Assembly (NCBI RefSeq): GCF_018617485.1
Contig: NZ_JACSKH010000004.1
Span: 1-64,000 of the forward strand
Source: Exiguobacterium sp. s124
GTDB lineage: Bacteria; Bacillota; Bacilli; Exiguobacteriales; Exiguobacteriaceae
DNA: 64,000 bases
Direction of reading: 5' to 3'
Shown here: piece by piece, positions 1-64,000 of the stretch
Layout: each line of letters opens with the position of its first letter
Numbering within the stretch: the first letter of the stretch is position 1
Notes under the pieces: model-generated
The model's input: the letters and a program-made list of their open reading frames with translations, nothing else
What the model was told of the DNA's origin: nothing
Databases searched by the model: none
Made by a program: the position numbers and the translations under genes

Positions 1-86
1 GTTCCCATGCCGAACACGGAAGTTAAGCGTCTCAGCGCCGAAAGTAGTTGGGGGATCTCCCCCTGTGAGGATAGGACGTTGCCAGG
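1..86 (+). rRNA. rrf: 5S ribosomal RNA, 3' part
   Basis: The window opens inside a 5S rRNA gene: the conserved CCGAACACGGAAGTTAAG loop followed by the CCCTGTGAGGATAGGACG arm is visible. The 5' part lies outside the window, so this is the distal end of an rRNA operon. The mature 3' end near 86 is estimated from the family. Confidence 0.95.
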
Positions 87-101
87 CAACAACGCAGAGG
101 A

Positions 102-131
102 CGACCGAGCATAACGCTCGGTCGTTTTTTT
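102..131 (+). terminator. rRNA operon terminator
   Basis: Nine-base-pair stem CGACCGAGC/GCTCGGTCG with a five-base loop followed by seven T. A classical Rho-independent terminator right after 5S rRNA. Confidence 0.93.
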
Positions 132-190
132 GTTTCATTGAAACTTTATCCCTTCTTTTTCGTACAAAGTATGAGAAAGAGGGGAGTGTT

Positions 191-345
191 TTGTATATTC
201 GATTAGCTACTATAAAAGACGTTTAACTGCAAGCTTTCGACAAAAGGCAGACACTTTGCAGTTACCAGTAAGAGATGTGAATGTCGAGACTCCTGGATAC
301 GACAATGAACCAATGTCTTATTGAATCCGATGTATGAAACGAAAG
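191..345 (+). pseudogene. possible decayed GNAT acetyltransferase start
   Basis: An AGAGGGGAG ribosome binding site is followed at good spacing by a TTG codon and the reading frame MYIRLATIKDV, then a stop at 224 and, in the same frame, LQAFDKRQTL and further stops. The opening resembles the first strand and helix of GNAT N-acetyltransferases. I see no later GNAT motifs such as the acetyl-CoA loop, so this is either a remnant or chance. It fills the gap between the rRNA terminator and the next gene. Confidence 0.3.
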
Positions 346-355
346 GGGAAGACCA

Positions 356-1294
356 ATGAAAGATTTTCAAGATGTGCAATTAGAGTTGCAACAGCGTCTT
401 GCCGAGCGTGATCGACTTGTCCGTAAGCAAAAGACAATTGAAGCACAGTTGAAAGAGCACGAAACCGTACGAAAAGAGTTGCTCAATACATTTACAAAGG
501 AACAGCGTGATGTTTACGATCTTGAAAGCTTTTCACTCGTGAATACATGGCGCAAGTGGAGAGGGACATTTGATGAACAGCGTACAAAAGAGGTAGAGGA
601 AGCTGCTCGAGCCGAACTGAAGTTACGTGAACATGAGGCGATGATTGACGAATTGACGCTTGAACATCGAGATTTACGAGAAAAGCTGGAGGCCTATGAA
701 ACGATCGATGATGAATGGGAGACATTCTTAGAAACCAAAGAGGCACATCTTACTAAAGACCCGGCTGTTCGAAAAGATCTTCACCGTCTGACACATCAAC
801 AAGCGGAGATGAATGAACTTCTTATTGAATATCGGGAAGCGATTGAGGCGGGAAGATTCGCAAGAGCAACAATTGCGAAAACACTGAAGCATTTAGACAG
901 CGCAAAGGGATGGTCGACGTATGATACGTTCTTTGGTGGAGGATTGATTGCGACTGCGATGAAGCATGATGCATTGGATGCTTCCGAACAGACGATGCAT
1001 GAACTTCAATCTGCATTGGAACGTTTTTCCCGTGAATTAGCCGACGTGCAAGGAGTGGTCGAAGAGTTACATGTTCAACGTGGCTCCCTCATTCAGTTTG
1101 CGGATTACTTCTTAGATGACATTTTCTCCGAATGGACCATGCACGGTAGAATCAATGAATCGCTTGATCATGTAAATGAACTCAATCAGGAAATCAATCG
1201 GTTGATTGCACGTATGACCATACAAGTAGAAAATCTCGAACAGCGACTCGAAGAGACTGATGAAAAAAGAAGACAGCTCATCCTCACGCGATGA
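356..1294 (+). CDS. coiled-coil protein of unknown function
   Basis: 312 residues, soluble, no signal peptide. Heptad-rich segments at about residues 3-50, 75-130 and 265-308 predict long coiled coils at both ends. Between them, at about 185-210, sits a glycine-rich segment with GWSTYDTFFGGG followed by MKHDALDAS, which resembles a motif I recall from uncharacterised bacterial coiled-coil proteins. The start follows GAAAGGGGAAG at good spacing. No enzymatic motif is visible. It stands alone between the rRNA terminator and a convergent HIT gene, and the function is unknown. Confidence 0.75.
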   Translation: MKDFQDVQLELQQRLAERDRLVRKQKTIEAQLKEHETVRKELLNTFTKEQRDVYDLESFSLVNTWRKWRGTFDEQRTKEVEEAARAELKLREHEAMIDELTLEHRDLREKLEAYETIDDEWETFLETKEAHLTKDPAVRKDLHRLTHQQAEMNELLIEYREAIEAGRFARATIAKTLKHLDSAKGWSTYDTFFGGGLIATAMKHDALDASEQTMHELQSALERFSRELADVQGVVEELHVQRGSLIQFADYFLDDIFSEWTMHGRINESLDHVNELNQEINRLIARMTIQVENLEQRLEETDEKRRQLILTR

Positions 1295-1298
1295 GCTG
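1262..1298 (-). terminator. terminator of HIT gene
   Basis: Stem CAGCTCATC/GATGAGCTG (1274-1282/1290-1298). On the minus strand it is followed by a T-rich tract (A-run at 1263-1268 on plus). It overlaps the last codons of the convergent coiled-coil gene. Confidence 0.7.
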
Positions 1299-1303
1299 CT
1301 TAT

Positions 1304-1681
1304 TTACTCCGGTCGTTTTAACCAGTGGCGAAGTCCTTTCCCTGCATGAGGTCCTGAATCATAACGAGGAATGACGTGTAGATGAGCGTGAGGCACGGTT
1401 TGGTTTGAAGCCGTGCCGACGTTCCAACCGAGTGTGTATCCGTCAGGTTGAAAGGTTCGATCAAGATGTTCTTTTGCTATGTGAAGCAATTCGTTAGTAT
1501 GCTGCCATTCTAACGATGTTAAGTCGAATGTCGTCGTGCGGTGCGCTTTCGGGACGATGACGCCTGAGCCGACGAGAACGTCCTGCTCGAGGTCGTGCAT
1601 GAGAAAATAACAAGAGTCATTCTCAGCAACGATTGTTTGATGTGGATCGAGCGTGGGATGGCAAAATGGACAAGTAGACAT
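1304..1681 (-). CDS. HIT family nucleotide-binding hydrolase
   Basis: 125 residues. The histidine triad HAHLHVIPR at about residues 98-106 supplies the catalytic His of the HIT superfamily, whose members cleave phosphoanhydride or phosphoramidate bonds of dinucleoside polyphosphates or AMP conjugates. An N-terminal CPFC (residues 4-7) suggests half of a zinc site, as in many bacterial HIT proteins. It is divergent to the kinase-like gene, with a short shared promoter region. It is probably cytosolic, and its exact substrate cannot be read from the sequence. Confidence 0.88.
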   Translation of the reverse strand: MSTCPFCHPTLDPHQTIVAENDSCYFLMHDLEQDVLVGSGVIVPKAHRTTTFDLTSLEWQHTNELLHIAKEHLDRTFQPDGYTLGWNVGTASNQTVPHAHLHVIPRYDSGPHAGKGLRHWLKRPE

Positions 1682-1732
1682 GAGATTGATACACTTCCTT
1701 TCTATTATCTAGTGTACCAAAGGGGGAGAATC

Positions 1733-2374
1733 ATGGAACGACTCATCGATGAAATCGAACAAAGGGTGAGACCGGGGCAACGAACGTTGATTGCCATCTC
1801 GGGGCATGGAGCGGCCGGTAAATCTACATTGGCTGAACGATTACGAGAAAGATTAGGGGATGTAAACCTGTTTCATACCGACCCGTACATCACAGATTCA
1901 CAGTTACGGAAACAAACATTACTCACGTATGAACACGATGGAATACCCCATCACTATAAGATGACGGCTTGTCATCCGTCTGCGCATCATCTGCTTTCAC
2001 TCGAGCGTGATGTCCGTATGATTCGGGAAGGGATTGGATTTTATACGATTGACGTCCCATATTTAGAGCGGACATGGATTGATCCCGAGAAGCCGATTAC
2101 GATTGTTGAGGGCATGAGTGTCGCTTTTCTTGATCTCACTTCTTTTGACCAGTCGATTTATCTTTATACCGACGGAGAAACAGAATTTAGACGCAGAGCG
2201 AATCGTGATATCCAGGAACGGGGAATGGAACTGGATTACTTACGCGCCTCCCATGACGAGCGACGTCTTCAATATGAGTTGTTCATGCATCCGTATCGCC
2301 ATCACTTCCAAACCATCGTCAATACGAGTGGGGATATTATTCAAATTGAAAAAACCGCTCACGAGGAGCGGTGA
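1733..2374 (+). CDS. uridine kinase-like P-loop protein
   Basis: 213 residues from the ATG at 1733, which follows an AAAGGGGGAG ribosome binding site. Upstream in-frame starts lie inside the divergent HIT gene and lack such a site. Walker A is GHGAAGKS at residues 24-31. A YxPxxD-like metal or substrate region (FHTDPY) and a C-terminal RRxxRDxxERG segment place it in the uridine kinase/phosphoribulokinase-like group. The last 16 bp overlap the convergent Spo0M-like gene and contain that gene's terminator hairpin. The substrate (uridine or another small molecule) is not certain. Confidence 0.8.
   Translation: MERLIDEIEQRVRPGQRTLIAISGHGAAGKSTLAERLRERLGDVNLFHTDPYITDSQLRKQTLLTYEHDGIPHHYKMTACHPSAHHLLSLERDVRMIREGIGFYTIDVPYLERTWIDPEKPITIVEGMSVAFLDLTSFDQSIYLYTDGETEFRRRANRDIQERGMELDYLRASHDERRLQYELFMHPYRHHFQTIVNTSGDIIQIEKTAHEER
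2349..2372 (-). terminator. terminator embedded in convergent CDS
   Basis: Stem ACCGCTC/GAGCGGT (2354-2360/2366-2372) with six T on the minus strand. It terminates the Spo0M-like gene while lying inside the coding end of the kinase-like gene. Confidence 0.85.
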
Positions 2375-3141
2375 CTACGTAACGTATCTTGAATACCGAG
2401 ACCGAGCTGTTCTTGCTCACGTTCGAGTTGTTCCCACGTGAGGGAACGATGACGCAATTCGACGTCGGTCGCCATCGACTCAAGCGTGCGCTGAGTCTCG
2501 ATGTTGTCGAGCCAATAGTAGAGGTCGATCCCATCTTCGTGGAGGCGCCAAAACGATTTGACGACCTCAAACTCGTCGGCCCATTCACCGATTGGCTTGA
2601 ATCCATACTTCTCAACGAATGGATAAGGACGCTCTTCCCCAAGGGGATCAATCACGTTACGAACAAACATTGGTTCAAGTCCAGCATGAGCAGTTGCGTC
2701 GAGCAATCGTTTCAGTTCAGGCATCGGTTCGATTTCAATGTGTTCAATCACGTCAAACCAGACACGTTTCATGTCCTTGTCCCATAAAGTCGCCTCCACG
2801 CTATAAGGGGCACCTGCGGAAGAAGGGGCATACATCGTCAATTCGAAGGAGAACGGAACATCCTCCTTCGCACCGGGTTCTAGTACGACAGACAGCGGAA
2901 TCGGTACTTCTTGAATGTCGGCTTCCCGATTGAATTCATTTCCTTCCATGGTGATGTCTTTAAAGGTCGTCAAAAAATTGAGTGTCAGTTCTTGTAGTCG
3001 AACGACGGTTGTCGTCGGGTTCGATACGTGCAGTGTTCCGGTCACTACCTGCTTCGGAATGAGTGCTGCCGGGTCAAAGGTGATATCGGCTTCGATCTCC
3101 GAAAAGAACCATTTCTTGAATCGTTTTCCCCATTTGGACAT
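2359..3141 (-). CDS. Spo0M-like (SpoOM family) arrestin-fold protein
   Basis: 260 residues. The N-terminal half (about 10-135) has the alternating beta-strand pattern of arrestin-like sandwiches, with the family hallmarks ALIPKQVVTGTLHVSNPTT and VVLEPGAKEDVPFSFELTM, comparable to B. subtilis Spo0M. The C-terminal part is acidic, with a conserved aromatic stretch (SFWRLHEDGIDLYYWLDN). Spo0M proteins modulate sporulation or cell-division-related processes, but the role outside sporulating bacilli is unclear. Its stop codon overlaps the convergent kinase gene. Confidence 0.8.
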   Translation of the reverse strand: MSKWGKRFKKWFFSEIEADITFDPAALIPKQVVTGTLHVSNPTTTVVRLQELTLNFLTTFKDITMEGNEFNREADIQEVPIPLSVVLEPGAKEDVPFSFELTMYAPSSAGAPYSVEATLWDKDMKRVWFDVIEHIEIEPMPELKRLLDATAHAGLEPMFVRNVIDPLGEERPYPFVEKYGFKPIGEWADEFEVVKSFWRLHEDGIDLYYWLDNIETQRTLESMATDVELRHRSLTWEQLEREQEQLGLGIQDTLRSHRSS

Positions 3142-3223
3142 GGCGGTCGCGCCCCTTTTCTCTAAATTCTATACTGTTATATGTGTTCCCGATTCCATTT
3201 TTCAAAAAACATTGAGAAAAAGG

Positions 3224-3252
3224 TTGCTTTTTATAACTGTCTCGCTTATTAT
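3224..3252 (+). promoter_or_regulatory. SigA promoter of tRNA pair
   Basis: -35 TTGCTT (3224-3229), 17-bp spacer, -10 TATTAT (3247-3252). The transcript would start near 3259, about 20 nt before the first tRNA. Confidence 0.8.
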
Positions 3253-3279
3253 AGAGGATGTCGAAACAATTCAAACCAT

Positions 3280-3356
<77 letters not shown>

Positions 3357-3381
3357 ATTTTTATTTAATTTCATATGTCGT

Positions 3382-3458
<77 letters not shown>

Positions 3459-3475
3459 ATTTTTAAATGAGATAG

Positions 3476-3504
3476 CGAAACGATAGCGTTTCGTGTTTTT
3501 TTTT
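3476..3504 (+). terminator. terminator of tRNA operon
   Basis: Stem CGAAACG/CGTTTCG with loop ATAG, followed by TGTTTTTTTTT. Confidence 0.92.
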
Positions 3505-3561
3505 GCTTAAAATGAAGTGTACAATGAGTACGTATGAGAAGTGATAAAAGGAGAACCATTC

Positions 3562-4011
3562 ATGTATACATTGATTACGCATTCTGCGGCGGAGACGCAA
3601 GCGGTGGCAGAACGTTTGGCTACGCTCGTCGAAGCAGGAACGGTCATCACATTAAACGGTGACCTCGGCGCGGGCAAGACGACGTTCACACAAGGGTTCG
3701 CAAAAGGACTCGGTGTCACGCGGAACGTCAACAGTCCGACGTTTACGATTATGAAACAATACAAAGGGCGTTTGCCGCTCTATCATATGGATGTCTATCG
3801 TCTCGAAGATACGGGGGATGACATCGGTCTTGAGGAATACATCAACGGTGACGGTGTTGCCATCGTGGAGTGGTCGAACTTGATTGAGTCTTCTCTTCCG
3901 GAAGAACGCCTGGCCATCACAATTGAACGGGTCAGTGACGAGGAACGGAAATTGACGCTCGCTCCAACAGGTGACCGTTACGTTCGAATCGCCAAGGAGG
4001 TGCTCGCATGA
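3562..4011 (+). CDS. tsaE: tRNA t6A biosynthesis ATPase TsaE
   Basis: 149 residues. The P-loop NGDLGAGKTT sits at residues 32-41, followed by the family signature VNSPTFTIMKQY and the MDVYRL stretch. TsaE binds ATP and activates the TsaB-TsaD complex, which transfers threonylcarbamoyl to A37 of ANN-decoding tRNAs. The ATG at 3562 is chosen because AAAAGGAG lies 8 nt upstream; an in-frame GTG at 3541 has no such site. It overlaps tsaB by 4 nt (ATGA), giving translational coupling. It corresponds to B. subtilis ydiB. Confidence 0.95.
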   Translation: MYTLITHSAAETQAVAERLATLVEAGTVITLNGDLGAGKTTFTQGFAKGLGVTRNVNSPTFTIMKQYKGRLPLYHMDVYRLEDTGDDIGLEEYINGDGVAIVEWSNLIESSLPEERLAITIERVSDEERKLTLAPTGDRYVRIAKEVLA

Positions 4012-4664
4012 AGCAATTAATGATCGATACCGCAACGACACGTTTGTCTGTTGCATTAAGTGAAGCTGGAGAAATTCAAGCTGAAGCGACAGTCATGGTC
4101 TCGAAAAATCATGCGGTCACACTCATGCCGATGATTGAACAGCTCATGGCAGCGGTCAAGTGGAGACCGAATATGCTTGAACGGATCATTGTTACGACAG
4201 GACCTGGGTCGTACACAGGAATTCGGATTGGAGTGACGACAGCGAAGACACTCGCTTATACGCTGAACATTCCACTAATCGGGGTATCTGCCCTTCAACT
4301 CATGGCAGCGGCACCGAATACGGACTTGCCGGTCGTCTCGTTAATTGACGCGCGACGTGGCAACGCCTATATCGGATATTATCAGCACAACAAGGCACTG
4401 ACGCACGATCAACATGCGTCAGTCGCCGACTGGTTGCGACTCAATAGTCAAGGACGTTTCCTCGTCGTTGGAGACGTCGAACCGTTCCGTGAGGTGTTGA
4501 GCGAATATGAGTATGTCGAAGCACCGGCTGCTCATCGTTACGGTCGTGCGAGCGATTTGGTTGTTTTCAGTGATGAGACGAATGACGTCCATGCGTTTGA
4601 ACCAGAGTATTTGCGACTCGCCGAAGCGGAAGCAAAATGGTTAGAGGGACAAAACAATGGCTGA
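4008..4664 (+). CDS. tsaB: tRNA t6A biosynthesis protein TsaB
   Basis: 218 residues of the ASKHA fold: MIDTATTRLSVALSE at the N-terminus and the conserved GPGSYTGIRIGVTTAKTLAY block at about residues 66-85. TsaB is a catalytically inactive paralogue of TsaD that dimerises with it. It is encoded between tsaE (4-nt overlap) and rimI (8-nt overlap), as in B. subtilis ydiC. Confidence 0.95.
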   Translation: MKQLMIDTATTRLSVALSEAGEIQAEATVMVSKNHAVTLMPMIEQLMAAVKWRPNMLERIIVTTGPGSYTGIRIGVTTAKTLAYTLNIPLIGVSALQLMAAAPNTDLPVVSLIDARRGNAYIGYYQHNKALTHDQHASVADWLRLNSQGRFLVVGDVEPFREVLSEYEYVEAPAAHRYGRASDLVVFSDETNDVHAFEPEYLRLAEAEAKWLEGQNNG

Positions 4665-5118
4665 CGTGAAAATTCGTCGAATGACGTGGCTCGATGTCGA
4701 GGAAGTGACGAAAGTCGAAGAGGCGTCGTTCTCGATTCCGTGGACAAAAGAGGCGTTCATGAACGAGATGCTTCGGAATGAACAGGCCATTTATTTTGTC
4801 GCGGTCTATGACAAACGGGTTATCGGTTTTGTAGGGGTATGGCAAATCGTCGATGAAGGACATATCACAAACATTGCCGTCTTACCCGAATTTCGTGGGC
4901 AAGGGATCGGGAATCAACTGTTAGCGGAACTTGTCGCGTTTGCTAAGTCAAAGGGGCTTGTCGGATTGACGTTAGAAGTCCGCGTGTCGAACGTAGGGGC
5001 GCAAAAACTGTATGAGCAGTTTGGATTTACGCAAGCCGGACGAAGAAGACGTTATTATCAGGATAATAATGAAGACGCCTATATTTATTGGGCGAAGTTA
5101 GGAAGTGACTCAGAATGA
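4657..5118 (+). CDS. rimI: ribosomal protein S18-alanine N-acetyltransferase RimI
   Basis: 153 residues, GNAT fold. The acetyl-CoA loop is [11 protein letters not shown] at about residues 79-89, preceded by strand ITNIAVLP, with the C-terminal [18 protein letters not shown] block typical of RimI. It acetylates the N-terminus of S18 and possibly other proteins. It overlaps both neighbours in the t6A operon, matching ydiD of B. subtilis. Confidence 0.92.
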
Positions 5119-6137
5119 ACACATCACTGATTCTCTCGATTGAGTCGAGCTGTGACGAGACGTCTGTTGCGCTCGTCAAAGACGGAAAGACGCTCTTGTC
5201 GAACGTCGTCTCTTCTCAAATTGAGAGTCATAAACGATTTGGTGGCGTCGTCCCTGAAGTGGCGTCTCGTCATCACGTGGAGCGCATCACGTATGTTATT
5301 GACGATGCGTTGAGCGAAGCAGGCGTGACGATGGAAGACGTCGATGCGGTCGCGGTCACACAAGGACCGGGTCTCGTCGGTGCCCTTCTCGTCGGCATCA
5401 GTGCGGCCAAAGCATTGTCGTTCGCCCATCAAAAACCACTCATCGGCGTCCATCATATCGCGGGACATATTTACGCAAACGAACTCGTCGAAGAGATGCA
5501 GTTCCCACTCGTCTGTCTCGTCGTCTCAGGTGGACATACAGAACTCGTTTATATGCCAGAACACGGTGTATTCGAAGTGATCGGTGAGACACGTGATGAC
5601 GCGGCAGGGGAGGCGTACGATAAAGTCGCACGCACACTCAGTCTTCCATATCCGGGAGGTCCGGCAATCGATCGTTTGGCAGCGGCCGGGGAAGACACGT
5701 ACAATTTCCCCCGCGTCCGTCTTGAACCAGGTAGCTTCGACTTCAGTTTCAGTGGCTTGAAGTCATCAGTCATCAACGCCGTACACAATGCGGAGCAACG
5801 CGGAGAAACGGTCATCCCGGAAAACTTGGCAGCGAGTTTCCAAGCGAGTGTCGTCGAAGTACTCGTCGAGAAAGCGATTCGCGCCGTGAAAGAAAAAGGG
5901 GCGAAGCAATTGCTCGTCGCTGGTGGTGTCGCGGCAAACCGTGGACTTCGTGCTGCGCTTCAGGAAGCTGCTACAGTTGAAGGGATTCAACTCGTCATCC
6001 CACCACTTAATCTGTGTGGGGATAACGCTGGCATGATCGGGGTTGCGGCACATCACGCGTATGTGCGCGGCAAGCGCGATACACTAGCGATGAATGCGGT
6101 TCCTGGGTTATCCTTAGAAGAGAGCATGACAGTCTAG
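5115..6137 (+). CDS. tsaD: tRNA N6-threonylcarbamoyladenosine synthase TsaD
   Basis: 340 residues, the usual family length. ASKHA/Kae1 fold: [11 protein letters not shown] near the N-terminus, metal ligands H114 and H118 in [27 protein letters not shown] and the C-terminal CGDNAGMIG nucleotide motif. It catalyses threonylcarbamoyl transfer to tRNA A37 together with TsaB and TsaE. The start overlaps the rimI stop by 4 nt. It is the last t6A gene of the operon. Confidence 0.97.
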
Positions 6138-6151
6138 GGGGAAATAGAGAC

Positions 6152-6718
6152 ATGACGAAACGCATCATCATCGGAGGACTTATCGTATTGCTCGTCGTTG
6201 CGACGTTCTTACAAGTACGAGAGATCATCCGCGCTTACAATATCGCCTATCAAGAGGAGATTGTCCCAGAAGAGACGCGAGTGAAGTCGTTGACTGGAGA
6301 AGAGTCATTAGAGGGCATTGGTCGTGTGACCGGAGAAAACACGCTGATTGAGTCATTATATGGCTACGCGAGTGTCGTCGATCAAAAGCCAGACCGTGTG
6401 ATCGTCGTTGATCGCAATCTTGGTGTACAGCCGAAGGCGAGCGATGCTTATTATGAAATCGAGCGAGGTCGCGAGGCAACGGAAGAAGAGGCTGCGAAGT
6501 TTGACGCTTTGATTGAGGAACTCGATGAACAGCAACTGTTCGCACAAGTCATCTCGACACATGAGGCACGCTATGTGACAAATGGAGAGAAAGCGATGAC
6601 GTTCTACAAAGTGTTCACACGTGACGTTGATACGAACGAGGCTGTCTTCTTTATTGCAGAAGACGGGACGAAGCTCGACTTCCATACGATTGGATTCCAA
6701 CCGTTACGATACTTCTGA
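6152..6718 (+). CDS. membrane-anchored protein of unknown function
   Basis: 188 residues. One N-terminal hydrophobic segment (about 5-22) acts as an uncleaved signal anchor, leaving an acidic extracytoplasmic domain. No recognisable motif. It lies 14 nt after tsaD with a strong site (AGGGGGAAATAG) and before the operon's terminator, so it is probably cotranscribed with the t6A genes. The function is unknown. Confidence 0.7.
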   Translation: MTKRIIIGGLIVLLVVATFLQVREIIRAYNIAYQEEIVPEETRVKSLTGEESLEGIGRVTGENTLIESLYGYASVVDQKPDRVIVVDRNLGVQPKASDAYYEIERGREATEEEAAKFDALIEELDEQQLFAQVISTHEARYVTNGEKAMTFYKVFTRDVDTNEAVFFIAEDGTKLDFHTIGFQPLRYF

Positions 6719-6722
6719 TTAT

Positions 6723-6763
6723 AAAAAGAGGTCAGCGTATGATGATACGCTGACCTCTTTTTT
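6723..6763. terminator. bidirectional terminator, t6A operon and MDR gene
   Basis: Eighteen-base-pair stem from AAAAAGAGGTCAGCGTAT paired with ATACGCTGACCTCTTTTT around a GATG loop. A/T runs on both sides let it stop both convergent transcripts. Confidence 0.93.
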
Positions 6764-7746
6764 CATGCCTTCAAGTTGGCAACGATTTTCCCGACGACGT
6801 GTCGGTCTGACAGTTCGACCAATTTCTTCGGGATGTCCGCGAATGGAATCGTCTCTTGAATCATCGGTCGAATCTCACCCGCTGCAAGCAGTTCGAGCAT
6901 GTGCGTACCGATGCGGACGATGTTCGCCTCGCTCACGCGGTCCTGTTGATGATGGATCGCATTGAGCGCGACCTCATGGTAGGAGATGACACGTGTGAAC
7001 GGTTTGATGACACTCATGTCAGGGGCACCTGCGATATGGGCGATGTGTCCGTTGTAGGCGATGACGTGAAGGGAAGCGGTCGCCGTCTCCCGACCGACGG
7101 GATCGATGACGGCATTGACACCGTGACCACTCGTCAGTTCCATCACCCGTTGTTGCCAATCTTCCGTGTTGTAGTCGATCGCCTCGTCAGCTCCGAGTTG
7201 TTTGACCCAGTCATGGTTGCGCGCTGAAGCGGTCGTGATGACGCGTTTCCCAAGATACTTCGCGAGCTGAATCGCGAATCCGCCGACACCACCGGCCCCG
7301 GCGTGAATGAGGATCGTATCGATCGCATTCATCGGGAGTTTTTCAAAGATGGCTTGGTATGCTGTGAATCCGGCTGTCGGTAACGCGACCGCATCAGCGA
7401 ACGAGATAGATTCAGGGATTGGGACGACCATGTGTGCTTTGGCACGAGTGAATTCAGCGAAGCCGCCCCATTCATTCCAGTTGCCGTGATAGAGGACGCG
7501 GTCCCCGACGTTCACATTCGTCACGTCATCCGCGACAGCGGCAATCGTACCGGCAACATCGAGTCCGAGTACATGGGGGTAAGACCATTCCGGTTTGCCG
7601 TTGGTTGCGGTTTTATAGTCGACCGGGTTGAGGCCGGCGTATTCCCCTTCAATCAACACTTCGCCGGAACGAAGTGTCGGTGCGTCAACCTCCTCGATTT
7701 GCATCGTCTGCCATGTGTTCGGTTCATGCAGTAATAAAGCTTTCAT
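6763..7746 (-). CDS. MDR-superfamily NAD(P)H-dependent oxidoreductase (quinone/enoyl reductase-like)
   Basis: 327 residues. A GroES-like N-terminal domain (about 1-120) with VLGLDVAGTI is followed by the cofactor motif HAGAGGVGGFAIQLAKY at about 150-166. The zinc-binding Cys/His set of true alcohol dehydrogenases is not evident, favouring a zinc-free quinone or enoyl reductase. The ATG at 7746 follows AAGGAG by 10 nt; a TTG two codons earlier is too close to it. It is divergent from a LysR-type gene, the usual arrangement for a regulated detoxification enzyme. Confidence 0.85.
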   Translation of the reverse strand: MKALLLHEPNTWQTMQIEEVDAPTLRSGEVLIEGEYAGLNPVDYKTATNGKPEWSYPHVLGLDVAGTIAAVADDVTNVNVGDRVLYHGNWNEWGGFAEFTRAKAHMVVPIPESISFADAVALPTAGFTAYQAIFEKLPMNAIDTILIHAGAGGVGGFAIQLAKYLGKRVITTASARNHDWVKQLGADEAIDYNTEDWQQRVMELTSGHGVNAVIDPVGRETATASLHVIAYNGHIAHIAGAPDMSVIKPFTRVISYHEVALNAIHHQQDRVSEANIVRIGTHMLELLAAGEIRPMIQETIPFADIPKKLVELSDRHVVGKIVANLKA

Positions 7747-7761
7747 GTTCAATCCACTCCT

Positions 7762-7776
7762 TATAAATTTATTTAT
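7762..7776. promoter_or_regulatory. AT-rich shared box, copy 1
   Basis: TATAAATTTATTTAT contains the palindrome ATAAATTTAT. Its exact reverse complement occurs at 9890-9904 upstream of the DJ-1 gene. Both lie in front of minus-strand genes of the same stress-like cluster, so it may be an operator (possibly LysR). The base composition makes chance possible. Confidence 0.35.
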
Positions 7777-7859
7777 CGATGTATCCTTTAAATGTTATTT
7801 CTCTTATGATTTACTCCCTTTTATACTGAAGGTAACGAATACAAAAGGAGTTTACACAG

Positions 7860-8723
7860 ATGATTGATTTTGAATGGTATCGCAGTTTTATCCACGTGTA
7901 CCAACAACGTTCCGTATCGGCTGCGGCGCGTGTCCGATTTTTAACACAGCCGGCTGTCAGCCAACATATCGCCGCACTTGAAGCGGAGCTCGAGACGTCC
8001 CTCTTCACACGTGCACCACGTCAGATGATTCCGACGGATGCGGGGAAGGAACTGTACACGCAAGTGGTCGGGTTGATTGACCGTCTCGAAGAGTTGTCAC
8101 TTGAGATGAAATATGTCTCCGGCGAGCAACCGCGTCCCGTCCTCAAGTTCGGTGGACCGACCGAGTTCGTCACACATGAGATTATACCCGCTTTACCGCT
8201 TGATATTGCACAGTACATCGCAGATTTTGGAATGACCGCGGATTTGATCAAACGCTTGGCGGACGGGGAACTCGACTTCGTCATTGCGACAAAGCGGATG
8301 GAGGAGCCAGGGATCCAATACGTTCCGATTGCCGACGAATCGTTTCTATTAGTGGCACCGAACGATTGGGAAGTCCCGACCGACGAGTTGAAAGACTGGA
8401 TGGACCGCCAGCCGTGGATCAGTTACGGATTGGAGCTGCCCATCATCCGTCGTTACTACCAGACGCAGTTCGGGGAACGTCCAGACATCCGTCCGGAGAT
8501 GATTTTACCAAACGTCGATGCGATCCTTGCGGCGATCGAGTCGAAGTGTGGCATCAGCATCTTGCCGAACTATTTGATTCGACATGCGCTCGAGCGGGGA
8601 AGCGTGCAAGTCGTAGCACCTGAGCGTTTTGCGACGAACGTTATTTACCTCGCGCATCGGACCGAGTCGAAACACGATCCCGTGATCAACCAAGTCATCC
8701 AAGCGCTGCAGGATGCAAAATGA
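7860..8723 (+). CDS. LysR-type transcriptional regulator
   Basis: 287 residues. The N-terminal winged helix-turn-helix includes SVSAAARVRFLTQPAVSQHIAALE at about residues 18-41, the classical LysR recognition helix. The remainder is the LysR substrate-binding domain with an inducer pocket. The start has AAAAGGAG upstream. It is transcribed away from the MDR oxidoreductase gene, its probable target. The inducer is unknown; electrophiles or quinones are a guess from the neighbours. Confidence 0.92.
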   Translation: MIDFEWYRSFIHVYQQRSVSAAARVRFLTQPAVSQHIAALEAELETSLFTRAPRQMIPTDAGKELYTQVVGLIDRLEELSLEMKYVSGEQPRPVLKFGGPTEFVTHEIIPALPLDIAQYIADFGMTADLIKRLADGELDFVIATKRMEEPGIQYVPIADESFLLVAPNDWEVPTDELKDWMDRQPWISYGLELPIIRRYYQTQFGERPDIRPEMILPNVDAILAAIESKCGISILPNYLIRHALERGSVQVVAPERFATNVIYLAHRTESKHDPVINQVIQALQDAK

Positions 8724-8753
8724 AGTAGGACCCACGTGGGCCCTACTTTTTTC
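8724..8753 (+). terminator. terminator of lysR gene
   Basis: Stem AGTAGG-A-CCCAC/GTGGG-C-CCTACT with one internal mismatch, followed by T6. Confidence 0.85.
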
Positions 8754-8755
8754 GA

Positions 8756-9046
8756 TTAATGTCCATTAAGTTCTTCTAAAAATTGAACATCGCGACTATC
8801 AAGCAATGCTTCTGCTTCTTTGCGATACGTTTGATAGTGGGGTGAGGAGATATGCGCATCTAGTGCCGCCTTGTCTGCCCACTTTTCGTAAAAGACGAAC
8901 GCGTCCGGGTTTCCTTCGACACGATGTAACGTATAGAAGACGCAACCTACCTCGGCGCGTGATGGGGTGACGACTTGGCGTAAATGTGTCTCGAGTGCTG
9001 AACCGAGACCAGGCTTCGCTTTAATGTTAGCTAAAATGGTGATCAT
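8756..9046 (-). CDS. ABM-family (antibiotic biosynthesis monooxygenase-like) quinol monooxygenase
   Basis: 96 residues. MITILANIKAKPG at the start, VFYTLHRVEGNPDAFVFYEKW in the middle and HISSPHYQTY after it are typical of the dimeric ferredoxin-like ABM fold (YgiN-like quinol monooxygenases). The ATG at 9046 is preceded by AGGAGG at 7-nt spacing. It lies downstream of the DJ-1 gene on the same strand, separated by a perfect palindrome. It may detoxify quinols or similar electrophiles; the substrate is not provable here. Confidence 0.85.
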   Translation of the reverse strand: MITILANIKAKPGLGSALETHLRQVVTPSRAEVGCVFYTLHRVEGNPDAFVFYEKWADKAALDAHISSPHYQTYRKEAEALLDSRDVQFLEELNGH

Positions 9047-9065
9047 CTTTATTCCTCCTAAGAAC

Positions 9066-9097
9066 GATGACCCGTCTGTTCGAACAGACGGGTCATC
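9066..9097. repeat. 32-bp perfect palindrome
   Basis: The 16-base half GATGACCCGTCTGTTC is followed immediately by its exact reverse complement. It lies between the DJ-1 stop and the ABM ribosome binding site. On the minus strand it has only a short CTT after it, so it would be a weak terminator, a processing stem or a protein site. Confidence 0.85.
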
Positions 9098-9130
9098 CTC
9101 TTTCATCGATTGGCAACGAGAAAGAATCGA

Positions 9131-9793
9131 TTAGTTTAACGTGTGGATGACGGCTTTTGCGACAGCAACCGTCGACTGTGGATTTTGGCCTGTTACCAAG
9201 TTTCCATCGACTTGAACGTTTTCTGTGAAGTTGTCTGCGAGCACGATGTTCGCACCGAGTTCACGAAGACGCGTTTCAAGTAGGAACGGCATGTAGATAT
9301 CAAGACCTGTCGCACGTTCTTCTTCATCCGTGAACGTCGCAATCGTTTTACCGTTCACGAGTGGTGTCCCGTCAGACAATGTCGCACCGACAAGACCAGC
9401 GGGACCGTGGCAGACGGCAGCAACCGTTTTACCTGCTTCAAATAGTGAACGGATAGCAACATTCAACGCTTCGCTTTGTGGAAGGTCGAACATTGTTCCG
9501 TGACCACCTGGCATGAAGATGGCATCGAATTGATCGAAGTTGCTGATCGTCTTCAAATCAATCGTATCTTCGAGAAGAGGAGCCGTCGCTTGAATGTCAG
9601 CCGGTACTTCTCCTTCTAAACTGCGTGCGTCGATTGGAGATTGACCACCGTTCGGGCTAGCGACTGTGATGTCATATCCTTGTTGTTTGAACTCGACGTA
9701 TGCCTCACCAAATTCGGATAACCAAAGTCCAGTCGTGTGACCGTCCTTCATTTCTTTTGCGTTCGTCACGACCATTAATACATGTTTACTCAT
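9131..9793 (-). CDS. DJ-1/PfpI family protein (Hsp31/class I glutamine amidotransferase-like)
   Basis: 220 residues. The nucleophile elbow AAVCHGPAGL places Cys at residue 128, GGHGTMFDLP at about 96-106 forms the partner loop, and Glu27 sits where the family's acidic residue lies. This matches the Hsp31/YDR533C-like group, with reported glyoxalase III or deglycase activity toward methylglyoxal-type aldehydes. The site TAGGAGGAATGACAG precedes the ATG. It fits the surrounding electrophile-stress gene group. Confidence 0.88.
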   Translation of the reverse strand: MSKHVLMVVTNAKEMKDGHTTGLWLSEFGEAYVEFKQQGYDITVASPNGGQSPIDARSLEGEVPADIQATAPLLEDTIDLKTISNFDQFDAIFMPGGHGTMFDLPQSEALNVAIRSLFEAGKTVAAVCHGPAGLVGATLSDGTPLVNGKTIATFTDEEERATGLDIYMPFLLETRLRELGANIVLADNFTENVQVDGNLVTGQNPQSTVAVAKAVIHTLN

Positions 9794-9838
9794 CTGTCAT
9801 TCCTCCTAAGAAATAATCCGTTGTTTCGGTACGTGACT

Positions 9839-9867
9839 AGAATAACGCGCACTCTAACGAAAAACAA
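9839..9867 (-). promoter_or_regulatory. SigA promoter of DJ-1 gene
   Basis: On the minus strand, -35 TTGTTT (9862-9867), 17-bp spacer, -10 TATTCT (9839-9844). Confidence 0.7.
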
Positions 9868-9889
9868 ATTAAGAAAAAAAGCCTAATCT

Positions 9890-9904
9890 ATAAATAAATT
9901 TATA
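9890..9904. promoter_or_regulatory. AT-rich shared box, copy 2
   Basis: ATAAATAAATTTATA is the exact reverse complement of the box at 7762-7776. It sits just upstream of the DJ-1 promoter -35 element. Confidence 0.35.
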
Positions 9905-9912
9905 CATAAATC

Positions 9913-9944
9913 AAAAAGCCGTCCTCTCGCAAAAAAGAGGACGG
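9913..9944 (-). terminator. terminator of ABC-F operon
   Basis: Stem CCGTCCTCT/AGAGGACGG (9919-9927/9936-9944). On the minus strand it is followed by CTTTTTG. Confidence 0.85.
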
Positions 9945-9949
9945 ACGGT

Positions 9950-10357
9950 TCAAGCTTTAGGCTGTCGATAGTTCTCGCGATGCCATGTATTGATGCGGCT
10001 CACGATAAACACAAGGAGGGCGAGAATCCACATGAAGAGCGTCTCTTCATAGAAGTGGGCCCACACTGATCCGGGCGCATAAAACGTATGAACGGTCACA
10101 TCGACCGGCCAGACGACGATACGGATGAAGAGCGTGCTCATGAGCAGTCCACTGAAGAGACTGAGTAGAATGCCTGGCCACGTCTGAATAATGAAACCGA
10201 TCACGACCGGTAAAAAGTAAAAGAGAATAGACGGGACGATCGTCGATTCGCCTCGGATGAGTTCAGACACGAACTCGGTTCCGGTCGGCACAATGTAGGC
10301 CAGTCCCGTGAGGAACGCTTGGATGAACTCGATTCGCATGGCACGGGTACGCATCAT
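9950..10357 (-). CDS. multi-pass membrane protein, unknown function
   Basis: 135 residues with about three to four hydrophobic segments (about 7-30, 45-80, 108-125). The start ATG at 10357 overlaps the ABC-F stop codon (ATGA), and its GGGAGGA ribosome binding site lies within the end of the ABC-F gene, indicating translational coupling. No motif is recognised. The coupling suggests a shared expression level rather than a proven shared function. Confidence 0.78.
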   Translation of the reverse strand: MMRTRAMRIEFIQAFLTGLAYIVPTGTEFVSELIRGESTIVPSILFYFLPVVIGFIIQTWPGILLSLFSGLLMSTLFIRIVVWPVDVTVHTFYAPGSVWAHFYEETLFMWILALLVFIVSRINTWHRENYRQPKA

Positions 10358-12255
10358 GTATGGAGTTCCTCCCATTCCGCATAGAGAGCTGTGATTGATT
10401 CTTTCGCTGCGTCCGATTCGGTCGACAACTCCTGGGCGCGGGCGAAGTCGTTGAAGACATCCGGTTCACAGAGCAATTGTTCAATTTCATCAAGGCGGTT
10501 CTCATGTTGCTCAATCGCAAGTTCGATTTCTTCGATGCGCTGTTTGATCCGACGCTCTTCCCGTTGCTGCTCTTTGTCGGCACGCTGTTTCTTCACGACG
10601 ACCTGCTTCGTCTCTTCACGAGCGAGACGCGCGAGTTCTTCGAGTTCTTCTTTCTTCTCGACGTAATACGAGTAGTCACCGAGATACTCGTCGATGCCGT
10701 TCGGCGTGATTTCTAACACACGTGTCGCGAGTCGGTCAATGAAGTATCGGTCGTGTGAGACAAAGAGGATCGTACCTGGGTAGTCGAGGAGCGCGTTCTC
10801 TAAAATCATCTTCGAGTCGAGGTCCAAGTGGTTCGTCGGCTCATCTAAGATGAGCAGGTTCGGCTGCTCGAGCTTCAATTTGGCCAACGTGAGTCGTGCC
10901 CGTTCGCCACCAGAGAGTTCGTGGACACGCTTCATGACATCATCGCCGCTGAATAGGAACTGTCCGAGCAGACTCCGGACTTCTTGTTCGCGCATGAGCG
11001 GCCAGTCATTCCAAATCTCATCGATGACACGGTTCGCGTCGGACAAGTTTTGTTGTTCCTGATCGTAGTAGCCGATCTCGACGCCGGTCCCGTAGCGAAT
11101 CTCGCCAGTGAGGGCGGCTTGCTGTTTCGTTAACACTTTAAGTAATGTCGACTTCCCGACTCCGTTCGGACCGACGAGGGCGACCGATTCACCGCGTTGT
11201 AGCTGGAAGCGAAGATGTTGGGCGATTGCGTCCTCATATCCGATGGCGAGGTCACTCGCGCTCAATACATCGTTTCCGCTTTGGCGTTTGATGGAGAAGG
11301 AAAGGACGGCACTGCGCTCGTCACCATCTGGAGCATCGAGGCGGTCGACTTTCTCGAGACGCTTCCGCACGCTTTGCGCACGTTTCGTCGTCGTCGCTCG
11401 GGCGATGTTTCGCTGAATGAAGTCCTGCATCTTGGCAATCTCTTCTTGCTGCGACTCAAACTGCTTCTTTTCTTGTTCGTAGAGGGCGGCCTTCTGCTCG
11501 AGATACTTCGTATAGTTCCCGACGAAACGGCGGCTGCGGTGACGCGACAGCTCATAGACGACCGAGACGACACGGTCGAGGAAGTACCGGTCGTGGGAGA
11601 CGATGAGGACGGCGCCTTTATAGCCGCTCAAGTACTTCTCAAGCCAGGCAAGCGTCTCGATGTCCAAATGGTTCGTCGGCTCGTCCAAGATGAGTAGGTC
11701 GGGACTTTGAAGGAGCATCTTCGCCAAGGCGAGGCGTGTCCGTTGTCCACCGGAGAGTGTGTCGATGCGACGTTCGAAATCGTCCGGATAGAAACGCATT
11801 CCGTGGAGGACCGAGCGGATCGTTGCTTCATATTGATATCCGCCACGTTCTTTGAACGTATGCTGCTCTTCATCATAAGAAGAGAGGAGACGTTCGTACG
11901 CCGCAGCGTCATTTAAAATCCGTTCCGAGCCCATATCTGCTTCCATGCGACGGAGCGTCTTTTCTTGCTCGATTAAGCCTGTGAAGACGGTGAGCATCTC
12001 GTTCCAAATGGTCTCATCGGATTCTAGCCCTGAGTCTTGGGCGAGATAGCCGATCGTGACGTCTTTCGGCTTCATGATGTCCCCAGAGTCATAGTTATAT
12101 TCACCAGCGATGACCTTCAAAAGCGTCGACTTCCCGGCCCCGTTACGACCGACGAGGGCGACGCGTTCGCCTTCTTGGATTTCGAGTTTTACGTTTTCTA
12201 AAATCGGCTCAACGCCGAAGGATTTGGATAAGTTATTGACTTGCAGTAGGATCAA
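10354..12255 (-). CDS. ydiF: ABC-F family ribosome-associated ATPase (YdiF-like)
   Basis: 633 residues, two ABC cassettes without membrane segments. The first has Walker A GRNGAGKST (about 36-44), signature LSGGQRTRLA and Walker B LLILDEPTNHLD. The second has GPNGVGKST, LSGGERARL and LLILDEPTNHLD. A charged inter-domain linker and a C-terminal coiled coil (about 535-630) complete the ABC-F plan. Such proteins act on the ribosome E-site. YdiF-type members are constitutive and not necessarily resistance factors. The position next to tsaD and rex agrees with B. subtilis ydiF. Confidence 0.92.
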   Translation of the reverse strand: MILLQVNNLSKSFGVEPILENVKLEIQEGERVALVGRNGAGKSTLLKVIAGEYNYDSGDIMKPKDVTIGYLAQDSGLESDETIWNEMLTVFTGLIEQEKTLRRMEADMGSERILNDAAAYERLLSSYDEEQHTFKERGGYQYEATIRSVLHGMRFYPDDFERRIDTLSGGQRTRLALAKMLLQSPDLLILDEPTNHLDIETLAWLEKYLSGYKGAVLIVSHDRYFLDRVVSVVYELSRHRSRRFVGNYTKYLEQKAALYEQEKKQFESQQEEIAKMQDFIQRNIARATTTKRAQSVRKRLEKVDRLDAPDGDERSAVLSFSIKRQSGNDVLSASDLAIGYEDAIAQHLRFQLQRGESVALVGPNGVGKSTLLKVLTKQQAALTGEIRYGTGVEIGYYDQEQQNLSDANRVIDEIWNDWPLMREQEVRSLLGQFLFSGDDVMKRVHELSGGERARLTLAKLKLEQPNLLILDEPTNHLDLDSKMILENALLDYPGTILFVSHDRYFIDRLATRVLEITPNGIDEYLGDYSYYVEKKEELEELARLAREETKQVVVKKQRADKEQQREERRIKQRIEEIELAIEQHENRLDEIEQLLCEPDVFNDFARAQELSTESDAAKESITALYAEWEELHT

Positions 12256-12318
12256 GTGAAAAAACCCCTTTCTCTCTATTTAGTATACTGTATTTTTCAG
12301 CGATTTTAGGTATATTCG

Positions 12319-12347
12319 TTGAGTGGTCATGTGAATTCGTTTACAAT
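12319..12347 (+). promoter_or_regulatory. SigA promoter of rex-tatA-tatC
   Basis: -35 TTGAGT (12319-12324), exactly 17-bp spacer, -10 TACAAT (12342-12347). Confidence 0.8.
12329..12346. promoter_or_regulatory. candidate Rex operator at rex promoter
   Basis: ATGTGAATTCGTTTACAA matches 13 of 18 positions of the Rex consensus TTGTGAAATATTTCACAA as I recall it. It overlaps the spacer and -10 of the rex promoter, predicting negative autoregulation. Confidence 0.6.
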
Positions 12348-12405
12348 CAAGGTGTATGAAATTCAGATTCGTTTGTAACGTGTCGTAAAAAGGAGGCTCT
12401 TTCCG

Positions 12406-13062
12406 TTGAGTCAAAACGAACCAAAGATTCCACAAGCGACAGCCAAACGGTTGCCACTATACTATCGATTTATTCAAAGCCTGCATGCGTCAGGGAAACA
12501 ACGTGTCTCTTCAGCAGAACTGAGTGAGGCGGTCAAGGTCGATTCGGCTACGATTCGCCGTGATTTCTCGTACTTCGGTGCGCTCGGTAAAAAGGGATAT
12601 GGCTATAACGTGCAGTATCTGTTAGACTTTTTCCGAAAGACACTGAATCAGGACGAGATTACGAATGTCGCCTTGGTCGGGGTCGGTCACCTTGGGACGG
12701 CATTCGTCAACTATAACTTCCTTAAAAACAATAACACACATATCGTCGTCGGGTTCGACGCAGACGAGACAAAAGTCGGCACGACGATGTCAGGCGTCCC
12801 AATTCATCACGTCGATGAGATGGAACAGATTATGGAGCAAAACAAGATTGACGTCGCGATTTTGACGGTACCTTCTGCCTATGCGCAGTCCGTCGCAGAC
12901 GACTTGGTGCGTTTCGGCATCAAGGGCATCTTGAACTTCACACCGGCACGACTTACCGTACCGGACACGGTTCGCGTTCATCACATCGATTTGTCGATTG
13001 AGCTGCAGTCACTCATTTACTTTATGCAACACTATCCAACCGCTGAGGGGGTCCATCAATAA
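12406..13062 (+). CDS. rex: redox-sensing transcriptional repressor Rex
   Basis: 218 residues. A winged helix with [23 protein letters not shown] (about 45-67) is followed by a Rossmann fold with GVGHLG at 92-97. Rex binds NADH or NAD+ and represses fermentative, respiratory and NADH-oxidising genes when NADH is low. It starts at TTG with AAAAAGGAGG nine nt upstream. The stop overlaps the tatA ATG by one base. A Rex-like site in its own promoter suggests autoregulation. B. subtilis ydiH. Confidence 0.96.
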
Positions 13063-13280
13063 TGGAATTACTAGCATCATCACTCGTCGTCGGAATTCCG
13101 GGTGGGGCGAGTCTATTCATCATCGCCATCATCGCGCTCATCATCTTCGGACCGAAGAAATTACCGGAGTTTGGTCGCGCGGCCGGACAGACACTTCGTG
13201 AGTTCAAAAATGCAACGAACGGCATGATGAACGAGCACGACGAGAACGACAAGAAAGCTATCGAAAAGAAAGAGCAGTAA
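13062..13280 (+). CDS. tatA: twin-arginine translocase subunit TatA
   Basis: 72 residues. One N-terminal membrane segment (about 10-28) is followed by the FGPKKLPEFGRAAGQTLREFK amphipathic helix and an acidic/charged tail. TatA forms the pore of the Tat system that exports folded proteins. It is coupled to rex (1-nt overlap) and followed 3 nt later by tatC, the two-component TatA-TatC arrangement of Firmicutes (tatAy-tatCy of B. subtilis). Confidence 0.95.
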   Translation: MELLASSLVVGIPGGASLFIIAIIALIIFGPKKLPEFGRAAGQTLREFKNATNGMMNEHDENDKKAIEKKEQ

Positions 13281-13283
13281 GCC

Positions 13284-14072
13284 ATGAATCATCAACCTGA
13301 TCAAGAGCGGGAACTCACCGATCACTTGACAGAGCTGCGAAGACGACTGATGCTATCTGCATTTGTCGTCTTTGCCTTCTTTTTGATGGCTTTGCCGAGT
13401 GTCAAATATGTACTCGCGTACTTGCAAGAAGATCTCGTCGAACGCGGGCTCGAACTGAACGCCTTTGGTGTCGCGGACCCGCTCATGATTTACTTGAACT
13501 TAGCGCTCATCATCGGCCTGATTGCGGCGAGCCCATTCCTACTGTATCAAGTGTGGGCGTTTGTCGCACCCGGTCTGCATCCGAATGAACGGAAAGGCAC
13601 CCTTGCCTATATCCCGATCATCTTCGGATTGTTCTTGATCGGTCTTGCGTTCGCCTACTACTGGTTGTTCCCGCTCGTCCTCGATATCTCGACGGACCTC
13701 GGGCAAGACCTCGGACTCGAACAAATCATCGGAGCCAACAATTACTTCACGTTCTTGTTGCAACTGACGATCCCGTTCGGTCTATTGTTCCAATTGCCGG
13801 TCGTGACGATGTTCTTGACCCGGATTGGTGTCGTGACACCATACTTCTTATCGAAGATTCGTAAGTATGCGTATTTCGCGCTATTCGTAGTCGCGGCATT
13901 CATCACACCGCCGGATTTGACATCGCACCTCATGGTATCGTTGCCACTCTTCTTCCTATATGAAATCAGTTTATCGATTTCACGCGTCGCCTATAAAGGA
14001 GTGCTACGTCGGGAGAAAGAAGCGATGGTGCAAGAACAGATGGATTTAATGAAACAGATGAATGAGAAATAA
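13284..14072 (+). CDS. tatC: twin-arginine translocase subunit TatC
   Basis: 262 residues, six predicted membrane segments. Characteristic TatC motifs: LTDHLTELRRRL at the N-terminus, the SPFLLYQVWAFVAPGL block and FGLLFQLPVV. TatC recognises the twin-arginine signal. A stop and a strong terminator follow. It is encoded with rex and tatA in one transcript. Confidence 0.96.
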   Translation: MNHQPDQERELTDHLTELRRRLMLSAFVVFAFFLMALPSVKYVLAYLQEDLVERGLELNAFGVADPLMIYLNLALIIGLIAASPFLLYQVWAFVAPGLHPNERKGTLAYIPIIFGLFLIGLAFAYYWLFPLVLDISTDLGQDLGLEQIIGANNYFTFLLQLTIPFGLLFQLPVVTMFLTRIGVVTPYFLSKIRKYAYFALFVVAAFITPPDLTSHLMVSLPLFFLYEISLSISRVAYKGVLRREKEAMVQEQMDLMKQMNEK

Positions 14073-14105
14073 GCATCGTTCCGTAAATGGGACGATGCTT
14101 TTTTA
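14071..14105 (+). terminator. terminator of rex-tatAC operon
   Basis: Twelve-base-pair stem AAGCATCGTTCC/GGGACGATGCTT with loop GTAAAT, followed by T5. Confidence 0.92.
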
Positions 14106-14186
14106 TGTGCACTACACTATAGTTCAATTGGAAGTTCATACTGTTCAAATTTTAGACACTCTTACGTGAAATAGTGAGCATAGTCA

Positions 14187-14215
14187 TTGAATCCTATATT
14201 GTGAAATAGTACACT
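14187..14215 (+). promoter_or_regulatory. SigA promoter of nox
   Basis: -35 TTGAAT (14187-14192), 17-bp spacer, -10 TACACT (14210-14215). Transcription would start near 14222. Confidence 0.75.
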
Positions 14216-14216
14216 A
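14199..14216. promoter_or_regulatory. candidate Rex operator 1 at nox
   Basis: TTGTGAAATAGTACACTA matches 15 of 18 positions of the Rex consensus and covers the spacer and -10 of the nox promoter. GTGAAATAGT is repeated 35 bp upstream (14166-14175). Confidence 0.65.
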
Positions 14217-14231
14217 AGGTCAAGAATTAAA

Positions 14232-14247
14232 TGTGATGTTTATCACA
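14232..14247. promoter_or_regulatory. TGTGA-N6-TCACA palindrome at nox
   Basis: TGTGATGTTTATCACA has perfect outer half-sites. It fits Rex moderately (13/18 in the extended frame) and fits Crp/Fnr-type sites very well. Its centre is 32 bp, about three helical turns, downstream of the first Rex-like site. Confidence 0.6.
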
Positions 14248-14294
14248 ATGTGAAAAGAAACGTACTGTCTAACATAAAAGGAGAGACGACTCAT

Positions 14295-15641
14295 ATGAAA
14301 ATCGCAGTCATCGGATGTACACATGCAGGAACAGCAGCTGTCAAAGGGTTACTCGCAAAGAACGACAATCTCGACATCACCGTTTACGAGCGGAACGACA
14401 ACGTCAGTTTCCTCTCGTGTGGGATTGCGCTCCACGTCGGTGGGGTCGTCCAACGTGCAGAAGAATTATTCTACTCATCTCCACGTGAACTTGAAGAACT
14501 CGGAGCGACAATGCGCATGAAACATGACGTCCTATCCATCGATGCCGAAGCGAAGACGGTCCACGCCAAAAACCTCGAGACGGGAGAAGACGTGCATGAC
14601 ACGTATGACCGCTTGATCGTCACGACAGGTTCATGGCCGATCGTCCCGACGCTCCCAGGAATCGAAATGAATGGAATCGAACTTTGTAAAAACTATGCGC
14701 ACGCACAACGCATTATCGAGCGGGCGACAGACGCGACGAAGATTGCCGTCATCGGGGCGGGGTATATCGGGGTCGAACTCGTCGAGGCGTTTGAAGCATA
14801 CGGTAAACATGTCACATTCATCGACAGTGCCGACCGTATCTTGAACAAATATCTCGACAAGTCGTTCACGGATCAATTGGAAGCGGATATGACAAGTCGC
14901 GGAATCGACCTCGAACTTGGTCAGACGGTCGAGGCATTCCGTGGAACGAGCGGAAACGTCACACATGTCGTGACGGACAAAGGTGAATTCGAGGCGGACC
15001 TTGTCATCTTGTGTGTCGGATTTCGTCCGAACACAGGACTCTTAGAAGGACAGGTCGACATGCTCGGAAACGGTGCCATCATCGTCGATGAATATATGCG
15101 CACGAGCAACCCGGACATCTTTGCGGCAGGCGACAGCTGTGCCGTCTACTACAACCCGGCGCGTACACACGCCTATATCCCACTTGCGACGAATGCGGTC
15201 CGGATGGGAACGCTCGTCGCAGAAAACATGATGCAGCCTCGTGTCCGCTATCAAGGGACACAAGGAACGTCAGGACTACGACTCTATGACTGGAACATTG
15301 CGTCATCTGGTCTGACAGAAGAAGCGGCATCCCTATTCGGACTCGACGTAGAAAGTGTCGTCATCGAGGATGCGTATCGTCCGGAGTTCATGCCGACCGC
15401 AGAGAAAGTTGAATTTAAACTCGTCTATGAGACAGGGACACATCGCATTGTCGGAGGACAAGTGTTGTCGAAAGCGGATTTGACACAAGCGGTCAATACG
15501 CTCTCCCTTGCCATCCAAAACGAGATGACGATCGAAGAACTCGCATATGTCGACTTCTTCTTCCAGCCACACTACAACAAACCATGGCACTTCTTGAACA
15601 GCGGTGCGCTTGAAGCGATGAAAGACAAAGTGAATGCCTAA
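14295..15641 (+). CDS. nox: water-forming NADH oxidase / CoA-disulfide reductase family
   Basis: 448 residues. N-terminal FAD motif IAVIGCTHAGTAAVKG, redox-active Cys42 in FLSCGIAL, NAD-binding VIGAGYIGVELVEAF at about 155-170, second FAD motif IFAAGDSCAV and a C-terminal dimerisation domain. The single active-site Cys42 and THAG start match water-forming NADH oxidases of lactic bacteria and bacilli (O2 + 2 NADH to 2 H2O). The ATG at 14295 follows AAAAGGAGAG. Expression is probably Rex-controlled from the upstream sites, which would link NADH excess to oxygen reduction. Confidence 0.88.
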   Translation: MKIAVIGCTHAGTAAVKGLLAKNDNLDITVYERNDNVSFLSCGIALHVGGVVQRAEELFYSSPRELEELGATMRMKHDVLSIDAEAKTVHAKNLETGEDVHDTYDRLIVTTGSWPIVPTLPGIEMNGIELCKNYAHAQRIIERATDATKIAVIGAGYIGVELVEAFEAYGKHVTFIDSADRILNKYLDKSFTDQLEADMTSRGIDLELGQTVEAFRGTSGNVTHVVTDKGEFEADLVILCVGFRPNTGLLEGQVDMLGNGAIIVDEYMRTSNPDIFAAGDSCAVYYNPARTHAYIPLATNAVRMGTLVAENMMQPRVRYQGTQGTSGLRLYDWNIASSGLTEEAASLFGLDVESVVIEDAYRPEFMPTAEKVEFKLVYETGTHRIVGGQVLSKADLTQAVNTLSLAIQNEMTIEELAYVDFFFQPHYNKPWHFLNSGALEAMKDKVNA

Positions 15642-15645
15642 CAAA

Positions 15646-15676
15646 AAAACGCGGAAGCTAACAGCTTTCGCGTTTT
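15646..15676. terminator. bidirectional terminator
   Basis: Fourteen-base-pair stem AAAACGCGGAAGCT/AGCTTTCGCGTTTT around AAC, between nox and the convergent pspC-like gene. Confidence 0.9.
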
Positions 15677-15677
15677 C

Positions 15678-15860
15678 TTATAGATAGTGCGGTTCATCCT
15701 TCATCAAATTGGCAAGTAAGATGTAGATGAGAAAGTTTGCTGGCAAAAAGACGAATAAGAGACGAATCTCAAAAGAAGAGATATTCACATATTCAGCGAT
15801 TCCGCCACATACTCCGGCAATGGAGCGGTCGGTCGCCGACTTTCGAAGAGTACGTTGCAT
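15678..15860 (-). CDS. PspC domain protein
   Basis: 60 residues. The start LRKSATDRSIAGVCGGIAEYVNIS followed by one hydrophobic segment is the short stand-alone PspC domain, a predicted membrane/envelope-stress protein. The ATG at 15860 follows AAGGAG. It is convergent with nox. Confidence 0.9.
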   Translation of the reverse strand: MQRTLRKSATDRSIAGVCGGIAEYVNISSFEIRLLFVFLPANFLIYILLANLMKDEPHYL

Positions 15861-16017
15861 AGAAAATCTCCTTATGAGTGATATGTAAATTTTACCATGC
15901 GAGCGCATCATTGTCCGCATTGATTAATTGGTGTATGTAGATTATTTACAAGTCACTCGGGGAAATAGAGTAGCGTACGTGCTCGTCATGCTTTCTACCT
16001 TAAAGGAGGAATTTTTC

Positions 16018-16491
16018 ATGGCTAAAAAGGAAAAACAACCGTATCACATCGTCACGTTCACGTTCCCAGAAGAGGCCATCTCGTATCAGGCGTTCAGTAA
16101 GCTGAAAAAGTATCATTCGGATGGACTCGTCGGATTCGAACAATTGGTCATCATCAAGCGTGAAGAAAACGGGGCGTTCTCGTTCGAGGATGCGGCGCAA
16201 CTCGCACCGGTCAACAAGTCGACGAAAGGTGCGCTCATCGGGATGGCGGTTGGAATCCTCGGTGGACCGTTCGGAATTTTATTCGGAACACTCACAGGTG
16301 GTCTCATCGGCGGCACGAAAGACGTGAAGCATATGCAAGGTATTCAAGATACATTCAAACGGACGGTCGGTAATATCGAACCAGGTCAGACCGGGGTTAT
16401 GGCCATCGGGGAAGAATTCGACCCATCGATTTTAGACGGGCTCGCAGAGGAGTTTGGAGGAACGGTCACGCGGACAGACGAGGAGTTGTGA
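16018..16491 (+). CDS. DUF1269 membrane protein
   Basis: 157 residues. The central glycine-rich hydrophobic hairpin (about 67-98, GALIGMAVGILGGPFGILFGTLTGGLIGG) and the surrounding alpha/beta region match DUF1269-type proteins, poorly characterised and often stress-linked. The start follows AAAGGAGGA at 16002-16010. The next gene begins 4 nt after the stop, suggesting an operon. Confidence 0.8.
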   Translation: MAKKEKQPYHIVTFTFPEEAISYQAFSKLKKYHSDGLVGFEQLVIIKREENGAFSFEDAAQLAPVNKSTKGALIGMAVGILGGPFGILFGTLTGGLIGGTKDVKHMQGIQDTFKRTVGNIEPGQTGVMAIGEEFDPSILDGLAEEFGGTVTRTDEEL

Positions 16492-16494
16492 GTG

Positions 16495-17073
16495 ATGAAA
16501 CTCGGAATCTTAGGTGCCGGGAAAGTCGGACGCACGCTCGGCGAACAGTTCGAACGAGAAGGCTATGAGGTGCTGTATGGAACACGGACGGAGCGGGAAG
16601 GCACGTTGACGTTACAAGAGGTCGCCTTGAGGAGTGATGTCCTCCTGCTCTGTACGCCGTTCGCGGCCGCAGTCGACCTATTGCCGACACTTGACGGACT
16701 GGACGGGAAAGTATTGATTGATGTGACGAATCCGATTGCGATCGAGTTTAACGAGGTCAAGCGACCGGATGGGGTGTCGGGTGCGGAGTATTTGCAGCGA
16801 CTCGTTCCTGATACAAAAGTTGTGAAGGCGTTCAATCAGACAGGGGTCGAGAATTTAGGCAATCCGAATGGGTCTGTCATGTTCGTTGCAGGGGATGATG
16901 AAGAGGCGGTACGGCTTGTCGTCGAGCTATCGAACAAGATTGGTTTCGATACGCACCCACTCCACGGTCTGAAGCTCGCCCGCGAACTAGAAGGGTTAGC
17001 GTGGCTATGGATTCATTACGCGGTGAAAGAACGGAAAACACGGGATTTCGCATTCTACTTAAAAGAACGCTAA
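16495..17073 (+). CDS. NADPH-dependent F420 reductase-like NAD(P)-binding protein
   Basis: 192 residues. N-terminal Rossmann motif LGILGAGKVGRTLGEQF, then VLIDVTNPI and VVKAFNQTG, typical of the F420H2:NADP oxidoreductase-like group. Many bacteria carry such proteins without making F420, so the true substrate is unknown. The ATG at 16495 is favoured by GAGGAG upstream. It is probably cotranscribed with the DUF1269 gene. Confidence 0.82.
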   Translation: MKLGILGAGKVGRTLGEQFEREGYEVLYGTRTEREGTLTLQEVALRSDVLLLCTPFAAAVDLLPTLDGLDGKVLIDVTNPIAIEFNEVKRPDGVSGAEYLQRLVPDTKVVKAFNQTGVENLGNPNGSVMFVAGDDEEAVRLVVELSNKIGFDTHPLHGLKLARELEGLAWLWIHYAVKERKTRDFAFYLKER

Positions 17074-17076
17074 AAA

Positions 17077-17109
17077 ACGATCGGGGCGAGATGCCTCGAT
17101 CGTCTTTTT
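17077..17109. terminator. bidirectional terminator
   Basis: Ten-base-pair stem ACGATCGGGG/CCTCGATCGT with T5 downstream and an A-run upstream, between convergent genes. Confidence 0.88.
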
Positions 17110-17111
17110 GA

Positions 17112-17474
17112 TTAGAATCCTGCTTGTCGTTGTTCGCGCGCTTCCAATTGTGCGATTGTCTCGCGTTCGATATTTTCGACTTCCCGTTGTTGCCAACCTG
17201 GCATGAGGAAGGCGTCGACAAGTGTCCAAACTCCTACGATGAAGAGCCCGACAAAGCCAACCAAAACCAATGTAAGGGCGAGTGATATAACCATTAGAGC
17301 GAGCATTCCGATGGCAGAACCGGTCTTCTTGAAATAGAAGCGGTGTCCACCAAAGCCGCCGAGGAAGAACCAAAGCAAGTATGCGACGAGAAGGTTTGGC
17401 TTTCGTTTTTCAACTTCGCTGTTCACGAACAACATTTCTTCTGTCGTCAGTTGTGACGTTGAATAATTCATCAT
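17112..17474 (-). CDS. TM2 domain membrane protein
   Basis: 120 residues. The TM2 domain (about 25-92) has the hallmark KPNLLVAYLLWFFLGGFGGHRFY, then a second helix ending in WTLVDAFLMPGW. The tail is charged and coiled-coil-like. TM2 proteins are small membrane proteins of unknown function. AGGAAATC precedes two adjacent ATGs; either may start. Confidence 0.87.
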   Translation of the reverse strand: MMNYSTSQLTTEEMLFVNSEVEKRKPNLLVAYLLWFFLGGFGGHRFYFKKTGSAIGMLALMVISLALTLVLVGFVGLFIVGVWTLVDAFLMPGWQQREVENIERETIAQLEAREQRQAGF

Positions 17475-17591
17475 GATTTCCTACTTTCTTTGTTTAAGAT
17501 TGATATAATGAATGCAGATTTTATTGTATCTAAAAACATTTGAATTACCATGAATTACTAAAATTTATTTGTAAAATAGAGGAGAATTTAG

Positions 17592-17750
17592 ATGGTATTA
17601 GCGATTTTGACGTTCATCGTCGCGTTCGTACACGTCGTCGGCGGTGCGATTGCGTTATATCAATACCCACAATATAAACGAATGGCCATCAGTGCGATTG
17701 TACTCGGATTCGTCTACGGTGGATTGACCGTGGCAGTGATTGGATTATGA
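17592..17750 (+). CDS. 52-residue two-helix membrane protein
   Basis: Short gene with ATG at 17592 after GAGGAG at good spacing and stop at 17750. The product has two hydrophobic helices (about 2-22 and 33-51) separated by a YQYPQYKRM loop. No family recognised. It is bounded by an AT-rich promoter-like region and a terminator, which supports a real small gene. Confidence 0.65.
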   Translation: MVLAILTFIVAFVHVVGGAIALYQYPQYKRMAISAIVLGFVYGGLTVAVIGL

Positions 17751-17788
17751 AGTGGGGCGAACAATCATGCTTGTCATGTCACTCGACA

Positions 17789-17822
17789 AAAACCATCCCG
17801 TCTCATGAGAAGGGATGGTTTT
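17789..17822. terminator. bidirectional terminator
   Basis: Eleven-base-pair stem AAAACCATCCC/GGGATGGTTTT between the small gene and the MFS gene. Confidence 0.9.
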
Positions 17823-17825
17823 GAT

Positions 17826-19061
17826 TTAGGACGCCGCTCGTCGTAGGACGAGTTTTTCTTTTACGTAGATGCCGCTATAGACGAGGAAACAGCCGAAGCT
17901 GACCAATAGTCCGATGTAGACGCTCATCATGAACGGGGTGAGAAGCGAACCGATTAAAATCGTCGAGCGCGATAAGAAATCGGCACCGGCGAATGAGGTT
18001 CCCGCAAATGCCGAGTACGCACCACGTCGGTCTTCTGGCATCATGTTCGCCTTCTCCGTATTCAATACCGGCGAGTACAATAATTCGCCGAACGTGGCGA
18101 TGAGCATGAAGCCGAGGAGAAGCATTATCGAGTTCGCGCTCGTGATGACGGCGTAACCGATCGTGTACAACGCGAGTCCGCCGAGAAGCGTGTGCTTGTT
18201 CGAGAAGCGGGAAGCGAGACGTTGAATGAAGAACGTCAACGCGACGACGATGAGCGTGTTCTCGATTTGAATGAGACTCATCATCCGCACCCCGTTGATT
18301 GTCCAGTCTTCAAACGAGAGCGGTTCGAATGAATCGGCGAGCCTTACCGCGACATAACTACCCATCGAGAACTCGGCAGCGAGGATACACATTGAGCCGA
18401 AGACGACTTTGACGAACGGGCGGTCACGCCAGGCGATTTGATAACTTTGGAACACGTCGACGAAGACGAGGCGTAGCTTTTGTGAGGTCCACGTCCGTTT
18501 CGTGTCTTCGAGAAAAATGCCGTACGCAATCGGCAACATACTCGACGTGAACGTCAAAATCCAAAACAGTAAGAGTTGGTTGCTGACATAGAGCCAGCCC
18601 CCGAGCGCCGTCCCAATCGTGATGGATAAGTTGATTAACCAGTAATCGAGCGCGTACACGGCTTTTCGATTCTCAGGTGTCGTCGCATCGATGATGATGG
18701 CGCTCATCGCCGGACGTCCAAGGTTGTTCGTGACCGTGAAAATCGTGTAGGCGATCATGAAGACAATCATCTGGTCAAATTGAAGACTGAGCGTCATGAC
18801 GAGAAACATTGATGCTGTGAGACTTGCCGTCAACACGAGAAGTCGCTTCCGTGAGAATTTATCGGCGAGGTATCCTCCAATCAACCCGATTACATATCCA
18901 AGACAGACGAGCGAGACTAAGAAGACGCCCGCAATCCATTCGTTAAACGCTTTGACAAAGAGAAGTGCCATGAACGGCATGATTGCGAATGAGACCGAAC
19001 GATTGAAAAATGATGTCACGAGTCGTACTTTTATGGGTTTAGGTATATCTTTCCATTTCAT
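17826..19061 (-). CDS. MFS transporter
   Basis: 411 residues, about 12 membrane segments. The MFS loop 2-3 motif appears as GGYLADKFSRKRLLVL near residues 60-75. The ATG at 19061 has AAGGTGAC just upstream; other in-frame starts are further up without a site. It is divergent from an SgrR-type regulator, a pairing that suggests a sugar- or drug-efflux role. The substrate is unknown. Confidence 0.88.
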   Translation of the reverse strand: MKWKDIPKPIKVRLVTSFFNRSVSFAIMPFMALLFVKAFNEWIAGVFLVSLVCLGYVIGLIGGYLADKFSRKRLLVLTASLTASMFLVMTLSLQFDQMIVFMIAYTIFTVTNNLGRPAMSAIIIDATTPENRKAVYALDYWLINLSITIGTALGGWLYVSNQLLLFWILTFTSSMLPIAYGIFLEDTKRTWTSQKLRLVFVDVFQSYQIAWRDRPFVKVVFGSMCILAAEFSMGSYVAVRLADSFEPLSFEDWTINGVRMMSLIQIENTLIVVALTFFIQRLASRFSNKHTLLGGLALYTIGYAVITSANSIMLLLGFMLIATFGELLYSPVLNTEKANMMPEDRRGAYSAFAGTSFAGADFLSRSTILIGSLLTPFMMSVYIGLLVSFGCFLVYSGIYVKEKLVLRRAAS

Positions 19062-19162
19062 CTTGTCACCTTCCATTCTGTACCTGTATGATAAACAAGA
19101 CAACGGATTTGAAAAATGGACGACATGGGGGAATGATGTCCACTTTTAAGGGGGAATGCGAG

Positions 19163-20788
19163 GTGGATGCGTATTTATTTCGATTATGGAAAGAGTGTCG
19201 GAACGGGGCGTACACGATTTCCGATATGGCGGAAGCCATTCATTTAAGCCCGAAACAAACGAAGCGCCATTTGGCACGGTGGCAGGAAGAAGGATGGCTC
19301 ACGTATACGAGCGGACGCGGACGGGGAAACTTGACGCGACTCGAATGGCTGCGACACGTTGAGCGCGATTTGGCAAAACAGCTACTCGAACGCATGGAGA
19401 AAGAGTCGGTCGAAGCGGTGACGAGTCAGTTGGAGTGGGACTGGTCGCCTGCACAGGCAGGGCAGTTCATGCGCCAACTTGAGAAGAAGTTCGGATATGT
19501 CCAGACATCGAGCGATGCGCTCATCATCCCACGCCGTCGCAACTTTTTGACGACACATCCGCTCGAGGCGGCTGACATTCATAGTGCCCACCTCGTCCAG
19601 AACGTATTCAATCGTCTCTTCATGATTGACGCGACTGGAGAAGTCACGGGGGAACTTGCCCATCATTACGAATGGCAGGGAAGTACGCTCGTCTTGTTTC
19701 TTCGGAAAGGGGTTCGTTTCCATGATGGGTCGCTCATGACGAGTAAAGACGTGACGAAAAGTTTGCGTACGCTCGTTCAGTCGGATGTGTATCGCTATAT
19801 GTATCGGCATGTCCGGCATATCGCATCGAACGGAACGTATCGTGTCGATGTCACGCTCGACCGACGCCGGAACTCCTACATCCCGAAACTGTCGATGATT
19901 CATACGAGCATTGCCAAAGGAAGCGTCGGGACGGGTCCGTTTCAATTGGACCGACATGATAAGGAGAAGACGGTCCTTCTCGCCTTCGAGAACTATTTTG
20001 GGATCCGGGCACTTTTGGACCGGGTCGAGTTCATCAAAGTGCCGGATGGATATGACCCGACGTATCGAATCTCGTCACGGGACTCGAAAGAGACCGGACA
20101 CATCTCGACACCGTCCGGGTTCGGGCTTGTCATCTTAAACAGTCATCCGAATAGTGTGTTCGTCAATGAAGAGGCGCGACATTATATGCATCGATTGATT
20201 GCGGAGGTTCGTCCGGAGATTGGGACGTTGAATGAGCGAAGAACACCGAACGACCGAGGATTTCTCGGCTCGCTGAGTGAGACGTATGATGTTCCAGAAG
20301 GGCCACCTGTCACGTTCGATCGTCCGATACGCATCAAACAGACAGACTACACGAACGATACGACTGATTGGATTGCCGAGATGTTGACACGTCACGGGAT
20401 TGCTTATGAGTTCGTACCCATCAGCTTCAAAGATTCGATTCATGACAAAACGTATTATGAATACGTCGACTTGGTCGTTCATGGGGAAGTGTTCGAGCGG
20501 AACGTGACGCTCGGGTTTGAACAGTTCATGACGAACGAGTACTCGCCCCCGCATAAAGTATTCCCTTATATAGAGGGGATGGCGGAGCGGATCGGACAAT
20601 ATGATGACCTGCCGTTTGAGGACTGGTTACCCCTTCACCGGGAAATCGAACGCGAGTTGAAAGAAAAGTCGTACTTTATCCCGCTCTATAACGAGGAGCG
20701 GACGATCCCGTTCCCGGTCGAGTTGAAGGATGTCTGTGTCGATTTGTTCGGTTATTTTGATTTTGCGAAACTATGGATTCCGTCGTAA
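19163..20788 (+). CDS. SgrR-type regulator (HTH plus solute-binding domain)
   Basis: About 541 residues from a GTG at 19163, six nt after AAGGGGGAA; earlier in-frame ATGs at 19088 and 19133 lack such a site. The N-terminal winged helix (about 5-60, YTISDMAEAIHLSPKQTKRHL) is followed by a family 5 extracytoplasmic solute-binding-like domain (HSAHLVQNVFNRLF, FHDGSLMTSKDVTKSL), with no signal peptide. This HTH-SBP fusion is the SgrR plan, where the binding domain senses a cytosolic metabolite. The likely target is the divergent MFS gene. Confidence 0.87.
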   Translation: MDAYLFRLWKECRNGAYTISDMAEAIHLSPKQTKRHLARWQEEGWLTYTSGRGRGNLTRLEWLRHVERDLAKQLLERMEKESVEAVTSQLEWDWSPAQAGQFMRQLEKKFGYVQTSSDALIIPRRRNFLTTHPLEAADIHSAHLVQNVFNRLFMIDATGEVTGELAHHYEWQGSTLVLFLRKGVRFHDGSLMTSKDVTKSLRTLVQSDVYRYMYRHVRHIASNGTYRVDVTLDRRRNSYIPKLSMIHTSIAKGSVGTGPFQLDRHDKEKTVLLAFENYFGIRALLDRVEFIKVPDGYDPTYRISSRDSKETGHISTPSGFGLVILNSHPNSVFVNEEARHYMHRLIAEVRPEIGTLNERRTPNDRGFLGSLSETYDVPEGPPVTFDRPIRIKQTDYTNDTTDWIAEMLTRHGIAYEFVPISFKDSIHDKTYYEYVDLVVHGEVFERNVTLGFEQFMTNEYSPPHKVFPYIEGMAERIGQYDDLPFEDWLPLHREIERELKEKSYFIPLYNEERTIPFPVELKDVCVDLFGYFDFAKLWIPS

Positions 20789-20799
20789 GGAGGGGTATC

Positions 20800-21201
20800 G
20801 TGCGTAAGAAGTTACTCATTGGGTTCATGATCTTTTTTGTAGGACTGTTTTTGTTCGCGCTATGGGATGGTGAATTCGTTGCCTTGTCAATCACAGGGCT
20901 AGGGTTTGCGATTTATGGTTATCGACACGAAGAGATTGAAAAGCTTGAAGAAAAGGTGACGAAGAGAATCATGAGACAAGTCGATGCGACACTCATGAAC
21001 ATCACGATTTACGGTTTGCTGGTCATTGGAGTGGTCATCAATTTCTTCTTGGATGAACCACAAATCCTACTGATTGATGCCATTTATGTCACATTAGGTG
21101 TGTTGTTTGGTCTGCGTGGACTGCTCATTCGAAGTGTCTATCAAGAAGTAATACAAGATCAATCGAAAGTTGCAACGATAAGAAAAACCCCGAGCTCGTA
21201 A
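20800..21201 (+). CDS. membrane protein of unknown function
   Basis: 133 residues from GTG at 20800, which follows AAGGAGGGG. About four hydrophobic segments (5-22, 25-38, 68-85, 90-108) with a charged cytosolic loop EEIEKLEEKVTKRIMRQ between pairs. It starts 11 nt after the SgrR gene, so is likely cotranscribed. Its last codons form part of the terminator hairpin. Confidence 0.72.
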   Translation: MRKKLLIGFMIFFVGLFLFALWDGEFVALSITGLGFAIYGYRHEEIEKLEEKVTKRIMRQVDATLMNITIYGLLVIGVVINFFLDEPQILLIDAIYVTLGVLFGLRGLLIRSVYQEVIQDQSKVATIRKTPSS

Positions 21202-21216
21202 GACTCGGGGTTTCAT
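21184..21216. terminator. bidirectional terminator overlapping CDS end
   Basis: Stem AAACCCCGAG/CTCGGGGTTT (21185-21194/21204-21213) serves both the plus-strand membrane gene and the convergent ydiK-like gene. Confidence 0.88.
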
Positions 21217-21425
21217 TATGCGGATTTGTCCGTGCCTTCTTTTTTGACTTTTCGAGCGAGTGCCAAGATTTGATACACTTTGAAAAAGTCGTAAGCGGCG
21301 ACGGCGATGATGAAGTACGTCCAGAAGCTGAACCCATACTCTTGTACCGAGAAGTACGCGAGGACGGTGAACAACACACCGAACGAAAGACTGAAGAGCA
21401 TCATCACTTTTAATTGTCGCGGCAT
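21216..21425 (-). CDS. small membrane protein, YdiK-like
   Basis: 69 residues with two hydrophobic segments (about 6-26 and 33-50) and a basic C-terminus. Similar in size, topology and position to B. subtilis ydiK, which also neighbours ydiL and groES. The ATG at 21425 follows GAGGTGG. It lies 16 nt downstream of the CPBP protease gene. Confidence 0.7.
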   Translation of the reverse strand: MPRQLKVMMLFSLSFGVLFTVLAYFSVQEYGFSFWTYFIIAVAAYDFFKVYQILALARKVKKEGTDKSA

Positions 21426-21441
21426 AACTGCCACCTCATTT

Positions 21442-22137
21442 CTACATTAAAAATAGTACGAGCATCACGAGCGCGTTGTTGAACGCATGAATCGCGATTG
21501 GGACGATCAAGCGTCTCGTCTTCGCATAAGCGTATGAGAACGCAAAGCTCATCGCGATATAGACGAGGAAGCGATTGTCTTGATGGATGAGCGCGAATAG
21601 GATCGAACTGACCGCGAAGGCAATCCAGAATCCGAAGCGCACGTTCAAGTTCCCGAACAAAATATGACGGAAGAGAATCTCTTCGATAATCGGTCCGAGC
21701 AAAATGACAGGCAAAATCATGAGTGGGATGACTTCCACCATATCGGCGATGGTTTGTGTATTCATCGATTCGACAAGTTCGCCTGAAATGGCTGTTTCAA
21801 TCAAATTCGCGACGATGACGAGCCCATATTGCATCAAAATCCCGAGTCCGATCCATTTTACCGTGTCATTCAAGTTAGATTGAACACCTTGTGCCTTATA
21901 TTGCTTCAAGTCCGGCCAAATGAGTAATAACGACAATACAATCGTCACGGTAAACCCGATGGCCATCCAGAGCCCGATGAACGTTTCGGTTAACCATTCC
22001 GGTCGTACTTCACGGATGACGAGCGGGAACAGTTGGACGAACGCATATAATAAAATCGGGGTGAGGTGCCGGAGACGAATGTTAGGCGCCATCGAAAAAC
22101 GGGTATTTATCGATTGGTTTGAGTTTAATGTAGCCAA
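21442..22137 (-). CDS. CPBP (CAAX/Abi-type) intramembrane metalloprotease, YdiL-like
   Basis: 231 residues, about six to seven membrane segments. The three family motifs are present: EEILFRHILFG (Glu-Glu and Arg, about 155-165), ALIHQ (His, about 185) and AIHAFNN (about 212-218). CPBP proteases cleave within membranes or act in bacteriocin self-protection. It starts at TTG 22137 after AAGGACG. It corresponds in position to B. subtilis ydiL, divergent to groES. Confidence 0.88.
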   Translation of the reverse strand: MATLNSNQSINTRFSMAPNIRLRHLTPILLYAFVQLFPLVIREVRPEWLTETFIGLWMAIGFTVTIVLSLLLIWPDLKQYKAQGVQSNLNDTVKWIGLGILMQYGLVIVANLIETAISGELVESMNTQTIADMVEVIPLMILPVILLGPIIEEILFRHILFGNLNVRFGFWIAFAVSSILFALIHQDNRFLVYIAMSFAFSYAYAKTRRLIVPIAIHAFNNALVMLVLFLM

Positions 22138-22237
22138 TTCAACACGTCCTTAATTTTAAGAATGAACCTACCTTTTTCTCATTGTAACAAATAAGTTCTC
22201 TTGACCGCGAGTGAGAGCATTTTTTGATGTTCCCCAC

Positions 22238-22266
22238 TTGATTTTTTAATCGTTGCATACTACACT
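22238..22266 (+). promoter_or_regulatory. SigA promoter of groESL
   Basis: -35 TTGATT (22238-22243), 17-bp spacer, -10 TACACT (22261-22266). Confidence 0.85.
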
Positions 22267-22274
22267 TATCAATG

Positions 22275-22301
22275 TTAGCACTCCTTTTAACTGAGTGCTA
22301 A
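22275..22301. promoter_or_regulatory. CIRCE operator (HrcA site)
   Basis: TTAGCACTC-N9-GAGTGCTAA is a perfect CIRCE element, placed at about +2 of the groESL transcript. It predicts repression by HrcA and induction by heat. hrcA itself is outside the window. Confidence 0.98.
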
Positions 22302-22350
22302 AACCTTACGATACACATTACATCATTCATATTCGGAGGAGGGTTTTTCC

Positions 22351-22635
22351 ATGTTAAAACCACTAGGCGATCGTGTCATCATCGAAGTCGTGGAGAAAGA
22401 AGAAAAGACGATCGGGGGCATCGTGCTTCCTGATACGGCGAAAGAAAAGCCGCAACAAGGGAAAGTCATCGCAGTCGGAACGGGCCGTGTGACAGACCAA
22501 GGCGAGCGTATCGCTCTCGACGTGAAAGAAAATGATTTGGTCATCTACTCGAAGTACGCAGGTACCGAAGTGAAGCATGATGGAAAAGAGTACTTAATCG
22601 TTCGCGAGAGCGACATTCTCGCAATCGTAGGCTAA
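22351..22635 (+). CDS. groES: co-chaperonin GroES
   Basis: 94 residues. [20 protein letters not shown] start, the mobile loop [22 protein letters not shown] and the C-terminal strand are all present. It caps GroEL in ATP-dependent folding. It is led by a SigA promoter and CIRCE; groEL follows 39 nt later. Confidence 0.98.
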
Positions 22636-22671
22636 GCACCATTATTCAAAAACTTTTTTAGGGGGAAATGA

Positions 22672-24309
<1,638 letters not shown>

Positions 24310-24327
24310 GTCATACGCCTTTAAAGG

Positions 24328-24364
24328 AACCATTCATCAGCGAAAGCTGGTGGGTGGTTTTTTT
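24328..24364 (+). terminator. groESL terminator
   Basis: Fourteen-base-pair stem with GAAA tetraloop (24328-24341/24346-24359), followed by a T7 run. Confidence 0.92.
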
Positions 24365-24438
24365 GTGCTTCTTAGATAGAGTTTTCTATTTCTCGTACAG
24401 ATAGGATAATGAAGAAAATAGAAGAGAGGACAAGCGTT

Positions 24439-25008
24439 ATGGAAATCGACAAAGTATTACGCTTTAAACAGCGAAGTGAATTTCGAGAATGGCTTCATGA
24501 ACATGCGAATGATGAATCTTTTTGTTGGGTCATTCTCAGCCGAAAGAATAGTGGGGACGGATTACTCTATCTCGATGCTGTGGAAGAGGCGTTATGTTTC
24601 GGGTGGATTGATGGGATTGCAAAGAAGACGGCAGAGGGAGAATTCGCCCAACGATTTTCACCAAGACGAGAGAAGAGTAATTGGACGGAGCTGAACAAAG
24701 AGAGGGTAAGACGTTTGATAAGACTCGAACTGATGCAAGCACGAGGATTGAGTGTTCTTCCTGATATGAGCGTTAAATCATTTATCGTTGATTTAGAAAT
24801 CATATTGCGATTACAGGAAAATCCTCAAGTCTATCAGAACTTCATGGCGTTTCCTGAATTATATCGCCGCATTCGAATTGATACGATTCAAAGCGTTCGT
24901 CAAGACCGTGAGTTGTATACGAAACGTCTCAATAAATTGATTGAGAAGACGAGAGCAAATGAAATGTACGGACAATGGAATGACGATGGACGTTTGCTTC
25001 ATGATTGA
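24439..25008 (+). CDS. YdeI/OmpD-associated-like protein
   Basis: 189 residues from ATG 24439 (GAGAGGA upstream). EFREWLHEHANDESFCWVILSRK followed by EALCFGWIDGI and RFSPRREKSNWTELNKERVRRLI is the recognisable signature of the YdeI/bacteriocin-protection family. The molecular function is not established; some members have been linked to peptide or envelope stress. Monocistronic. Confidence 0.82.
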   Translation: MEIDKVLRFKQRSEFREWLHEHANDESFCWVILSRKNSGDGLLYLDAVEEALCFGWIDGIAKKTAEGEFAQRFSPRREKSNWTELNKERVRRLIRLELMQARGLSVLPDMSVKSFIVDLEIILRLQENPQVYQNFMAFPELYRRIRIDTIQSVRQDRELYTKRLNKLIEKTRANEMYGQWNDDGRLLHD

Positions 25009-25130
25009 GTAGGGACATTAAGTGATCTAATTTATTGCGCGAATGAGTCGAAATCGTCAATCTCCATGATATAACCAAGGAATATGAAAATGTTGAAAAT
25101 CGAAACTTCCTTTCCCTTTGTTCGTAATAA

Positions 25131-25373
25131 GTGAGAAAGGGGGAGATTTCGATAGTATCACGTTGCACGAATTGTCAGTATAAGAGGAAAGCGAAAGAGG
25201 TATGGTCACTCGGATTCTCAAAAGACGGAAAAGCGTGTCCGAACTGTGGACACACACAATATATTTCTGGTGAAACGCAACGGCTGTTTACATTAGGCTA
25301 TTTGAGTCTTCTGTTTGTTCCATTTCTTTTATTTCGAATCCGACTCAGCGATGAGAATGATCCTTTTTCGTAA
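25131..25373 (+). CDS. small zinc-ribbon membrane protein (TIGR04104-like), unusual start
   Basis: Open frame of 80 codons from a GTG at 25131. CTNCQYKRKAKEVW and CPNCGHTQY form a four-Cys zinc ribbon, followed by one hydrophobic segment near the C-terminus, as in TIGR04104-type putative zinc-finger proteins. The GTG has no ribosome binding site, while an excellent one (AAAGGGGGA, 25136-25144) lies inside the frame and is followed at good spacing only by ATA (25152) and GTA (25155). The true start may be non-standard or lost by mutation. Confidence 0.6.
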   Translation: MRKGEISIVSRCTNCQYKRKAKEVWSLGFSKDGKACPNCGHTQYISGETQRLFTLGYLSLLFVPFLLFRIRLSDENDPFS

Positions 25374-25392
25374 ATCGTTAGAATACGAACTC

Positions 25393-25424
25393 CGCGTCAC
25401 GACATCTATGTGACGCGTTTTTTT
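25393..25424 (+). terminator. terminator
   Basis: Stem CGCGTCAC/GTGACGCG followed by seven T. It isolates the downstream SorC operon. Confidence 0.92.
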
Positions 25425-25453
25425 GTGCCTTCTTTAAATCAAATGCATCCCAA

Positions 25454-25491
25454 TTTGCACAAATGTTCATTTAAGTGTACATTTGTGCAAA
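25454..25491. promoter_or_regulatory. candidate SorC-type operator, long inverted repeat
   Basis: Thirteen-bp perfect arms TTTGCACAAATGT and ACATTTGTGCAAA separated by 12 bp. The right arm abuts the ribosome binding site of the SorC gene. It is probably the regulator's own operator; as RNA it could also form a leader hairpin. Confidence 0.7.
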
Positions 25492-25505
25492 AGGGGTGTG
25501 GCTGA

Positions 25506-26453
25506 ATGTCAGAAGAACTGAAGAGGCTTTACGAAGTAGCGCATTTGTATTACGAACAGAATCAAACACAACACCAGATTGCAGAGACACTCGATGTCAA
25601 TCGGGCCACGGTTAGTCGCATGTTAAAACGCATCCGGGAATTAGGGATTGTGAAGTTTCAAATCGATTATGATCGCTATCAATCGATTGACGTGGCAGCT
25701 CAACTGAAAGAGCGGTTTGGTCTAAAATATGTCATCCTTGTACCTGAAAAGTCAGGTCAACGCGAAGAGACATTACAACGTATGGGGGAAGCGTGCGCAA
25801 CATATATCGGGACAATCATCACTGACAATGATGTGATTGGCTTTTCATGGGGAACCGCACTAGCAGCCGTTGTGGAGGCATTCGCACCGAAAGAAGCGTA
25901 TTCAAGTATCCAATGCGTCCCTCTAATCGGTGGTCCGGACGGAAAACTAGAAAGTCGTTTCCATGCGAACACGTTAGCCTATGACGCTTCGCGAAAATGG
26001 CGTGGGCGTTCTAAGCTAATTGACGTTCCTGCTATTTTACCGAATGCCGCTATCAAGCAAGCACTAACCCAGTCGACACATGCTCAAGAAGTCGTGGGGC
26101 TTTGGGGTCGGATGAACATTGCTCTCTTTGGGATTGGGTCATCCCAACTGAACCAAGAAACCAACTGGTTGGCCTTCTATGGCCAGACGTTCACCGAGGA
26201 AATGAACGACCTACAAATCGTCGGGGATATTTGTTCGAATTTTTATAATCAAAACGGGGAACTCATGACGACGTCCTTATCAGACAGGACGGTCCATATC
26301 GAGCACCAACAACTCGCAAAGGTCCCACTTAAAATCGGGGTAGCCTATGGAAGTGAGAAAGTAGATGCGATTCGAGTAGCCGCCGAGCATCAGTTAATTG
26401 ATGTCATCGTGACAACCGATCGTACAGCCCAACAACTGTTACAGGGGGAATGA
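25506..26453 (+). CDS. SorC/DeoR-type sugar-binding transcriptional regulator
   Basis: 315 residues. N-terminal HTH (about 18-42, QTQHQIAETLDVNRATVSRMLKRI), then the SorC sugar-phosphate-binding domain with DVIGFSWGTALAAVVEAF, GIGSS and SDRTVHI. Such regulators respond to phosphorylated sugars and bind long inverted repeats, as seen upstream. First gene of a four-gene operon (4-nt gap to rpiA). The effector is probably a pentose or hexose phosphate; identity unknown. Confidence 0.9.
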   Translation: MSEELKRLYEVAHLYYEQNQTQHQIAETLDVNRATVSRMLKRIRELGIVKFQIDYDRYQSIDVAAQLKERFGLKYVILVPEKSGQREETLQRMGEACATYIGTIITDNDVIGFSWGTALAAVVEAFAPKEAYSSIQCVPLIGGPDGKLESRFHANTLAYDASRKWRGRSKLIDVPAILPNAAIKQALTQSTHAQEVVGLWGRMNIALFGIGSSQLNQETNWLAFYGQTFTEEMNDLQIVGDICSNFYNQNGELMTTSLSDRTVHIEHQQLAKVPLKIGVAYGSEKVDAIRVAAEHQLIDVIVTTDRTAQQLLQGE

Positions 26454-26457
26454 ACGG

Positions 26458-27147
26458 ATGGATGTAAAAGAGAAGTGTGCGGAAGCCGCGCTCCCTTGGA
26501 TTGAGTCAGGAATGACAATCGGTCTTGGGGGTGGCAGTACGATTCAACACCTCATCAATAGGATTCATGCGAATCAACTGGACGTGACAATCGTGACACC
26601 TTCATTTGTGACACGACGCGCTTGTTTGGAAAAAGGACTTCGGGTTGTCGAGACAGGGGATGTCTCGCTGATCGACCTTGCCTTTGACGGTTGTGACCAA
26701 GTCGATGCTCGACACCACGCCCTGAAAAGTGGAGGTGGGATTCATACAGAAGAAAAACTCATCGCGACGATGGCGAAGCGATATGTATTACTGGTGGATG
26801 ACTCTAAATTTGTGGAACGATTGACGTTCGATCATCCGGTTGTCTTAGAAGTTCTTCCACAAGCATTTACCTATGTTAGCGAGAAAGTCCAAGAGCTCCC
26901 ATGGGTGGAATCTCTACAAGTTCGTCAAAGTTTGAACAGTGATGGAGCACTAGTGACGGTGAACGGAAACCGATTACTCGACGTGGTCGTCCACCCGTCT
27001 AAAGATTCGATTGAGATGCAACACCAACTATCTCAAGTACGTGGTGTGGTCGATACGTCCTTGTTCACAGATGTCGTCACGCACATCATCGTCGCATCGA
27101 ATCAGGATATAGTCGTCTATTCAACAGAAACGGGGGAAGTGGAATGA
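26458..27147 (+). CDS. rpiA: ribose-5-phosphate isomerase A
   Basis: 229 residues. GLGGGSTIQHLI near the N-terminus, LAFDGCDQVDARHHALKSGGGIHTEEKLIA with catalytic Asp and Glu, and VDDSKFVERL (the Lys contacts phosphate). It interconverts ribose 5-phosphate and ribulose 5-phosphate. Its presence inside a SorC operon implies a pathway-specific isomerase, perhaps for a pentose or allulose-type sugar. It overlaps the next gene by 4 nt. Confidence 0.93.
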   Translation: MDVKEKCAEAALPWIESGMTIGLGGGSTIQHLINRIHANQLDVTIVTPSFVTRRACLEKGLRVVETGDVSLIDLAFDGCDQVDARHHALKSGGGIHTEEKLIATMAKRYVLLVDDSKFVERLTFDHPVVLEVLPQAFTYVSEKVQELPWVESLQVRQSLNSDGALVTVNGNRLLDVVVHPSKDSIEMQHQLSQVRGVVDTSLFTDVVTHIIVASNQDIVVYSTETGEVE

Positions 27148-28112
27148 AGCAATGGGGAATCATTGGACCTGGAACGATTGCGACAGAATTCGCTCAAGCA
27201 CTCGCACAATCAGAGGGGATTGCCTACGGAGTGTGGGGACGAGATGTTGAAAAGTCCGAACAATTTGTGCAAGAACATGGTGTGAAACATGTGTACCAGA
27301 CGTTAGACGAGATGTTGTCGTCACCTGACATCGACATCGTCTATGTGGCGACGCCTCATCATCTCCACTATTCGATGATGGAACAAGCGATTGCTCATGG
27401 AAAGCATGTCCTTTGCGAAAAAGCCATCACTTTAAATAGTGAGGAACTCGAGAATATTCATCGTCTGGCTGACAATCAAGGGGTGGTTGTGCTCGAAGCG
27501 ATGACGATTTATCATATGCCACTCTTTGAAGAGTTGAGACGGCGTGTGCAGGCAGGTGCAATCGGACGAGTCAATATGATTCATGTGACGTTCGGCAGTT
27601 ATAAAGAAGATGATCCGTCTAATCGTTTCTTCAATCCGGAATTGGCTGGGGGTGCGATGCTCGATATCGGAACGTACGCTTTATCGTTCGCTAGAAGTTT
27701 CTTAGATGAAGAAGTAGTGGAAGTGATGACGACGATGAAACCTTATAGGACCGGGGTTGATGAACAATCGAGTACGATCCTTCGAACGGGCTCAAATCAA
27801 ATGGTGAACATCACATTGGCAATGCGGACAAAGTTACCGAAGCAAGGAGTAGTCGCGGGAGAAGACGGGTACATTACCGTCAATGCGTTTCCTCGTGCAA
27901 CGGAGGCGACTATCACGTATACGAAAGATGGCTCGGTCGAGACCGTTCAGCTTGGGGAGACGGAGCAGGCATTACGCTATGAAATCGACGCGATGCACCG
28001 TGTCATTTCTGGTGAATCTGACGAGACGCGACTTTATTCACGGGATGTCATGACGTGGATGGATCGGATTCGTCAACAATGGAAGGGGACTCATCATGAA
28101 CAGAGGAATTGA
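27144..28112 (+). CDS. Gfo/Idh/MocA-family oxidoreductase
   Basis: 322 residues. Rossmann domain with IGPGTIATEFAQAL and VYVATPHHLHYSMMEQAIAHGKHVLCEKAITLN (the EKA/EKP Lys motif) at about 70-105, then the GGAMLDIGTYALSF substrate domain. These enzymes oxidise sugars or inositol-like polyols with NAD(P). Coupled to rpiA and to the VOC gene by overlaps. It probably acts on the operon's sugar before or after isomerisation. Confidence 0.9.
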   Translation: MKQWGIIGPGTIATEFAQALAQSEGIAYGVWGRDVEKSEQFVQEHGVKHVYQTLDEMLSSPDIDIVYVATPHHLHYSMMEQAIAHGKHVLCEKAITLNSEELENIHRLADNQGVVVLEAMTIYHMPLFEELRRRVQAGAIGRVNMIHVTFGSYKEDDPSNRFFNPELAGGAMLDIGTYALSFARSFLDEEVVEVMTTMKPYRTGVDEQSSTILRTGSNQMVNITLAMRTKLPKQGVVAGEDGYITVNAFPRATEATITYTKDGSVETVQLGETEQALRYEIDAMHRVISGESDETRLYSRDVMTWMDRIRQQWKGTHHEQRN

Positions 28113-28617
28113 TCACATCGGAATGACAGTGCCTTCTATTGAGGAGGCAACTACTTTTTTGAAGGACGCGTTCGACGCTGAGATTTGTTATGACGTGCAG
28201 CGTCCAGAAGATGAACCGATGCAAGGGGAAGAGGTGGAGCAGCAACTGGACTTACCAAACGGACAACAAATTATCCATATGCGGCTGCTTCAAATCAAAT
28301 CGGGACCGTCGATTGAATTATTTCAAGTCGCCCATGTGAAAGAAACCGAACCGACTGGAATCTCATCGTACGGTTTACATCACTTCGCGATTTATGTGGA
28401 TGATATGCAAGAGGCGGCTCAGCGCTTTGAACGTGCGGGTGGACAGTTGTTATCGAAACCACATCCGTTAGCCGGCGTTGAAGACAATGGAGATAACCAA
28501 GGTGTATACGGGAAGGCACCATGGGGATCACTCATCGAACTGATTGCCTATCCAGACGGAATTGATTACCCTGCGTCGAGTGAACAGGAGCGTTGGACAC
28601 CGGCGAAACATAAATAA
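28096..28617 (+). CDS. VOC/glyoxalase superfamily protein
   Basis: 173 residues. Two beta-alpha-beta-beta-beta modules: IDHIGMTVPSIEEATTFL at the start with a metal-ligand His and GLHHFAIYVDDMQEAAQRFERAGG in the second, then GSLIELIAYP with the final Glu ligand. The metal-binding set suggests an isomerase, lyase or dioxygenase. It overlaps the Gfo/Idh gene by 17 bp. In this operon it may be a sugar-acid or epimerase-like enzyme; inference only. Confidence 0.82.
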   Translation: MNRGIDHIGMTVPSIEEATTFLKDAFDAEICYDVQRPEDEPMQGEEVEQQLDLPNGQQIIHMRLLQIKSGPSIELFQVAHVKETEPTGISSYGLHHFAIYVDDMQEAAQRFERAGGQLLSKPHPLAGVEDNGDNQGVYGKAPWGSLIELIAYPDGIDYPASSEQERWTPAKHK

Positions 28618-28626
28618 GTGTATATG

Positions 28627-28660
28627 AAAAGAATCGCCCTTTCTCAGGCGATTCTTTTTT
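28627..28660 (+). terminator. terminator of SorC operon
   Basis: Stem AGAATCGCC/GGCGATTCT followed by T6. Confidence 0.92.
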
Positions 28661-28796
28661 AGTCCGTATTATTTGTCATTCACAAGAATGTATTAGGGGT
28701 AGATGTGAACAGATAAAAGCGTATTAAAGTGCCATCTTTTGGTAATATAGAATTATGTTTAATGAGAACAAAATTGTGAATGAGGACGTGAAGAGT

Positions 28797-29117
28797 ATGA
28801 ACGAAGTACAACGATTAATGGACGAGATCATTAAATTCCGTGATGAGCGCGACTGGTCGTTCCATCATAACCCGAAAGATTTGGCACTTTCCCTGTCGCT
28901 CGAAGCGAGTGAGTTACTTGAAGTGTTCCAATGGATCTCGAGTGAAGAAGCGCTTGAGACGAAAAAGACGGAGATGGAAGAAGAACTGGCAGACGTGTTG
29001 ATCTATGCGCTGACGTTGGCGCATGCTGCTGACATCGATGTGTCAAAAGCGATTGAAGACAAGCTCGTGAAAAACGCAGTGAAGTATCCGATTTTGAGTG
29101 CGGAAGATTTACGATGA
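28797..29117 (+). CDS. MazG-like nucleotide pyrophosphohydrolase
   Basis: 106 residues from ATG 28797 (GAGGAC upstream; an earlier in-frame ATG at 28755 lacks a site). LALSLSLEASELLEVFQW and EEELADVLIYAL carry the EExxE/ExxD metal-binding motifs of the single-domain MazG/RS21-C6 type, which hydrolyse non-canonical NTPs or dCTP analogues to NMP and PPi. Overlaps the next small gene by 4 nt. Confidence 0.9.
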   Translation: MNEVQRLMDEIIKFRDERDWSFHHNPKDLALSLSLEASELLEVFQWISSEEALETKKTEMEEELADVLIYALTLAHAADIDVSKAIEDKLVKNAVKYPILSAEDLR

Positions 29118-29311
29118 AATCGAATCACCGATTGCTATTTGTCATGTATCTCGTAGCAGGTATATTGAACTTGGCTCTTTTTCTTGCGATTCCTTTGTTT
29201 CACATTGAACGTACGAACTGGATGAACATCATGTTTCCGCTGTTGACAGTCATCTGGTTTGCGAATGCGTTTGTGCACTGGAGACAGATGAAACGAAAAG
29301 TTATGTCGTGA
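29114..29311 (+). CDS. two-helix small membrane protein
   Basis: 65 residues with hydrophobic helices at about 6-27 and 36-53 and a basic tail (HWRQMKRKVMS). Coupled to the MazG gene (ATGA overlap) and followed by the first member of the paralogous membrane family. No known family recognised. Confidence 0.65.
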   Translation: MKSNHRLLFVMYLVAGILNLALFLAIPLFHIERTNWMNIMFPLLTVIWFANAFVHWRQMKRKVMS

Positions 29312-29324
29312 GGTGAATGCATCA

Positions 29325-29792
29325 GTGAAATTAAATGAGCGCTTCAATCATATGTACGCATCTGGAAAACGCTCGACCCGTCTTGCGATTCAAGTAGGGC
29401 TCTTGATTGTCTTCAGTGGTGCTTTGTTTTACTGGGGTGGTCATCAACAGTTAGCCGAAATCACTTGGTTCATCGTCTTATTTCCCATCACAGCGTGTAT
29501 CAAGATTGCGTTTCGGACGAATGTTCTTTTGACATTTAACGAAAGCGTGCGATATCGACGACTCGTTTGGTATGAGTGTGCTCTAGGTCTTGGAATGATT
29601 GGAACGTTTGTGCTATTGAGTACGATGATTTTGTATAGAGAAGAATACAGTTCGGGATTGCTGTTGGCTTGTAGTCTCGTTTTATTTGTCATCGTTGCAT
29701 CCGAGAGCCTTGACCGCAAATTGAAGCAAGTCGACGCATGTCATGTGACGCATCGATTGTACAGTCGGGGAAAAGCCGGCCAGATTGATTGA
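29325..29792 (+). CDS. paralogous four-helix membrane protein, member 1
   Basis: 155 residues from a GTG at 29325, eight nt after GAGGTGA; an in-frame GTG at 29313 overlaps that site. About four membrane helices in two pairs. The family core LLTFNESVRYRRLVWYE lies in the loop between pairs, and the C-terminal tail has DRKLKQVDACHVTHRL. The same core and tail recur in genes at 36826, 37342, 40595 and 41073, with a divergent version at 35895 and 36358. No assigned function. Last gene of the MazG operon. Confidence 0.75.
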   Translation: MKLNERFNHMYASGKRSTRLAIQVGLLIVFSGALFYWGGHQQLAEITWFIVLFPITACIKIAFRTNVLLTFNESVRYRRLVWYECALGLGMIGTFVLLSTMILYREEYSSGLLLACSLVLFVIVASESLDRKLKQVDACHVTHRLYSRGKAGQID

Positions 29793-29957
29793 AAAACGCA
29801 AGATTAGAAAAGGAGAAGGGCATCTACCATTACTTGAATGACATATAACCTTGCATACGTTTACTGCCCTTTGATTTGTCCTACACGATATCGGCAAGAA
29901 TACCTGGACGAATGTTGACGTTTGTTTATGCGCTTCAAGATCAAGCAGGATGACATC

Positions 29958-29996
29958 AAAGAAGTACAGCCTTCATGAGAAGGGCTGTACTTCTTT
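29958..29996. terminator. bidirectional terminator
   Basis: Fourteen-base-pair stem AAAGAAGTACAGCC/GGCTGTACTTCTTT. The stop codon of the isochorismatase gene lies inside it. The 165 bp upstream (29793-29957) hold no gene I can support. Confidence 0.9.
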
Positions 29997-30554
29997 TTGT
30001 TGAATGAACTGGAGCATCGTTTCCGTCGTCTGAATCGATGCAAATTCTTCATTTAGACTAGCGATCGACACGTCATGGATGACCGCTGCGGGAATCCATG
30101 TCCCGCTGATCGATTGACGGTCGAACGTTGCTGTCGCATCGGATACGACGATTGGATTGAAGCCCAGGTTACCCGCCATCCGAGCTGTCGTCTCAACACA
30201 ATGGTTGGTGATCAATCCGGTGATGACGATCTGTGTCGCACCAAGTGATTCGAGTCGTTCCTGTAAGTCCGTTCCGATGAAGGCGCTATTCACCTGTTTC
30301 GTCAGGATGACATCTTGTTCCCGTGGTTGTATAAAGTCTTGGAACAAATGACCGTCTTTTTTGAAATAAAAGAGTGAAGTCGGTACTTGTGTCACATGTT
30401 GTACATAGATGATGGGTTGATTTTGCGCTTCCCACGCTTCAATTAACCGTGCGATATTCTCTTCACACTGTGGATTGTTGCGGCTTCCCCAGCTTGGATC
30501 ATGAAAGGCTTGTTGGACATCGATGATGAGTAATGGAATGACTGGTGTTTGCAT
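29973..30554 (-). CDS. isochorismatase-family cysteine hydrolase
   Basis: 193 residues. The catalytic triad is visible: Asp12 in LLIIDVQQAF, Lys86 in VILTK and Cys119 in TGLITNHCVETTARMA. The family covers nicotinamidases, isochorismatases and related amidases; the substrate cannot be fixed from sequence. Divergent to an Lrp/AsnC regulator, a plausible control pair. Confidence 0.9.
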   Translation of the reverse strand: MQTPVIPLLIIDVQQAFHDPSWGSRNNPQCEENIARLIEAWEAQNQPIIYVQHVTQVPTSLFYFKKDGHLFQDFIQPREQDVILTKQVNSAFIGTDLQERLESLGATQIVITGLITNHCVETTARMAGNLGFNPIVVSDATATFDRQSISGTWIPAAVIHDVSIASLNEEFASIQTTETMLQFIQQKEVQPFS

Positions 30555-30699
30555 GTAGCTTCCCCCTTGAATTGGTTACTTCAAGTGTATGCAACAGTGG
30601 AGTATAGATACATAAAGGTTTGACGGAAGTTTCAGCGAATGACTTAAGAAAGAACGGATTATGTACCGTTTCACTTTATTTTTGAAAGGTGAATGCCAA

Positions 30700-31122
30700 A
30701 TGGATGAAATTGATCGTCATATTCTTGAAGTGATGCAACAACAGGGCCGAATCTCGATAACCGAATTAGGACGACAGATTGGATTGTCCACGCCCGCTAC
30801 GACCGAACGGGTGAAGCGACTCGAAGAACGCGGAGTCATTACAGGATACCGGGCAATCGTCAATCCCGAAAAGATGGATAAACATATGACTGCCTTTATT
30901 CTTTATGACACCCATCGGTGCGAGGCGTTCCGTGAATTTTGTCGTCAACAGCCGGCTGTTATCGAGTGTCATCGCTTAGCCGGGCAGTATAGCTACCTTG
31001 TCAAAGTGGTGACGGAGAACGTGCGCACGTTAGAGACGTTCATCGACGAATCGATGGAGTATGGTCGTCCTTCATCTCTGATCAATCTATCTTCTCCTGT
31101 CTCATTTCGACCCATCATATAA
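30700..31122 (+). CDS. Lrp/AsnC family regulator
   Basis: 140 residues from ATG 30700 with AAAGGTGA upstream. MDEIDRHILEVMQQQGRISITELGRQIGLSTPATTERVKRLEERGVI is the typical HTH, and the RAM ligand-binding domain follows. It probably senses an amino acid or related small molecule. It is divergent from the isochorismatase-like gene. Confidence 0.92.
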   Translation: MDEIDRHILEVMQQQGRISITELGRQIGLSTPATTERVKRLEERGVITGYRAIVNPEKMDKHMTAFILYDTHRCEAFREFCRQQPAVIECHRLAGQYSYLVKVVTENVRTLETFIDESMEYGRPSSLINLSSPVSFRPII

Positions 31123-31208
31123 AAAGACTGAGTTATTTTTTTATCGTGGTACTTCTGCTGAAATCTTTTAAACTAGCAGAAGAGGAACGATGAAAGGATT
31201 GAAAGGTT

Positions 31209-31844
31209 TTGGGTATCTACTACACATATCAACGAGAAGAAGCGTGGCAGCAAGCTTTGAAGAAAGGATGTCTTGAAGCGAGTGGAGAATATGCGTTGTT
31301 CAGTGAAGGCGGATTGGAAGAGTTCAAGCCTGCCTATGATTGGATGGTCGAACAATACGAGAAGCGTATTGGTATTTCATTAAATGGGAACTATCCAATC
31401 TGGTGTTGGGATGAGTTCCCCGACTTAGGACGAGATGGACATATTGGCGAGGGGAACCGAGGTGTCGTCTTGACCGTTGAGATACCCGATGAAGAAGTGT
31501 TAGCATCCGAGTTTTCCTATTGGCATCATGTGCTTAGTAACTTTCCATTGTATGAGACGTTAGAAGAATATGACCGAGAAGACGAACCGGACGAACTGTT
31601 CGTGCGTCAATCGTGGGAGCGTATCTTTGACAAAGCATGGTGCGAAGCGTCCGTCGCGGACCAACCAAATGTCGGGTTGATCTATCAGTATGTCACCCAT
31701 CGTATCGAGCTTACGCAAGTGCGAGGGGTCATGCCATTTGTTGGACGAGGTAACAACTGGTTGGATCGAGTAACGGGGATGGGATGGCGGATCGGGTATA
31801 AGCTCGGACTCATTCGATCTAAACCGTTTGAATGGAAAGTGTGA
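31209..31844 (+). CDS. DUF3841 protein
   Basis: 211 residues from a TTG at 31209. YDWMVEQYEKRIG, YPIWCWDEFPDL, VEIPDEEVLASEFSYWHHVLSNF and QSWERIFD match my memory of DUF3841, a family without known function. No membrane segment. The start is uncertain because ribosome binding sites nearby are of imperfect spacing. Confidence 0.75.
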   Translation: MGIYYTYQREEAWQQALKKGCLEASGEYALFSEGGLEEFKPAYDWMVEQYEKRIGISLNGNYPIWCWDEFPDLGRDGHIGEGNRGVVLTVEIPDEEVLASEFSYWHHVLSNFPLYETLEEYDREDEPDELFVRQSWERIFDKAWCEASVADQPNVGLIYQYVTHRIELTQVRGVMPFVGRGNNWLDRVTGMGWRIGYKLGLIRSKPFEWKV

Positions 31845-31851
31845 TCAGACG

Positions 31852-31881
31852 AAACGCAGCTAACTTACGTCAGCTGCGTTT
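31852..31881. terminator. bidirectional terminator
   Basis: Stem AAACGCAGCT/AGCTGCGTTT between convergent genes. It includes the stop codon of the minus-strand gene. Confidence 0.82.
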
Positions 31882-32094
31882 TGTGTTCGAATCTAATTGT
31901 TGTTCGATGTGGTCGAGACGTTCGATTAATACCCTAAACTGTTCAGCGTTTTGACGCTCGAGTTCAAGTTTCTCCGCTGCGCGTTTTTCAAATCGATTGA
32001 CCACTTTGACAAGCCAAACAATTCCGAACACAATGGCGATGATTGGTAAGAAAAATGCAAGGCTTGCAAACAATGAACTGATGATGATATTCAC
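31870..32094 (-). CDS. small membrane-anchored coiled-coil protein
   Basis: 74 residues from GTG 32094 (GGGGGAAG upstream). One membrane helix (about 5-30) and then a coiled coil rich in Glu/Leu/Arg (about 35-68). Similar in plan to small bacillar membrane proteins with a trailing coiled coil. Function unknown. Confidence 0.7.
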   Translation of the reverse strand: MNIIISSLFASLAFFLPIIAIVFGIVWLVKVVNRFEKRAAEKLELERQNAEQFRVLIERLDHIEQQLDSNTKRS

Positions 32095-32225
32095 GAATAC
32101 TTCCCCCTTTGTCTATACCCTATTATACTTCCAAATCCATCCATCATGACAAGGGTAACAGTAGCATTTTATATTAAACATTCGTTAGGCTAAACATAAA
32201 GAATCGAAAAGAGGTCTCAATTAGG

Positions 32226-32996
32226 ATGAATTCAACAAATCGACAGCGTTCTATAAAGTGTCCGACCCGTCTTGGCACGGACGAGGATGGTTACGTCATC
32301 AACCAAACGTCCATCCGTCATATACAGCCTGAGTTTGAAACGGTCCTTTTCAAAGCAATCGAATTGGTGAAAGAAGCATTCGGTGAACAGTTACATAGCA
32401 TATACCTATACGGAAGCATCGGTCGCGGGACGGCCGTTGCTGGACAATCGGATTTAGATTTGACGGTGCTCGTGCATGAGGATGTCGATGCGACGGAATT
32501 GGTGGAGCAGACGGAGCGATTGCTAACGGAGCATCCGGAAGTCATTAAAATCGACTATGATATCGGGCGTCTGGATGCGGCGCTCGATCCTGCGAACCGT
32601 TTTGAATGGGGATTTTGGCTAAGACATCTATGTACGTGTGTCGACGGGGAAGATGTTTCGACTCAATTCCCGCGCATGAAGCCGGATGCTCGCGTTAGTG
32701 AGGCGTTGGACCAAGACTTGGTTTCCTCGATTGAAGCAGCTAAGTCTAAATTGCTTCGTGGACAGATGTCACATCTGGAGAAGCGCTCCATCGTGAAGCG
32801 CGTCATCCGAGGTTGGTATTTGACCATCAACGTGAAGGATGAGAGTTTTGCGACGACCGTAGACGAATGCTTGGAAATTTTGAGGCTTTACTACCCTGAA
32901 GATCAACAAGTGGTTCAGGGAAAGACATTCTTAATACAAAACGATATTTCGAATCAACAGCTTCTTGATTACTTGAATGATGTGGATTGGATGTGA
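32226..32996 (+). CDS. nucleotidyltransferase-fold protein
   Basis: 256 residues. [24 protein letters not shown] (about 60-83) has the Gly-Ser and Asp76/Asp78 of the NTase superfamily metal site. The remainder is helical, as in aminoglycoside-type or uncharacterised adenylyltransferases. The target molecule is unknown. The FAD-oxidoreductase gene follows within 3 nt. Confidence 0.85.
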
Positions 32997-32998
32997 AT

Positions 32999-34036
32999 AT
33001 GATGAAAAAACAAATCGTCATCATCGGAGCTGGTGTCAGTGGACTTTATGCTGCGACCCAACTTCATCAAAAAGGATATGACGTCACAATCTTTGAGGCA
33101 CGTGACCGAGTTGGTGGACGTATCTTCACGAAGGACGGCTATGACCTCGGTCCGACGTGGTATTGGCCGGATACGGAGAAGACCATCTCTGAACTCGTGG
33201 ATAGACTTGGACTCGAGTCATTCGTTCAACATACGACAGGACAAATGGTCCTCGAACGCCAGACAACACTTGCGCCGGAACGACATGTGTTGCCGGAAGA
33301 GAGCATCGTCTTATCCAAGCGTTTAGTCGGTGGGATGACGAGTCTGGTGGAAGCTCTGTATGCGAAGTTGCCCGATGACATCGTTCGGCTTGGACACCGC
33401 CTGACCTCGATCGAGCGACAGTCAGACCGAGTCCGCCTGACGTTCCAAAATGGTACGGTGCATCACACGGATGACGTGATCCTTGCGATTCCACCACGTC
33501 TCGTTGCGGAAGTGGAAATTGAACCGGCATTGTCAGCGCAAACGCGAAAAGCGCTCAAAACGACTCCCACATGGATGGCCTCCCAGGCAAAAGCCCTCAT
33601 CGTATACAAGACATCGTTCTGGCGAGAAGAAGGTCTGTCTGGCTTTGGGATGAGCTGGGTCGGTCCACTTCAAGAGATTCATGACGCTTCGCCAATGGAC
33701 GGTCAAGGCGCATTGTTCGGATTCTTCCGTCTGTCACCGGGAGAACGGGAAACGTTAGGAGAAGGACAGGTAAAGACGCGTGTCATCGAACAGCTGGAGA
33801 AGTTATACGGTCCGAAAGCAAATGACTTCGTGCGATTTCATTACATGGACTGGTCGACAGAATCAGAGACAGCGACATCTGACGACCTCATGCCGCTCAC
33901 GGCATTCCCAGCTTACGGTCCGATTGAACTCGGAGACCGACTTCATTTGATTGGTTCGGAGACAGATGCCCAGTTTGGGGGACATATCGAAGGGGCGTTG
34001 CGGTCGGCGGAGCGAGTTGTTCAAGGGTTGACATAA
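32999..34036 (+). CDS. flavin monoamine oxidase-family oxidoreductase
   Basis: 345 residues. FAD motif [17 protein letters not shown], then [16 protein letters not shown], and C-terminal [26 protein letters not shown] matching amine-oxidase family FAD binding. It probably oxidises an amine or related substrate. Two adjacent ATGs (32999, 33002) are possible starts. Likely cotranscribed with the nucleotidyltransferase gene. Confidence 0.87.
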
Positions 34037-34038
34037 AG

Positions 34039-34076
34039 AAAAGACAAATCGTCCGACTAGAGACGATTTGTCTTTT
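34039..34076. terminator. bidirectional terminator
   Basis: Fifteen-base-pair stem AAAAGACAAATCGTC/GACGATTTGTCTTTT between convergent genes. Confidence 0.93.
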
Positions 34077-34520
34077 TCATTTAAACTTCTGAATCATCAA
34101 CGCGAGCGAGCGATTGATCATCTTCATCTCGTCATCCTCGAGGACCGAAAACATCTCTTCGGCGAGGCGCTCTTCAATCGCATCGATTTGTTTCGAGTAC
34201 GCCAGACCGTTCGGACCGAGCCGGATGAAGCTTTCCCGAAGGTTCTCGGGGTTTTTTTCCCGAACGACGAAATCACGTTGTTCGAGCACTTTGAGCACCT
34301 GGCTGACGGCACTTTTGGAGATGGACATCTTCGTCGCGATCTCTGTCGTTGTCCACGTCTCTTGGCGCTTAAAGAGAAGCAACATCTGTTCTTGTTGATA
34401 ACTCAACTCGAACTCGTTCAGTTCCGTAAAATATTTCGTGAACAGCAAGTCGAGTTCATCGATTTGACGATACATCGTGAGGACTTGTTGTTTTCGTGTT
34501 TCGTTCAACGTGTCATTCAT
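34077..34520 (-). CDS. MarR family transcriptional regulator
   Basis: 147 residues. Winged helix with TTTEIATKMSISKSAVSQVLKVLEQRDFVVREKNPENLRESFIRL, the MarR recognition helix and wing. It starts 7 nt after the MFS stop, so both form one operon and the regulator is made after the exporter. It probably represses the operon through the inverted repeat at 35767-35786. Confidence 0.9.
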   Translation of the reverse strand: MNDTLNETRKQQVLTMYRQIDELDLLFTKYFTELNEFELSYQQEQMLLLFKRQETWTTTEIATKMSISKSAVSQVLKVLEQRDFVVREKNPENLRESFIRLGPNGLAYSKQIDAIEERLAEEMFSVLEDDEMKMINRSLALMIQKFK

Positions 34521-34527
34521 CCTTTCT

Positions 34528-35733
34528 TTACGGTGTCTGTAGGAACGTTTCGCTCCGGAAATACAAGAGGACACCACACACTAGTCCGATTATACCAAAT
34601 GCCAATAAGAGCGTTTGAATCGGTACAGATAAGGCGACGAGCACCGATAAAATGGCGAACGCAATCGGCTCAAGGCCAGAGGCGGCAAGCGACATGATGC
34701 TCATGACGCGCCCGATTTTATCAGGTTCGCTTTGTGCCTGCATGATGGTGACGGTCGGTAAATACACGAGCATGATCATAAATCCGCTCATAGAAGCCGC
34801 GACGGCGAGAAGCGGAATCGATTGAACTTGCGTGTAGAGGAAGAATGCACCGAGTGTCAGGAATAGGGCGCGGAAGACGAAGCGTCCACGATGAACCGAC
34901 CGCAATAATAGAATCAGGAAGCTTGCGACGAACGTTCCAACAGCGAGTCCGCCTTCGATGATACTTAAATCAAAAGCCGTCCCGCCGACCGCACCGACGA
35001 GAATCGGGATACTCATAATGAGTGGTCCCATGACGAACAAGTTGACGATGGCGATTGCGAACGTTCCACTTCGTAAAACAGGTGTCTTCGATACGTAACG
35101 AATCCCTTCTTTCAAATCAACGAGTACATCTTTTGGTGAGAGTGGAGCGACCTCGGGAATGTGATCTTGAATTAGCCGAGGCATAATCAAAATCGCCGAG
35201 AGGAAAATCAAGGCAGCGGCTGTGCCGAAACTGAGACCAAAACTTCCCCACGTCAGTAGAATCCCTGCGAGGAACGGACCGATGACGAACATCAGCTCGA
35301 GTGACCCTTGGAAGAGGGAGTTCGCCCGTTGTAACTGTTGACCTGATACGATTGAAGGCATAAGTGATGACAGTGCTGGGTAAGACATGCCGTCTAAAAG
35401 ACCAAACAATACGGAGATGATCAAGAGTGCTGCCACCGAATATGCGTCTGCAAAATGGAGCGAGACGACAATTAACATCAACACGCCTTGCCCGATATTC
35501 GTTAAACATAACAAGCGACTCTTTTGGAACCGATCGGCGAACACACCACCGAACACCATCATGACAACGCGAGGTAACGAAACTGCGGTCAAAATGATTC
35601 CGAGTAGCGTCGGTTGTTTCAACACATCAATGGTTAACCACGAGACGCTCAAGAAGAAAATTGAAAACCCGAGCGTGAGCGTCATCCCGGATAACCAGGT
35701 AAACACAAATCGGGAATTGCTTAATAAACTCAT
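34528..35733 (-). CDS. MFS exporter
   Basis: 401 residues, about 12 membrane helices, with GGVFADRFQKSRLLCL as the loop 2-3 motif. Similar in plan to enterobactin/macrolide-type MFS exporters. Cotranscribed with and probably repressed by the downstream MarR protein. The substrate is unknown, most likely a toxic compound. Confidence 0.88.
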   Translation of the reverse strand: MSLLSNSRFVFTWLSGMTLTLGFSIFFLSVSWLTIDVLKQPTLLGIILTAVSLPRVVMMVFGGVFADRFQKSRLLCLTNIGQGVLMLIVVSLHFADAYSVAALLIISVLFGLLDGMSYPALSSLMPSIVSGQQLQRANSLFQGSLELMFVIGPFLAGILLTWGSFGLSFGTAAALIFLSAILIMPRLIQDHIPEVAPLSPKDVLVDLKEGIRYVSKTPVLRSGTFAIAIVNLFVMGPLIMSIPILVGAVGGTAFDLSIIEGGLAVGTFVASFLILLLRSVHRGRFVFRALFLTLGAFFLYTQVQSIPLLAVAASMSGFMIMLVYLPTVTIMQAQSEPDKIGRVMSIMSLAASGLEPIAFAILSVLVALSVPIQTLLLAFGIIGLVCGVLLYFRSETFLQTP

Positions 35734-35766
35734 GTTGATAACCTCTTACTTTCATTCTTTAAGATA

Positions 35767-35786
35767 TAGTTAAGTTAACTAAACTA
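35767..35786. promoter_or_regulatory. candidate MarR operator
   Basis: TAGTTAAGTT/AACTAAACTA is a 20-bp inverted repeat with 9 of 10 positions paired, 34 bp upstream of the MFS start. Confidence 0.65.
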
Positions 35787-35894
35787 TAAGCTGAGACGGT
35801 CATATCGTCAAGAAACATGACTTTGGTACGAAAATGTAAAATAACGGAACTTTTCTCATGCTCATCCCGTATAGTGAAATAAGAGGTGAACGAG

Positions 35895-36344
35895 ATGAAT
35901 AAACAAGAACGACTACATACAATCAAACAATCAAATCGAAAGTGGCTTTTGCAACGCTTACTTTTAGCGCTTCCGGCAGGTCTTGCAGTTTACTTCCTCA
36001 TGCGAACTGACGGGAACATCTGGATCGGGTTCGCCATCATCGGTGGAGTGTTACTTGCGACGCGTTACTTTTTTTCGAATGAAGCCGAGGCAATCAGTCA
36101 ATTGTCGGACCAGGAACAGGTGAAACGTGTCGTGACACTGCAGTATCACCTGGACTTCCTCTTTATCGCATTGCTCGGACTCGTCAATCCGCTAGCCATC
36201 CGAATCATAGACTGGTCTTGGATTCCTGTGGTCCTCATCGGTGGGGCATTGCTTTACATCTTATGGGCGCAAGAGAAGCTCGATCAACAAATCCGCTGGC
36301 TCGACCCGGAACAACCGACACGTCGCGAGATTCGACGATTCTGA
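35895..36344 (+). CDS. paralogous membrane protein, member 2 (EQP subgroup)
   Basis: 149 residues from ATG 35895 (AGAGGTGA upstream). Starts MNKQERLHTI, about four membrane helices in two pairs. The loop motif LSDQEQVKRVVTLQ and the tail KLDQQIRWLDPEQPTRREI align with the next gene and more distantly with the FN..RY family. First of four tandem genes. Function unknown. Confidence 0.78.
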   Translation: MNKQERLHTIKQSNRKWLLQRLLLALPAGLAVYFLMRTDGNIWIGFAIIGGVLLATRYFFSNEAEAISQLSDQEQVKRVVTLQYHLDFLFIALLGLVNPLAIRIIDWSWIPVVLIGGALLYILWAQEKLDQQIRWLDPEQPTRREIRRF

Positions 36345-36357
36345 AAGGATGAATGAG

Positions 36358-36816
36358 ATGAATAAACAAGAACGAATCAATACGATTTATCGTTATCAGC
36401 AGCGTTGGCTTTTTTGGAGAATGGGGCTGGCAGGTCTGACCGGGATGTTCGTCTTTCTGGCACTCCAGTCAGACGGTGCGTCAAGATATATCATTCCATT
36501 AGGGATCACATTAGCGGGTATGTTGTTCGCAATCGGACGAGAGCGTCGCTTTGTTAGAAAGTTAACGGATGTGGAACAAGCCAAACGGATCATCGATTGG
36601 CAGTATGTATCAGAAATGGGGCTACTCGTCTTGTTGGCGATTCTCTTCCCATTCATCGTCTTGATCAATTGGCCGGAATGGTCGCTCTTCGTTGTATTCT
36701 TGGGCGGGGTTATCTTATTGCAAGTCGCACAGAAAAAGCTCGACCGACAGATTCCTGAGTATGACGTGGAGCAGCCAATGCGTCACGAAATCAAACTCGA
36801 CTTCGTGAAAGATTGA
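36358..36816 (+). CDS. paralogous membrane protein, member 3 (EQP subgroup)
   Basis: 152 residues from ATG 36358 (GAAAGGATGA upstream). Starts MNKQERINTI like member 2. Loop motif LTDVEQAKRIIDWQ and tail KKLDRQIPEYDVEQPMRHEI. Four predicted helices. Tandem with member 2 (13-nt gap), pointing to recent duplication. Confidence 0.78.
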   Translation: MNKQERINTIYRYQQRWLFWRMGLAGLTGMFVFLALQSDGASRYIIPLGITLAGMLFAIGRERRFVRKLTDVEQAKRIIDWQYVSEMGLLVLLAILFPFIVLINWPEWSLFVVFLGGVILLQVAQKKLDRQIPEYDVEQPMRHEIKLDFVKD

Positions 36817-36825
36817 GGTGACACC

Positions 36826-37290
36826 GTGGATAAAGCGGAACGACTTCAACGAATTGAACAGTTTGAGAAACGATTCACCCGTCTCAACATCATCGTGAGT
36901 GTAGTCATGCTAGGCGTATCCATCTATTTTCTATCGACATGGAGCCCATATAGCATTCTCTTACCAGGTGCCGCACTTCTTTACACGACATGGCTTGAAT
37001 GGAACAAGATGAGATTGCAGCAATCCTTCAATCCCTCGACACGCTATCATCGTCTGTTGCGAATCGATTTTGCTGTCATGTTGATCAGTTTAATATGGTT
37101 CATGATTTTGATTGCTATGCATTTCATTGGAATCAATATCTTACCGTGGATGAGTTGGACACTTCTCATTGGCGGACCGTGTCTCATCTTGTTTCCACGT
37201 TGGAGTGACCGAAAACAGTCCACACTTGATGAACACCACGTCACATCGGGCGAATGGTCACAGATAAGATTGAAGCGAAAAGTTACTTAA
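36826..37290 (+). CDS. paralogous membrane protein, member 4
   Basis: 154 residues from GTG 36826 after GAGGTGA. N-terminus MDKAERLQRIEQFEKRF, four helices, core QQSFNPSTRYHRLLRID and tail DRKQSTLDEHHVTSGEW. It bridges the two subgroups in position. The gap to the preceding gene is 9 nt. Confidence 0.78.
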   Translation: MDKAERLQRIEQFEKRFTRLNIIVSVVMLGVSIYFLSTWSPYSILLPGAALLYTTWLEWNKMRLQQSFNPSTRYHRLLRIDFAVMLISLIWFMILIAMHFIGINILPWMSWTLLIGGPCLILFPRWSDRKQSTLDEHHVTSGEWSQIRLKRKVT

Positions 37291-37341
37291 AAATATAAAA
37301 ACTCACAATAAAGCACTACAGATCTTGCGAAAGGAGTACAT

Positions 37342-37824
37342 ATGCTGACGAAAGAAAAGCGAATTGAACGGTTACTCGAGCAGGATGACAGTCAATGGCG
37401 TTGGGGATGGGGCGTCGCCATCGCGACTGTCGTGATGACATTCCTAATCGCTGCGCAGTACAGACTGTACGCACCGCTCATCGTGTTCATCAGTTTTTTT
37501 CCGTACCTCTGTCTCGAGTGGCGGAAGACAAAACTGCTCCTCACCTTTAACGAGAATGCGCGTTATCAACGTTTGGTATATACAGACTTCGGGATTCAAT
37601 GGCTCTGCTTCGTCTCGACCATCTGCCTATTGGCCGCCTATTATGCCGATTTGTTATCTCCTATTTTAGCGATTGCCGGGTTATTCGGAATCGGTGCCCT
37701 ATCAATTCTTGGACCATATGTCATCAATCGCTACTTGCACACCCTCGATCCCCATCATGTGCGAGGGAAAGAATTGCGCGAAGCGCGCGATCAGCGTTTC
37801 CATGAGTCCAAAACGAACACCTGA
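37342..37824 (+). CDS. paralogous membrane protein, member 5
   Basis: 160 residues, ATG 37342 after AAAGGAG. N-terminus MLTKEKRIERLLEQDD, four helices, core LLTFNENARYQRLVYTD and tail LHTLDPHHVRGKELREAR. Its stop codon lies in the following terminator hairpin. Confidence 0.78.
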   Translation: MLTKEKRIERLLEQDDSQWRWGWGVAIATVVMTFLIAAQYRLYAPLIVFISFFPYLCLEWRKTKLLLTFNENARYQRLVYTDFGIQWLCFVSTICLLAAYYADLLSPILAIAGLFGIGALSILGPYVINRYLHTLDPHHVRGKELREARDQRFHESKTNT

Positions 37825-37840
37825 AAAGGGTTCGTTTTTT
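37810..37840 (+). terminator. terminator of tandem paralogue operon
   Basis: Stem AAAACGAAC/GTTCGTTTT followed by T-run. It separates the four paralogues from the DUF606 genes. Confidence 0.8.
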
Positions 37841-37930
37841 GTTTGAGGACATCGGTCCTTTTCTTCTTGGTTGCCGAGGCGTAAGCTGACAATGTACACA
37901 GAACTAGAAGAAGAATCGAGGAAGACATTC

Positions 37931-38869
37931 ATGTTGGCTATTTTGATTGGATTGACGATTGGGATTTTGTTGCCGATGCAGACGAGCGTGAACTCTCGTT
38001 TGCGCCAGGTGGTCGGATCCCCATTCGTCGCATCATTTTTATCGTTTACCGTCGGGACCATCTTTTTGTCCTTGTTGCTCCTGTTGACCGGACAATCATT
38101 CGGCTTTGAGAGCTCAGTGATTCGGGAAGGTCCTGGTTGGATGTGGATTGGCGGATTATTAGGTGTCCTGTTTTTAACGGGGAATATTTTGTTGTTCCCG
38201 AGACTTGGAAGTGTCCAGACTGTCATCATGCCGATCTTCGGACAGATTTTAATGGGATTATTGATTGACCATTTTGGCTGGTTCAACTCGGTCGAGCATC
38301 CGATCACGGCGTTACGCTTGTTCGGGGTCGTACTCGTCTTACTTGGCGTCATCGGAACGGTCGCGTTATCCGACTGGCTCAACCGCCGAAGAGGCAAGTT
38401 GGTCGTCTCGATGGAAACAGACACCGAGAACTTGAACCTTTGGCGACTGTTCGGGATTTTCACGGGAATGATGAGTGCTACGCAAACGGCCATTAACGGC
38501 TATTTGGGAACGGTGCTTGAATCGGCACTGAAAGGGGCACTCGTCTCCTTCGTTGTCGGGACGATGGCACTTTTACTCATTTTACTCGTCTCGCGTCAAC
38601 CGGTTCCGCTCGGACAATTGAAAGGTCAACCATGGTGGATTTGGCTTGGTGGAATCATTGGGGCGCTCTTCATCGGAGGAAACGTCCTCATCGTTCCGAT
38701 CGTCGGGACAGGGATTGCTGTCATCATCGTCATTGTCGGGCTGTTATGTGGTAGCTTGCTAATCGATCGCTTCGGTTGGTTCGGAGCGAAGAAGAACCCG
38801 GTCACCGGTGTTCAACTCGTGAGCCTGATCGTCATGGTGCTTGGGATTGTATTGATTCGTTTGTCATAA
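37931..38869 (+). CDS. DUF606/YdcZ-type tandem DMT transporter
   Basis: 312 residues from ATG 37931 (GAGGA upstream; earlier in-frame starts less well placed). Two homologous halves of about five helices, with QTSVNSRLRQVVGSPFVASFLSFTVGT in the first half and QTAINGYLGTVLESALKGALVSFVVGT in the second. Each half ends in LLIDHFGWF or LLIDRFGWF. This is a fused duplicate of the short DUF606 units encoded next door. Predicted small-molecule transporter of the DMT superfamily. Confidence 0.85.
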   Translation: MLAILIGLTIGILLPMQTSVNSRLRQVVGSPFVASFLSFTVGTIFLSLLLLLTGQSFGFESSVIREGPGWMWIGGLLGVLFLTGNILLFPRLGSVQTVIMPIFGQILMGLLIDHFGWFNSVEHPITALRLFGVVLVLLGVIGTVALSDWLNRRRGKLVVSMETDTENLNLWRLFGIFTGMMSATQTAINGYLGTVLESALKGALVSFVVGTMALLLILLVSRQPVPLGQLKGQPWWIWLGGIIGALFIGGNVLIVPIVGTGIAVIIVIVGLLCGSLLIDRFGWFGAKKNPVTGVQLVSLIVMVLGIVLIRLS

Positions 38870-38881
38870 AGGGGGAGAAAG

Positions 38882-39307
38882 ATGAGAGGTGTGTTGTTTG
38901 CAATCAGTGGAGGCTTCTTTCTGACGCTACAAAGTGTGGCGAATGCGCGAATCAGTTCACAGATTGGGACGTGGCAAGCGGCGACGTTGACGCAGTTCAC
39001 GGGATTCGCTGTCGCCCTTCTCGTCATGTTAGTACTGCGAGATCGCACGTATGCACAGATGCGTCATGTGAACCCGCTTTATTTATCGGGTGGTGCGTTT
39101 GCGGCGCTCATCTTGTTCAGTAATATGACGGCCGTTCATGAGCTCGGGGTCACACTTACGATTTCCCTGTTTCTCATTGCACAGTTGGCGCTTGCGCTCG
39201 TCATCGATTGGCGCGGCTGGTTCGGGATGGTACGTCGGAACTTAAACGCGGCGCAGTTGTTCGGGGTGTTCATGATGATTGCGGGCGTCATCTTATTAAA
39301 ATGGTAA
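38882..39307 (+). CDS. DUF606/YdcZ-type half-size DMT protein A
   Basis: 141 residues, five helices. SGGFFLTLQSVANARISSQIGTWQAATLTQFTGF and LALALVIDWRGWFGM match one repeat of DUF606. AAAGGGGGAG precedes the ATG. Likely pairs with the other half-size gene at 39992 into a heterodimer, with the Crp-type gene between them. Confidence 0.85.
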   Translation: MRGVLFAISGGFFLTLQSVANARISSQIGTWQAATLTQFTGFAVALLVMLVLRDRTYAQMRHVNPLYLSGGAFAALILFSNMTAVHELGVTLTISLFLIAQLALALVIDWRGWFGMVRRNLNAAQLFGVFMMIAGVILLKW

Positions 39308-39319
39308 GGGGAGACGGAA

Positions 39320-39979
39320 ATGGTTGATGCATACGTGAAACGATTTGAATTAGACGTTTTGCCCGTTGCTGCGCAACAAAAATTGCAACTCGTCCATTAC
39401 GAAGCGGGCGATGTCATCTGTACACAAGGTGATGAAGCGGAGCACCTCCGTTTCTTAGTGAAAGGAAAGATTCGCGTTTCACACACTTCCGCTACCGGCA
39501 AGCGACTCGTCCTTTCTTTTAAATATCCGCTCGATTTAATTGGAGATATCGAGTATATTCAGCGGACTCCTTACTTGAATACGGTCGAAGCGGTCACGGA
39601 AGTCGAGATGCTCGTCATCCGGTTCGAAGACTTGGTCCAGCACGCACACCAAGAAGTCGCCTGGTTACATTATTTGTTAGAAGAAATCACCCGGAAATTC
39701 GAACGGAAGTCGCAATCGCTCAGCTTCAACCTGTTCTATCCCGTTGAAGTACGCCTGGCGAGTTATCTGTTATCGATGACGCCAGATGACCAAACGCTCG
39801 GCTCGACCGTGGATCAATTGACGGATATTGCCGATTTGATTGGGACGAGTTATCGTCATGTGAATCGAACGCTTCGGCGTTTTGTTGAAATAGGCTTGAT
39901 TGAGCGCAATCGAAGGATGATTACGATTATTAATCGAGAAGGGTTGATAGAGATTGTCGGGGAGAGCATTTATGAATAG
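39320..39979 (+). CDS. Crp/Fnr-family regulator (YeiL-like)
   Basis: 219 residues. N-terminal cyclic-nucleotide-binding-like jelly roll (GDVICTQGDEAEHLRFLVKGKIRV), long dimer helix and C-terminal winged helix with TDIADLIGTSYRHVNRTLRRFVEIGLIER. No Cys cluster for an iron-sulfur site as in Fnr. Sits between the two half-size DUF606 genes, so probably regulates their operon. YeiL-type assignment is from memory of the context. Confidence 0.85.
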   Translation: MVDAYVKRFELDVLPVAAQQKLQLVHYEAGDVICTQGDEAEHLRFLVKGKIRVSHTSATGKRLVLSFKYPLDLIGDIEYIQRTPYLNTVEAVTEVEMLVIRFEDLVQHAHQEVAWLHYLLEEITRKFERKSQSLSFNLFYPVEVRLASYLLSMTPDDQTLGSTVDQLTDIADLIGTSYRHVNRTLRRFVEIGLIERNRRMITIINREGLIEIVGESIYE

Positions 39980-39991
39980 GAGGGAAGAACC

Positions 39992-40465
39992 GTGGCGATT
40001 GGAATGATGCTTGCCATCTTCGGTGGAATGCTCGTCTGTGTGCAAAATACGTTTAACGCCAACGTCAAAAAGCGTGTCGGTGCATGGGCGACGACGACAC
40101 TCGTTCTCTGTCTTGGATTTTTAGCGTCACTACTCATTGGGTTGTTCCGAGAAGGCAGTGCCTTGTTCCAAACGACGGATATGGAGACATGGTACTGGTT
40201 CAGCGGAATCCTCGGCGTCGGGGTCGTCATGAGTGTGACGCAAGGTGTCGAGCGGCTCGGACCGAGTTACGCCATCTCGATTGTCATGGTGTCACAAATC
40301 CTGTTTGCTCTCCTCTGGGATACGTTAGGCTGGTTCGGATTGACGGCCGTCCCGTTCACATGGAAGACGGTCGTTGGGATTGTGTTAATCGTCGGTGGGG
40401 TACTCGTGTTTCAGTTGAGTGGTAAGACACGAGTCACATCAGCCAAAGTCTCAAAGGCGGGTTAA
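39992..40465 (+). CDS. DUF606/YdcZ-type half-size DMT protein B
   Basis: 157 residues from GTG 39992 after AGGAGGG. Five helices, NTFNANVKKRVGAWATTTLVLCLGF and LFALLWDTLGWFGL as in protein A. Completes the DUF606-Crp-DUF606 operon and is followed by a terminator. Confidence 0.85.
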   Translation: MAIGMMLAIFGGMLVCVQNTFNANVKKRVGAWATTTLVLCLGFLASLLIGLFREGSALFQTTDMETWYWFSGILGVGVVMSVTQGVERLGPSYAISIVMVSQILFALLWDTLGWFGLTAVPFTWKTVVGIVLIVGGVLVFQLSGKTRVTSAKVSKAG

Positions 40466-40469
40466 CGAC

Positions 40470-40497
40470 AAGCATCTGATACCCATCAGGTGCTTTT
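40470..40497 (+). terminator. terminator of DUF606 operon
   Basis: Eleven-base-pair stem AAGCATCTGAT/ATCAGGTGCTT with loop ACCC, then T run. Confidence 0.9.
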
Positions 40498-40594
40498 TCC
40501 TTTTTAATGGAAAATCCTCGAAACTTCGCTTTCAGATTGGTAAGATAAAATTACCGAGCGAATTGGATGATTTTTACTGCTGGAGGTGTATGAG

Positions 40595-41056
40595 ATGTTG
40601 CGTGACGAACGAATGGAGTACTTATACGATCAATCGTGGACGAAAAAAGGCCCACTTCTCGTGATGGTCATCGGTGTAGTGACGGCACTTTGGTTATGGT
40701 TCAATGATTCAAAAATGAGCCTGTCTCTGTTCATTTTCTGCGCGGTGATGTTCATGCCGCTTCTGTTTGCGACGTGGCATAAAGTTCAGTTGTTTTTACA
40801 GTTTAACGATTCATCCACATACCGGCGCTTCATCTATTTAAAAGGTGTGTCTCAGTTTATTCTCTTGATCGGTGTCATGTCGATGTTGGCGTTCTACTCA
40901 CTGAAGTACATCACGCTAGACACGATGAGTCTTGGAGGGGCCATGCTTATCGCAAGTTGTCTTCTTTTAGATTCATGGGTCGACTGGAAGATTCTAAAGG
41001 TCGATGACGAGCATGTCGTCGAGAGCTTATTAGGACTGATGAATCGGGAGAAATAA
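40595..41056 (+). CDS. paralogous membrane protein, member 6
   Basis: 153 residues from ATG 40595 (GGAGG nine nt upstream; an in-frame GTG at 40586 overlaps that site). Four helices, core FLQFNDSSTYRRFIYLK and tail DWKILKVDDEHVVESL. Tandem with member 7 (16-nt gap). Confidence 0.77.
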   Translation: MLRDERMEYLYDQSWTKKGPLLVMVIGVVTALWLWFNDSKMSLSLFIFCAVMFMPLLFATWHKVQLFLQFNDSSTYRRFIYLKGVSQFILLIGVMSMLAFYSLKYITLDTMSLGGAMLIASCLLLDSWVDWKILKVDDEHVVESLLGLMNREK

Positions 41057-41072
41057 AGAAGGAGGAAGGTAA

Positions 41073-41537
41073 ATGGATAAACAAGAACGTATACCAAAAA
41101 TGGTCGAACATGACCTCGATGGCCGAGGGGTCGGTGCGGTATTTGGGATCATCGGTCTGTTTTTCTTTCTGGTTGTTTCGGTCATAAAAGGTGTCACGGT
41201 GACGACGGTTGCCTTCTCTTTCCTCGTGACCCAACTGCCGATGCTCTATCAAGCGTGGCGACGGCTGAAGTTGTTACGCACATTCAACGAAGACGAAGAA
41301 TACCAACGCCTCGTTCGTCGGGAATTTCTCATTGTCGTCGCTATGTTTGCGTCACTTGGTATATTCACCTTTCTCACGTGGTTCGTATTGGATTCGATGC
41401 AGGAACTACTCGGTATCGCATTGATTGGCGTCATCCCGTTTCTCATCTGGTACATGACGATGGACCGTAAACTGCGTGAAGCGGACCCGGAACATGTGAC
41501 GAATCGGGAATTACGAAGCGCACGTCGTGAACAATAA
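41073..41537 (+). CDS. paralogous membrane protein, member 7
   Basis: 154 residues, ATG 41073 after AAGGAGGAAGG. N-terminus MDKQERIPKMVEHD, four helices, core LLRTFNEDEEYQRLVRRE and tail DRKLREADPEHVTNREL. A terminator follows. Confidence 0.78.
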   Translation: MDKQERIPKMVEHDLDGRGVGAVFGIIGLFFFLVVSVIKGVTVTTVAFSFLVTQLPMLYQAWRRLKLLRTFNEDEEYQRLVRREFLIVVAMFASLGIFTFLTWFVLDSMQELLGIALIGVIPFLIWYMTMDRKLREADPEHVTNRELRSARREQ

Positions 41538-41569
41538 AAATCAGCTCTGACACGCGTCAGGGCTGATTT
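41538..41569. terminator. bidirectional terminator
   Basis: Fourteen-base-pair stem AAATCAGCTCTGAC/GTCAGGGCTGATTT with loop ACGC between convergent transcripts. Confidence 0.9.
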
Positions 41570-41571
41570 GT

Positions 41572-41661
41572 TTATGAGAACATCGCAACGAGAAAGCCGC
41601 AGACGACCATCCCGATTGTATAAAATGTGAACTGGTGTCGTTCCCAAAACGAGTCATTCAT
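41572..41661 (-). CDS. 29-residue membrane peptide coupled to ABC ATPase
   Basis: MNDSFWERHQ followed by FTFYTIGMVVCGFLVAMFS forms a polar head and one membrane helix. The ATG overlaps the stop of the ABC ATPase gene (ATGA), and the stop lies just before the operon terminator. The coupling and the clean membrane helix argue for a real peptide, possibly an accessory subunit of the transporter. Confidence 0.6.
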   Translation of the reverse strand: MNDSFWERHQFTFYTIGMVVCGFLVAMFS

Positions 41662-42386
41662 CGTGTCACCGCCACATCATCAAGCGGTGTATCGACCATC
41701 CGAACGAATGCTTCGTCCGGGTCGGTCGTTCCAGATTCTTTGAGCCAGTCTTGGAAGTCACCTTCATATAAAATACGTCCACCATGCAGGAAGATGACGT
41801 GGGCATCAAGTTGAACCAAATCGTGCAACTGATGCGTCGAGATGAGACATGTCTTGCCTTCGTCGACGAGACGTTGCATGCGGCGCATGATTTGAATGCG
41901 GGACGCCGGGTCGACCCCGCTCGTCGGTTCATCAAATAAATAGAGAGAACGCTTGATGGAAGACAATAGCGTCACGAAGAGCCATTTTTTCTCCCCGACG
42001 GACATCTTCCCGAGTTTCATCGTCCATAGATGTTCGAACAGTTCTTGTTCTCGGGACGTCGAAAGGTTATTTACATAAGACTCGAGTTTCTTGAAGTCGG
42101 GGCGTTGCGACAGTCGTCCAATGAAATAGGCGAAGTCTTTCCCTGTCAATTCATGATGGTTATACATGAGTTGTGTCAAATACAACATGTCCGTCGTCGG
42201 GACGAGGTCGAGTGACGCTTTGTCAACGGGAAGGGTACCCGTCATACAATCAAACAATGTCGTCTTCCCGGCACCATTTTGTCCGATCAACACGTTCAGC
42301 TTATTGGGTTGCAGGCTGAACGAGACGCTGTCGAGCACAGGACGCGTCGCTTTCGGATAGCGATAAGTGAGTTGGTTTACGTGCAT
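41658..42386 (-). CDS. ABC transporter ATP-binding protein, atypical signature
   Basis: 242 residues. Walker A GQNGAGKTT (about 38-46), Walker B LYLFDEPTSGVD and switch His in LISTHQ. The signature loop reads KMSVGEKKW instead of LSGGQ, an unusual variant. Operon order is permease, ATPase, 29-residue peptide, as in ABC-2 type exporters. It may export a lipid or peptide, or give bacteriocin resistance. Confidence 0.87.
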   Translation of the reverse strand: MHVNQLTYRYPKATRPVLDSVSFSLQPNKLNVLIGQNGAGKTTLFDCMTGTLPVDKASLDLVPTTDMLYLTQLMYNHHELTGKDFAYFIGRLSQRPDFKKLESYVNNLSTSREQELFEHLWTMKLGKMSVGEKKWLFVTLLSSIKRSLYLFDEPTSGVDPASRIQIMRRMQRLVDEGKTCLISTHQLHDLVQLDAHVIFLHGGRILYEGDFQDWLKESGTTDPDEAFVRMVDTPLDDVAVTR

Positions 42387-42395
42387 AAGAACCTC

Positions 42396-43121
42396 CTAGC
42401 GTGTGATAAGTGAGACGAGACTGAAGCGTTTCAACGCAATCGCTCCGATGATGAAATAACCGAGTATGGAAAGGGATGTCGCCCATACTCCGAACGAGAG
42501 GTCGACTTGAGTCGTCAGGTGCAGCAATCCGAGCGCGAATTCATGGAGCGCATAGAATGGATTGAGGAAGCTGAACCATTGATCAGGTGACTTGATTGCC
42601 AATAAAAAGAGCGGAAACATCAGTATGTTCACGAATGTCCCGAGACTCGATACTTTCACTGGAAGTGCCGTAATGGCGACACTTGCAATCGCGAACGGAA
42701 TACTACCGATCAATACGAGTAGAGACGTTGCAATCAACTTGAACGAGAAGAACCCGTGTACGAGCGTGACGACCGTTGTGAATAAAAGCAGGCTGATGGA
42801 GGCAAATAAGAGTTGCGCCAAGATGACGGCGATGACATACGTCAGTTTGTTCCCAGAAATCATCACGTACGTTTTCATTAGTCCGTATTCACGCATACGG
42901 GCGAGTTCTATGCCGACCCCGTTCACATATGTAGCAAGAATAATATACACCCAGAAATAAGAGAGCCCTGGGTAGTATTCCGCTGTCGTTGCTTGGCGAA
43001 TATCTGAAAACGACTGCGTCAAGGCGATCATGAGCGGAATTCCGAATGTCCAGATGAATGGAACTTTATCAGTGACGACAACTTTGGCATACATAAAGAA
43101 ATAACTTGTGATTTGATGCAT
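42396..43121 (-). CDS. ABC-2 type permease
   Basis: 241 residues from ATG 43121 (ACGGAGGA upstream). Six membrane helices with the ABC-2 plan: a large first loop after helix 1, then helices at about 60-80, 100-125, 130-155, 165-185 and 215-235. The partner ATPase starts 9 nt downstream. The transported molecule is unknown. Confidence 0.82.
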   Translation of the reverse strand: MHQITSYFFMYAKVVVTDKVPFIWTFGIPLMIALTQSFSDIRQATTAEYYPGLSYFWVYIILATYVNGVGIELARMREYGLMKTYVMISGNKLTYVIAVILAQLLFASISLLLFTTVVTLVHGFFSFKLIATSLLVLIGSIPFAIASVAITALPVKVSSLGTFVNILMFPLFLLAIKSPDQWFSFLNPFYALHEFALGLLHLTTQVDLSFGVWATSLSILGYFIIGAIALKRFSLVSLITR

Positions 43122-43235
43122 CCTGTTCCTCCGTTTGAATGTTTGAATGTTTGTATCGTAGCACAATATACGGAAGGTTATTGGGAAAAGTTTCAAAAAA
43201 ATAATCCCTCATATCGAATGAGGGATTGAAGATAA

Positions 43236-44732
43236 TCATTTCACTTTGTCGCGTTTCGCGATTTTGTCACTCACTTGCTGACCGCTGAGCGTCACCATGG
43301 GCATACCGCCGCCCGGGTTGACGGTTCCGCCGACGAAGTAGAGGTTGTGGTAAAGTTCACTCTGTTTCTTATGTTTGAAGCCGCCATTTCGATTCTTGTC
43401 GGCGACCGTCCCATAAATGGCACCTCGATCCGATCCATATGTCCGCTCGATATCATGGGGCGTCCATACGTCACGTGTCACCGTATGTTCGCGCAAGCCC
43501 TCGAGCCCCATCCGTTCTAACTTATCGAGTACACGCTCTTCAAAAGCGGCATACTCTTCTTCCGAGAACGGCACATCCTGAATATACGGAATGTGGGGCA
43601 AGATTTTGATGTTTTCATGTCCTGGTGGCGCTTGAGTCGGGTCGGTCTTGTTGACGTTGACGAGGTAAATCGTCGGATCGTCCGGCAATTCGTGTTTCTC
43701 AAAGATTTTGTCCATTTGCTCATGTAGGTTCTCAGAGAAGAAGAAGTTATGATGTGCCAGTTGTGGATAAGCTTTCTTCACCCCGAGATGGAGGACGAAT
43801 CCGGAGCTGGCCGGTTCGTATTTATCGACGAGTTTGTCGACGTACTGTTCGTCCGCGTCGACCATCTTCTGATAGAAAGGAATGACTTCCATGTTCGAGA
43901 CGAAATAATCGGCTGAACGGAGACGTCCATCCTCAAGCTCGATCGCTGAAATCTTTCCATTTACCGTATGGGCACGAACGACGCCTTCTCCGGTATGTAA
44001 CTTCACCCCGATCTCTTCGGCAAGCTTCGTCAATCCTTCCGCGAGCTTGTGAGTCCCGCCTTCGACGTACCAACAGCCTTGGGCATATTGCATGTAAATC
44101 ATCATGTTTAAGACGGCTGGTGCGTTATATGGAGACGACCCGACATATTTGACGTAATACGAGAGCATGTCCCGAAGATGCGGATTACTAATGCGCTTCT
44201 TGATGGCGCTATACATGGTCGACGTCAAATCGAACCCAAAGAGCGTTGGGAAAATACCTGTCTTCATGACAGCTTCTAAAGGTGACTCAAAGCCTTCGGC
44301 CAAGTATCCTTTCTCTGTCGTCTTATAAATGCGTGCTGCGTAATTCAGCAGCTCACGATATTCCTGCATGTCTTTTCGAGATAGGGAAGGATTTGCACGT
44401 TGCATCTGTTCGAGGTCATGGTACAAATCGAGTACGGTCTCGTCCGGGAAGAACGAGCGCCATTCGAGCTCTAATCGTTTGATGGACACATAGTCCTCCA
44501 TACGTTTGCCGCTTCCGCGGAACAGCTTATCGAAGATGTGGGGCATCGTTAAAATCGAGGGCCCGAGGTCGAAACCGAACCCATCCTGTTCGAGCCGATT
44601 CACTTTCCCGCCGATATGGTCGTTCTTTTCATAGAGTGAGACGTCGTATCCTTTTTGAGTGAGCGAGATGGCTGCAGACAATCCGCCGAGCCCTCCGCCG
44701 ATGACGATCACCGACTTATCCACTGATGGCAT
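43236..44732 (-). CDS. phytoene desaturase-family (CrtN/CrtP-like) carotenoid oxidoreductase
   Basis: 498 residues from ATG 44732 (AAGGCGG upstream). N-terminal FAD motif VIVIGGGLGGLSAAISLTQKGYDV, then EKNDHIGGKVNRLEQDGFGFDLGPS, and C-terminal LYFVGGTVNPGGGMPMVTLSGQ, the hallmark of the CrtI/CrtN desaturase family. Such enzymes desaturate or oxidise C30/C40 carotenoids. No synthase (CrtM/CrtB) lies next to it. Which step it catalyses (desaturase or terminal oxidase) cannot be decided here. Confidence 0.88.
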   Translation of the reverse strand: MPSVDKSVIVIGGGLGGLSAAISLTQKGYDVSLYEKNDHIGGKVNRLEQDGFGFDLGPSILTMPHIFDKLFRGSGKRMEDYVSIKRLELEWRSFFPDETVLDLYHDLEQMQRANPSLSRKDMQEYRELLNYAARIYKTTEKGYLAEGFESPLEAVMKTGIFPTLFGFDLTSTMYSAIKKRISNPHLRDMLSYYVKYVGSSPYNAPAVLNMMIYMQYAQGCWYVEGGTHKLAEGLTKLAEEIGVKLHTGEGVVRAHTVNGKISAIELEDGRLRSADYFVSNMEVIPFYQKMVDADEQYVDKLVDKYEPASSGFVLHLGVKKAYPQLAHHNFFFSENLHEQMDKIFEKHELPDDPTIYLVNVNKTDPTQAPPGHENIKILPHIPYIQDVPFSEEEYAAFEERVLDKLERMGLEGLREHTVTRDVWTPHDIERTYGSDRGAIYGTVADKNRNGGFKHKKQSELYHNLYFVGGTVNPGGGMPMVTLSGQQVSDKIAKRDKVK

Positions 44733-44918
44733 ATATTCGCCGCCTTTCCGAAGTATTATTTTCAAAAAACAGAATGATTGCTACCTCTTCTATTCCCGTT
44801 TCCAAATGAATTGAACATGCTTTTACGGATTTGCCACATCCACAAAGATGTCATCCCTGAACGGAGAAAAGTTTTGTATAGTAAGGGAACAGAGTCTGAA
44901 CGAAAGTAGGAATGTAGG

Positions 44919-45302
44919 ATGATCGTAAAAACAATTACACTTCAATTTGCGAACGGCGATGAGATCATGATCCCGTTTGACGACATTGAGTCATGTCGGA
45001 TGCATGATATAAAAGACGGTATGCGTGTAGCGACGGATGGTCAGGTGATTAAAGAAAAAGTGATACATGGACTCGACCTCGTATTGAAAGATTCAGCGAA
45101 TCAAGTCGAATGGAGCGGACACGAGGAACCGTTTGACCGTCTGCGTCAAATCGCGGACTTACAGCACCTCACTTTTGAGTTTGAATGGATGCGAGGGAAG
45201 TCGTACCGCATCGCGTGGCATGATTTGGAGGCGTCACAAAACGTTTATCAGGAGACAACTGAAGAGAATGGAAGCTTGCACGTACAGGTTCGCGTCTCAT
45301 AA
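44919..45302 (+). CDS. protein of unknown function
   Basis: 127 residues, soluble, rich in Asp/Glu and beta-strand-like segments (ITLQFANGDEIMIPFDDI at the start). No known motif. ATG 44919 has GTAGGAATG upstream. Single gene ending in a hairpin shared with the convergent tetR gene. Confidence 0.65.
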   Translation: MIVKTITLQFANGDEIMIPFDDIESCRMHDIKDGMRVATDGQVIKEKVIHGLDLVLKDSANQVEWSGHEEPFDRLRQIADLQHLTFEFEWMRGKSYRIAWHDLEASQNVYQETTEENGSLHVQVRVS

Positions 45303-45305
45303 AAT

Positions 45306-45335
45306 AAGCCTCTCGCAAAAATATGCGGGAGGCTT
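45306..45335. terminator. hairpin between convergent genes
   Basis: Stem AAGCCTCTCGC/GCGGGAGGCTT (one G-T pair). Only modest T tracts on either side, so a weak terminator. Confidence 0.65.
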
Positions 45336-45943
45336 TAGTCGTTTGATTTCACACCGCCGGCGACGAGCGGTCCTTCAAACGTGATCGTATAGATAATGCG
45401 AGCGATGTCTTCCGCTGTCTCTTCTGCTGACGGATTATTCAACCATTCGTAGATGACCCCCATGTGCGCCGAAGAGAGATAGGCGACTAGATACGGGGGC
45501 GGCACCATCATTTTGTCCGGGTCAAACAACGTAGCAGGCGAACGCTGAAACAAGGCAGCCTGCATGAATGCACGGAGCTTCGTCTGAAATGTCGGGTCTC
45601 CGTTCGGTCCAAACAGTGGCTTCATGATGATTTGGTTGTCTTCGATGAAGCGGATGAACGGAATGAGGTAATGGTACGAGTTGTCGGTCCGTTCGTCTCC
45701 GAAAATATGTGGCAAATGATGAATCAACTTTTGTTCGGCCTCTCGAAAGATTTCGTTGACGCATTTCTCCATCAACTCGAACTTATCCACATAGTGACTA
45801 TAGAACGTACCTCGATTGATTCCAGCTCGTTCGGTCAATTGCTTGACGGTGACGGCTTCGAATCCTTGCTCTTCGATGAGACTGAAGAAGGCATCTTTAA
45901 TCAATTTTTTCGTACGGATGACGCGTAAATCGGTTTGTTCCAT
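45335..45943 (-). CDS. TetR family regulator
   Basis: 202 residues from ATG 45943 (AAGGAGA upstream). HTH IKDAFFSLIEEQGFEAVTVKQLTERAGINRGTFYSHYVDKFEL is a typical TetR DNA-binding domain. Divergent to the ABC exporter genes at 46115-47849, its likely target. The ligand is unknown. Confidence 0.92.
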   Translation of the reverse strand: MEQTDLRVIRTKKLIKDAFFSLIEEQGFEAVTVKQLTERAGINRGTFYSHYVDKFELMEKCVNEIFREAEQKLIHHLPHIFGDERTDNSYHYLIPFIRFIEDNQIIMKPLFGPNGDPTFQTKLRAFMQAALFQRSPATLFDPDKMMVPPPYLVAYLSSAHMGVIYEWLNNPSAEETAEDIARIIYTITFEGPLVAGGVKSND

Positions 45944-45979
45944 ATTATTTCTCCTTTTTCTCAACACAATCCATCCATC

Positions 45980-45995
45980 TGTCGGAAAACCGACA
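45980..45995. promoter_or_regulatory. candidate TetR operator
   Basis: TGTCGG-AAAA-CCGACA palindrome in the divergent tetR/ABC intergenic region, about 20 bp upstream of the ABC promoter -35. Confidence 0.5.
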
Positions 45996-46014
45996 CGATG
46001 ACCAATATTGACGA

Positions 46015-46043
46015 TTGTTGCTGTTCTGAACGAGGTCTATACT
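46015..46043 (+). promoter_or_regulatory. SigA promoter of ABC exporter
   Basis: -35 TTGTTG (46015-46020), 17-bp spacer, -10 TATACT (46038-46043). Confidence 0.7.
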
Positions 46044-46114
46044 GAACATATAAACCAACACGGTGTCGATTATCTTGAGTATACACGATGAGGCGCCGAA
46101 AAGGAGTGATAGGC

Positions 46115-46843
46115 ATGAACATTCAATTGCAACATGTCGAGAAGTCGTTCGGTGACCAGCTCGCCATCGACAACATCGACTTTACCATCCCGTCTGGAGA
46201 GATTTGTTGCTTGCTCGGGCCATCCGGATCGGGAAAGACGACGCTCATTCGACTCATGATTGGCGCACTTGCACCGGACAAAGGAAGTGTCCATATCGGG
46301 GAAACAAAGATGCCGAATATGGCCATGCTCCAACAAATCGGATTTATGCCTCAAAACGATGGGTTGTACGAAGACCTGTCGGCCGAGGCGAACCTTGCCT
46401 TCTTCGGTTCGATTTATAAGTTAGGGAAAAAGGCGCTTCAAGAACGGATCACAGAAGTGCTCGCGCTTGTCGATTTATCGAACGATCGGCATAAACTCGT
46501 CCGTAATTTTTCGGGAGGGATGAAGAAGCGTCTTTCCTTAGCAATTGCGATCCTTCATAAGCCGGACGTGTTGTTTCTCGATGAGCCGACGGTCGGGATC
46601 GATCCAATTTTACGCCGACAGATTTGGGATCAGTTTCAAACGATTCGGGCGGAAGGGACGACCATCATCGTCTCGACACACGTCATGGATGAAGTGCTCG
46701 AATGTGACCGTGCTGCACTCGTCTATAATGGACGATTGATTGCTTACGATCATGTGCAAGATTTGCTTGACCAGACCGAGAACGGTCGCGTCGAAGAACT
46801 GTTCTTAATTGCTGGGAAAGAGGAGGTGGATGACCATGCGTAA
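46115..46843 (+). CDS. ABC transporter ATP-binding protein
   Basis: 242 residues from ATG 46115 (AAAAGGAGTG upstream). Walker A GPSGSGKTT (about 34-42), signature NFSGGMKKRLSLA, Walker B VLFLDEPTVGIDP and switch His in IVSTHVMDE. The DrrA/ABC-2-type layout. It overlaps the permease gene by 8 nt. Probably drug or metabolite export controlled by the divergent TetR. Confidence 0.93.
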   Translation: MNIQLQHVEKSFGDQLAIDNIDFTIPSGEICCLLGPSGSGKTTLIRLMIGALAPDKGSVHIGETKMPNMAMLQQIGFMPQNDGLYEDLSAEANLAFFGSIYKLGKKALQERITEVLALVDLSNDRHKLVRNFSGGMKKRLSLAIAILHKPDVLFLDEPTVGIDPILRRQIWDQFQTIRAEGTTIIVSTHVMDEVLECDRAALVYNGRLIAYDHVQDLLDQTENGRVEELFLIAGKEEVDDHA

Positions 46844-47849
46844 CTTGGCGAAACGTGTCATCTTCCAAACGTTGAACGACAAGCGCAGTGTCGCTTTGAT
46901 TTTAATCGCACCGCTCCTCATTTTGACACTCGTCTACTTCTTACTCGGAGACTCGGATTACGTGCCGACCGTCGTTCTCGATGAAAATGCACTAGAACAG
47001 CTTGTCACCGCATTTGAGGACGAGACGCTCGAGGTGGAACAGGCATCGTTCGATGATCCGAAAACGTATATCGAAGACAATGAACAGGTCGATGCCGTTT
47101 TTGAAATGGATCAGGAAGGTACGACTATCACGTTACGTGAACCGTCGACGAAATCGTCAAAGGCAGTTCGTGAAATTCAAGATGCGTTGACGACGCTCAA
47201 CCCGGCAGCCGAGATCGATACGTCATTCGTCTACGGTGAAGAAGACCAATCTACGTTCGATTCGTTCGGCTTCGTTTTCCTATCACTCTTCTCATTCTTC
47301 TTCGTGTTCATCCTTTCTGCGATGGCACTCGTCAAAGAACGGAGTGGGGGCACGCTTGAACGACTCTTAATGACGCCAATCAAGCGGGGACAAGTCATTT
47401 TAGGGTATACGCTCGGATACGGTGTATTTGCGGTCGTGCAGTCGATTTTCATCGTACTCTATTCGATTTATGTGCTCGGGCTGTCTTCGCTCGGGAATAT
47501 GGCGTGGGTCATGTTGACGATGCTACTCATGGCGGGGACAGCGGTCCTCTTCGGAGCGACTATCTCCGTATTTGCCCGTTCGGAACTACAGGTCGTTCAG
47601 ATGATTCCGTTCACGATCATCCCGCAAGTGTTCTTCTCAGGACTCATTCCGCTCGACTTAATTCCGTATGGACTCGGGAACTTGAGTTATGTCATGCCAA
47701 TCTTCTACGGGGCGACGGCAATCAAGGAAGTGATGGTATACGGAAGCGGGTTCTCAGGTATCTGGATGTATTTACTCGGGTTGGTTCTCTATGCAGCCGT
47801 CTTATATCTCTTAAATATGCGGGCGCTCGGGAAATATCGGGGGCACTAA
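46836..47849 (+). CDS. ABC-2 type permease
   Basis: 337 residues from ATG 46836 (GAGGTGG upstream). One N-terminal helix, a large extracytoplasmic domain (about 45-140) and five C-terminal helices, including MALVKERSGGTLERLLMTPIKRGQVILGY, the conserved ABC-2 segment. Partner of the preceding ATPase. Confidence 0.92.
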   Translation: MRNLAKRVIFQTLNDKRSVALILIAPLLILTLVYFLLGDSDYVPTVVLDENALEQLVTAFEDETLEVEQASFDDPKTYIEDNEQVDAVFEMDQEGTTITLREPSTKSSKAVREIQDALTTLNPAAEIDTSFVYGEEDQSTFDSFGFVFLSLFSFFFVFILSAMALVKERSGGTLERLLMTPIKRGQVILGYTLGYGVFAVVQSIFIVLYSIYVLGLSSLGNMAWVMLTMLLMAGTAVLFGATISVFARSELQVVQMIPFTIIPQVFFSGLIPLDLIPYGLGNLSYVMPIFYGATAIKEVMVYGSGFSGIWMYLLGLVLYAAVLYLLNMRALGKYRGH

Positions 47850-47854
47850 TCTTT

Positions 47855-47889
47855 AAAGCCGTAACGCTCTATGAGTATTACGGCTTTTT
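47855..47889 (+). terminator. terminator of ABC exporter operon
   Basis: Stem AAAGCCGTAA/TTACGGCTTT, followed by more T. Confidence 0.88.
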
Positions 47890-47910
47890 ATATGGCTATA
47901 AAAAAGAATC

Positions 47911-47941
47911 AAAAAAAGCACTCGGACGTTGCCCGAAATGC
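47911..47941 (-). terminator. terminator of small minus-strand gene
   Basis: On the minus strand, stem GCATTTCGG/CCGAGTGC (one bulge) followed by seven T. It lies right after the stop of the 25-residue gene. Confidence 0.75.
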
Positions 47942-47944
47942 TCC

Positions 47945-48022
47945 TTATCGCTTGAGTAACAAAACCACGCCAGTCACGAATAGCGCGATTCCACTCACGA
48001 GTTTAACTTGATTGCACGTCAC
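47945..48022 (-). CDS. 25-residue membrane peptide
   Basis: GTG start at 48022 with AGGGGTG seven nt upstream. The product is MTCNQVKL followed by a membrane helix VSGIALFVTGVVLLL and a terminal KR. A dedicated terminator follows. The ribosome site, helix and terminator together support a genuine small membrane protein, but length limits certainty. Confidence 0.5.
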   Translation of the reverse strand: MTCNQVKLVSGIALFVTGVVLLLKR

Positions 48023-48387
48023 GTTCTTTCACCCCTACATTTCCATAACGTTTAGCTTTAGCAACATGTTTCGGTGTGTTCGACAGTTTTAAAGAATCTC
48101 AGTTCGTTACTTGAGATCTACCGTATAGCCCACTATTTTTTTAAAGGGATAACAAAATAGGATAGCAAGAGGACTTTTCTAATTATGTAATCCGCCATTT
48201 ATTACGGAAATAAGTCGATACTTTCATAATAGCATGATTCAATACCTCATCGACCAATCTATTCAAGAAGAAGCGCAGTAATTCCCATTGCTTCAAGAAC
48301 CGTTATGAGTGACTTTATCTATTGAGAAATAATACCATATATAAATTTAATTTTTACTTGGCATTGGTGTATGAAGGGAATGAGAAA
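48023..48387. other. AT-rich intergenic stretch without supported gene
   Basis: About 365 bp with no open frame that combines a start, a ribosome binding site and a convincing product. A minus-strand frame reading WELLRFFLNRLVDEVLNH hints at coding remnants but lacks a start. The AT-rich composition differs from neighbours. Confidence 0.5.
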
Positions 48388-48390
48388 ATT

Positions 48391-48429
48391 AAAAAAGCCG
48401 CTCTGAATCTTTCGTTCAGAACGGCTTTT
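48391..48429. terminator. terminator of DHA2 exporter gene
   Basis: Fifteen-base-pair stem AAAAGCCGCTCTGAA/TTCAGAACGGCTTTT, with a T run on the minus strand. Confidence 0.9.
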
Positions 48430-48436
48430 CCTGTTA

Positions 48437-49933
48437 TCAATTCGCTTGTTTCAATTCTTCAACAGTCTCTACTTGATCATCGAACTTCCGCACATCCACG
48501 CGCTGCACGAAAAATGCCAGTAGGAGCGCCAAGAGGTTCATGCCGAGTGCGACGTAGAACGAATATTGAATCCCAGATAAGAGGGCTTGCTGAGTGATGG
48601 CACCCATTGAGCTCTCCGTGAGCGTCGCAGGATCGACGCCTGTCATCAATGATTCAGCCTCTGTGCGCGTCACCGAGTTCATAATAGTGACGAGAACTGC
48701 CGTGCCGATCGCACCGGATACTTGTTGGGCCGTGTTGTTGATGGCCGTCCCGTGCGGATTGAGGCGAGTCGGTAACTGGTTAAGTCCATTAGTCATAATT
48801 GGCATCATAACCATTGACATCCCAAACATACGCAACGTGTACGTCAAGACGATGTACGTATAGGTAGAATCGAGTTGGACGTTTGCGAGCATGTAGGTTG
48901 ATACCGCGGTGATTGTTAAGCCTGTAATCGCCAGTAATTTTGGTCCGAATTTATCGAATAGTTTACCCGTGATCGGCGACATGATTCCCATGATGATTGC
49001 ACCAGGGAGAAGCATGAGCCCTGAATCGAGTGGGGAGATGCCACGAACGCTTTGGACGTAAGCCGGTGTCAAAATCATTCCAGAGAACATCGCGACCGCG
49101 TTGACCATCGCAATGACTGATGCGAGTGCGAACATCGGGTGCTTATAGGCACGCAAGTCGAGAAGTGGTTTCTCCATATGAAGTTGACGGTAGATGAAAG
49201 CAGTCAGTGAAACGGCACCGACGATCATCGTCGCCAAGACGATTGGGTTATCCCAGCCGTCCGAGCTTGCCGAGCTGACACCGTACAAAATCCCACCAAA
49301 TCCGAGTGTCGATAAGACGAGCGACAAGTAGTCGAGAGACTGATCCTTGTTTTGGACCATGACGTTTTCCGCTTTCCAAACAGCGAGCGCGAGACCGATG
49401 ATGGCGAGCGGTAAAATCATTTCGAATAGGACGCGCCAGTCATAGTACTCGACGATATAACCGGAAAGTGTCGGTCCGATTGCAGGTGCCGAAATCATAA
49501 CAAGCCCGAAGATTCCCATCGCCATCCCACGTTTTTCACGCGGGAAGCTGACGAGCATGACGTTCATGAGGAGTGGCCCCATTGTCGAGGCTCCGACGGC
49601 TTGAATCATTCGACCAGTCAAAAGCCAGCCGAAGCTTGGTGAGAAGGCAGCGATAGCCGTACCGAGCGCGAAGATGCTCATCGAGGTGATGAACAAGCTC
49701 CGGTTTGAAAAACGAGTGATCAAATAGGCGGATGCCGGGACGAGCACACCCGTCACGAGCATAAAGCCGGTCGCGAGCCATTGAACGGTCGAGTAGTCAG
49801 CGATTTCTAAGTCGACCATGATTGATGGGAGTGCGACGTTCAGTAATGAGTTGTTTAAAAATGCGATGAACGCACCCGCAAAGAGGACCGCCAGCATGAC
49901 GTACGGCGGTTTCTTTTGGAATTCTGGTTTCAT
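48437..49933 (-). CDS. DHA2-family (14-helix) MFS drug exporter
   Basis: 498 residues from ATG 49933 (AAGGAG upstream). About 14 helices, with LNNSLLNVALPSIMVDLEI and the WLATGFMLVTGVLVPASAYLITRF motifs of EmrB/QacA-type exporters. Divergent to a TetR gene, its probable repressor. Predicted proton-driven efflux of drugs or toxic compounds. Confidence 0.93.
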   Translation of the reverse strand: MKPEFQKKPPYVMLAVLFAGAFIAFLNNSLLNVALPSIMVDLEIADYSTVQWLATGFMLVTGVLVPASAYLITRFSNRSLFITSMSIFALGTAIAAFSPSFGWLLTGRMIQAVGASTMGPLLMNVMLVSFPREKRGMAMGIFGLVMISAPAIGPTLSGYIVEYYDWRVLFEMILPLAIIGLALAVWKAENVMVQNKDQSLDYLSLVLSTLGFGGILYGVSSASSDGWDNPIVLATMIVGAVSLTAFIYRQLHMEKPLLDLRAYKHPMFALASVIAMVNAVAMFSGMILTPAYVQSVRGISPLDSGLMLLPGAIIMGIMSPITGKLFDKFGPKLLAITGLTITAVSTYMLANVQLDSTYTYIVLTYTLRMFGMSMVMMPIMTNGLNQLPTRLNPHGTAINNTAQQVSGAIGTAVLVTIMNSVTRTEAESLMTGVDPATLTESSMGAITQQALLSGIQYSFYVALGMNLLALLLAFFVQRVDVRKFDDQVETVEELKQAN

Positions 49934-50097
49934 ATGGATGGCTCCTTTATTTTCTAAATAGTTATGTGTTGGTAAGTGTCGATGAAATGATTTTATACCC
50001 ATTGTATAAATAAAGCAACCATTTTGTACTATTAGTCTAAAGTGGTTTTCGGTGCTATAGTAGATGTACAAACCAGACAGAACGGAGCCACGGAAAT

Positions 50098-50970
50098 ATG
50101 AAAGAGAAAAAGAGAAAAGTCGCAGATATTGCCATGTCTCTCTTCATCGAAAATGGGGTGCAACACACATCGGTGCAAGAGATCATTGATCGTGCCAACA
50201 TATCCAAAGGAACGTTTTATAACTACTTCTCATCGAAGACGGATTGTGTGGCCAGTATCCTCGAAAACTTGCGGTATGATGCCGGACAGCGCCGGATCGA
50301 GATGCAGATGGGACGTGACAAACGAGATCGTGACGTCTTTATCGAACAGATTTCGATTTTGATTCAATTGAATGAAGAACGGAACTTGCACGCGTTGTTT
50401 GAATCGATCATGTCGTCGAACGAGAATGAATTGAAGAAACTTGTACTTCAACATCGCATTTATGAAATTGAATGGATTGCGATGCGTTTGACGGAAATCA
50501 TCGGAGAGTCTGTGAGACCATATTCAATGGAATTGACGGTGCTCTTTAACGGGATGTTGCAACACATCTTGTTCACGAACCGGATTACGAATGCCGCCTA
50601 CTCTCCTCAAAAAGTCGTGCGGAGTTTATATACGTATGTCGAGTTGATTGCCGCCCGGATGATGGAGACAGGAGAGCACGTCTTGAACCCGGTCACGGTC
50701 GATCAAATGCGTGGAACGACAGATAAGCATCTCATTACAATTGAAGAATTAATCGAGATGGCTGCACGTATCGAAGAGCATGTCGAGATGACGGAAGAAC
50801 AACGAGATTTGTTCGATGCAATCTCACATGAGTTGAAACAAGATCGTCTTCGAAAAATTGTTCTAGAGCAGTTGTTGAAGCCGTTCCAACGACTATTCAA
50901 AGGTGTGACAGGCGAGACAGAAGTACAAAAGTTCACGAATCTTGTGTGGCTGTATACACGGACACATTAA
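50098..50970 (+). CDS. TetR family regulator with long C-terminal region
   Basis: 290 residues, longer than the usual 190-220. HTH MSLFIENGVQHTSVQEIIDRANISKGTFYNYFSSKTD at the N-terminus, then a helical ligand domain and a charged helical tail (about 215-265, EELIEMAARIEEHVEMTEEQRDLFD). Divergent to the DHA2 exporter. TTTGTAC/GTACAAA half-sites flank the intergenic region (50023-50029 and 50066-50072). Confidence 0.9.
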   Translation: MKEKKRKVADIAMSLFIENGVQHTSVQEIIDRANISKGTFYNYFSSKTDCVASILENLRYDAGQRRIEMQMGRDKRDRDVFIEQISILIQLNEERNLHALFESIMSSNENELKKLVLQHRIYEIEWIAMRLTEIIGESVRPYSMELTVLFNGMLQHILFTNRITNAAYSPQKVVRSLYTYVELIAARMMETGEHVLNPVTVDQMRGTTDKHLITIEELIEMAARIEEHVEMTEEQRDLFDAISHELKQDRLRKIVLEQLLKPFQRLFKGVTGETEVQKFTNLVWLYTRTH

Positions 50971-51050
50971 CGACAAAAAATTATTAGATGCAGTAATATA
51001 GAAGAAACAAGGAATGGAAAAAAGAATCAAAAAGTTTCCTTGAAAAAGAA

Positions 51051-51079
51051 TTGATTCCTACAAATTCATGCGCTACAAT
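51051..51079 (+). promoter_or_regulatory. SigA promoter of lacI-type gene
   Basis: -35 TTGATT (51051-51056), 17-bp spacer, -10 TACAAT (51074-51079). Confidence 0.82.
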
Positions 51080-51086
51080 CAAGTTA

Positions 51087-51102
51087 CCGAAAGCGCTTTC
51101 GG
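51087..51102. promoter_or_regulatory. LacI-type operator 1 (autoregulatory)
   Basis: CCGAAAGCGCTTTCGG is a perfect palindrome at about +1 of the lacI-type promoter. It shares the 14-bp core with sites at 52220, 52254 and 63049. Confidence 0.85.
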
Positions 51103-51117
51103 GAAGAGGAGAATAAC

Positions 51118-52131
51118 ATGGGTACGATTTATGATTTAGCCAAAAAAACAGGATTCTCAATCACGACAGTGTCCAAAGCGTTGAACAACTACAAAGACGT
51201 GAGTGACAAGACGAGAGCGAAGATTCTTCAAGCCGCTGCTGAGATGGACTACTTGCCGAACGCACATGCCCAGTCGTTATCGACAAAAAAATCATGGGCG
51301 ATCGGGGTCATGTTCTCAGAAGCAAACGAAGTCGGGATGAAACACCCGTTCTTCAACGGAATCATCGAAAGTTTTCGTCACGCGACAGAGGAGCAAGGCT
51401 ACGATTTAATCTTCGCCTCGCGTAACCTGCGCAACCGTGATATGAGTTATCTCGAACACTTCAAACACCGTGCGGTCGACGGCATCGTCGTCATCTGCTC
51501 GGATCGAATGGATGAGCAAGTTCAGGAGCTCATGCGAAGCGACATCCCAATCGTCGTCGTCGATATGGACAGCGCCAATTGTAGCGTCGTCTATTCCGAT
51601 AACATCGAAGGGGCCCGTCTCGCTGTGAATTATCTCCATGAACTCGGTCACCGAAAAATTGCCCACATCGCTGGGGATGAGACGATTGACGCTGGAGCGG
51701 CGCGAATCAAAGGATATGAACTTGCGATGCAAGAACTGAACCTTCCGATTCAACCAGGCTACCTCGTCAACGCCGGTTTCTTCTCAGTCGACGAAGGGAA
51801 GCAAGCGATGGAACGATTGCTTGAACTTGACGATCAACCGACCGCTGTCTTTGTGGCCGGGGATCAAATGGCAATCGGCGTCATCGAAGCGATTCACGAA
51901 CACGGTCTTCACGTCCCGAATGACATCTCTGTCATCGGATACGACGACATTGAAATGATCCAATACATTACGCCGAAACTGACTACGATTCGCCAAGATA
52001 CGGATGAAATCGGGGAAGCGGCAGCAGAACTTTTACTTGAACAAATGACCGCGAAAGAGCGACTCACAGAACGTCGCATCATTCCGGTACGCTTAGTAGA
52101 ACGAGCATCTTGTGCTCCGGTCAAACAGTGA
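51118..52131 (+). CDS. LacI family repressor of beta-glucoside genes
   Basis: 337 residues. HTH GTIYDLAKKTGFSITTVSKALNNYKDVSDKTR and hinge YLPNAHAQSL, then a periplasmic-binding-type effector domain. Own promoter overlapped by a perfect palindromic operator. Located directly upstream of the beta-glucoside ABC operon, whose promoter region has two more matching sites. The effector is probably a beta-glucoside or cellobiose. Confidence 0.94.
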   Translation: MGTIYDLAKKTGFSITTVSKALNNYKDVSDKTRAKILQAAAEMDYLPNAHAQSLSTKKSWAIGVMFSEANEVGMKHPFFNGIIESFRHATEEQGYDLIFASRNLRNRDMSYLEHFKHRAVDGIVVICSDRMDEQVQELMRSDIPIVVVDMDSANCSVVYSDNIEGARLAVNYLHELGHRKIAHIAGDETIDAGAARIKGYELAMQELNLPIQPGYLVNAGFFSVDEGKQAMERLLELDDQPTAVFVAGDQMAIGVIEAIHEHGLHVPNDISVIGYDDIEMIQYITPKLTTIRQDTDEIGEAAAELLLEQMTAKERLTERRIIPVRLVERASCAPVKQ

Positions 52132-52218
52132 TTTATAGTCAATGATATTTCGAAGTCGCTCTCTTTTCTTCAGCAGATGGAGAGGGGAGCGCGATTTCGA
52201 AAGTCATTTTGGAAAGAA

Positions 52219-52234
52219 TCGAAACCGCTTTCGA
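52219..52234. promoter_or_regulatory. LacI-type operator 2
   Basis: TCGAAACCGCTTTCGA differs by one base from the perfect palindrome. Lies 99 bp upstream of the binding-protein gene. Confidence 0.75.
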
Positions 52235-52252
52235 TATTTTATTTCGAACAAA

Positions 52253-52268
52253 CCGAAAGCGCTTTCGA
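52253..52268. promoter_or_regulatory. LacI-type operator 3
   Basis: CCGAAAGCGCTTTCGA shares the 14-bp core of operator 1. Its centre is 34 bp downstream of operator 2. Confidence 0.8.
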
Positions 52269-52285
52269 CAATTATTTACCTCTTT

Positions 52286-52300
52286 TTGCAAGCGCTTTCT
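52286..52300. promoter_or_regulatory. cre-like site (CcpA)
   Basis: TTGCAAGCGCTTTCT agrees with the catabolite-responsive consensus WTGNAANCGNWNNCW at all positions. Positioned just upstream of the ABC operon, it predicts glucose repression via CcpA. It could also bind the LacI-type protein weakly. Confidence 0.7.
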
Positions 52301-52332
52301 ACTATTACTTATAAAAAGGATGGGAACAACAC

Positions 52333-53643
52333 ATGCGTAAACTTGTTAGCTTACTTACAATTGGAGCACTTTCAGTCGGTGTCTTGAGCGCTTGCTCTGA
52401 CGGCGGCAGCGAAGGATCATCTTCAGAGGGTTCAAAAGACGATGTCTTAAAAATTTGGTCATTCACGGATGAATTGAAAGAGCCAATCAAAACATTCGAA
52501 GAGCGTAACGGCGTTAAAGTCGAATTGACAATCGTACCGACCGCTGACTACGCAACGAAGTTGAAGCCAGCTCTCGAGAGTGGCGTCGGCGCACCGGACG
52601 TTTTCACTGGTGAAATCGCGTTCCTTAAACAATGGATTGACGCTGGATACTGGGAAAACCTTTCTGAAGAGCCATACAACGCAGAAGAAGTTTCTGGAGA
52701 CATCGTTCCTTACGTCTTCGACCTCGGAAAAGACAAGGACGGAAACGTTCGTGCCCTTTCATGGCAAACAACTCCAGGTGGGATCTACTACAAGCGTAGC
52801 ATTGCAAAAGAAGCGCTCGGTACAGATGACCCGGCTGAAGTCGGCGAAATGATGAGCTCGATGGACGGACTCTTCGAAGTCGGTGAGAAGCTTAAAGATA
52901 AAGGCTACAAACTCTTCCCAGACGAAGGTTCAATCCGTTGGTTCGCACAAGGTGATGACCCACAAGCATGGGTGAACGAAGAAAATGAGCTTGTCTTGAC
53001 TGAAGGGAAACAAAACTACTTCGACTACGCGAAAGAACTTCGTGAAAATAACCTTACTGCCCTCGCACCAGAATGGTCACCATCTTGGTTCGAAGGAATG
53101 GACAAACCGATCAAAGTTAAAGAAGGCGGCAAAGAAACGGAAACAGAAGTCTTCTCTTACGTCCTCCCAACTTGGGGTCTCCACGCTGTCTTGAAAGAGA
53201 ACGCGAAAGACACTGCTGGTGACTGGGCTGTTACAAGCGGACCAAGCCCGTACTTCTGGGGCGGTACATGGGTCGGAATTTACAAAGACTCTAAACATAA
53301 AGAAGAAGCTTACGACTTCATCAAACTCATGACACAAGATGAAGAGTTCTTGACTGAATGGGCGAAAGAAACAGGCGACGTCCTCGCATTTAACCCGGTT
53401 ACAGAAAAAATCAAAACAGACTTCAGCGATGAGTTCCTCGGTGGACAGAACAACTATGAGTTCTTCCTCGGCGAAGCTGAATCAATCAAACCAGGGATTG
53501 TTACGAAATACGACCAACAGCTCGACACGCTTTACGGAGCGGCGGTTAACTCTTACGTAGAAGGTAAGAAATCGAAAGACGATGCAATCAAAGAATTCAA
53601 GAAACAAGTTAAGAACGCTTACCCAGACATCGTAGTAGACTGA
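52333..53643 (+). CDS. ABC transporter solute-binding lipoprotein (beta-glucoside/oligosaccharide)
   Basis: 436 residues. Signal peptide with lipobox LSAC, Cys21 as the lipidated residue, followed by a Gly/Ser linker. The remainder is a family 1 sugar-binding protein (VLKIWSFTDELKEPIKTFEERNGVKVEL). First gene of the ABC operon. A strong hairpin follows its stop. Context (GH1 enzyme) suggests cellobiose or aryl-beta-glucosides as substrate. Confidence 0.93.
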   Translation: MRKLVSLLTIGALSVGVLSACSDGGSEGSSSEGSKDDVLKIWSFTDELKEPIKTFEERNGVKVELTIVPTADYATKLKPALESGVGAPDVFTGEIAFLKQWIDAGYWENLSEEPYNAEEVSGDIVPYVFDLGKDKDGNVRALSWQTTPGGIYYKRSIAKEALGTDDPAEVGEMMSSMDGLFEVGEKLKDKGYKLFPDEGSIRWFAQGDDPQAWVNEENELVLTEGKQNYFDYAKELRENNLTALAPEWSPSWFEGMDKPIKVKEGGKETETEVFSYVLPTWGLHAVLKENAKDTAGDWAVTSGPSPYFWGGTWVGIYKDSKHKEEAYDFIKLMTQDEEFLTEWAKETGDVLAFNPVTEKIKTDFSDEFLGGQNNYEFFLGEAESIKPGIVTKYDQQLDTLYGAAVNSYVEGKKSKDDAIKEFKKQVKNAYPDIVVD

Positions 53644-53655
53644 CGATGACCAACA

Positions 53656-53678
53656 CGAGGGAGGAAGTTCCTCCCTCG
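53656..53678 (+). other. intercistronic stem-loop
   Basis: CGAGGGAGGAA and its reverse complement with a very short loop (about 10 bp), followed only by GTTCTTAT. Located between binding-protein and permease genes, it may stop part of the transcripts or stabilise the upstream mRNA, giving more binding protein than permease. Confidence 0.65.
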
Positions 53679-53702
53679 GTTCTTATGGAAGGAGAAATAC
53701 AC

Positions 53703-54605
53703 GTGAAAAAATTAGATCGTTACGGCTATCTGTTCATCGCCCCGTTCTGGGTTGTTTTCTTGACGTTTAGCATTTATCCGGTTTTCTTGACGCTTTACTA
53801 TAGCTTCACGAACTACACCGGTAGCCCAGGAGAAGAGATTGTCGGATTTGCGAACTATACACGGTTGTTGACGGACACATACTTCATCGAAGCGTTTTTC
53901 AACACCATCAAGATTTGGGGAGTCAACTTCGCCTTGCAGATGGGAATGGCACTTTTATTGGCGCTCTTATTCTCAGATCTTCGTTTGAAGCTAAAAGGGT
54001 TAAACTTCTTCCGTTCATTCTTCTATCTTCCAAACTTGATCACAATCAGCTCGGTCGCGCTTTTGTTCGGTATTTTGCTCGACTGGCAGCACGGTTCACT
54101 CAACATGGTGTTGATGAAAATCGGTTTGATCTCAAATCCGATCGACTGGTTGGCAGAACCAGTGACGGCTCAATTATCCGTCTCACTCATCTTGACATGG
54201 ATGTGGTTCGGTCACTCCTTTATCATCGTGATGGCTGGTGTCTCAGGAATCTCAACGGATTACTTTGAAGCTGCTCACATCGACGGTGCAAACCGTTGGC
54301 AAATGTTTACGAAAGTGACGTTGCCGCTCTTGAAACCAATCCTTCTCTACATCATGATCACATCGCTCATCGGTGGACTTCAATTGTTCGACCTTCCGAT
54401 GTTGATTACCGATGGAATTGGTTCACCGGACGGTTCGTTGAATACGATGGTGCTTTACTTGTATAACCAAGCCTTCAAATACAACAACTACGGCTACGCA
54501 TCTGCGGTCGCTTACGGTTTATTCTTGATCACGCTCATCTTCTCGGCGATCGTCTTCAAAGGAATGTTCCGCAACGAACGCGCAACACAGAAGAAGGGGG
54601 CGTAA
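53703..54605 (+). CDS. ABC transporter permease (sugar, MalF-like)
   Basis: 300 residues from GTG 53703, seven nt after AAGGAGA; earlier in-frame starts lie within the hairpin region. Six helices. EAA loop FEAAHIDGANRWQMFTKVTLPLLKP contacts the ATPase. Partners with the next permease. Confidence 0.93.
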   Translation: MKKLDRYGYLFIAPFWVVFLTFSIYPVFLTLYYSFTNYTGSPGEEIVGFANYTRLLTDTYFIEAFFNTIKIWGVNFALQMGMALLLALLFSDLRLKLKGLNFFRSFFYLPNLITISSVALLFGILLDWQHGSLNMVLMKIGLISNPIDWLAEPVTAQLSVSLILTWMWFGHSFIIVMAGVSGISTDYFEAAHIDGANRWQMFTKVTLPLLKPILLYIMITSLIGGLQLFDLPMLITDGIGSPDGSLNTMVLYLYNQAFKYNNYGYASAVAYGLFLITLIFSAIVFKGMFRNERATQKKGA

Positions 54606-54608
54606 GCG

Positions 54609-55538
54609 ATGGAACAAAATGCAGAAACACGGCGTATGCTTCCTGATAGCGAAGCGCAGCCAAAACGTAAAAATGACCGTCCACTCAAAGTGGCGCCACC
54701 TAAAAAAGAAAAGTCGAAACATCGTGTTATTCGAGGCTTGATTTATGCAAGTTTGACTATTCTTGCGATCATATGCTTCATCCCGTTCTTGATGATGATC
54801 ATCAACGCGACTCGGACGAACGGAGAAGTCATATCTGGTTTCACCCTGATCCCTGGTAATGCGTTGCTCGATAACTACGCTACCCTCAGCGAGTACATCA
54901 ACATCTGGACCGGCTTCAAAAACAGCTTGATTATTTCGGTATCGGTGACTGTCCTCTCTGGATACTTCTCGGCACTCACTGCATACGGATTCACGTTCTA
55001 CAACTTCAAAGGGAAGAATGCGATGTTCATCTTCATGCTCGTCATGATGATGGTACCGGCACAGCTCGGACTCATCGGATTCTACGAAATCTCGAAGACG
55101 CTTGGAATTCTCGATTCGTTCATCCCATTGATCGTTCCAGCGATTGCGACACCGTTCACCGTATTCTTCATCCGTCAGTACACACAAGCGACGCTTCACA
55201 TCAGCTTGATTGAAGCGGCACGGATTGACGGTGCGAGCGAATTGCGCATTTTCCATACCATTGCGCTCCCGATGATGATGCCAGCCATTGCGACGATGTC
55301 GATCTTCACGTTTATCGGCTCGTGGAACAACTACTTGATGCCACTTGTTCTCTTATTCTCTCCTGAGAAATACACGTTGCCTGTCTTGATGGGCTTCTTG
55401 AAAGGATCACAAGTCGCAGAAAACCTTGGCGCGCTTTACCTAGGAATCGCGATCTCGGTCGTACCGATCATGATTGCCTTCTTGTTCCTCTCGAAGTACA
55501 TCGTCAGCAGTATTTCGGCAGGTGCTGTCAAAGAATAA
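54609..55538 (+). CDS. ABC transporter permease (sugar, MalG-like)
   Basis: 309 residues, six helices after a charged N-terminal cytosolic extension (about 1-40). EAA loop IEAARIDGASELRIFHTIALPMMMPAI. No ATPase gene is in the operon, so a shared MsmX-type ATPase elsewhere is expected, as in B. subtilis sugar importers. Confidence 0.93.
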   Translation: MEQNAETRRMLPDSEAQPKRKNDRPLKVAPPKKEKSKHRVIRGLIYASLTILAIICFIPFLMMIINATRTNGEVISGFTLIPGNALLDNYATLSEYINIWTGFKNSLIISVSVTVLSGYFSALTAYGFTFYNFKGKNAMFIFMLVMMMVPAQLGLIGFYEISKTLGILDSFIPLIVPAIATPFTVFFIRQYTQATLHISLIEAARIDGASELRIFHTIALPMMMPAIATMSIFTFIGSWNNYLMPLVLLFSPEKYTLPVLMGFLKGSQVAENLGALYLGIAISVVPIMIAFLFLSKYIVSSISAGAVKE

Positions 55539-55562
55539 ATATAGAGAAAAGAGGAAAACACT

Positions 55563-56915
55563 ATGCATTTTAAGAAAGACTTCGTATTCGGGACAGCCAC
55601 GTCCTCGTACCAAATTGAAGGCGCACACAACGAAGGAGGACGTACTCCTTCCATCTGGGATATGTTCTGTGACATCGACGGGCGCGTGTTTGAAAAGCAT
55701 AACGGCGATGTCGCATGTGACCACTACCATCGTTACGAGGAAGACATCCAGCACATCAAAAAGCTAGGTGTCGACACGTACCGATTCTCCATCGCGTGGC
55801 CACGAATCTTCCCTGCCAAGGGAGAGTACAACCCAGAAGGTATGGCGTTCTACAAAAACTTGGCGCTACGTCTCCGCGAAGAAGGAATCAAACCAGCTGT
55901 CACGATTTACCACTGGGACCTTCCGATGTGGGCTCACGAAGAAGGTGGCTGGGTCAACCGTGAATCGGTCGACTGGTTCCTCGATTATGCGAAAGTCTGT
56001 TTTGAAGAGCTTGATGATATCGTCGACTCTTGGATTACCCACAATGAGCCTTGGTGTGCCGGCTTCCTCGGCTACCATGTCGGTGTTCACGCACCGGGTC
56101 ATCGTGACATGAACGAAGCGGTACGCGCCGTGCACCACATCTTGTTGTCGCACGGGAAAGCGGTCGAATTGTTGAAGCGAGAGATGAAGTCCACGACCCC
56201 GATCGGCATCACTCTCAACTTGTCACCGATGTATGCGAAGACGGATTCGGCGAATGACCGCCTTGCGATGAACAATGCCGACGGGTATTCGAATCGCTGG
56301 TTCCTCGATCCGGTCTTCAAAGGCCAATATCCGGTCGACATGATGAACTTGTTCTCCAAATATGTGCATAACTTCGACTTCATCCAATCGGGTGATATGG
56401 AGACGATCTCGACATCTTGCGATTTCTTCGGCATCAACTTCTATAGCCGTGGTATTGTCGAGTTCAACGCAGCAAATGATTTCTTGAAGGCAGACGCTTA
56501 CTCGGACTACGAGAAGACGGGCATGGGCTGGGATATCGCCCCGAACGAATTCAAAGACCTGATCCGTCGTTTACGCGCCGAGTATACTGACCTTCCAATC
56601 TATATCACAGAGAACGGCGCCGCATTTGACGACGTGCTGGAGAATGGCGAAGTCCATGACGATAACCGGATCGACTACGTCCGCCAGCACCTCGAAGCTG
56701 TCTCTGACTTGAACGATGAAGGCATGAACATTCAAGGCTACTACCTCTGGTCGCTTATGGATAACTTCGAATGGAGCTTCGGATACGAGAAGCGCTTCGG
56801 AATCCTCTATATCGACTTTGAGACGCAAGAGCGCATCTGGAAAGACAGCGCGAAGTGGTATGCCGGTGTCATCGCCGACCATAAGGCCGAACACGCGGAT
56901 AGCGTCGAGGCGTAA
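55563..56915 (+). CDS. GH1 beta-glucosidase
   Basis: 450 residues, (beta/alpha)8 GH1. Acid/base Glu162 in THNEPW and nucleophile Glu350 in YITENG. The aglycone/C4 pocket reads SLMDNFEWSFGYEKRFG, the version of enzymes acting on non-phosphorylated sugars. So it hydrolyses imported cellobiose or beta-glucosides in the cytosol. No signal peptide. Last gene of the ABC operon. Confidence 0.95.
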   Translation: MHFKKDFVFGTATSSYQIEGAHNEGGRTPSIWDMFCDIDGRVFEKHNGDVACDHYHRYEEDIQHIKKLGVDTYRFSIAWPRIFPAKGEYNPEGMAFYKNLALRLREEGIKPAVTIYHWDLPMWAHEEGGWVNRESVDWFLDYAKVCFEELDDIVDSWITHNEPWCAGFLGYHVGVHAPGHRDMNEAVRAVHHILLSHGKAVELLKREMKSTTPIGITLNLSPMYAKTDSANDRLAMNNADGYSNRWFLDPVFKGQYPVDMMNLFSKYVHNFDFIQSGDMETISTSCDFFGINFYSRGIVEFNAANDFLKADAYSDYEKTGMGWDIAPNEFKDLIRRLRAEYTDLPIYITENGAAFDDVLENGEVHDDNRIDYVRQHLEAVSDLNDEGMNIQGYYLWSLMDNFEWSFGYEKRFGILYIDFETQERIWKDSAKWYAGVIADHKAEHADSVEA

Positions 56916-56920
56916 CATGT

Positions 56921-56953
56921 ATCCATCCCTGCCGCTACGGGGATGGATTTTTT
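56921..56953 (+). terminator. terminator of ABC-GH1 operon
   Basis: Stem ATCCATCCC/GGGATGGAT followed by T run. Confidence 0.9.
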
Positions 56954-57007
56954 GTGTGCAACGCATACAAGGGGGGAATGCATGAAGTAGAGAGGGAAGG
57001 AGGGGAG

Positions 57008-57511
57008 ATGGCATTGGATTATAGAACGGAAAAGGAGCGGGAGGAGGATAAAACGTCCTCTCTCATTATGATTTGGTTAATGTGCTGGTTCATCTACGGA
57101 CTGCTCTATGGATTGGTTTATTTAAACGTTCTCTTTATCGTATTTGTCCTCTTCTCTTCTTTTTTAGGGGTGAAGGGACTGATTGAACGTGATAAACGAA
57201 TTACACGCGAACGGGAAATACGAAAATTAAATGTCGAGATGGATTCGGAGGAAGGGGAAATGTTGATGAAACGTGAATTTTCGACATACGAAGTAACAGG
57301 TTATGATGACCAAGGGAAAATCAAGTTCGTTCATTTGAGAGAAGGCGAATTCGTGTTGCCCGTCGAGATCAATGGGGATGACTTACGAAAAATCAAAAAG
57401 ATGATGGAGCTCAATCCGGGTGTGACCGTGATTGTACATGCGGCGATCGACCAAAGGCGGATGCGATTACTGGAGGTCGACGGATACTCGCTCCGAAAAG
57501 ACGATATGTAA
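57008..57511 (+). CDS. membrane protein with C-terminal soluble domain, unknown
   Basis: 167 residues from ATG 57008 (AAGGAGGGG upstream). Two adjacent helices (about 18-60) are followed by a charged coiled-coil stretch and a beta-rich domain with VHLREGEFVLPVEINGDDLRKIKKMMELNPGVTVIVHAA. No known family recognised. Monocistronic. Confidence 0.68.
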   Translation: MALDYRTEKEREEDKTSSLIMIWLMCWFIYGLLYGLVYLNVLFIVFVLFSSFLGVKGLIERDKRITREREIRKLNVEMDSEEGEMLMKREFSTYEVTGYDDQGKIKFVHLREGEFVLPVEINGDDLRKIKKMMELNPGVTVIVHAAIDQRRMRLLEVDGYSLRKDDM

Positions 57512-57544
57512 AACGCCAGCACCTCATAAAGGGCTGGCGTTTGT
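57511..57544. terminator. bidirectional terminator
   Basis: Ten-base-pair stem AAACGCCAGC/GCTGGCGTTT between convergent genes. Confidence 0.9.
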
Positions 57545-58507
57545 TTACGGAATCAAGAGAATCTTCCCTTGGCTCTTCCGACTTTCTAAAAAGGCGTGGG
57601 CCGATGACCCGTCTGATAAGGCGAACGTCGTTGGCGATGGAACGATGAGTGAACCGTCGTCGATCCAACTGAACAATTCGTGTGACCGACGAATTCGTTC
57701 TTCCATTGACGTGAGCACATTCCATAGGTCCCCACCCGTCAATGTCTTCGAGGTGTCCATGAGCATACGCGGATCGACCGGTTTTGGGTCGCCACCGGCC
57801 ATGCCGTAGAAGACAACCGTCCCACCGATGCGAGTTGCTTCGAAACTGTCTTCTAATGTCGAGCCGACCGAGTCATAGACGACATCGGCACCACGACCGT
57901 CTGTCACGGTACGAATATGTTGAACCCATGCTTCGTCATAGCGATAGGCACGGGCACCATGCGTTTGGATGGTCGCCACTTTTTCATCTGTCGACGTGAG
58001 ACCGATGACCTGCCCACCGAGGCGTTGAATCATTTGCGTCAACAACTGACCGACACCGCCAGCGGCTGCGTGAACAACCGCAACGTCATCAGGTTGAATC
58101 CGATAGCTATCGTGAACGAGATAATGAGCCGTCAATCCTTGAAGCATGACCGATGCGGCCGTTTCAAATGAAATGGTGTCTGGGAGGGGAATCGCCTTGT
58201 CGAGTGGGACAGCGACGAATTCTGCGTTGGCATGCGGGACATCCGCAAAGGCGATTCGATCTCCGACTTGTAGCGACGTGACGTTCGCTCCGACCGCCTC
58301 GATGACGCCGGCCCCTTCATACCCGAGAATGTATGGAGGTTCTCCGACAAGATGATAATTCCCTTTTCGACGATATACATCGGCATAGTTCAGTCCGATT
58401 GCTTTCGTGCGGACCAATACTTCATCGACTTGTGGCATCGGTGTCGGGACTTCTTCATAGGTTAAGACTTCAGGACCGCCAAACTGATGGAAGACGAGTG
58501 CCTTCAT
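57545..58507 (-). CDS. quinone oxidoreductase-type MDR protein
   Basis: 320 residues from ATG 58507 (AAGGAAG upstream). MKALVFHQFGGPEVLTYEEVPTP start, NAD(P) motif AVVHAAAGGVGQLLTQM, and no zinc ligands, as in Qor/zeta-crystallin. Reduces quinones or alpha,beta-unsaturated carbonyls with NADPH. Second MDR enzyme of the window, about 30% similar in layout to that at 6763 but not a close copy. Confidence 0.9.
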   Translation of the reverse strand: MKALVFHQFGGPEVLTYEEVPTPMPQVDEVLVRTKAIGLNYADVYRRKGNYHLVGEPPYILGYEGAGVIEAVGANVTSLQVGDRIAFADVPHANAEFVAVPLDKAIPLPDTISFETAASVMLQGLTAHYLVHDSYRIQPDDVAVVHAAAGGVGQLLTQMIQRLGGQVIGLTSTDEKVATIQTHGARAYRYDEAWVQHIRTVTDGRGADVVYDSVGSTLEDSFEATRIGGTVVFYGMAGGDPKPVDPRMLMDTSKTLTGGDLWNVLTSMEERIRRSHELFSWIDDGSLIVPSPTTFALSDGSSAHAFLESRKSQGKILLIP

Positions 58508-58539
58508 ACTGATCACTTCCTTCGTTAGATTCACTCAAA

Positions 58540-59163
58540 CTATAGCATATGGCTCACGATTCGCTTATGATGACGCACAAAAGTCACCGACCATGAAGCG
58601 GTTCGGTGACTTCGGTGGATTGACTGATTTTTTTTAACGCGCTTCAACACATCCCGCCTCGGTAAGTCCGGGTAATCACTCTGTATGCGTTCGACGCAGG
58701 AAACGATTGTTTCCGTACGTAACAGGTGAACAATCTGTTGATCGATTGAATCGAGTTCGGGAGGTATATCTTCTTTCGAATCCTCCCAATTTAGCCAAAA
58801 CGATGTACCGAATAAGTGCACGAATAGAATCGCCATCACGGTGAACGTAGATAAATCGATGGACGGAAAGAAGGAGAGCACGGCGTATATACTGATACCG
58901 CTCACGATTCCGTGAAGGATTGTATCGAGTAGACGCGGTACATCCACGTGAAGAAATGAACGGAAGGCTCCCGTTAGACCATCGACAAAGAAGCTCAAGG
59001 TGGTCGAGAGCAGATAGAAACAACCGAGCATGGCGAGAGTCGATAGAATCGGGAACGATGTGTCTTCAAGTAAATAAATGAGAATCAAATCGACGGCAAG
59101 TAGTGGGGTGAGGGCGAGCGCTAAAATCAACGCGCCCCAACCGAGCCCGGTCAAACCCTTCAT
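58540..59163 (-). CDS. membrane protein with probable A8-tract frameshift
   Basis: Reads as 207 codons with about five hydrophobic segments in the first 140. After RDVLKRVKK the frame crosses eight A (T8 at 58628-58635 on plus) and ends in a basic tail that reads through a terminator hairpin. Dropping one A gives KKISQSTEVTEPLHGR and a stop at 58584 inside that hairpin, a far more natural end. It is thus a frameshift, slippage site or sequence error. Overlaps the upstream gene by ATGA. Confidence 0.7.
   Translation of the reverse strand: MKGLTGLGWGALILALALTPLLAVDLILIYLLEDTSFPILSTLAMLGCFYLLSTTLSFFVDGLTGAFRSFLHVDVPRLLDTILHGIVSGISIYAVLSFFPSIDLSTFTVMAILFVHLFGTSFWLNWEDSKEDIPPELDSIDQQIVHLLRTETIVSCVERIQSDYPDLPRRDVLKRVKKNQSIHRSHRTASWSVTFVRHHKRIVSHML
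58582..58611 (-). terminator. terminator of the two-gene membrane operon
   Basis: Stem AGTCACCGA/TCGGTGACT followed on the minus strand by TTTGTG. It lies inside the open frame of the preceding gene. Confidence 0.75.
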
Positions 59164-59486
59164 GTGACGTTTGCCCGATATCGTCCGAGCGCGATGAATG
59201 CAGCAATCAGACAGACCATATGTAATGCAATCCCGATGAGCATAGCGTATGGCACGACGGATTGGAAACCAAGGCCGAATGCGAGGGAAGCACTCGATAA
59301 GATCATAAAGCTTGCTGTATAATTTCGTACGGTTGTTTTCTGCTTCTTCGCATGTACCACAGAGTATCCCGCAATGAGTAAAAAGACGGGAGACAACATG
59401 ATTGGGTAGACCGATTGAAAGAGCAATCCGATTACTCCGGACATACCAGCGATGGCAGCAAATATAGAAGGGTAGTATGCTTTCAA
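59160..59486 (-). CDS. membrane protein of unknown function
   Basis: 108 residues from TTG 59486 (AAGGAG upstream), four predicted helices. Stop overlaps the next gene by 4 nt, indicating coupling. No family recognised. Confidence 0.68.
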   Translation of the reverse strand: MKAYYPSIFAAIAGMSGVIGLLFQSVYPIMLSPVFLLIAGYSVVHAKKQKTTVRNYTASFMILSSASLAFGLGFQSVVPYAMLIGIALHMVCLIAAFIALGRYRANVT

Positions 59487-59520
59487 ATTTCCAACTCCTT
59501 AACTCTTTTCCCTAAATATA

Positions 59521-59556
59521 ACAGCCCTTCTCATTGCTGAGAAGGGCTGTCGTTTT
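59521..59556. terminator. terminator after PTS operon
   Basis: Thirteen-base-pair stem ACAGCCCTTCTCA/TGAGAAGGGCTGT with loop TTGC. T-rich on the minus side (TATATTTA). Confidence 0.85.
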
Positions 59557-59560
59557 TGTT

Positions 59561-60889
59561 TCAGGCTGATGCTTTGTCTGCTTCTTCTTGTGCTTTCAAT
59601 TCTTCACCATACGAGACGCGGTCTTGAATGCGAACGAATGGAAGATACACCGCAACGGCCATAGCGATCGTTGCAATTTGTAAGAGGGCAGCACGCCATC
59701 CACCGATCAAGAATCCAGAGATGACTGGAGGTGTCGTCCATGGTACTTGAAGCGCGTTGAACGGCTCGACCCAACCCCAAAGGATGGCAAAGTAAACCAT
59801 GAATGAAGCGATAGCTGGCACGACAACGAATGGAACGAACATGATCGGGTTGAAGACGATTGGCATCCCGAAGATGACCGGCTCATTGATGTTGAAGATA
59901 CTTGGTGCAAGTGATAACTTTCCAAGCTGCTTCAAGTGTGCCGAACGTGCGACAATCAGTGTCGCGATAATGAAGCCGATTGTAATCCCTGATCCACCAA
60001 GTTTCGTGAACACATCGAGGAATTGAATCGTAACGATTTTTGCGTTCTCGCCAGCGACGAGCGTACCACCAGCATCGATGATCGCTTGGTTTTGAAGCGC
60101 GTTCGCTGTGAGAAGTGGTCCCATGATTCCCATGAGGATTGCGGCACCGTGAATTCCACACCACCACATGACAGACATGAGCACCATGATAATGACGGCT
60201 CCTGCAAGTGTGTCCGTCAAGTTTTGAAGTGGTGCTTGAAGAACATCATAGATGACTTCTGTGAACGTGCGCTCTGCAACTGCTTGGAAAATTGCGAACG
60301 TCGCAACGGCGAGTGAGATGATTGCCAAACCAGGAACAAGTGCAGAGAATGAGTTCGAGACGCCTGGTGGAACACCGTCTGGCATTTTAATGCTGATTCC
60401 ACGTTTGATGAACTGCGAGTAGATAAATCCGACTGTCAATCCAACGATGATGGCAGCGAGGACACCTTGTCCACCTGTCCATACTTTTGGAATGACGCCA
60501 CCAACGAATTCCCCAGATTCAGACAAGACAGAAGCTTGTGTGATGATGAGGAACGAGATGATTCCAAGGATACCAGCTGGTACGCCTTCGATCTTTTCGT
60601 TCTTGACGTATGAGTAAGCGATTCCAAAAACACCGATTAAAGCAAGGATGTCAAACGTCGCACCGACGACTTGCGTGAGCGGGAGTGACCAGTCTGCTCC
60701 GAATAGACCTGACATGAAGTCAGCCCAACCTGGAATCGGTAACGCCAGGATGAGAAGGAACAACGATCCGATGATCGTCATTGGCATCGTGAGGATGAAC
60801 CCGTCCTTAATCGCAAGGACGGGCTTGGCGTTCGCAAAACGAACAAAAGCAGGGGTGAACTTTTCAAATACTCTTTCTAAGCGGCTCAT
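59561..60889 (-). CDS. PTS cellobiose/beta-glucoside IIC component
   Basis: 442 residues, about eight to ten helices. KDGFILTMPMTIIGSLFLLILALP at the start and NINEPVIFGMPIVFNPIMFVPF are signatures of the lactose/cellobiose-family IIC. It transports and, with IIB, phosphorylates the sugar. Last gene of the PTS operon, 12 nt after the GH1 gene. Confidence 0.93.
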   Translation of the reverse strand: MSRLERVFEKFTPAFVRFANAKPVLAIKDGFILTMPMTIIGSLFLLILALPIPGWADFMSGLFGADWSLPLTQVVGATFDILALIGVFGIAYSYVKNEKIEGVPAGILGIISFLIITQASVLSESGEFVGGVIPKVWTGGQGVLAAIIVGLTVGFIYSQFIKRGISIKMPDGVPPGVSNSFSALVPGLAIISLAVATFAIFQAVAERTFTEVIYDVLQAPLQNLTDTLAGAVIIMVLMSVMWWCGIHGAAILMGIMGPLLTANALQNQAIIDAGGTLVAGENAKIVTIQFLDVFTKLGGSGITIGFIIATLIVARSAHLKQLGKLSLAPSIFNINEPVIFGMPIVFNPIMFVPFVVVPAIASFMVYFAILWGWVEPFNALQVPWTTPPVISGFLIGGWRAALLQIATIAMAVAVYLPFVRIQDRVSYGEELKAQEEADKASA

Positions 60890-60901
60890 AGGGGAACCTC
60901 C

Positions 60902-62308
60902 TTATAGGTCTTCAGCGCGCGTGGCGATGATCTCTTTATACCAGTGGAACGACTGTTTCTTCTTCCGTGCGAGACCATTGTTGTGGTCGACGTAGATGAA
61001 GCCGTATTGTTTCTTATAACCATTTAACCAGCTAAGTAGGTCGATTGCAGACCAAGCATAGTAACCGGCAACGTTGATGCCTTGTTGAACAGCGTGTTTT
61101 ACTGCGCGAAGGTGACCTTCGATGTACTCAATCCGTGGCGTATCCATGATCTCGCCGTCGACGATCGGGTCGACATCACCGAGACCGTTCTCTGTGATAT
61201 AGATTTTGACGTCGCCGTAACGATCTTTCAACATGTGCATGCCATCGAGGAACGCTTCCGGTGAGATTTCCCAATCCCATTTCGTGTACACTTTGTCGTC
61301 CATCTTGACCGTCTTGTAGACGCCATCGAACGATGGGTTACCAGGGCGACCTGTCGAGTTCTCACGTCCACCAGCCATGACAAGTGCCGAGTCATTTTTC
61401 ATGACGCGCTGCGGGCTGTAGTAGTTGAGACCGATAAAGTCGTTCATAGGAGCGGTACGTTTCAAGACGTCGAGTTCTTCCTCCGTCATTTCAGGGAGAA
61501 GACCTTGTTCGTTTAAACCGTTCACGACGTACTCCGGATATTCACCTTTTAAGATCGGATCGTAGAACCAATGTGTCGCATAAGCGTTCGCGTGCATTTC
61601 AGCAAACTTGTTCTCTTCTGCGTCATCGATACTGAACGCTGGGTTGAACACGTGTGTGATCCCGATTTCGCCAGTGTGACCGTTTTGTTTGAAGAGCTCG
61701 ACGGCACGGGCGTGAGCGACGAAGACGTTATGCGTCGTTTGGAAATAACCTTTGACGTCGCCTTCGATGCCTGGCGGGTGTGCGCCTGTTAAGTATCCAA
61801 GTGAGCAGAAGATGACCGCTTCGTTGAACGTGATCCAGTGGTTCACACGATCACCGAACGATTGGAAGCAAGTATCCGCGAAACGGACGAATGCGTCAAC
61901 CGTCTCTTTGTTCTTCCAGCCGCCTTTTTCTTCAAGTGCTTGTGGAAGATCCCAGTGGTAGAGCGTGACGAATGGGACGATGTCATGTTTCAAACATTCG
62001 TCGATCAAGTTGTTATAGAACTCAAGTCCTTTTTCGTTCACTTCACCTGTACCGTTCGGGAAGACGCGTGGCCATGAGATCGAGAAGCGATACGATTCGA
62101 GTCCCATCTCTGCCATGAGCGCGATGTCTTCTTTATAACGATGGTAATGGTCGACTGCGACGTCGCCGTTTGTGTTTTCAAATGTCTTACCAGGAATTTT
62201 CGAGAAGACGTCCCAGTTCGAGAGACCTTTCCCGTCCTCGTTCCATGCGCCTTCGACCTGGTAAGAGGCCGAAGCAGCGCCGAACAAGAAATCTTTAGGC
62301 ATTTTCAA
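60902..62308 (-). CDS. GH1 6-phospho-beta-glucosidase
   Basis: About 468 residues. Acid/base Glu lies in ITFNEAVI (NEA instead of the common NEP), nucleophile Glu in YITENG. Near the C-terminus SWLNGYKKQYGFIYVDHN carries the Ser, Lys and Tyr set used to bind a 6-phosphate, unlike the NFEW version in the ABC operon. So it cleaves phosphorylated cellobiose or beta-glucosides from the PTS. The start may be TTG 62308 (GAGGTGA 5 nt upstream), ATG 62302 or GTG 62317. Confidence 0.93.
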   Translation of the reverse strand: MKMPKDFLFGAASASYQVEGAWNEDGKGLSNWDVFSKIPGKTFENTNGDVAVDHYHRYKEDIALMAEMGLESYRFSISWPRVFPNGTGEVNEKGLEFYNNLIDECLKHDIVPFVTLYHWDLPQALEEKGGWKNKETVDAFVRFADTCFQSFGDRVNHWITFNEAVIFCSLGYLTGAHPPGIEGDVKGYFQTTHNVFVAHARAVELFKQNGHTGEIGITHVFNPAFSIDDAEENKFAEMHANAYATHWFYDPILKGEYPEYVVNGLNEQGLLPEMTEEELDVLKRTAPMNDFIGLNYYSPQRVMKNDSALVMAGGRENSTGRPGNPSFDGVYKTVKMDDKVYTKWDWEISPEAFLDGMHMLKDRYGDVKIYITENGLGDVDPIVDGEIMDTPRIEYIEGHLRAVKHAVQQGINVAGYYAWSAIDLLSWLNGYKKQYGFIYVDHNNGLARKKKQSFHWYKEIIATRAEDL

Positions 62309-62323
62309 AGTAGTCACCTCAGT

Positions 62324-62632
62324 TTATTTATTTACAAGTTTCAATGAGTGGTCTAATACTTTCGCACCGTTCATCATGCCGTAGTCGACTGTGTTGATGA
62401 CGTCGATTGGAACACCTTTTGGTTCACAGATTTGCTTTCCTTTTGAAAGTAGGTACTTCACTTGTGGTCCGAGAAGTGCAACGTCGATGTTGTCAACGTA
62501 AGTTTCCATCTCTGATTCTGGGTAAGCTGCGATTTCAGCTTCGATGCCACGTTCAGAGGCAACCGCTTTCATTTTTTCTACTAACATACTTGTTGACATA
62601 CCTGCCGCACAGAAGAGTCCGATTTTAATCAT
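62324..62632 (-). CDS. PTS cellobiose-type IIB component
   Basis: 102 residues. MIKIGLFCAAGMSTSMLVEKM with phospho-accepting Cys8 in the loop is the lactose/cellobiose-family IIB signature. Overlaps the IIA gene by 4 nt. Confidence 0.95.
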   Translation of the reverse strand: MIKIGLFCAAGMSTSMLVEKMKAVASERGIEAEIAAYPESEMETYVDNIDVALLGPQVKYLLSKGKQICEPKGVPIDVINTVDYGMMNGAKVLDHSLKLVNK

Positions 62633-62976
62633 TTTTGATCCATTCCTTTCAATTCGTTGATTTCGTTTTGCATGTTCATCATATATCCAAGCATTTCTTT
62701 GACGAGAATCGTGTTCATCAAGTGATCTTGCGCGTGCACCATGAGGACACCGACCGTTGCCGATTTACCTTGTGCTTCGAGCGTCACGAATTTCGTTTGA
62801 ATCGCATGTGCTTCTTTTAATGTCGCGTCACCAGCAACGACTGCTGCCTCTGCTTCTTCTTTTTTTCCTTCTTGCATGAGGAGCATCGCTTGATGGTAGC
62901 TCGCTTTGGCGTCACCCGAGAGGGCGATGAGACCGAAAATATCTTCCGGTGAGATTTCAATTGTTTCCGAAACCAT
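62629..62976 (-). CDS. PTS lactose/cellobiose-type IIA component
   Basis: 115 residues, all-helical. Active His81 in VHAQDHLMN (second His85), as in LacF/CelC. Starts the operon, AAAGGAGAG upstream. It takes phosphate from HPr and passes it to IIB. Confidence 0.95.
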   Translation of the reverse strand: MVSETIEISPEDIFGLIALSGDAKASYHQAMLLMQEGKKEEAEAAVVAGDATLKEAHAIQTKFVTLEAQGKSATVGVLMVHAQDHLMNTILVKEMLGYMMNMQNEINELKGMDQK

Positions 62977-63039
62977 AATATCTCTCCTTTTTGTATGGAT
63001 AACTGAAATTCATAGGTACAAATTATTTTCTACATGTTG

Positions 63040-63068
63040 ATAGTAGCACGAAAGCGTTTTCGTGTAAA
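63040..63068 (-). promoter_or_regulatory. promoter of PTS operon with palindrome in the spacer
   Basis: On the minus strand, -35 TTTACA (63063-63068), exactly 17-bp spacer, -10 TACTAT (63040-63045). The palindrome CACGAAAGCGTTTTCGTG (63047-63064) occupies the spacer. Its core CGAAAGCGTTTTCG matches the LacI-type sites at 51088, 52220 and 52254. Confidence 0.82.
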
Positions 63069-63092
63069 CCCTTACTTTTTAGAAAATGGCAT

Positions 63093-63131
63093 AAAAAAAT
63101 GCGCGCGAGAAAAGCATCTCTCGGGCGCGTT
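63093..63131 (-). terminator. terminator of GntR gene
   Basis: GC-rich stem (GCGCGCGAGA with TCTCGGGCGCGT) followed on the minus strand by seven T. Confidence 0.88.
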
Positions 63132-63841
63132 TAGGACTTGATGTTCGAGACTTTGAGCATTTTGACATGTTTAAAATGATGAATGGAACGAGAGACGTCG
63201 AAGATTTGTCCGTTTGTTAAATAAACGGTGTTATCGACAATTAGAGCAGGGTCGTTCTCTTTCAGGTCGAGCAGGCTAGCTGAGTCTGCATCGAGGAAAT
63301 CCGCATAAATGACACGGTCAGCAAATCCGATGGCAAGCTTTTGATCGTTTCGTAAATACGTATAAATCGACTTTTGAACGATGTTTTCGTCTAAGTAGAT
63401 GACGAGCTCTTTTCGGAAGTACGAATCTTCCACCGAGAACGGATGGTCATCGACGAGACGTAGCCGTTTCACGAAATAGACGGGTGTACCAATTGGGCAC
63501 TTCATCCGCTCCGCGACTTCATCGTTCGCGACCGTCTGTTCGAAATGTAAGACGCGCGTCTCGACTTTCCGACCACTGAAGTCACTCGTGAGACCTTGGA
63601 GTTTTTCAAGATTGATGTAATCGCTATTGTAATGGTCGCGGACGAAGACACCACTCCCTTGAACTTGATAGACATATCCTTTGTTGACGAGAATCTCGAT
63701 CGCTTTTCGGACCGTGTTGCGGCTGACACCGTATTTATTGGCGTACTCATCCTCGGTCAATAATTTATTCGTATGTTGGTAGACATGATTGACAATGTCT
63801 GATTCAATCTGACTCGCAACTTGCTTGTACTTCGGAGACAT
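63131..63841 (-). CDS. GntR/HutC family regulator (UTRA domain)
   Basis: 236 residues. N-terminal winged helix MSPKYKQVASQIESDIVNH...LLTEDEYANKYGVSRNTVRKAIEILVNKGYV, then a UTRA ligand domain (about 80-230). Next to the beta-glucoside PTS genes and probably senses a phosphorylated beta-glucoside. It has its own terminator, so it is transcribed separately ahead of the PTS operon. Confidence 0.93.
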   Translation of the reverse strand: MSPKYKQVASQIESDIVNHVYQHTNKLLTEDEYANKYGVSRNTVRKAIEILVNKGYVYQVQGSGVFVRDHYNSDYINLEKLQGLTSDFSGRKVETRVLHFEQTVANDEVAERMKCPIGTPVYFVKRLRLVDDHPFSVEDSYFRKELVIYLDENIVQKSIYTYLRNDQKLAIGFADRVIYADFLDADSASLLDLKENDPALIVDNTVYLTNGQIFDVSRSIHHFKHVKMLKVSNIKS

Positions 63842-63881
63842 ACAGTTCTACACCTTTCACAAAAATTTGTAGGAATGAATT

Positions 63882-63897
63882 TGCTACCAGTATAGCA
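63882..63897. promoter_or_regulatory. candidate GntR operator
   Basis: TGCTA-CCAGTA-TAGCA inverted repeat overlapping a TATACT -10 (minus strand) of the GntR gene, consistent with autoregulation. Confidence 0.45.
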
Positions 63898-64000
63898 GAT
63901 AACCTTTGTAAGCGGATACGTTTCATTTATTAATTGTTGAAAAAAGTCGAACGAATCATTGAGGGAATATTCGGAAAATGTGAAACAATGAAGGGTGAGA
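63898..64000. other. window end, no gene called
   Basis: The last 100 bp end with GAAGGGTGAGA, a ribosome-site-like string, so a plus-strand gene may start just beyond the window. Nothing else is supported. Confidence 0.4.

Follow-up and report, generated by a model that had tools for sequence, protein, structure and literature searches.

Small four-helix membrane proteins of Exiguobacterium form a family, with ECF-sigma-type promoter motifs before several of its putative operons

Introduction

Exiguobacterium species are non-sporulating and widespread. One 64,000-nucleotide stretch of the genome of Exiguobacterium sp. s124 (contig NZ_JACSKH010000004.1, positions 1 to 64,000; hereafter the window) raises the question of why one locus should hold so many diverged genes for small membrane proteins, and what these proteins might do together. 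The original prediction, made from the sequence alone, described seven paralogs with shared polar motifs, interleaved with DUF606 transporters, and supposed that they form a functional system. Here we consider how far this family extends, how it is conserved and regulated, and which of several roles best accommodates the evidence.

Results

Seven homologous genes and six more

All seven open reading frames exist where they were proposed, on the forward strand, and their products span 149-160 residues. Member 1 (F29325; 29325..29792, 155 aa) is a single gene of the FN/HVT type. Array A opens with two EQP-type genes 13 nt apart, members 2 (F35895; 35895..36344, 149 aa) and 3 (F36358; 36358..36816, 152 aa), and continues after 9 nt with FN/HVT-type member 4 (F36826; 36826..37290, 154 aa, GTG start) and after a further 51 nt with FN/HVT-type member 5 (F37342; 37342..37824, 160 aa). 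Members 6 (F40595; 40595..41056, 153 aa) and 7 (F41073; 41073..41537, 154 aa), both FN/HVT and separated by 16 nt, complete the set. Members 5 and 6 are set apart by transporter genes.

The motifs read as predicted. The loop FNxxxRYxRLV appears as FNESVRYRRLV in member 1, FNPSTRYHRLL in member 4 and FNENARYQRLV in member 5, and in looser form as FNDSSTYRRFI and FNEDEEYQRLV in members 6 and 7; members 2 and 3 carry DQEQVKRVV and DVEQAKRII, respectively, at the DxEQxKRxx loop. Tails end in DxxHV(T/R/V) in members 1 and 4-7, and in D(P/V)EQP in members 2 and 3. When a profile hidden Markov model (HMM) of six members was used to score the seventh, scores were 45.6-67.0 bits, compared with at most 16.0 bits for 1000 shuffles of the left-out member and at most 8.7 bits for 254 hydrophobic control ORFs. 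As these scores lie far above both controls, the likeness is not an effect of composition; all seven proteins are homologous, and the supposed paralogous expansion with conserved polar motifs is real. Member 7 as lone query of its own genome matched five of the six other members (E 1.3e-13 to 7.8e-4) and missed member 3.

The count of seven was right for the window but understated the total, because a further array begins some 40-50 bases beyond the window end. This array holds six more members, B1-B6 (L037:3048-5777, equivalent to contig C9:64047-66776), five of which are significant when scored in a single step by a profile built on 145 members of the other loci (E 1.4e-17 to 2e-6). B2 scored below significance there, at 14.6 bits where the best control reached 15.3; it is counted as a member because iterated searches recover it and because of its position within the array. 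Frames in the B array abut or overlap (gaps of -22 to 0), and A-array gaps are 9-51 nt. Array content varies, B4 being absent from loci L147 and L148.

Distribution, orthology and selection

The family was detected in 37 of 38 Exiguobacteriaceae genomes, with 1-15 matches per genome. A class-wide search with profile A2 matched 131/398 genomes at E <= 0.01, of which 37 were Exiguobacteriaceae, with a best E outside that family of 3.3e-5; a phylum-wide search matched 15/398 at E <= 0.001, including the source genome, with 1.0e-4 as the best other value. In both searches only nine candidates were scored in nearly all genomes listed. Twelve genomes were rescored and 15 loci inspected (one without an ORF); most of the matches were rejected as candidate relatives, being pieces of longer or unrelated ORFs that we take, from reading them, to be EamA-like and chromate-transporter-like. 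One 156-aa ORF (G072/L089) partially matched the family profile. Searches of plasmids and phages by tblastn, with member 5 as the only query, gave no match. By these sequence comparisons the family is, so far, convincingly seen only in Exiguobacteriaceae, with weak and doubtful matches elsewhere.

Among the sampled loci of the genus, each of the seven members falls in its own, nearly single-copy orthogroup, and the paralogs look specialized rather than interchangeable. Conservation and phylogeny were assessed on 206 of 210 family genes (length 135-180). In the close clade, the seven members had gene-wide omega values of 0.054-0.403, compared with 0.027-0.200 in neighbors with credible orthologs, over pairs above 39% identity. 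Family genes diverge faster than most neighbors, under purifying selection, and no diversifying selection was found in this clade by omega. The retained orthogroups, this purifying selection, the abutting or overlapping B-array frames and the conserved promoters described below all support the proposal of a functional system.

Predicted fold and comparison with known families

AlphaFold models of one protein per sub-type, member 2 (EQP, pLDDT 93) and member 7 (FN/HVT, pLDDT 92), share one layout of four helices. We propose four transmembrane (TM) helices, as predicted in these models, and, judging from the distribution of charges, a cytosolic location for both termini and the middle loop. The TM cores are nearly free of charge (means 0.2-1.4%) and lack any conserved charged or strongly polar residue; conservation is concentrated in the cytosolic parts, where it forms a polar belt. 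Together these features favor a partner-binding protein resident in the membrane over a transporter. No PDB fold matched the two models at E <= 0.001 (Foldseek), and the best VIA-align score (Z 8.4, member 7) is inside the range of common helical arrangements.

The statement that no described family has these motifs holds for the libraries searched (Pfam, NCBIfam and others). None of the seven proteins matched Pfam or NCBIfam at cut-off, and hits among 45 members were scattered over unrelated families (in Pfam, at most 3/45 for any one), which we take to reflect shared hydrophobicity; on this ground we rejected ftsW (2/45, best E 9.9e-6), 7tm_3 (1/45, E 1.6e-5) and Peptidase_U4 (2/45, E 2.7e-5). 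With PADLOC or Pfam profiles, the CBASS '2TM' effector was matched by 2/45 members only (best E 5.6e-4) and the '4TM' effector by 1/45 (E 0.02); SLATT_4 (1/45, E 0.0066) and DUF443/TsaI (TIGR01218; 1/45, E 0.0046) were likewise set aside. Identity with DMT_YdcZ was also rejected: PF04657 matched none of the seven and was absent among 25 of 55 families listed for the 45 members, and hhalign gave a probability of 0.4% against the YdcZ profile. Against a profile of five DUF443 sequences the probability was 1.1%, compared with 3.7% for the reversed control. Internal duplication of a two-helix unit (2x2 TM) was rejected: the N-terminal half compared with the C-terminal half gave 51-52%, and reversed controls scored higher still, at 90%. 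Since the full family profile reached 96% against its own reversal, hhalign probabilities are unreliable for these TM profiles, and the negative YdcZ and DUF443 comparisons are weak by themselves. Literature searches on tandem, paralogous, lineage-specific or hypothetical membrane proteins of Exiguobacterium showed no description of the family among the papers listed, and neither the DPEHVT motif nor small membrane proteins arranged in tandem in Firmicutes gave any paper. The family is apparently undescribed.

ECF-sigma-type promoters

We scored GRAAC-N15-18-CGTA at 30-110 nt before leader genes, and found it in 39/95 family leaders and 14/465 other leaders (Fisher p 2e-22, on rows that lack independence); with four scrambled versions of the motif, no leader group had more than one match (0 or 1). 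Eighty of the 95 leaders were hand-sorted into 11 classes. The motif occurs before all 14 A-array first genes in the loci that cover the start of this array, all six B-array first genes of genus 1, all three single genes by a polysaccharide cluster, one other single gene (1/1), 10/11 genes occupying the slot that follows the SUKH position, and all eight neighboring ABC-permease genes whose start was found. It was absent from 14 F40595-type and 12 F29325-type leaders, including those of members 6 and 1. In the sister genus the strict motif precedes 5/19 sorted leaders, and the strict or a near form 12/19, near forms having been defined after the sequences had been seen.

In the window, the candidate promoter of array A (GGAACTTTTCTCATGCTCATCCCGTA; 35846..35871, forward strand) lies 49 nt before member 2; that of the ABC permease (GAAACTTTTCCCAATAACCTTCCGTA) lies on the reverse strand at 43169..43194; and that of the B array (GAAACAATGAAGGGTGAGATTACGTA; L037:2983-3008) is cut by the window end, its first part lying at 63982..64000 on the forward strand. 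Searching 763,540 bases on both strands, most of them from stretches selected for their family genes, we found the longer form GGAACTT-N13-16-CGTA 15 times. Every copy lies 45-76 nt before a family gene, as a block inside otherwise diverged intergenic DNA. Within the window by itself, GGAAC-N15-18-CGTA shows no enrichment (3 sites, with 2.0 expected); GAAAC-N15-18-CGTA does (8 found, 2.9 expected, 0/100 shuffles), with none of the eight sites before a family gene. The motif fits published ECF boxes, given as (T)GAAACNT and CGT(C/A)T (PMC5126115), and as GGAACTT and, in general, AAC/CGT (PMC8103513). Judged from these promoter sequences, an ECF-type sigma factor probably directs the transcription of several family operons; both this factor and the induction of the operons are deduced. 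The putative promoters before family arrays and ABC-permease genes are what is new here.

Neighboring genes

A terminator-like hairpin with a U-rich tail behind it marks the end of array A (37810..37838, forward strand, -13.7 kcal/mol, z -2.98). Downstream, on the same strand, lie YdcZx2, a two-domain DMT_YdcZ (PF04657) protein (37904..38869) that is a conserved neighbor in both genera, YdcZ-a (PF04657; 38882..39307), a Crp-type regulator (39320..39979) whose best match is YeiL (NF007707, E 2.5e-27, below its cut-off), and YdcZ-b (PF04657; 39992..40465). A second terminator-like hairpin with a T-rich tail (40470..40495, forward strand) separates YdcZ-b from member 6. The predicted interleaving with DUF606 transporters stands as a conserved neighborhood, but the hairpins argue against co-transcription with YdcZx2; because one of them lies between member 5 and YdcZx2, the YdcZ genes are probably separate transcription units. 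Little else of the neighborhood is common to the sister-genus stretches that were read. Beyond member 7, a 12-bp hairpin (41540..41567, -19 kcal/mol, z -6.67) divides it from a convergent operon on the reverse strand, encoding an ABC ATPase (41658..42386) and an ABC-type permease (42396..43121, start probably the ATG at 43121), both named from sequence. No Rfam family matched in 28000-46000.

Discussion

If several family operons are read by an ECF-type sigma factor, then the cell would produce their proteins under envelope stress. These small proteins would reside in the cytoplasmic membrane, where the conserved cytosolic belt may hold or stabilize membrane complexes, and the adjacent ABC transporter, which has a promoter of the same type, may act together with them; the outcome would be a cell more tolerant of membrane-active agents. 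In B. subtilis, sigma-W proteins give protection from membrane-active toxins, according to a table in PMC8144471. We hold with middling confidence that the family is part of an envelope-stress regulon and membrane-protective; the protective role is argued by analogy, no member being tied to a named toxin or antimicrobial. A bolder version, which we consider doubtful, is a lineage-specific, stress-induced membrane machine, in which a dozen or so ancient paralogs of fixed role would be co-produced under the ECF sigma factor and form hetero-oligomers that shield or repair the membrane, aided by the co-regulated ABC transporter.

Each paralog might alternatively neutralize a different membrane-targeting toxin of competitors, in the manner of TsaI (DUF443) against the T7SS toxin TspA. 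Tandem, same-strand, closely spaced and distantly related polytopic paralogs are what such a polyimmunity-like array would look like, loci of this layout being described in PMC3482391; no toxin gene was recognized among the array ORFs read (LXG was the one toxin searched systematically), and the faster divergence of the family genes is also compatible. A SUKH-1 gene, from a superfamily rich in immunity proteins according to the same source, lies within the array at 9/15 genus-1 loci (by tblastn, with Pfam run on three), which also counts toward the envelope-stress reading, yet the window and L037 gave no SUKH match. Moreover, known polyimmunity loci differ even between strains (same source), whereas the orthogroups here are kept across the sampled loci of the genus, in a comparison between species whose matches per genome vary from 1 to 15; omega is 0.10-0.20 in all nine regions, without a hypervariable patch; LXG toxins (PF04740) occur in 0/38 family genomes, although they were found in the B. 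subtilis control; and no homology to DUF443 was detected. We consider this role unlikely. The original prediction also ventured hetero-oligomers. If the proteins took up fixed, distinct positions in a single hetero-oligomeric membrane assembly, or in a few of them, this would account for orthogroups retained together and for the cytosolic belt, and abutting or overlapping B-array frames may favor balanced synthesis; the occurrence of single members (F29325-type, polysaccharide-cluster genes, L056) and the inconstant B array of L147 and L148 render it improbable.

The proteins might instead serve YdcZ-type exporters, as subunits that assist or regulate them, and have reached other loci later. 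This is suggested by the family gene directly upstream of YdcZx2, on the same strand, in 12/13 and 15/18 YdcZx2-bearing genomes of the two genera, and by genome G024, which lacks both at the thresholds used. Against this, terminator-like hairpins stand between these genes in both genera (four gaps folded, with z -2.98, -1.88, -1.06 and -1.57; 12 gaps viewed as sequence), 6/19 genus-1 genomes retain the family without a YdcZx2 match, and B arrays, F29325-type genes and polysaccharide-cluster members lack a YdcZ neighbor; we regard such a function as improbable. Least credible, to our minds, is a lineage-specific transporter or channel family. Four TM helices, weak matches of member 2 to SMR transporter profiles (EbrA, E 0.0035) and weak family-profile matches inside the EamA-like ORFs noted above are outweighed by TM cores without conserved charged or strongly polar residues, the negative PF04657 and YdcZ comparisons, and the missing PDB match.

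Exiguobacterium genomes carry from a few to some fifteen genes of a family that no searched library recognizes. Through the promoter blocks, what had been mere hypothetical proteins become a regulon open to test, and the same blocks hint at where Exiguobacterium keeps part of its envelope-stress defense. Should the paralogs form assemblies, or confer protection from particular membrane toxins, then the six abutting or overlapping genes of the B array offer a compact object for genetics and structural work; and the membrane machine, if true, would be a protection system unrelated in sequence to PspA/LiaH, flotillins and known immunity proteins.

Several known systems invite comparison. DMT_YdcZ proteins (PF04657, DUF606) are likewise small membrane proteins and share the locus, and differ in having no profile similarity to the seven members. 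Arrays of TsaI/DUF443 are also tandem, diverged, small polytopic membrane paralogs of Firmicutes; however, their profile spans 208 positions, and they have five TM segments with the N-terminus out (PMC7456083), whereas our proteins have some 150 residues, a predicted four TM helices with both ends in, stable orthogroups, and no LXG gene in the 38 genomes. Polyimmunity loci resemble the family arrays in their same-strand tandem paralogs, short gaps and want of recognized toxin genes, and in the SUKH-1 gene inside some arrays, but the family matches no known immunity family and its orthogroups are conserved between species. A close parallel is with the sigma-W proteins of Bacillus subtilis (YfhLM, YdbST, YknWXYZ). 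No homology to them was detected, as judged from the lack of a fitting Pfam or NCBIfam family rather than from direct alignment, and the family differs further in being expanded in tandem, with up to 15 matches in a genome, and in a regulation deduced from promoter sequence. Both have ECF-type promoter boxes, and both place small membrane proteins and a transporter under one promoter type, in what may, in Exiguobacterium too, be a defense of the cell envelope.

Results

The seven genes predicted to encode related four-helix membrane proteins of about 150 residues (members 1-7, at 29325, 35895, 36358, 36826, 37342, 40595 and 41073) are present as the original prediction described, and the seven proved homologous beyond chance in leave-one-out HMM scoring: each left-out member scored 45.6-67.0 bits, whereas 1000 shuffles reached no more than 16.0 and 254 hydrophobic control ORFs no more than 8.7. 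Two sub-types, carrying FN...RYxRLV with DPEHVT and LTxxEqaKRii with DPEQPTrrE, respectively, occupy the same alignment columns, and AlphaFold2 models of members 7 (pLDDT 92.1) and 2 (pLDDT 93.2) have an equal helix layout by secondary structure comparison. The predicted layout comprises four long helices with short outer loops, a cytosolic middle loop and a C-terminal helix. The charges fit an inside position of both ends and the middle loop: K/R counts per protein are 5.2, 5.8, and 5.4 for the inner segments (with 5.0 D/E in addition in the third), and 0.5 and 0.4 for the two outer loops. Conserved positions among 206 sequences are concentrated in the inner segments (K-ERI, W..R.K.L..FN....Y.RLV and DR.L...DPEHVT..EL; D138 is 91% conserved), and the transmembrane cores are nearly uncharged (means 0.2-1.4%, highest single position 10%).

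The contention that no described family accounts for these proteins holds for the libraries searched: Pfam and NCBIfam searches of the seven yielded no match that reached its cut-off. Scattered matches arose when Pfam, NCBIfam, PADLOC, and PHROGs were compared with 45 members (at most 3 of 45 per family among the matches listed, best E 9.9e-6), and no library family fits the proteins. With Foldseek, neither model had a PDB counterpart at E <= 0.001, and that of member 7 had none among viral structures; the PDB sequence search gave no match below E 0.1. The seven-member profile has matches in all 19 genomes of the genus (1-15 each) and at least one in 37 of 38 genomes of Exiguobacteriaceae, and a wider profile has 4-6 in 18 of 19 genomes of the sister genus. 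Outside the family Exiguobacteriaceae, samples of the class and phylum (398 genomes each) gave weak matches only (best E 3.3e-5 and 1.0e-4), of which the inspected ones were for the most part fragments of other ORFs. The four named loci matched by member 7, at 84-86% identity, belong to E. qingdaonense, E. aestuarii, E. profundum, and Exiguobacterium sp. s48, and place the source of the window in Exiguobacterium.

Just past the window, six divergent members in tandem form a second array (B1-B6; C9:64047-66776, equivalent to L037:3048-5777), the promoter of which starts at window position 63982. One-step scoring with a profile of 145 members from other loci gave significant values for five of them (E 1.4e-17 to 2e-6) but not for B2 (14.6 bits vs 15.3 for the best control), which was placed in the family by iterated searches and its position in the array. 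The best control, an ORF for a 152-residue small membrane protein close to family members in the sister genus (L051:11535-11990), may itself be a distant relative. Broken members were observed at L055:2973-3482 (internal stop) and L142:9331-9857 (frame break).

In a FastTree phylogeny of 206 sequences, each window member falls in its own clade (supports 0.90-1.00) with close to one copy for each locus sampled: tips per loci are 13/12, 10/10, 12/12, 13/13, 15/15, 14/14, and 15/15 for members 1 to 7, respectively. The duplications therefore appear older than the divergence of the genus clades sampled. The seven members have omega values of 0.054-0.403, and neighbors with credible orthologs 0.027-0.200. 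Across the two clades of the genus, positional orthologs are about 30-48% identical (58% once), and flanking genes mostly 51-97% (39-75% for DUF3841). A DUF3841 protein is encoded at window 31209-31844 (PF12952, E 5e-20); several related loci carry another, diverged copy.

Members 2-5 (the A array) are separated by gaps of 13, 9, and 51 nt, and members 6 and 7 by 16 nt; the B array frames abut or overlap (-1, 0, -17, -22, -14). The A array ends, before a two-domain DMT_YdcZ gene, in a hairpin resembling a terminator (-13.7 kcal/mol, z -2.98), and the same gap folds into hairpins with weaker z (-1.88, -1.06, -1.57) in a close relative and in two loci of the sister genus. A family gene adjoins this neighbor in 12/13 and 15/18 genomes of the two genera, a conserved arrangement that is therefore synteny, and not obviously co-transcription. 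A SUKH-1 (SMI1/KNR4) gene with a C-terminal extension lies between array members in 9 of 15 loci of the window's genus by tblastn (L040:13375-14160, L041:4305-5093, L042:16836-17642, L043:2766-3581, L045:3723-4535, L046:3274-4065, L047:14542-15357, L054:12923-13714, L055:3510-4301; PF09346 E 9e-17 to 8e-16 in three scanned), and is lacking in the window locus.

An alignment of 13 loci shows a common block, TGTAAAAnAACGGAACTT and then CGTATA, ahead of the A array; in the window, the CGTA box occupies 35868-35871. On both strands of 763,540 bases, drawn largely from regions around family genes, GGAACTT-N13-16-CGTA occurs 15 times, always 45-76 nt 5' of a family gene, once in the sister genus. 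The looser GRAAC-N15-18-CGTA precedes 39 of 95 family leader genes vs 14 of 465 others, and four scrambled motifs occur 0 or 1 times per group. By leader class, it precedes the first gene of the A array (14/14) and, in the window's genus, of the B array (6/6), the polysaccharide-cluster gene (3/3), and the L056 gene (1/1); it also precedes 10/11 genes after the SUKH slot, and no leader of the member 6 (0/14) or member 1 (0/12) type. Sister-genus classes have it in 3/6, 0/2, 2/5, and 0/6, or in 4, 2, 2, and 4 with near variants, which were defined after the sequences had been seen. A single member with the motif adjoins an exopolysaccharide-like cluster, so named from sequence, in three genomes (L149, L150, L151).

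The 14 non-family ORFs with the motif comprise six copies of an ABC permease, five of a 115-residue small membrane protein, two of a sister-genus FtsX-type permease, and one 89-residue ORF. With its start corrected, the permease, whose operon lies beside member 7, has the motif in 8/8 loci (window 43194-43169, minus strand). The 115-residue proteins, encoded close to family genes in sister-genus loci (L049:5794-6138, L050:13836-14180, L052:12413-12757, L155:4664-5008, L156:16778-17122), are perhaps distant relatives. For 8 of 11 member 6-type genes examined (8/9 in the far clade), a divergently oriented ECF-type motif precedes an upstream gene for a 67-residue, one-TM zinc-ribbon-like protein (L040-L043, L045, L053-L055); the window has none.

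Counts in the window are not decisive, as the GAAAC form occurs 8 times (2.9 expected), never ahead of a family gene, and the GGAAC form 3 times (2.0 expected), and the case for these putative promoters rests on conservation and enrichment. GAAAC-N16-CGTA at 25102-25126 lies shortly 5' of a small ORF (25131-25370; two CxxC pairs, hydrophobic stretch), a possible further regulon member; another copy, at 140-164, lies about 190 nt 5' of a 312-residue coiled-coil-like ORF (356-1294).

Discussion

The candidate family promoter boxes agree with ECF boxes quoted in excerpts of published work, namely (T)GAAACNT and CGT(C/A)T (PMC5126115), and GGAACTT for RpoE, ATTGAAACCTTT for SigW, and AAC/CGT in general (PMC8103513). 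Given an established family with a predicted fold, stable paralogs under purifying selection and conserved ECF-type promoter sequences, we propose that an ECF sigma factor would drive several of the family operons, that envelope stress would induce them, and that their products would protect the membrane, a reading to which we assign an even chance.

Tandem family genes also recall immunity arrays, as their arrangement is common to TsaI (PMC7456083), tsaI strings (PMC9484751), and polyimmunity loci (PMC3482391) in the portions of those reports consulted. Such a role is at odds with the conserved orthogroups, and with the absence of variable patches: no hypervariable patch was found, and omega by region spans 0.099-0.198 (166 pairs). 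A search of 38 Exiguobacteriaceae genomes found LXG toxins in none. Bacillus membrane antitoxins that lack mutual similarity do exist, for example YitQ and SdpI, according to an excerpt of PMC6818787.

For a protective stress regulon, the nearest functional analogy is the sigma-W regulon, of which the largest gene groups, in the part of PMC3498285 consulted, encode envelope-stress, membrane, and resistance proteins, and in which YfhLM, YdbST, and the transporter YknWXYZ guard against membrane toxins, as a section of PMC8144471 describes.
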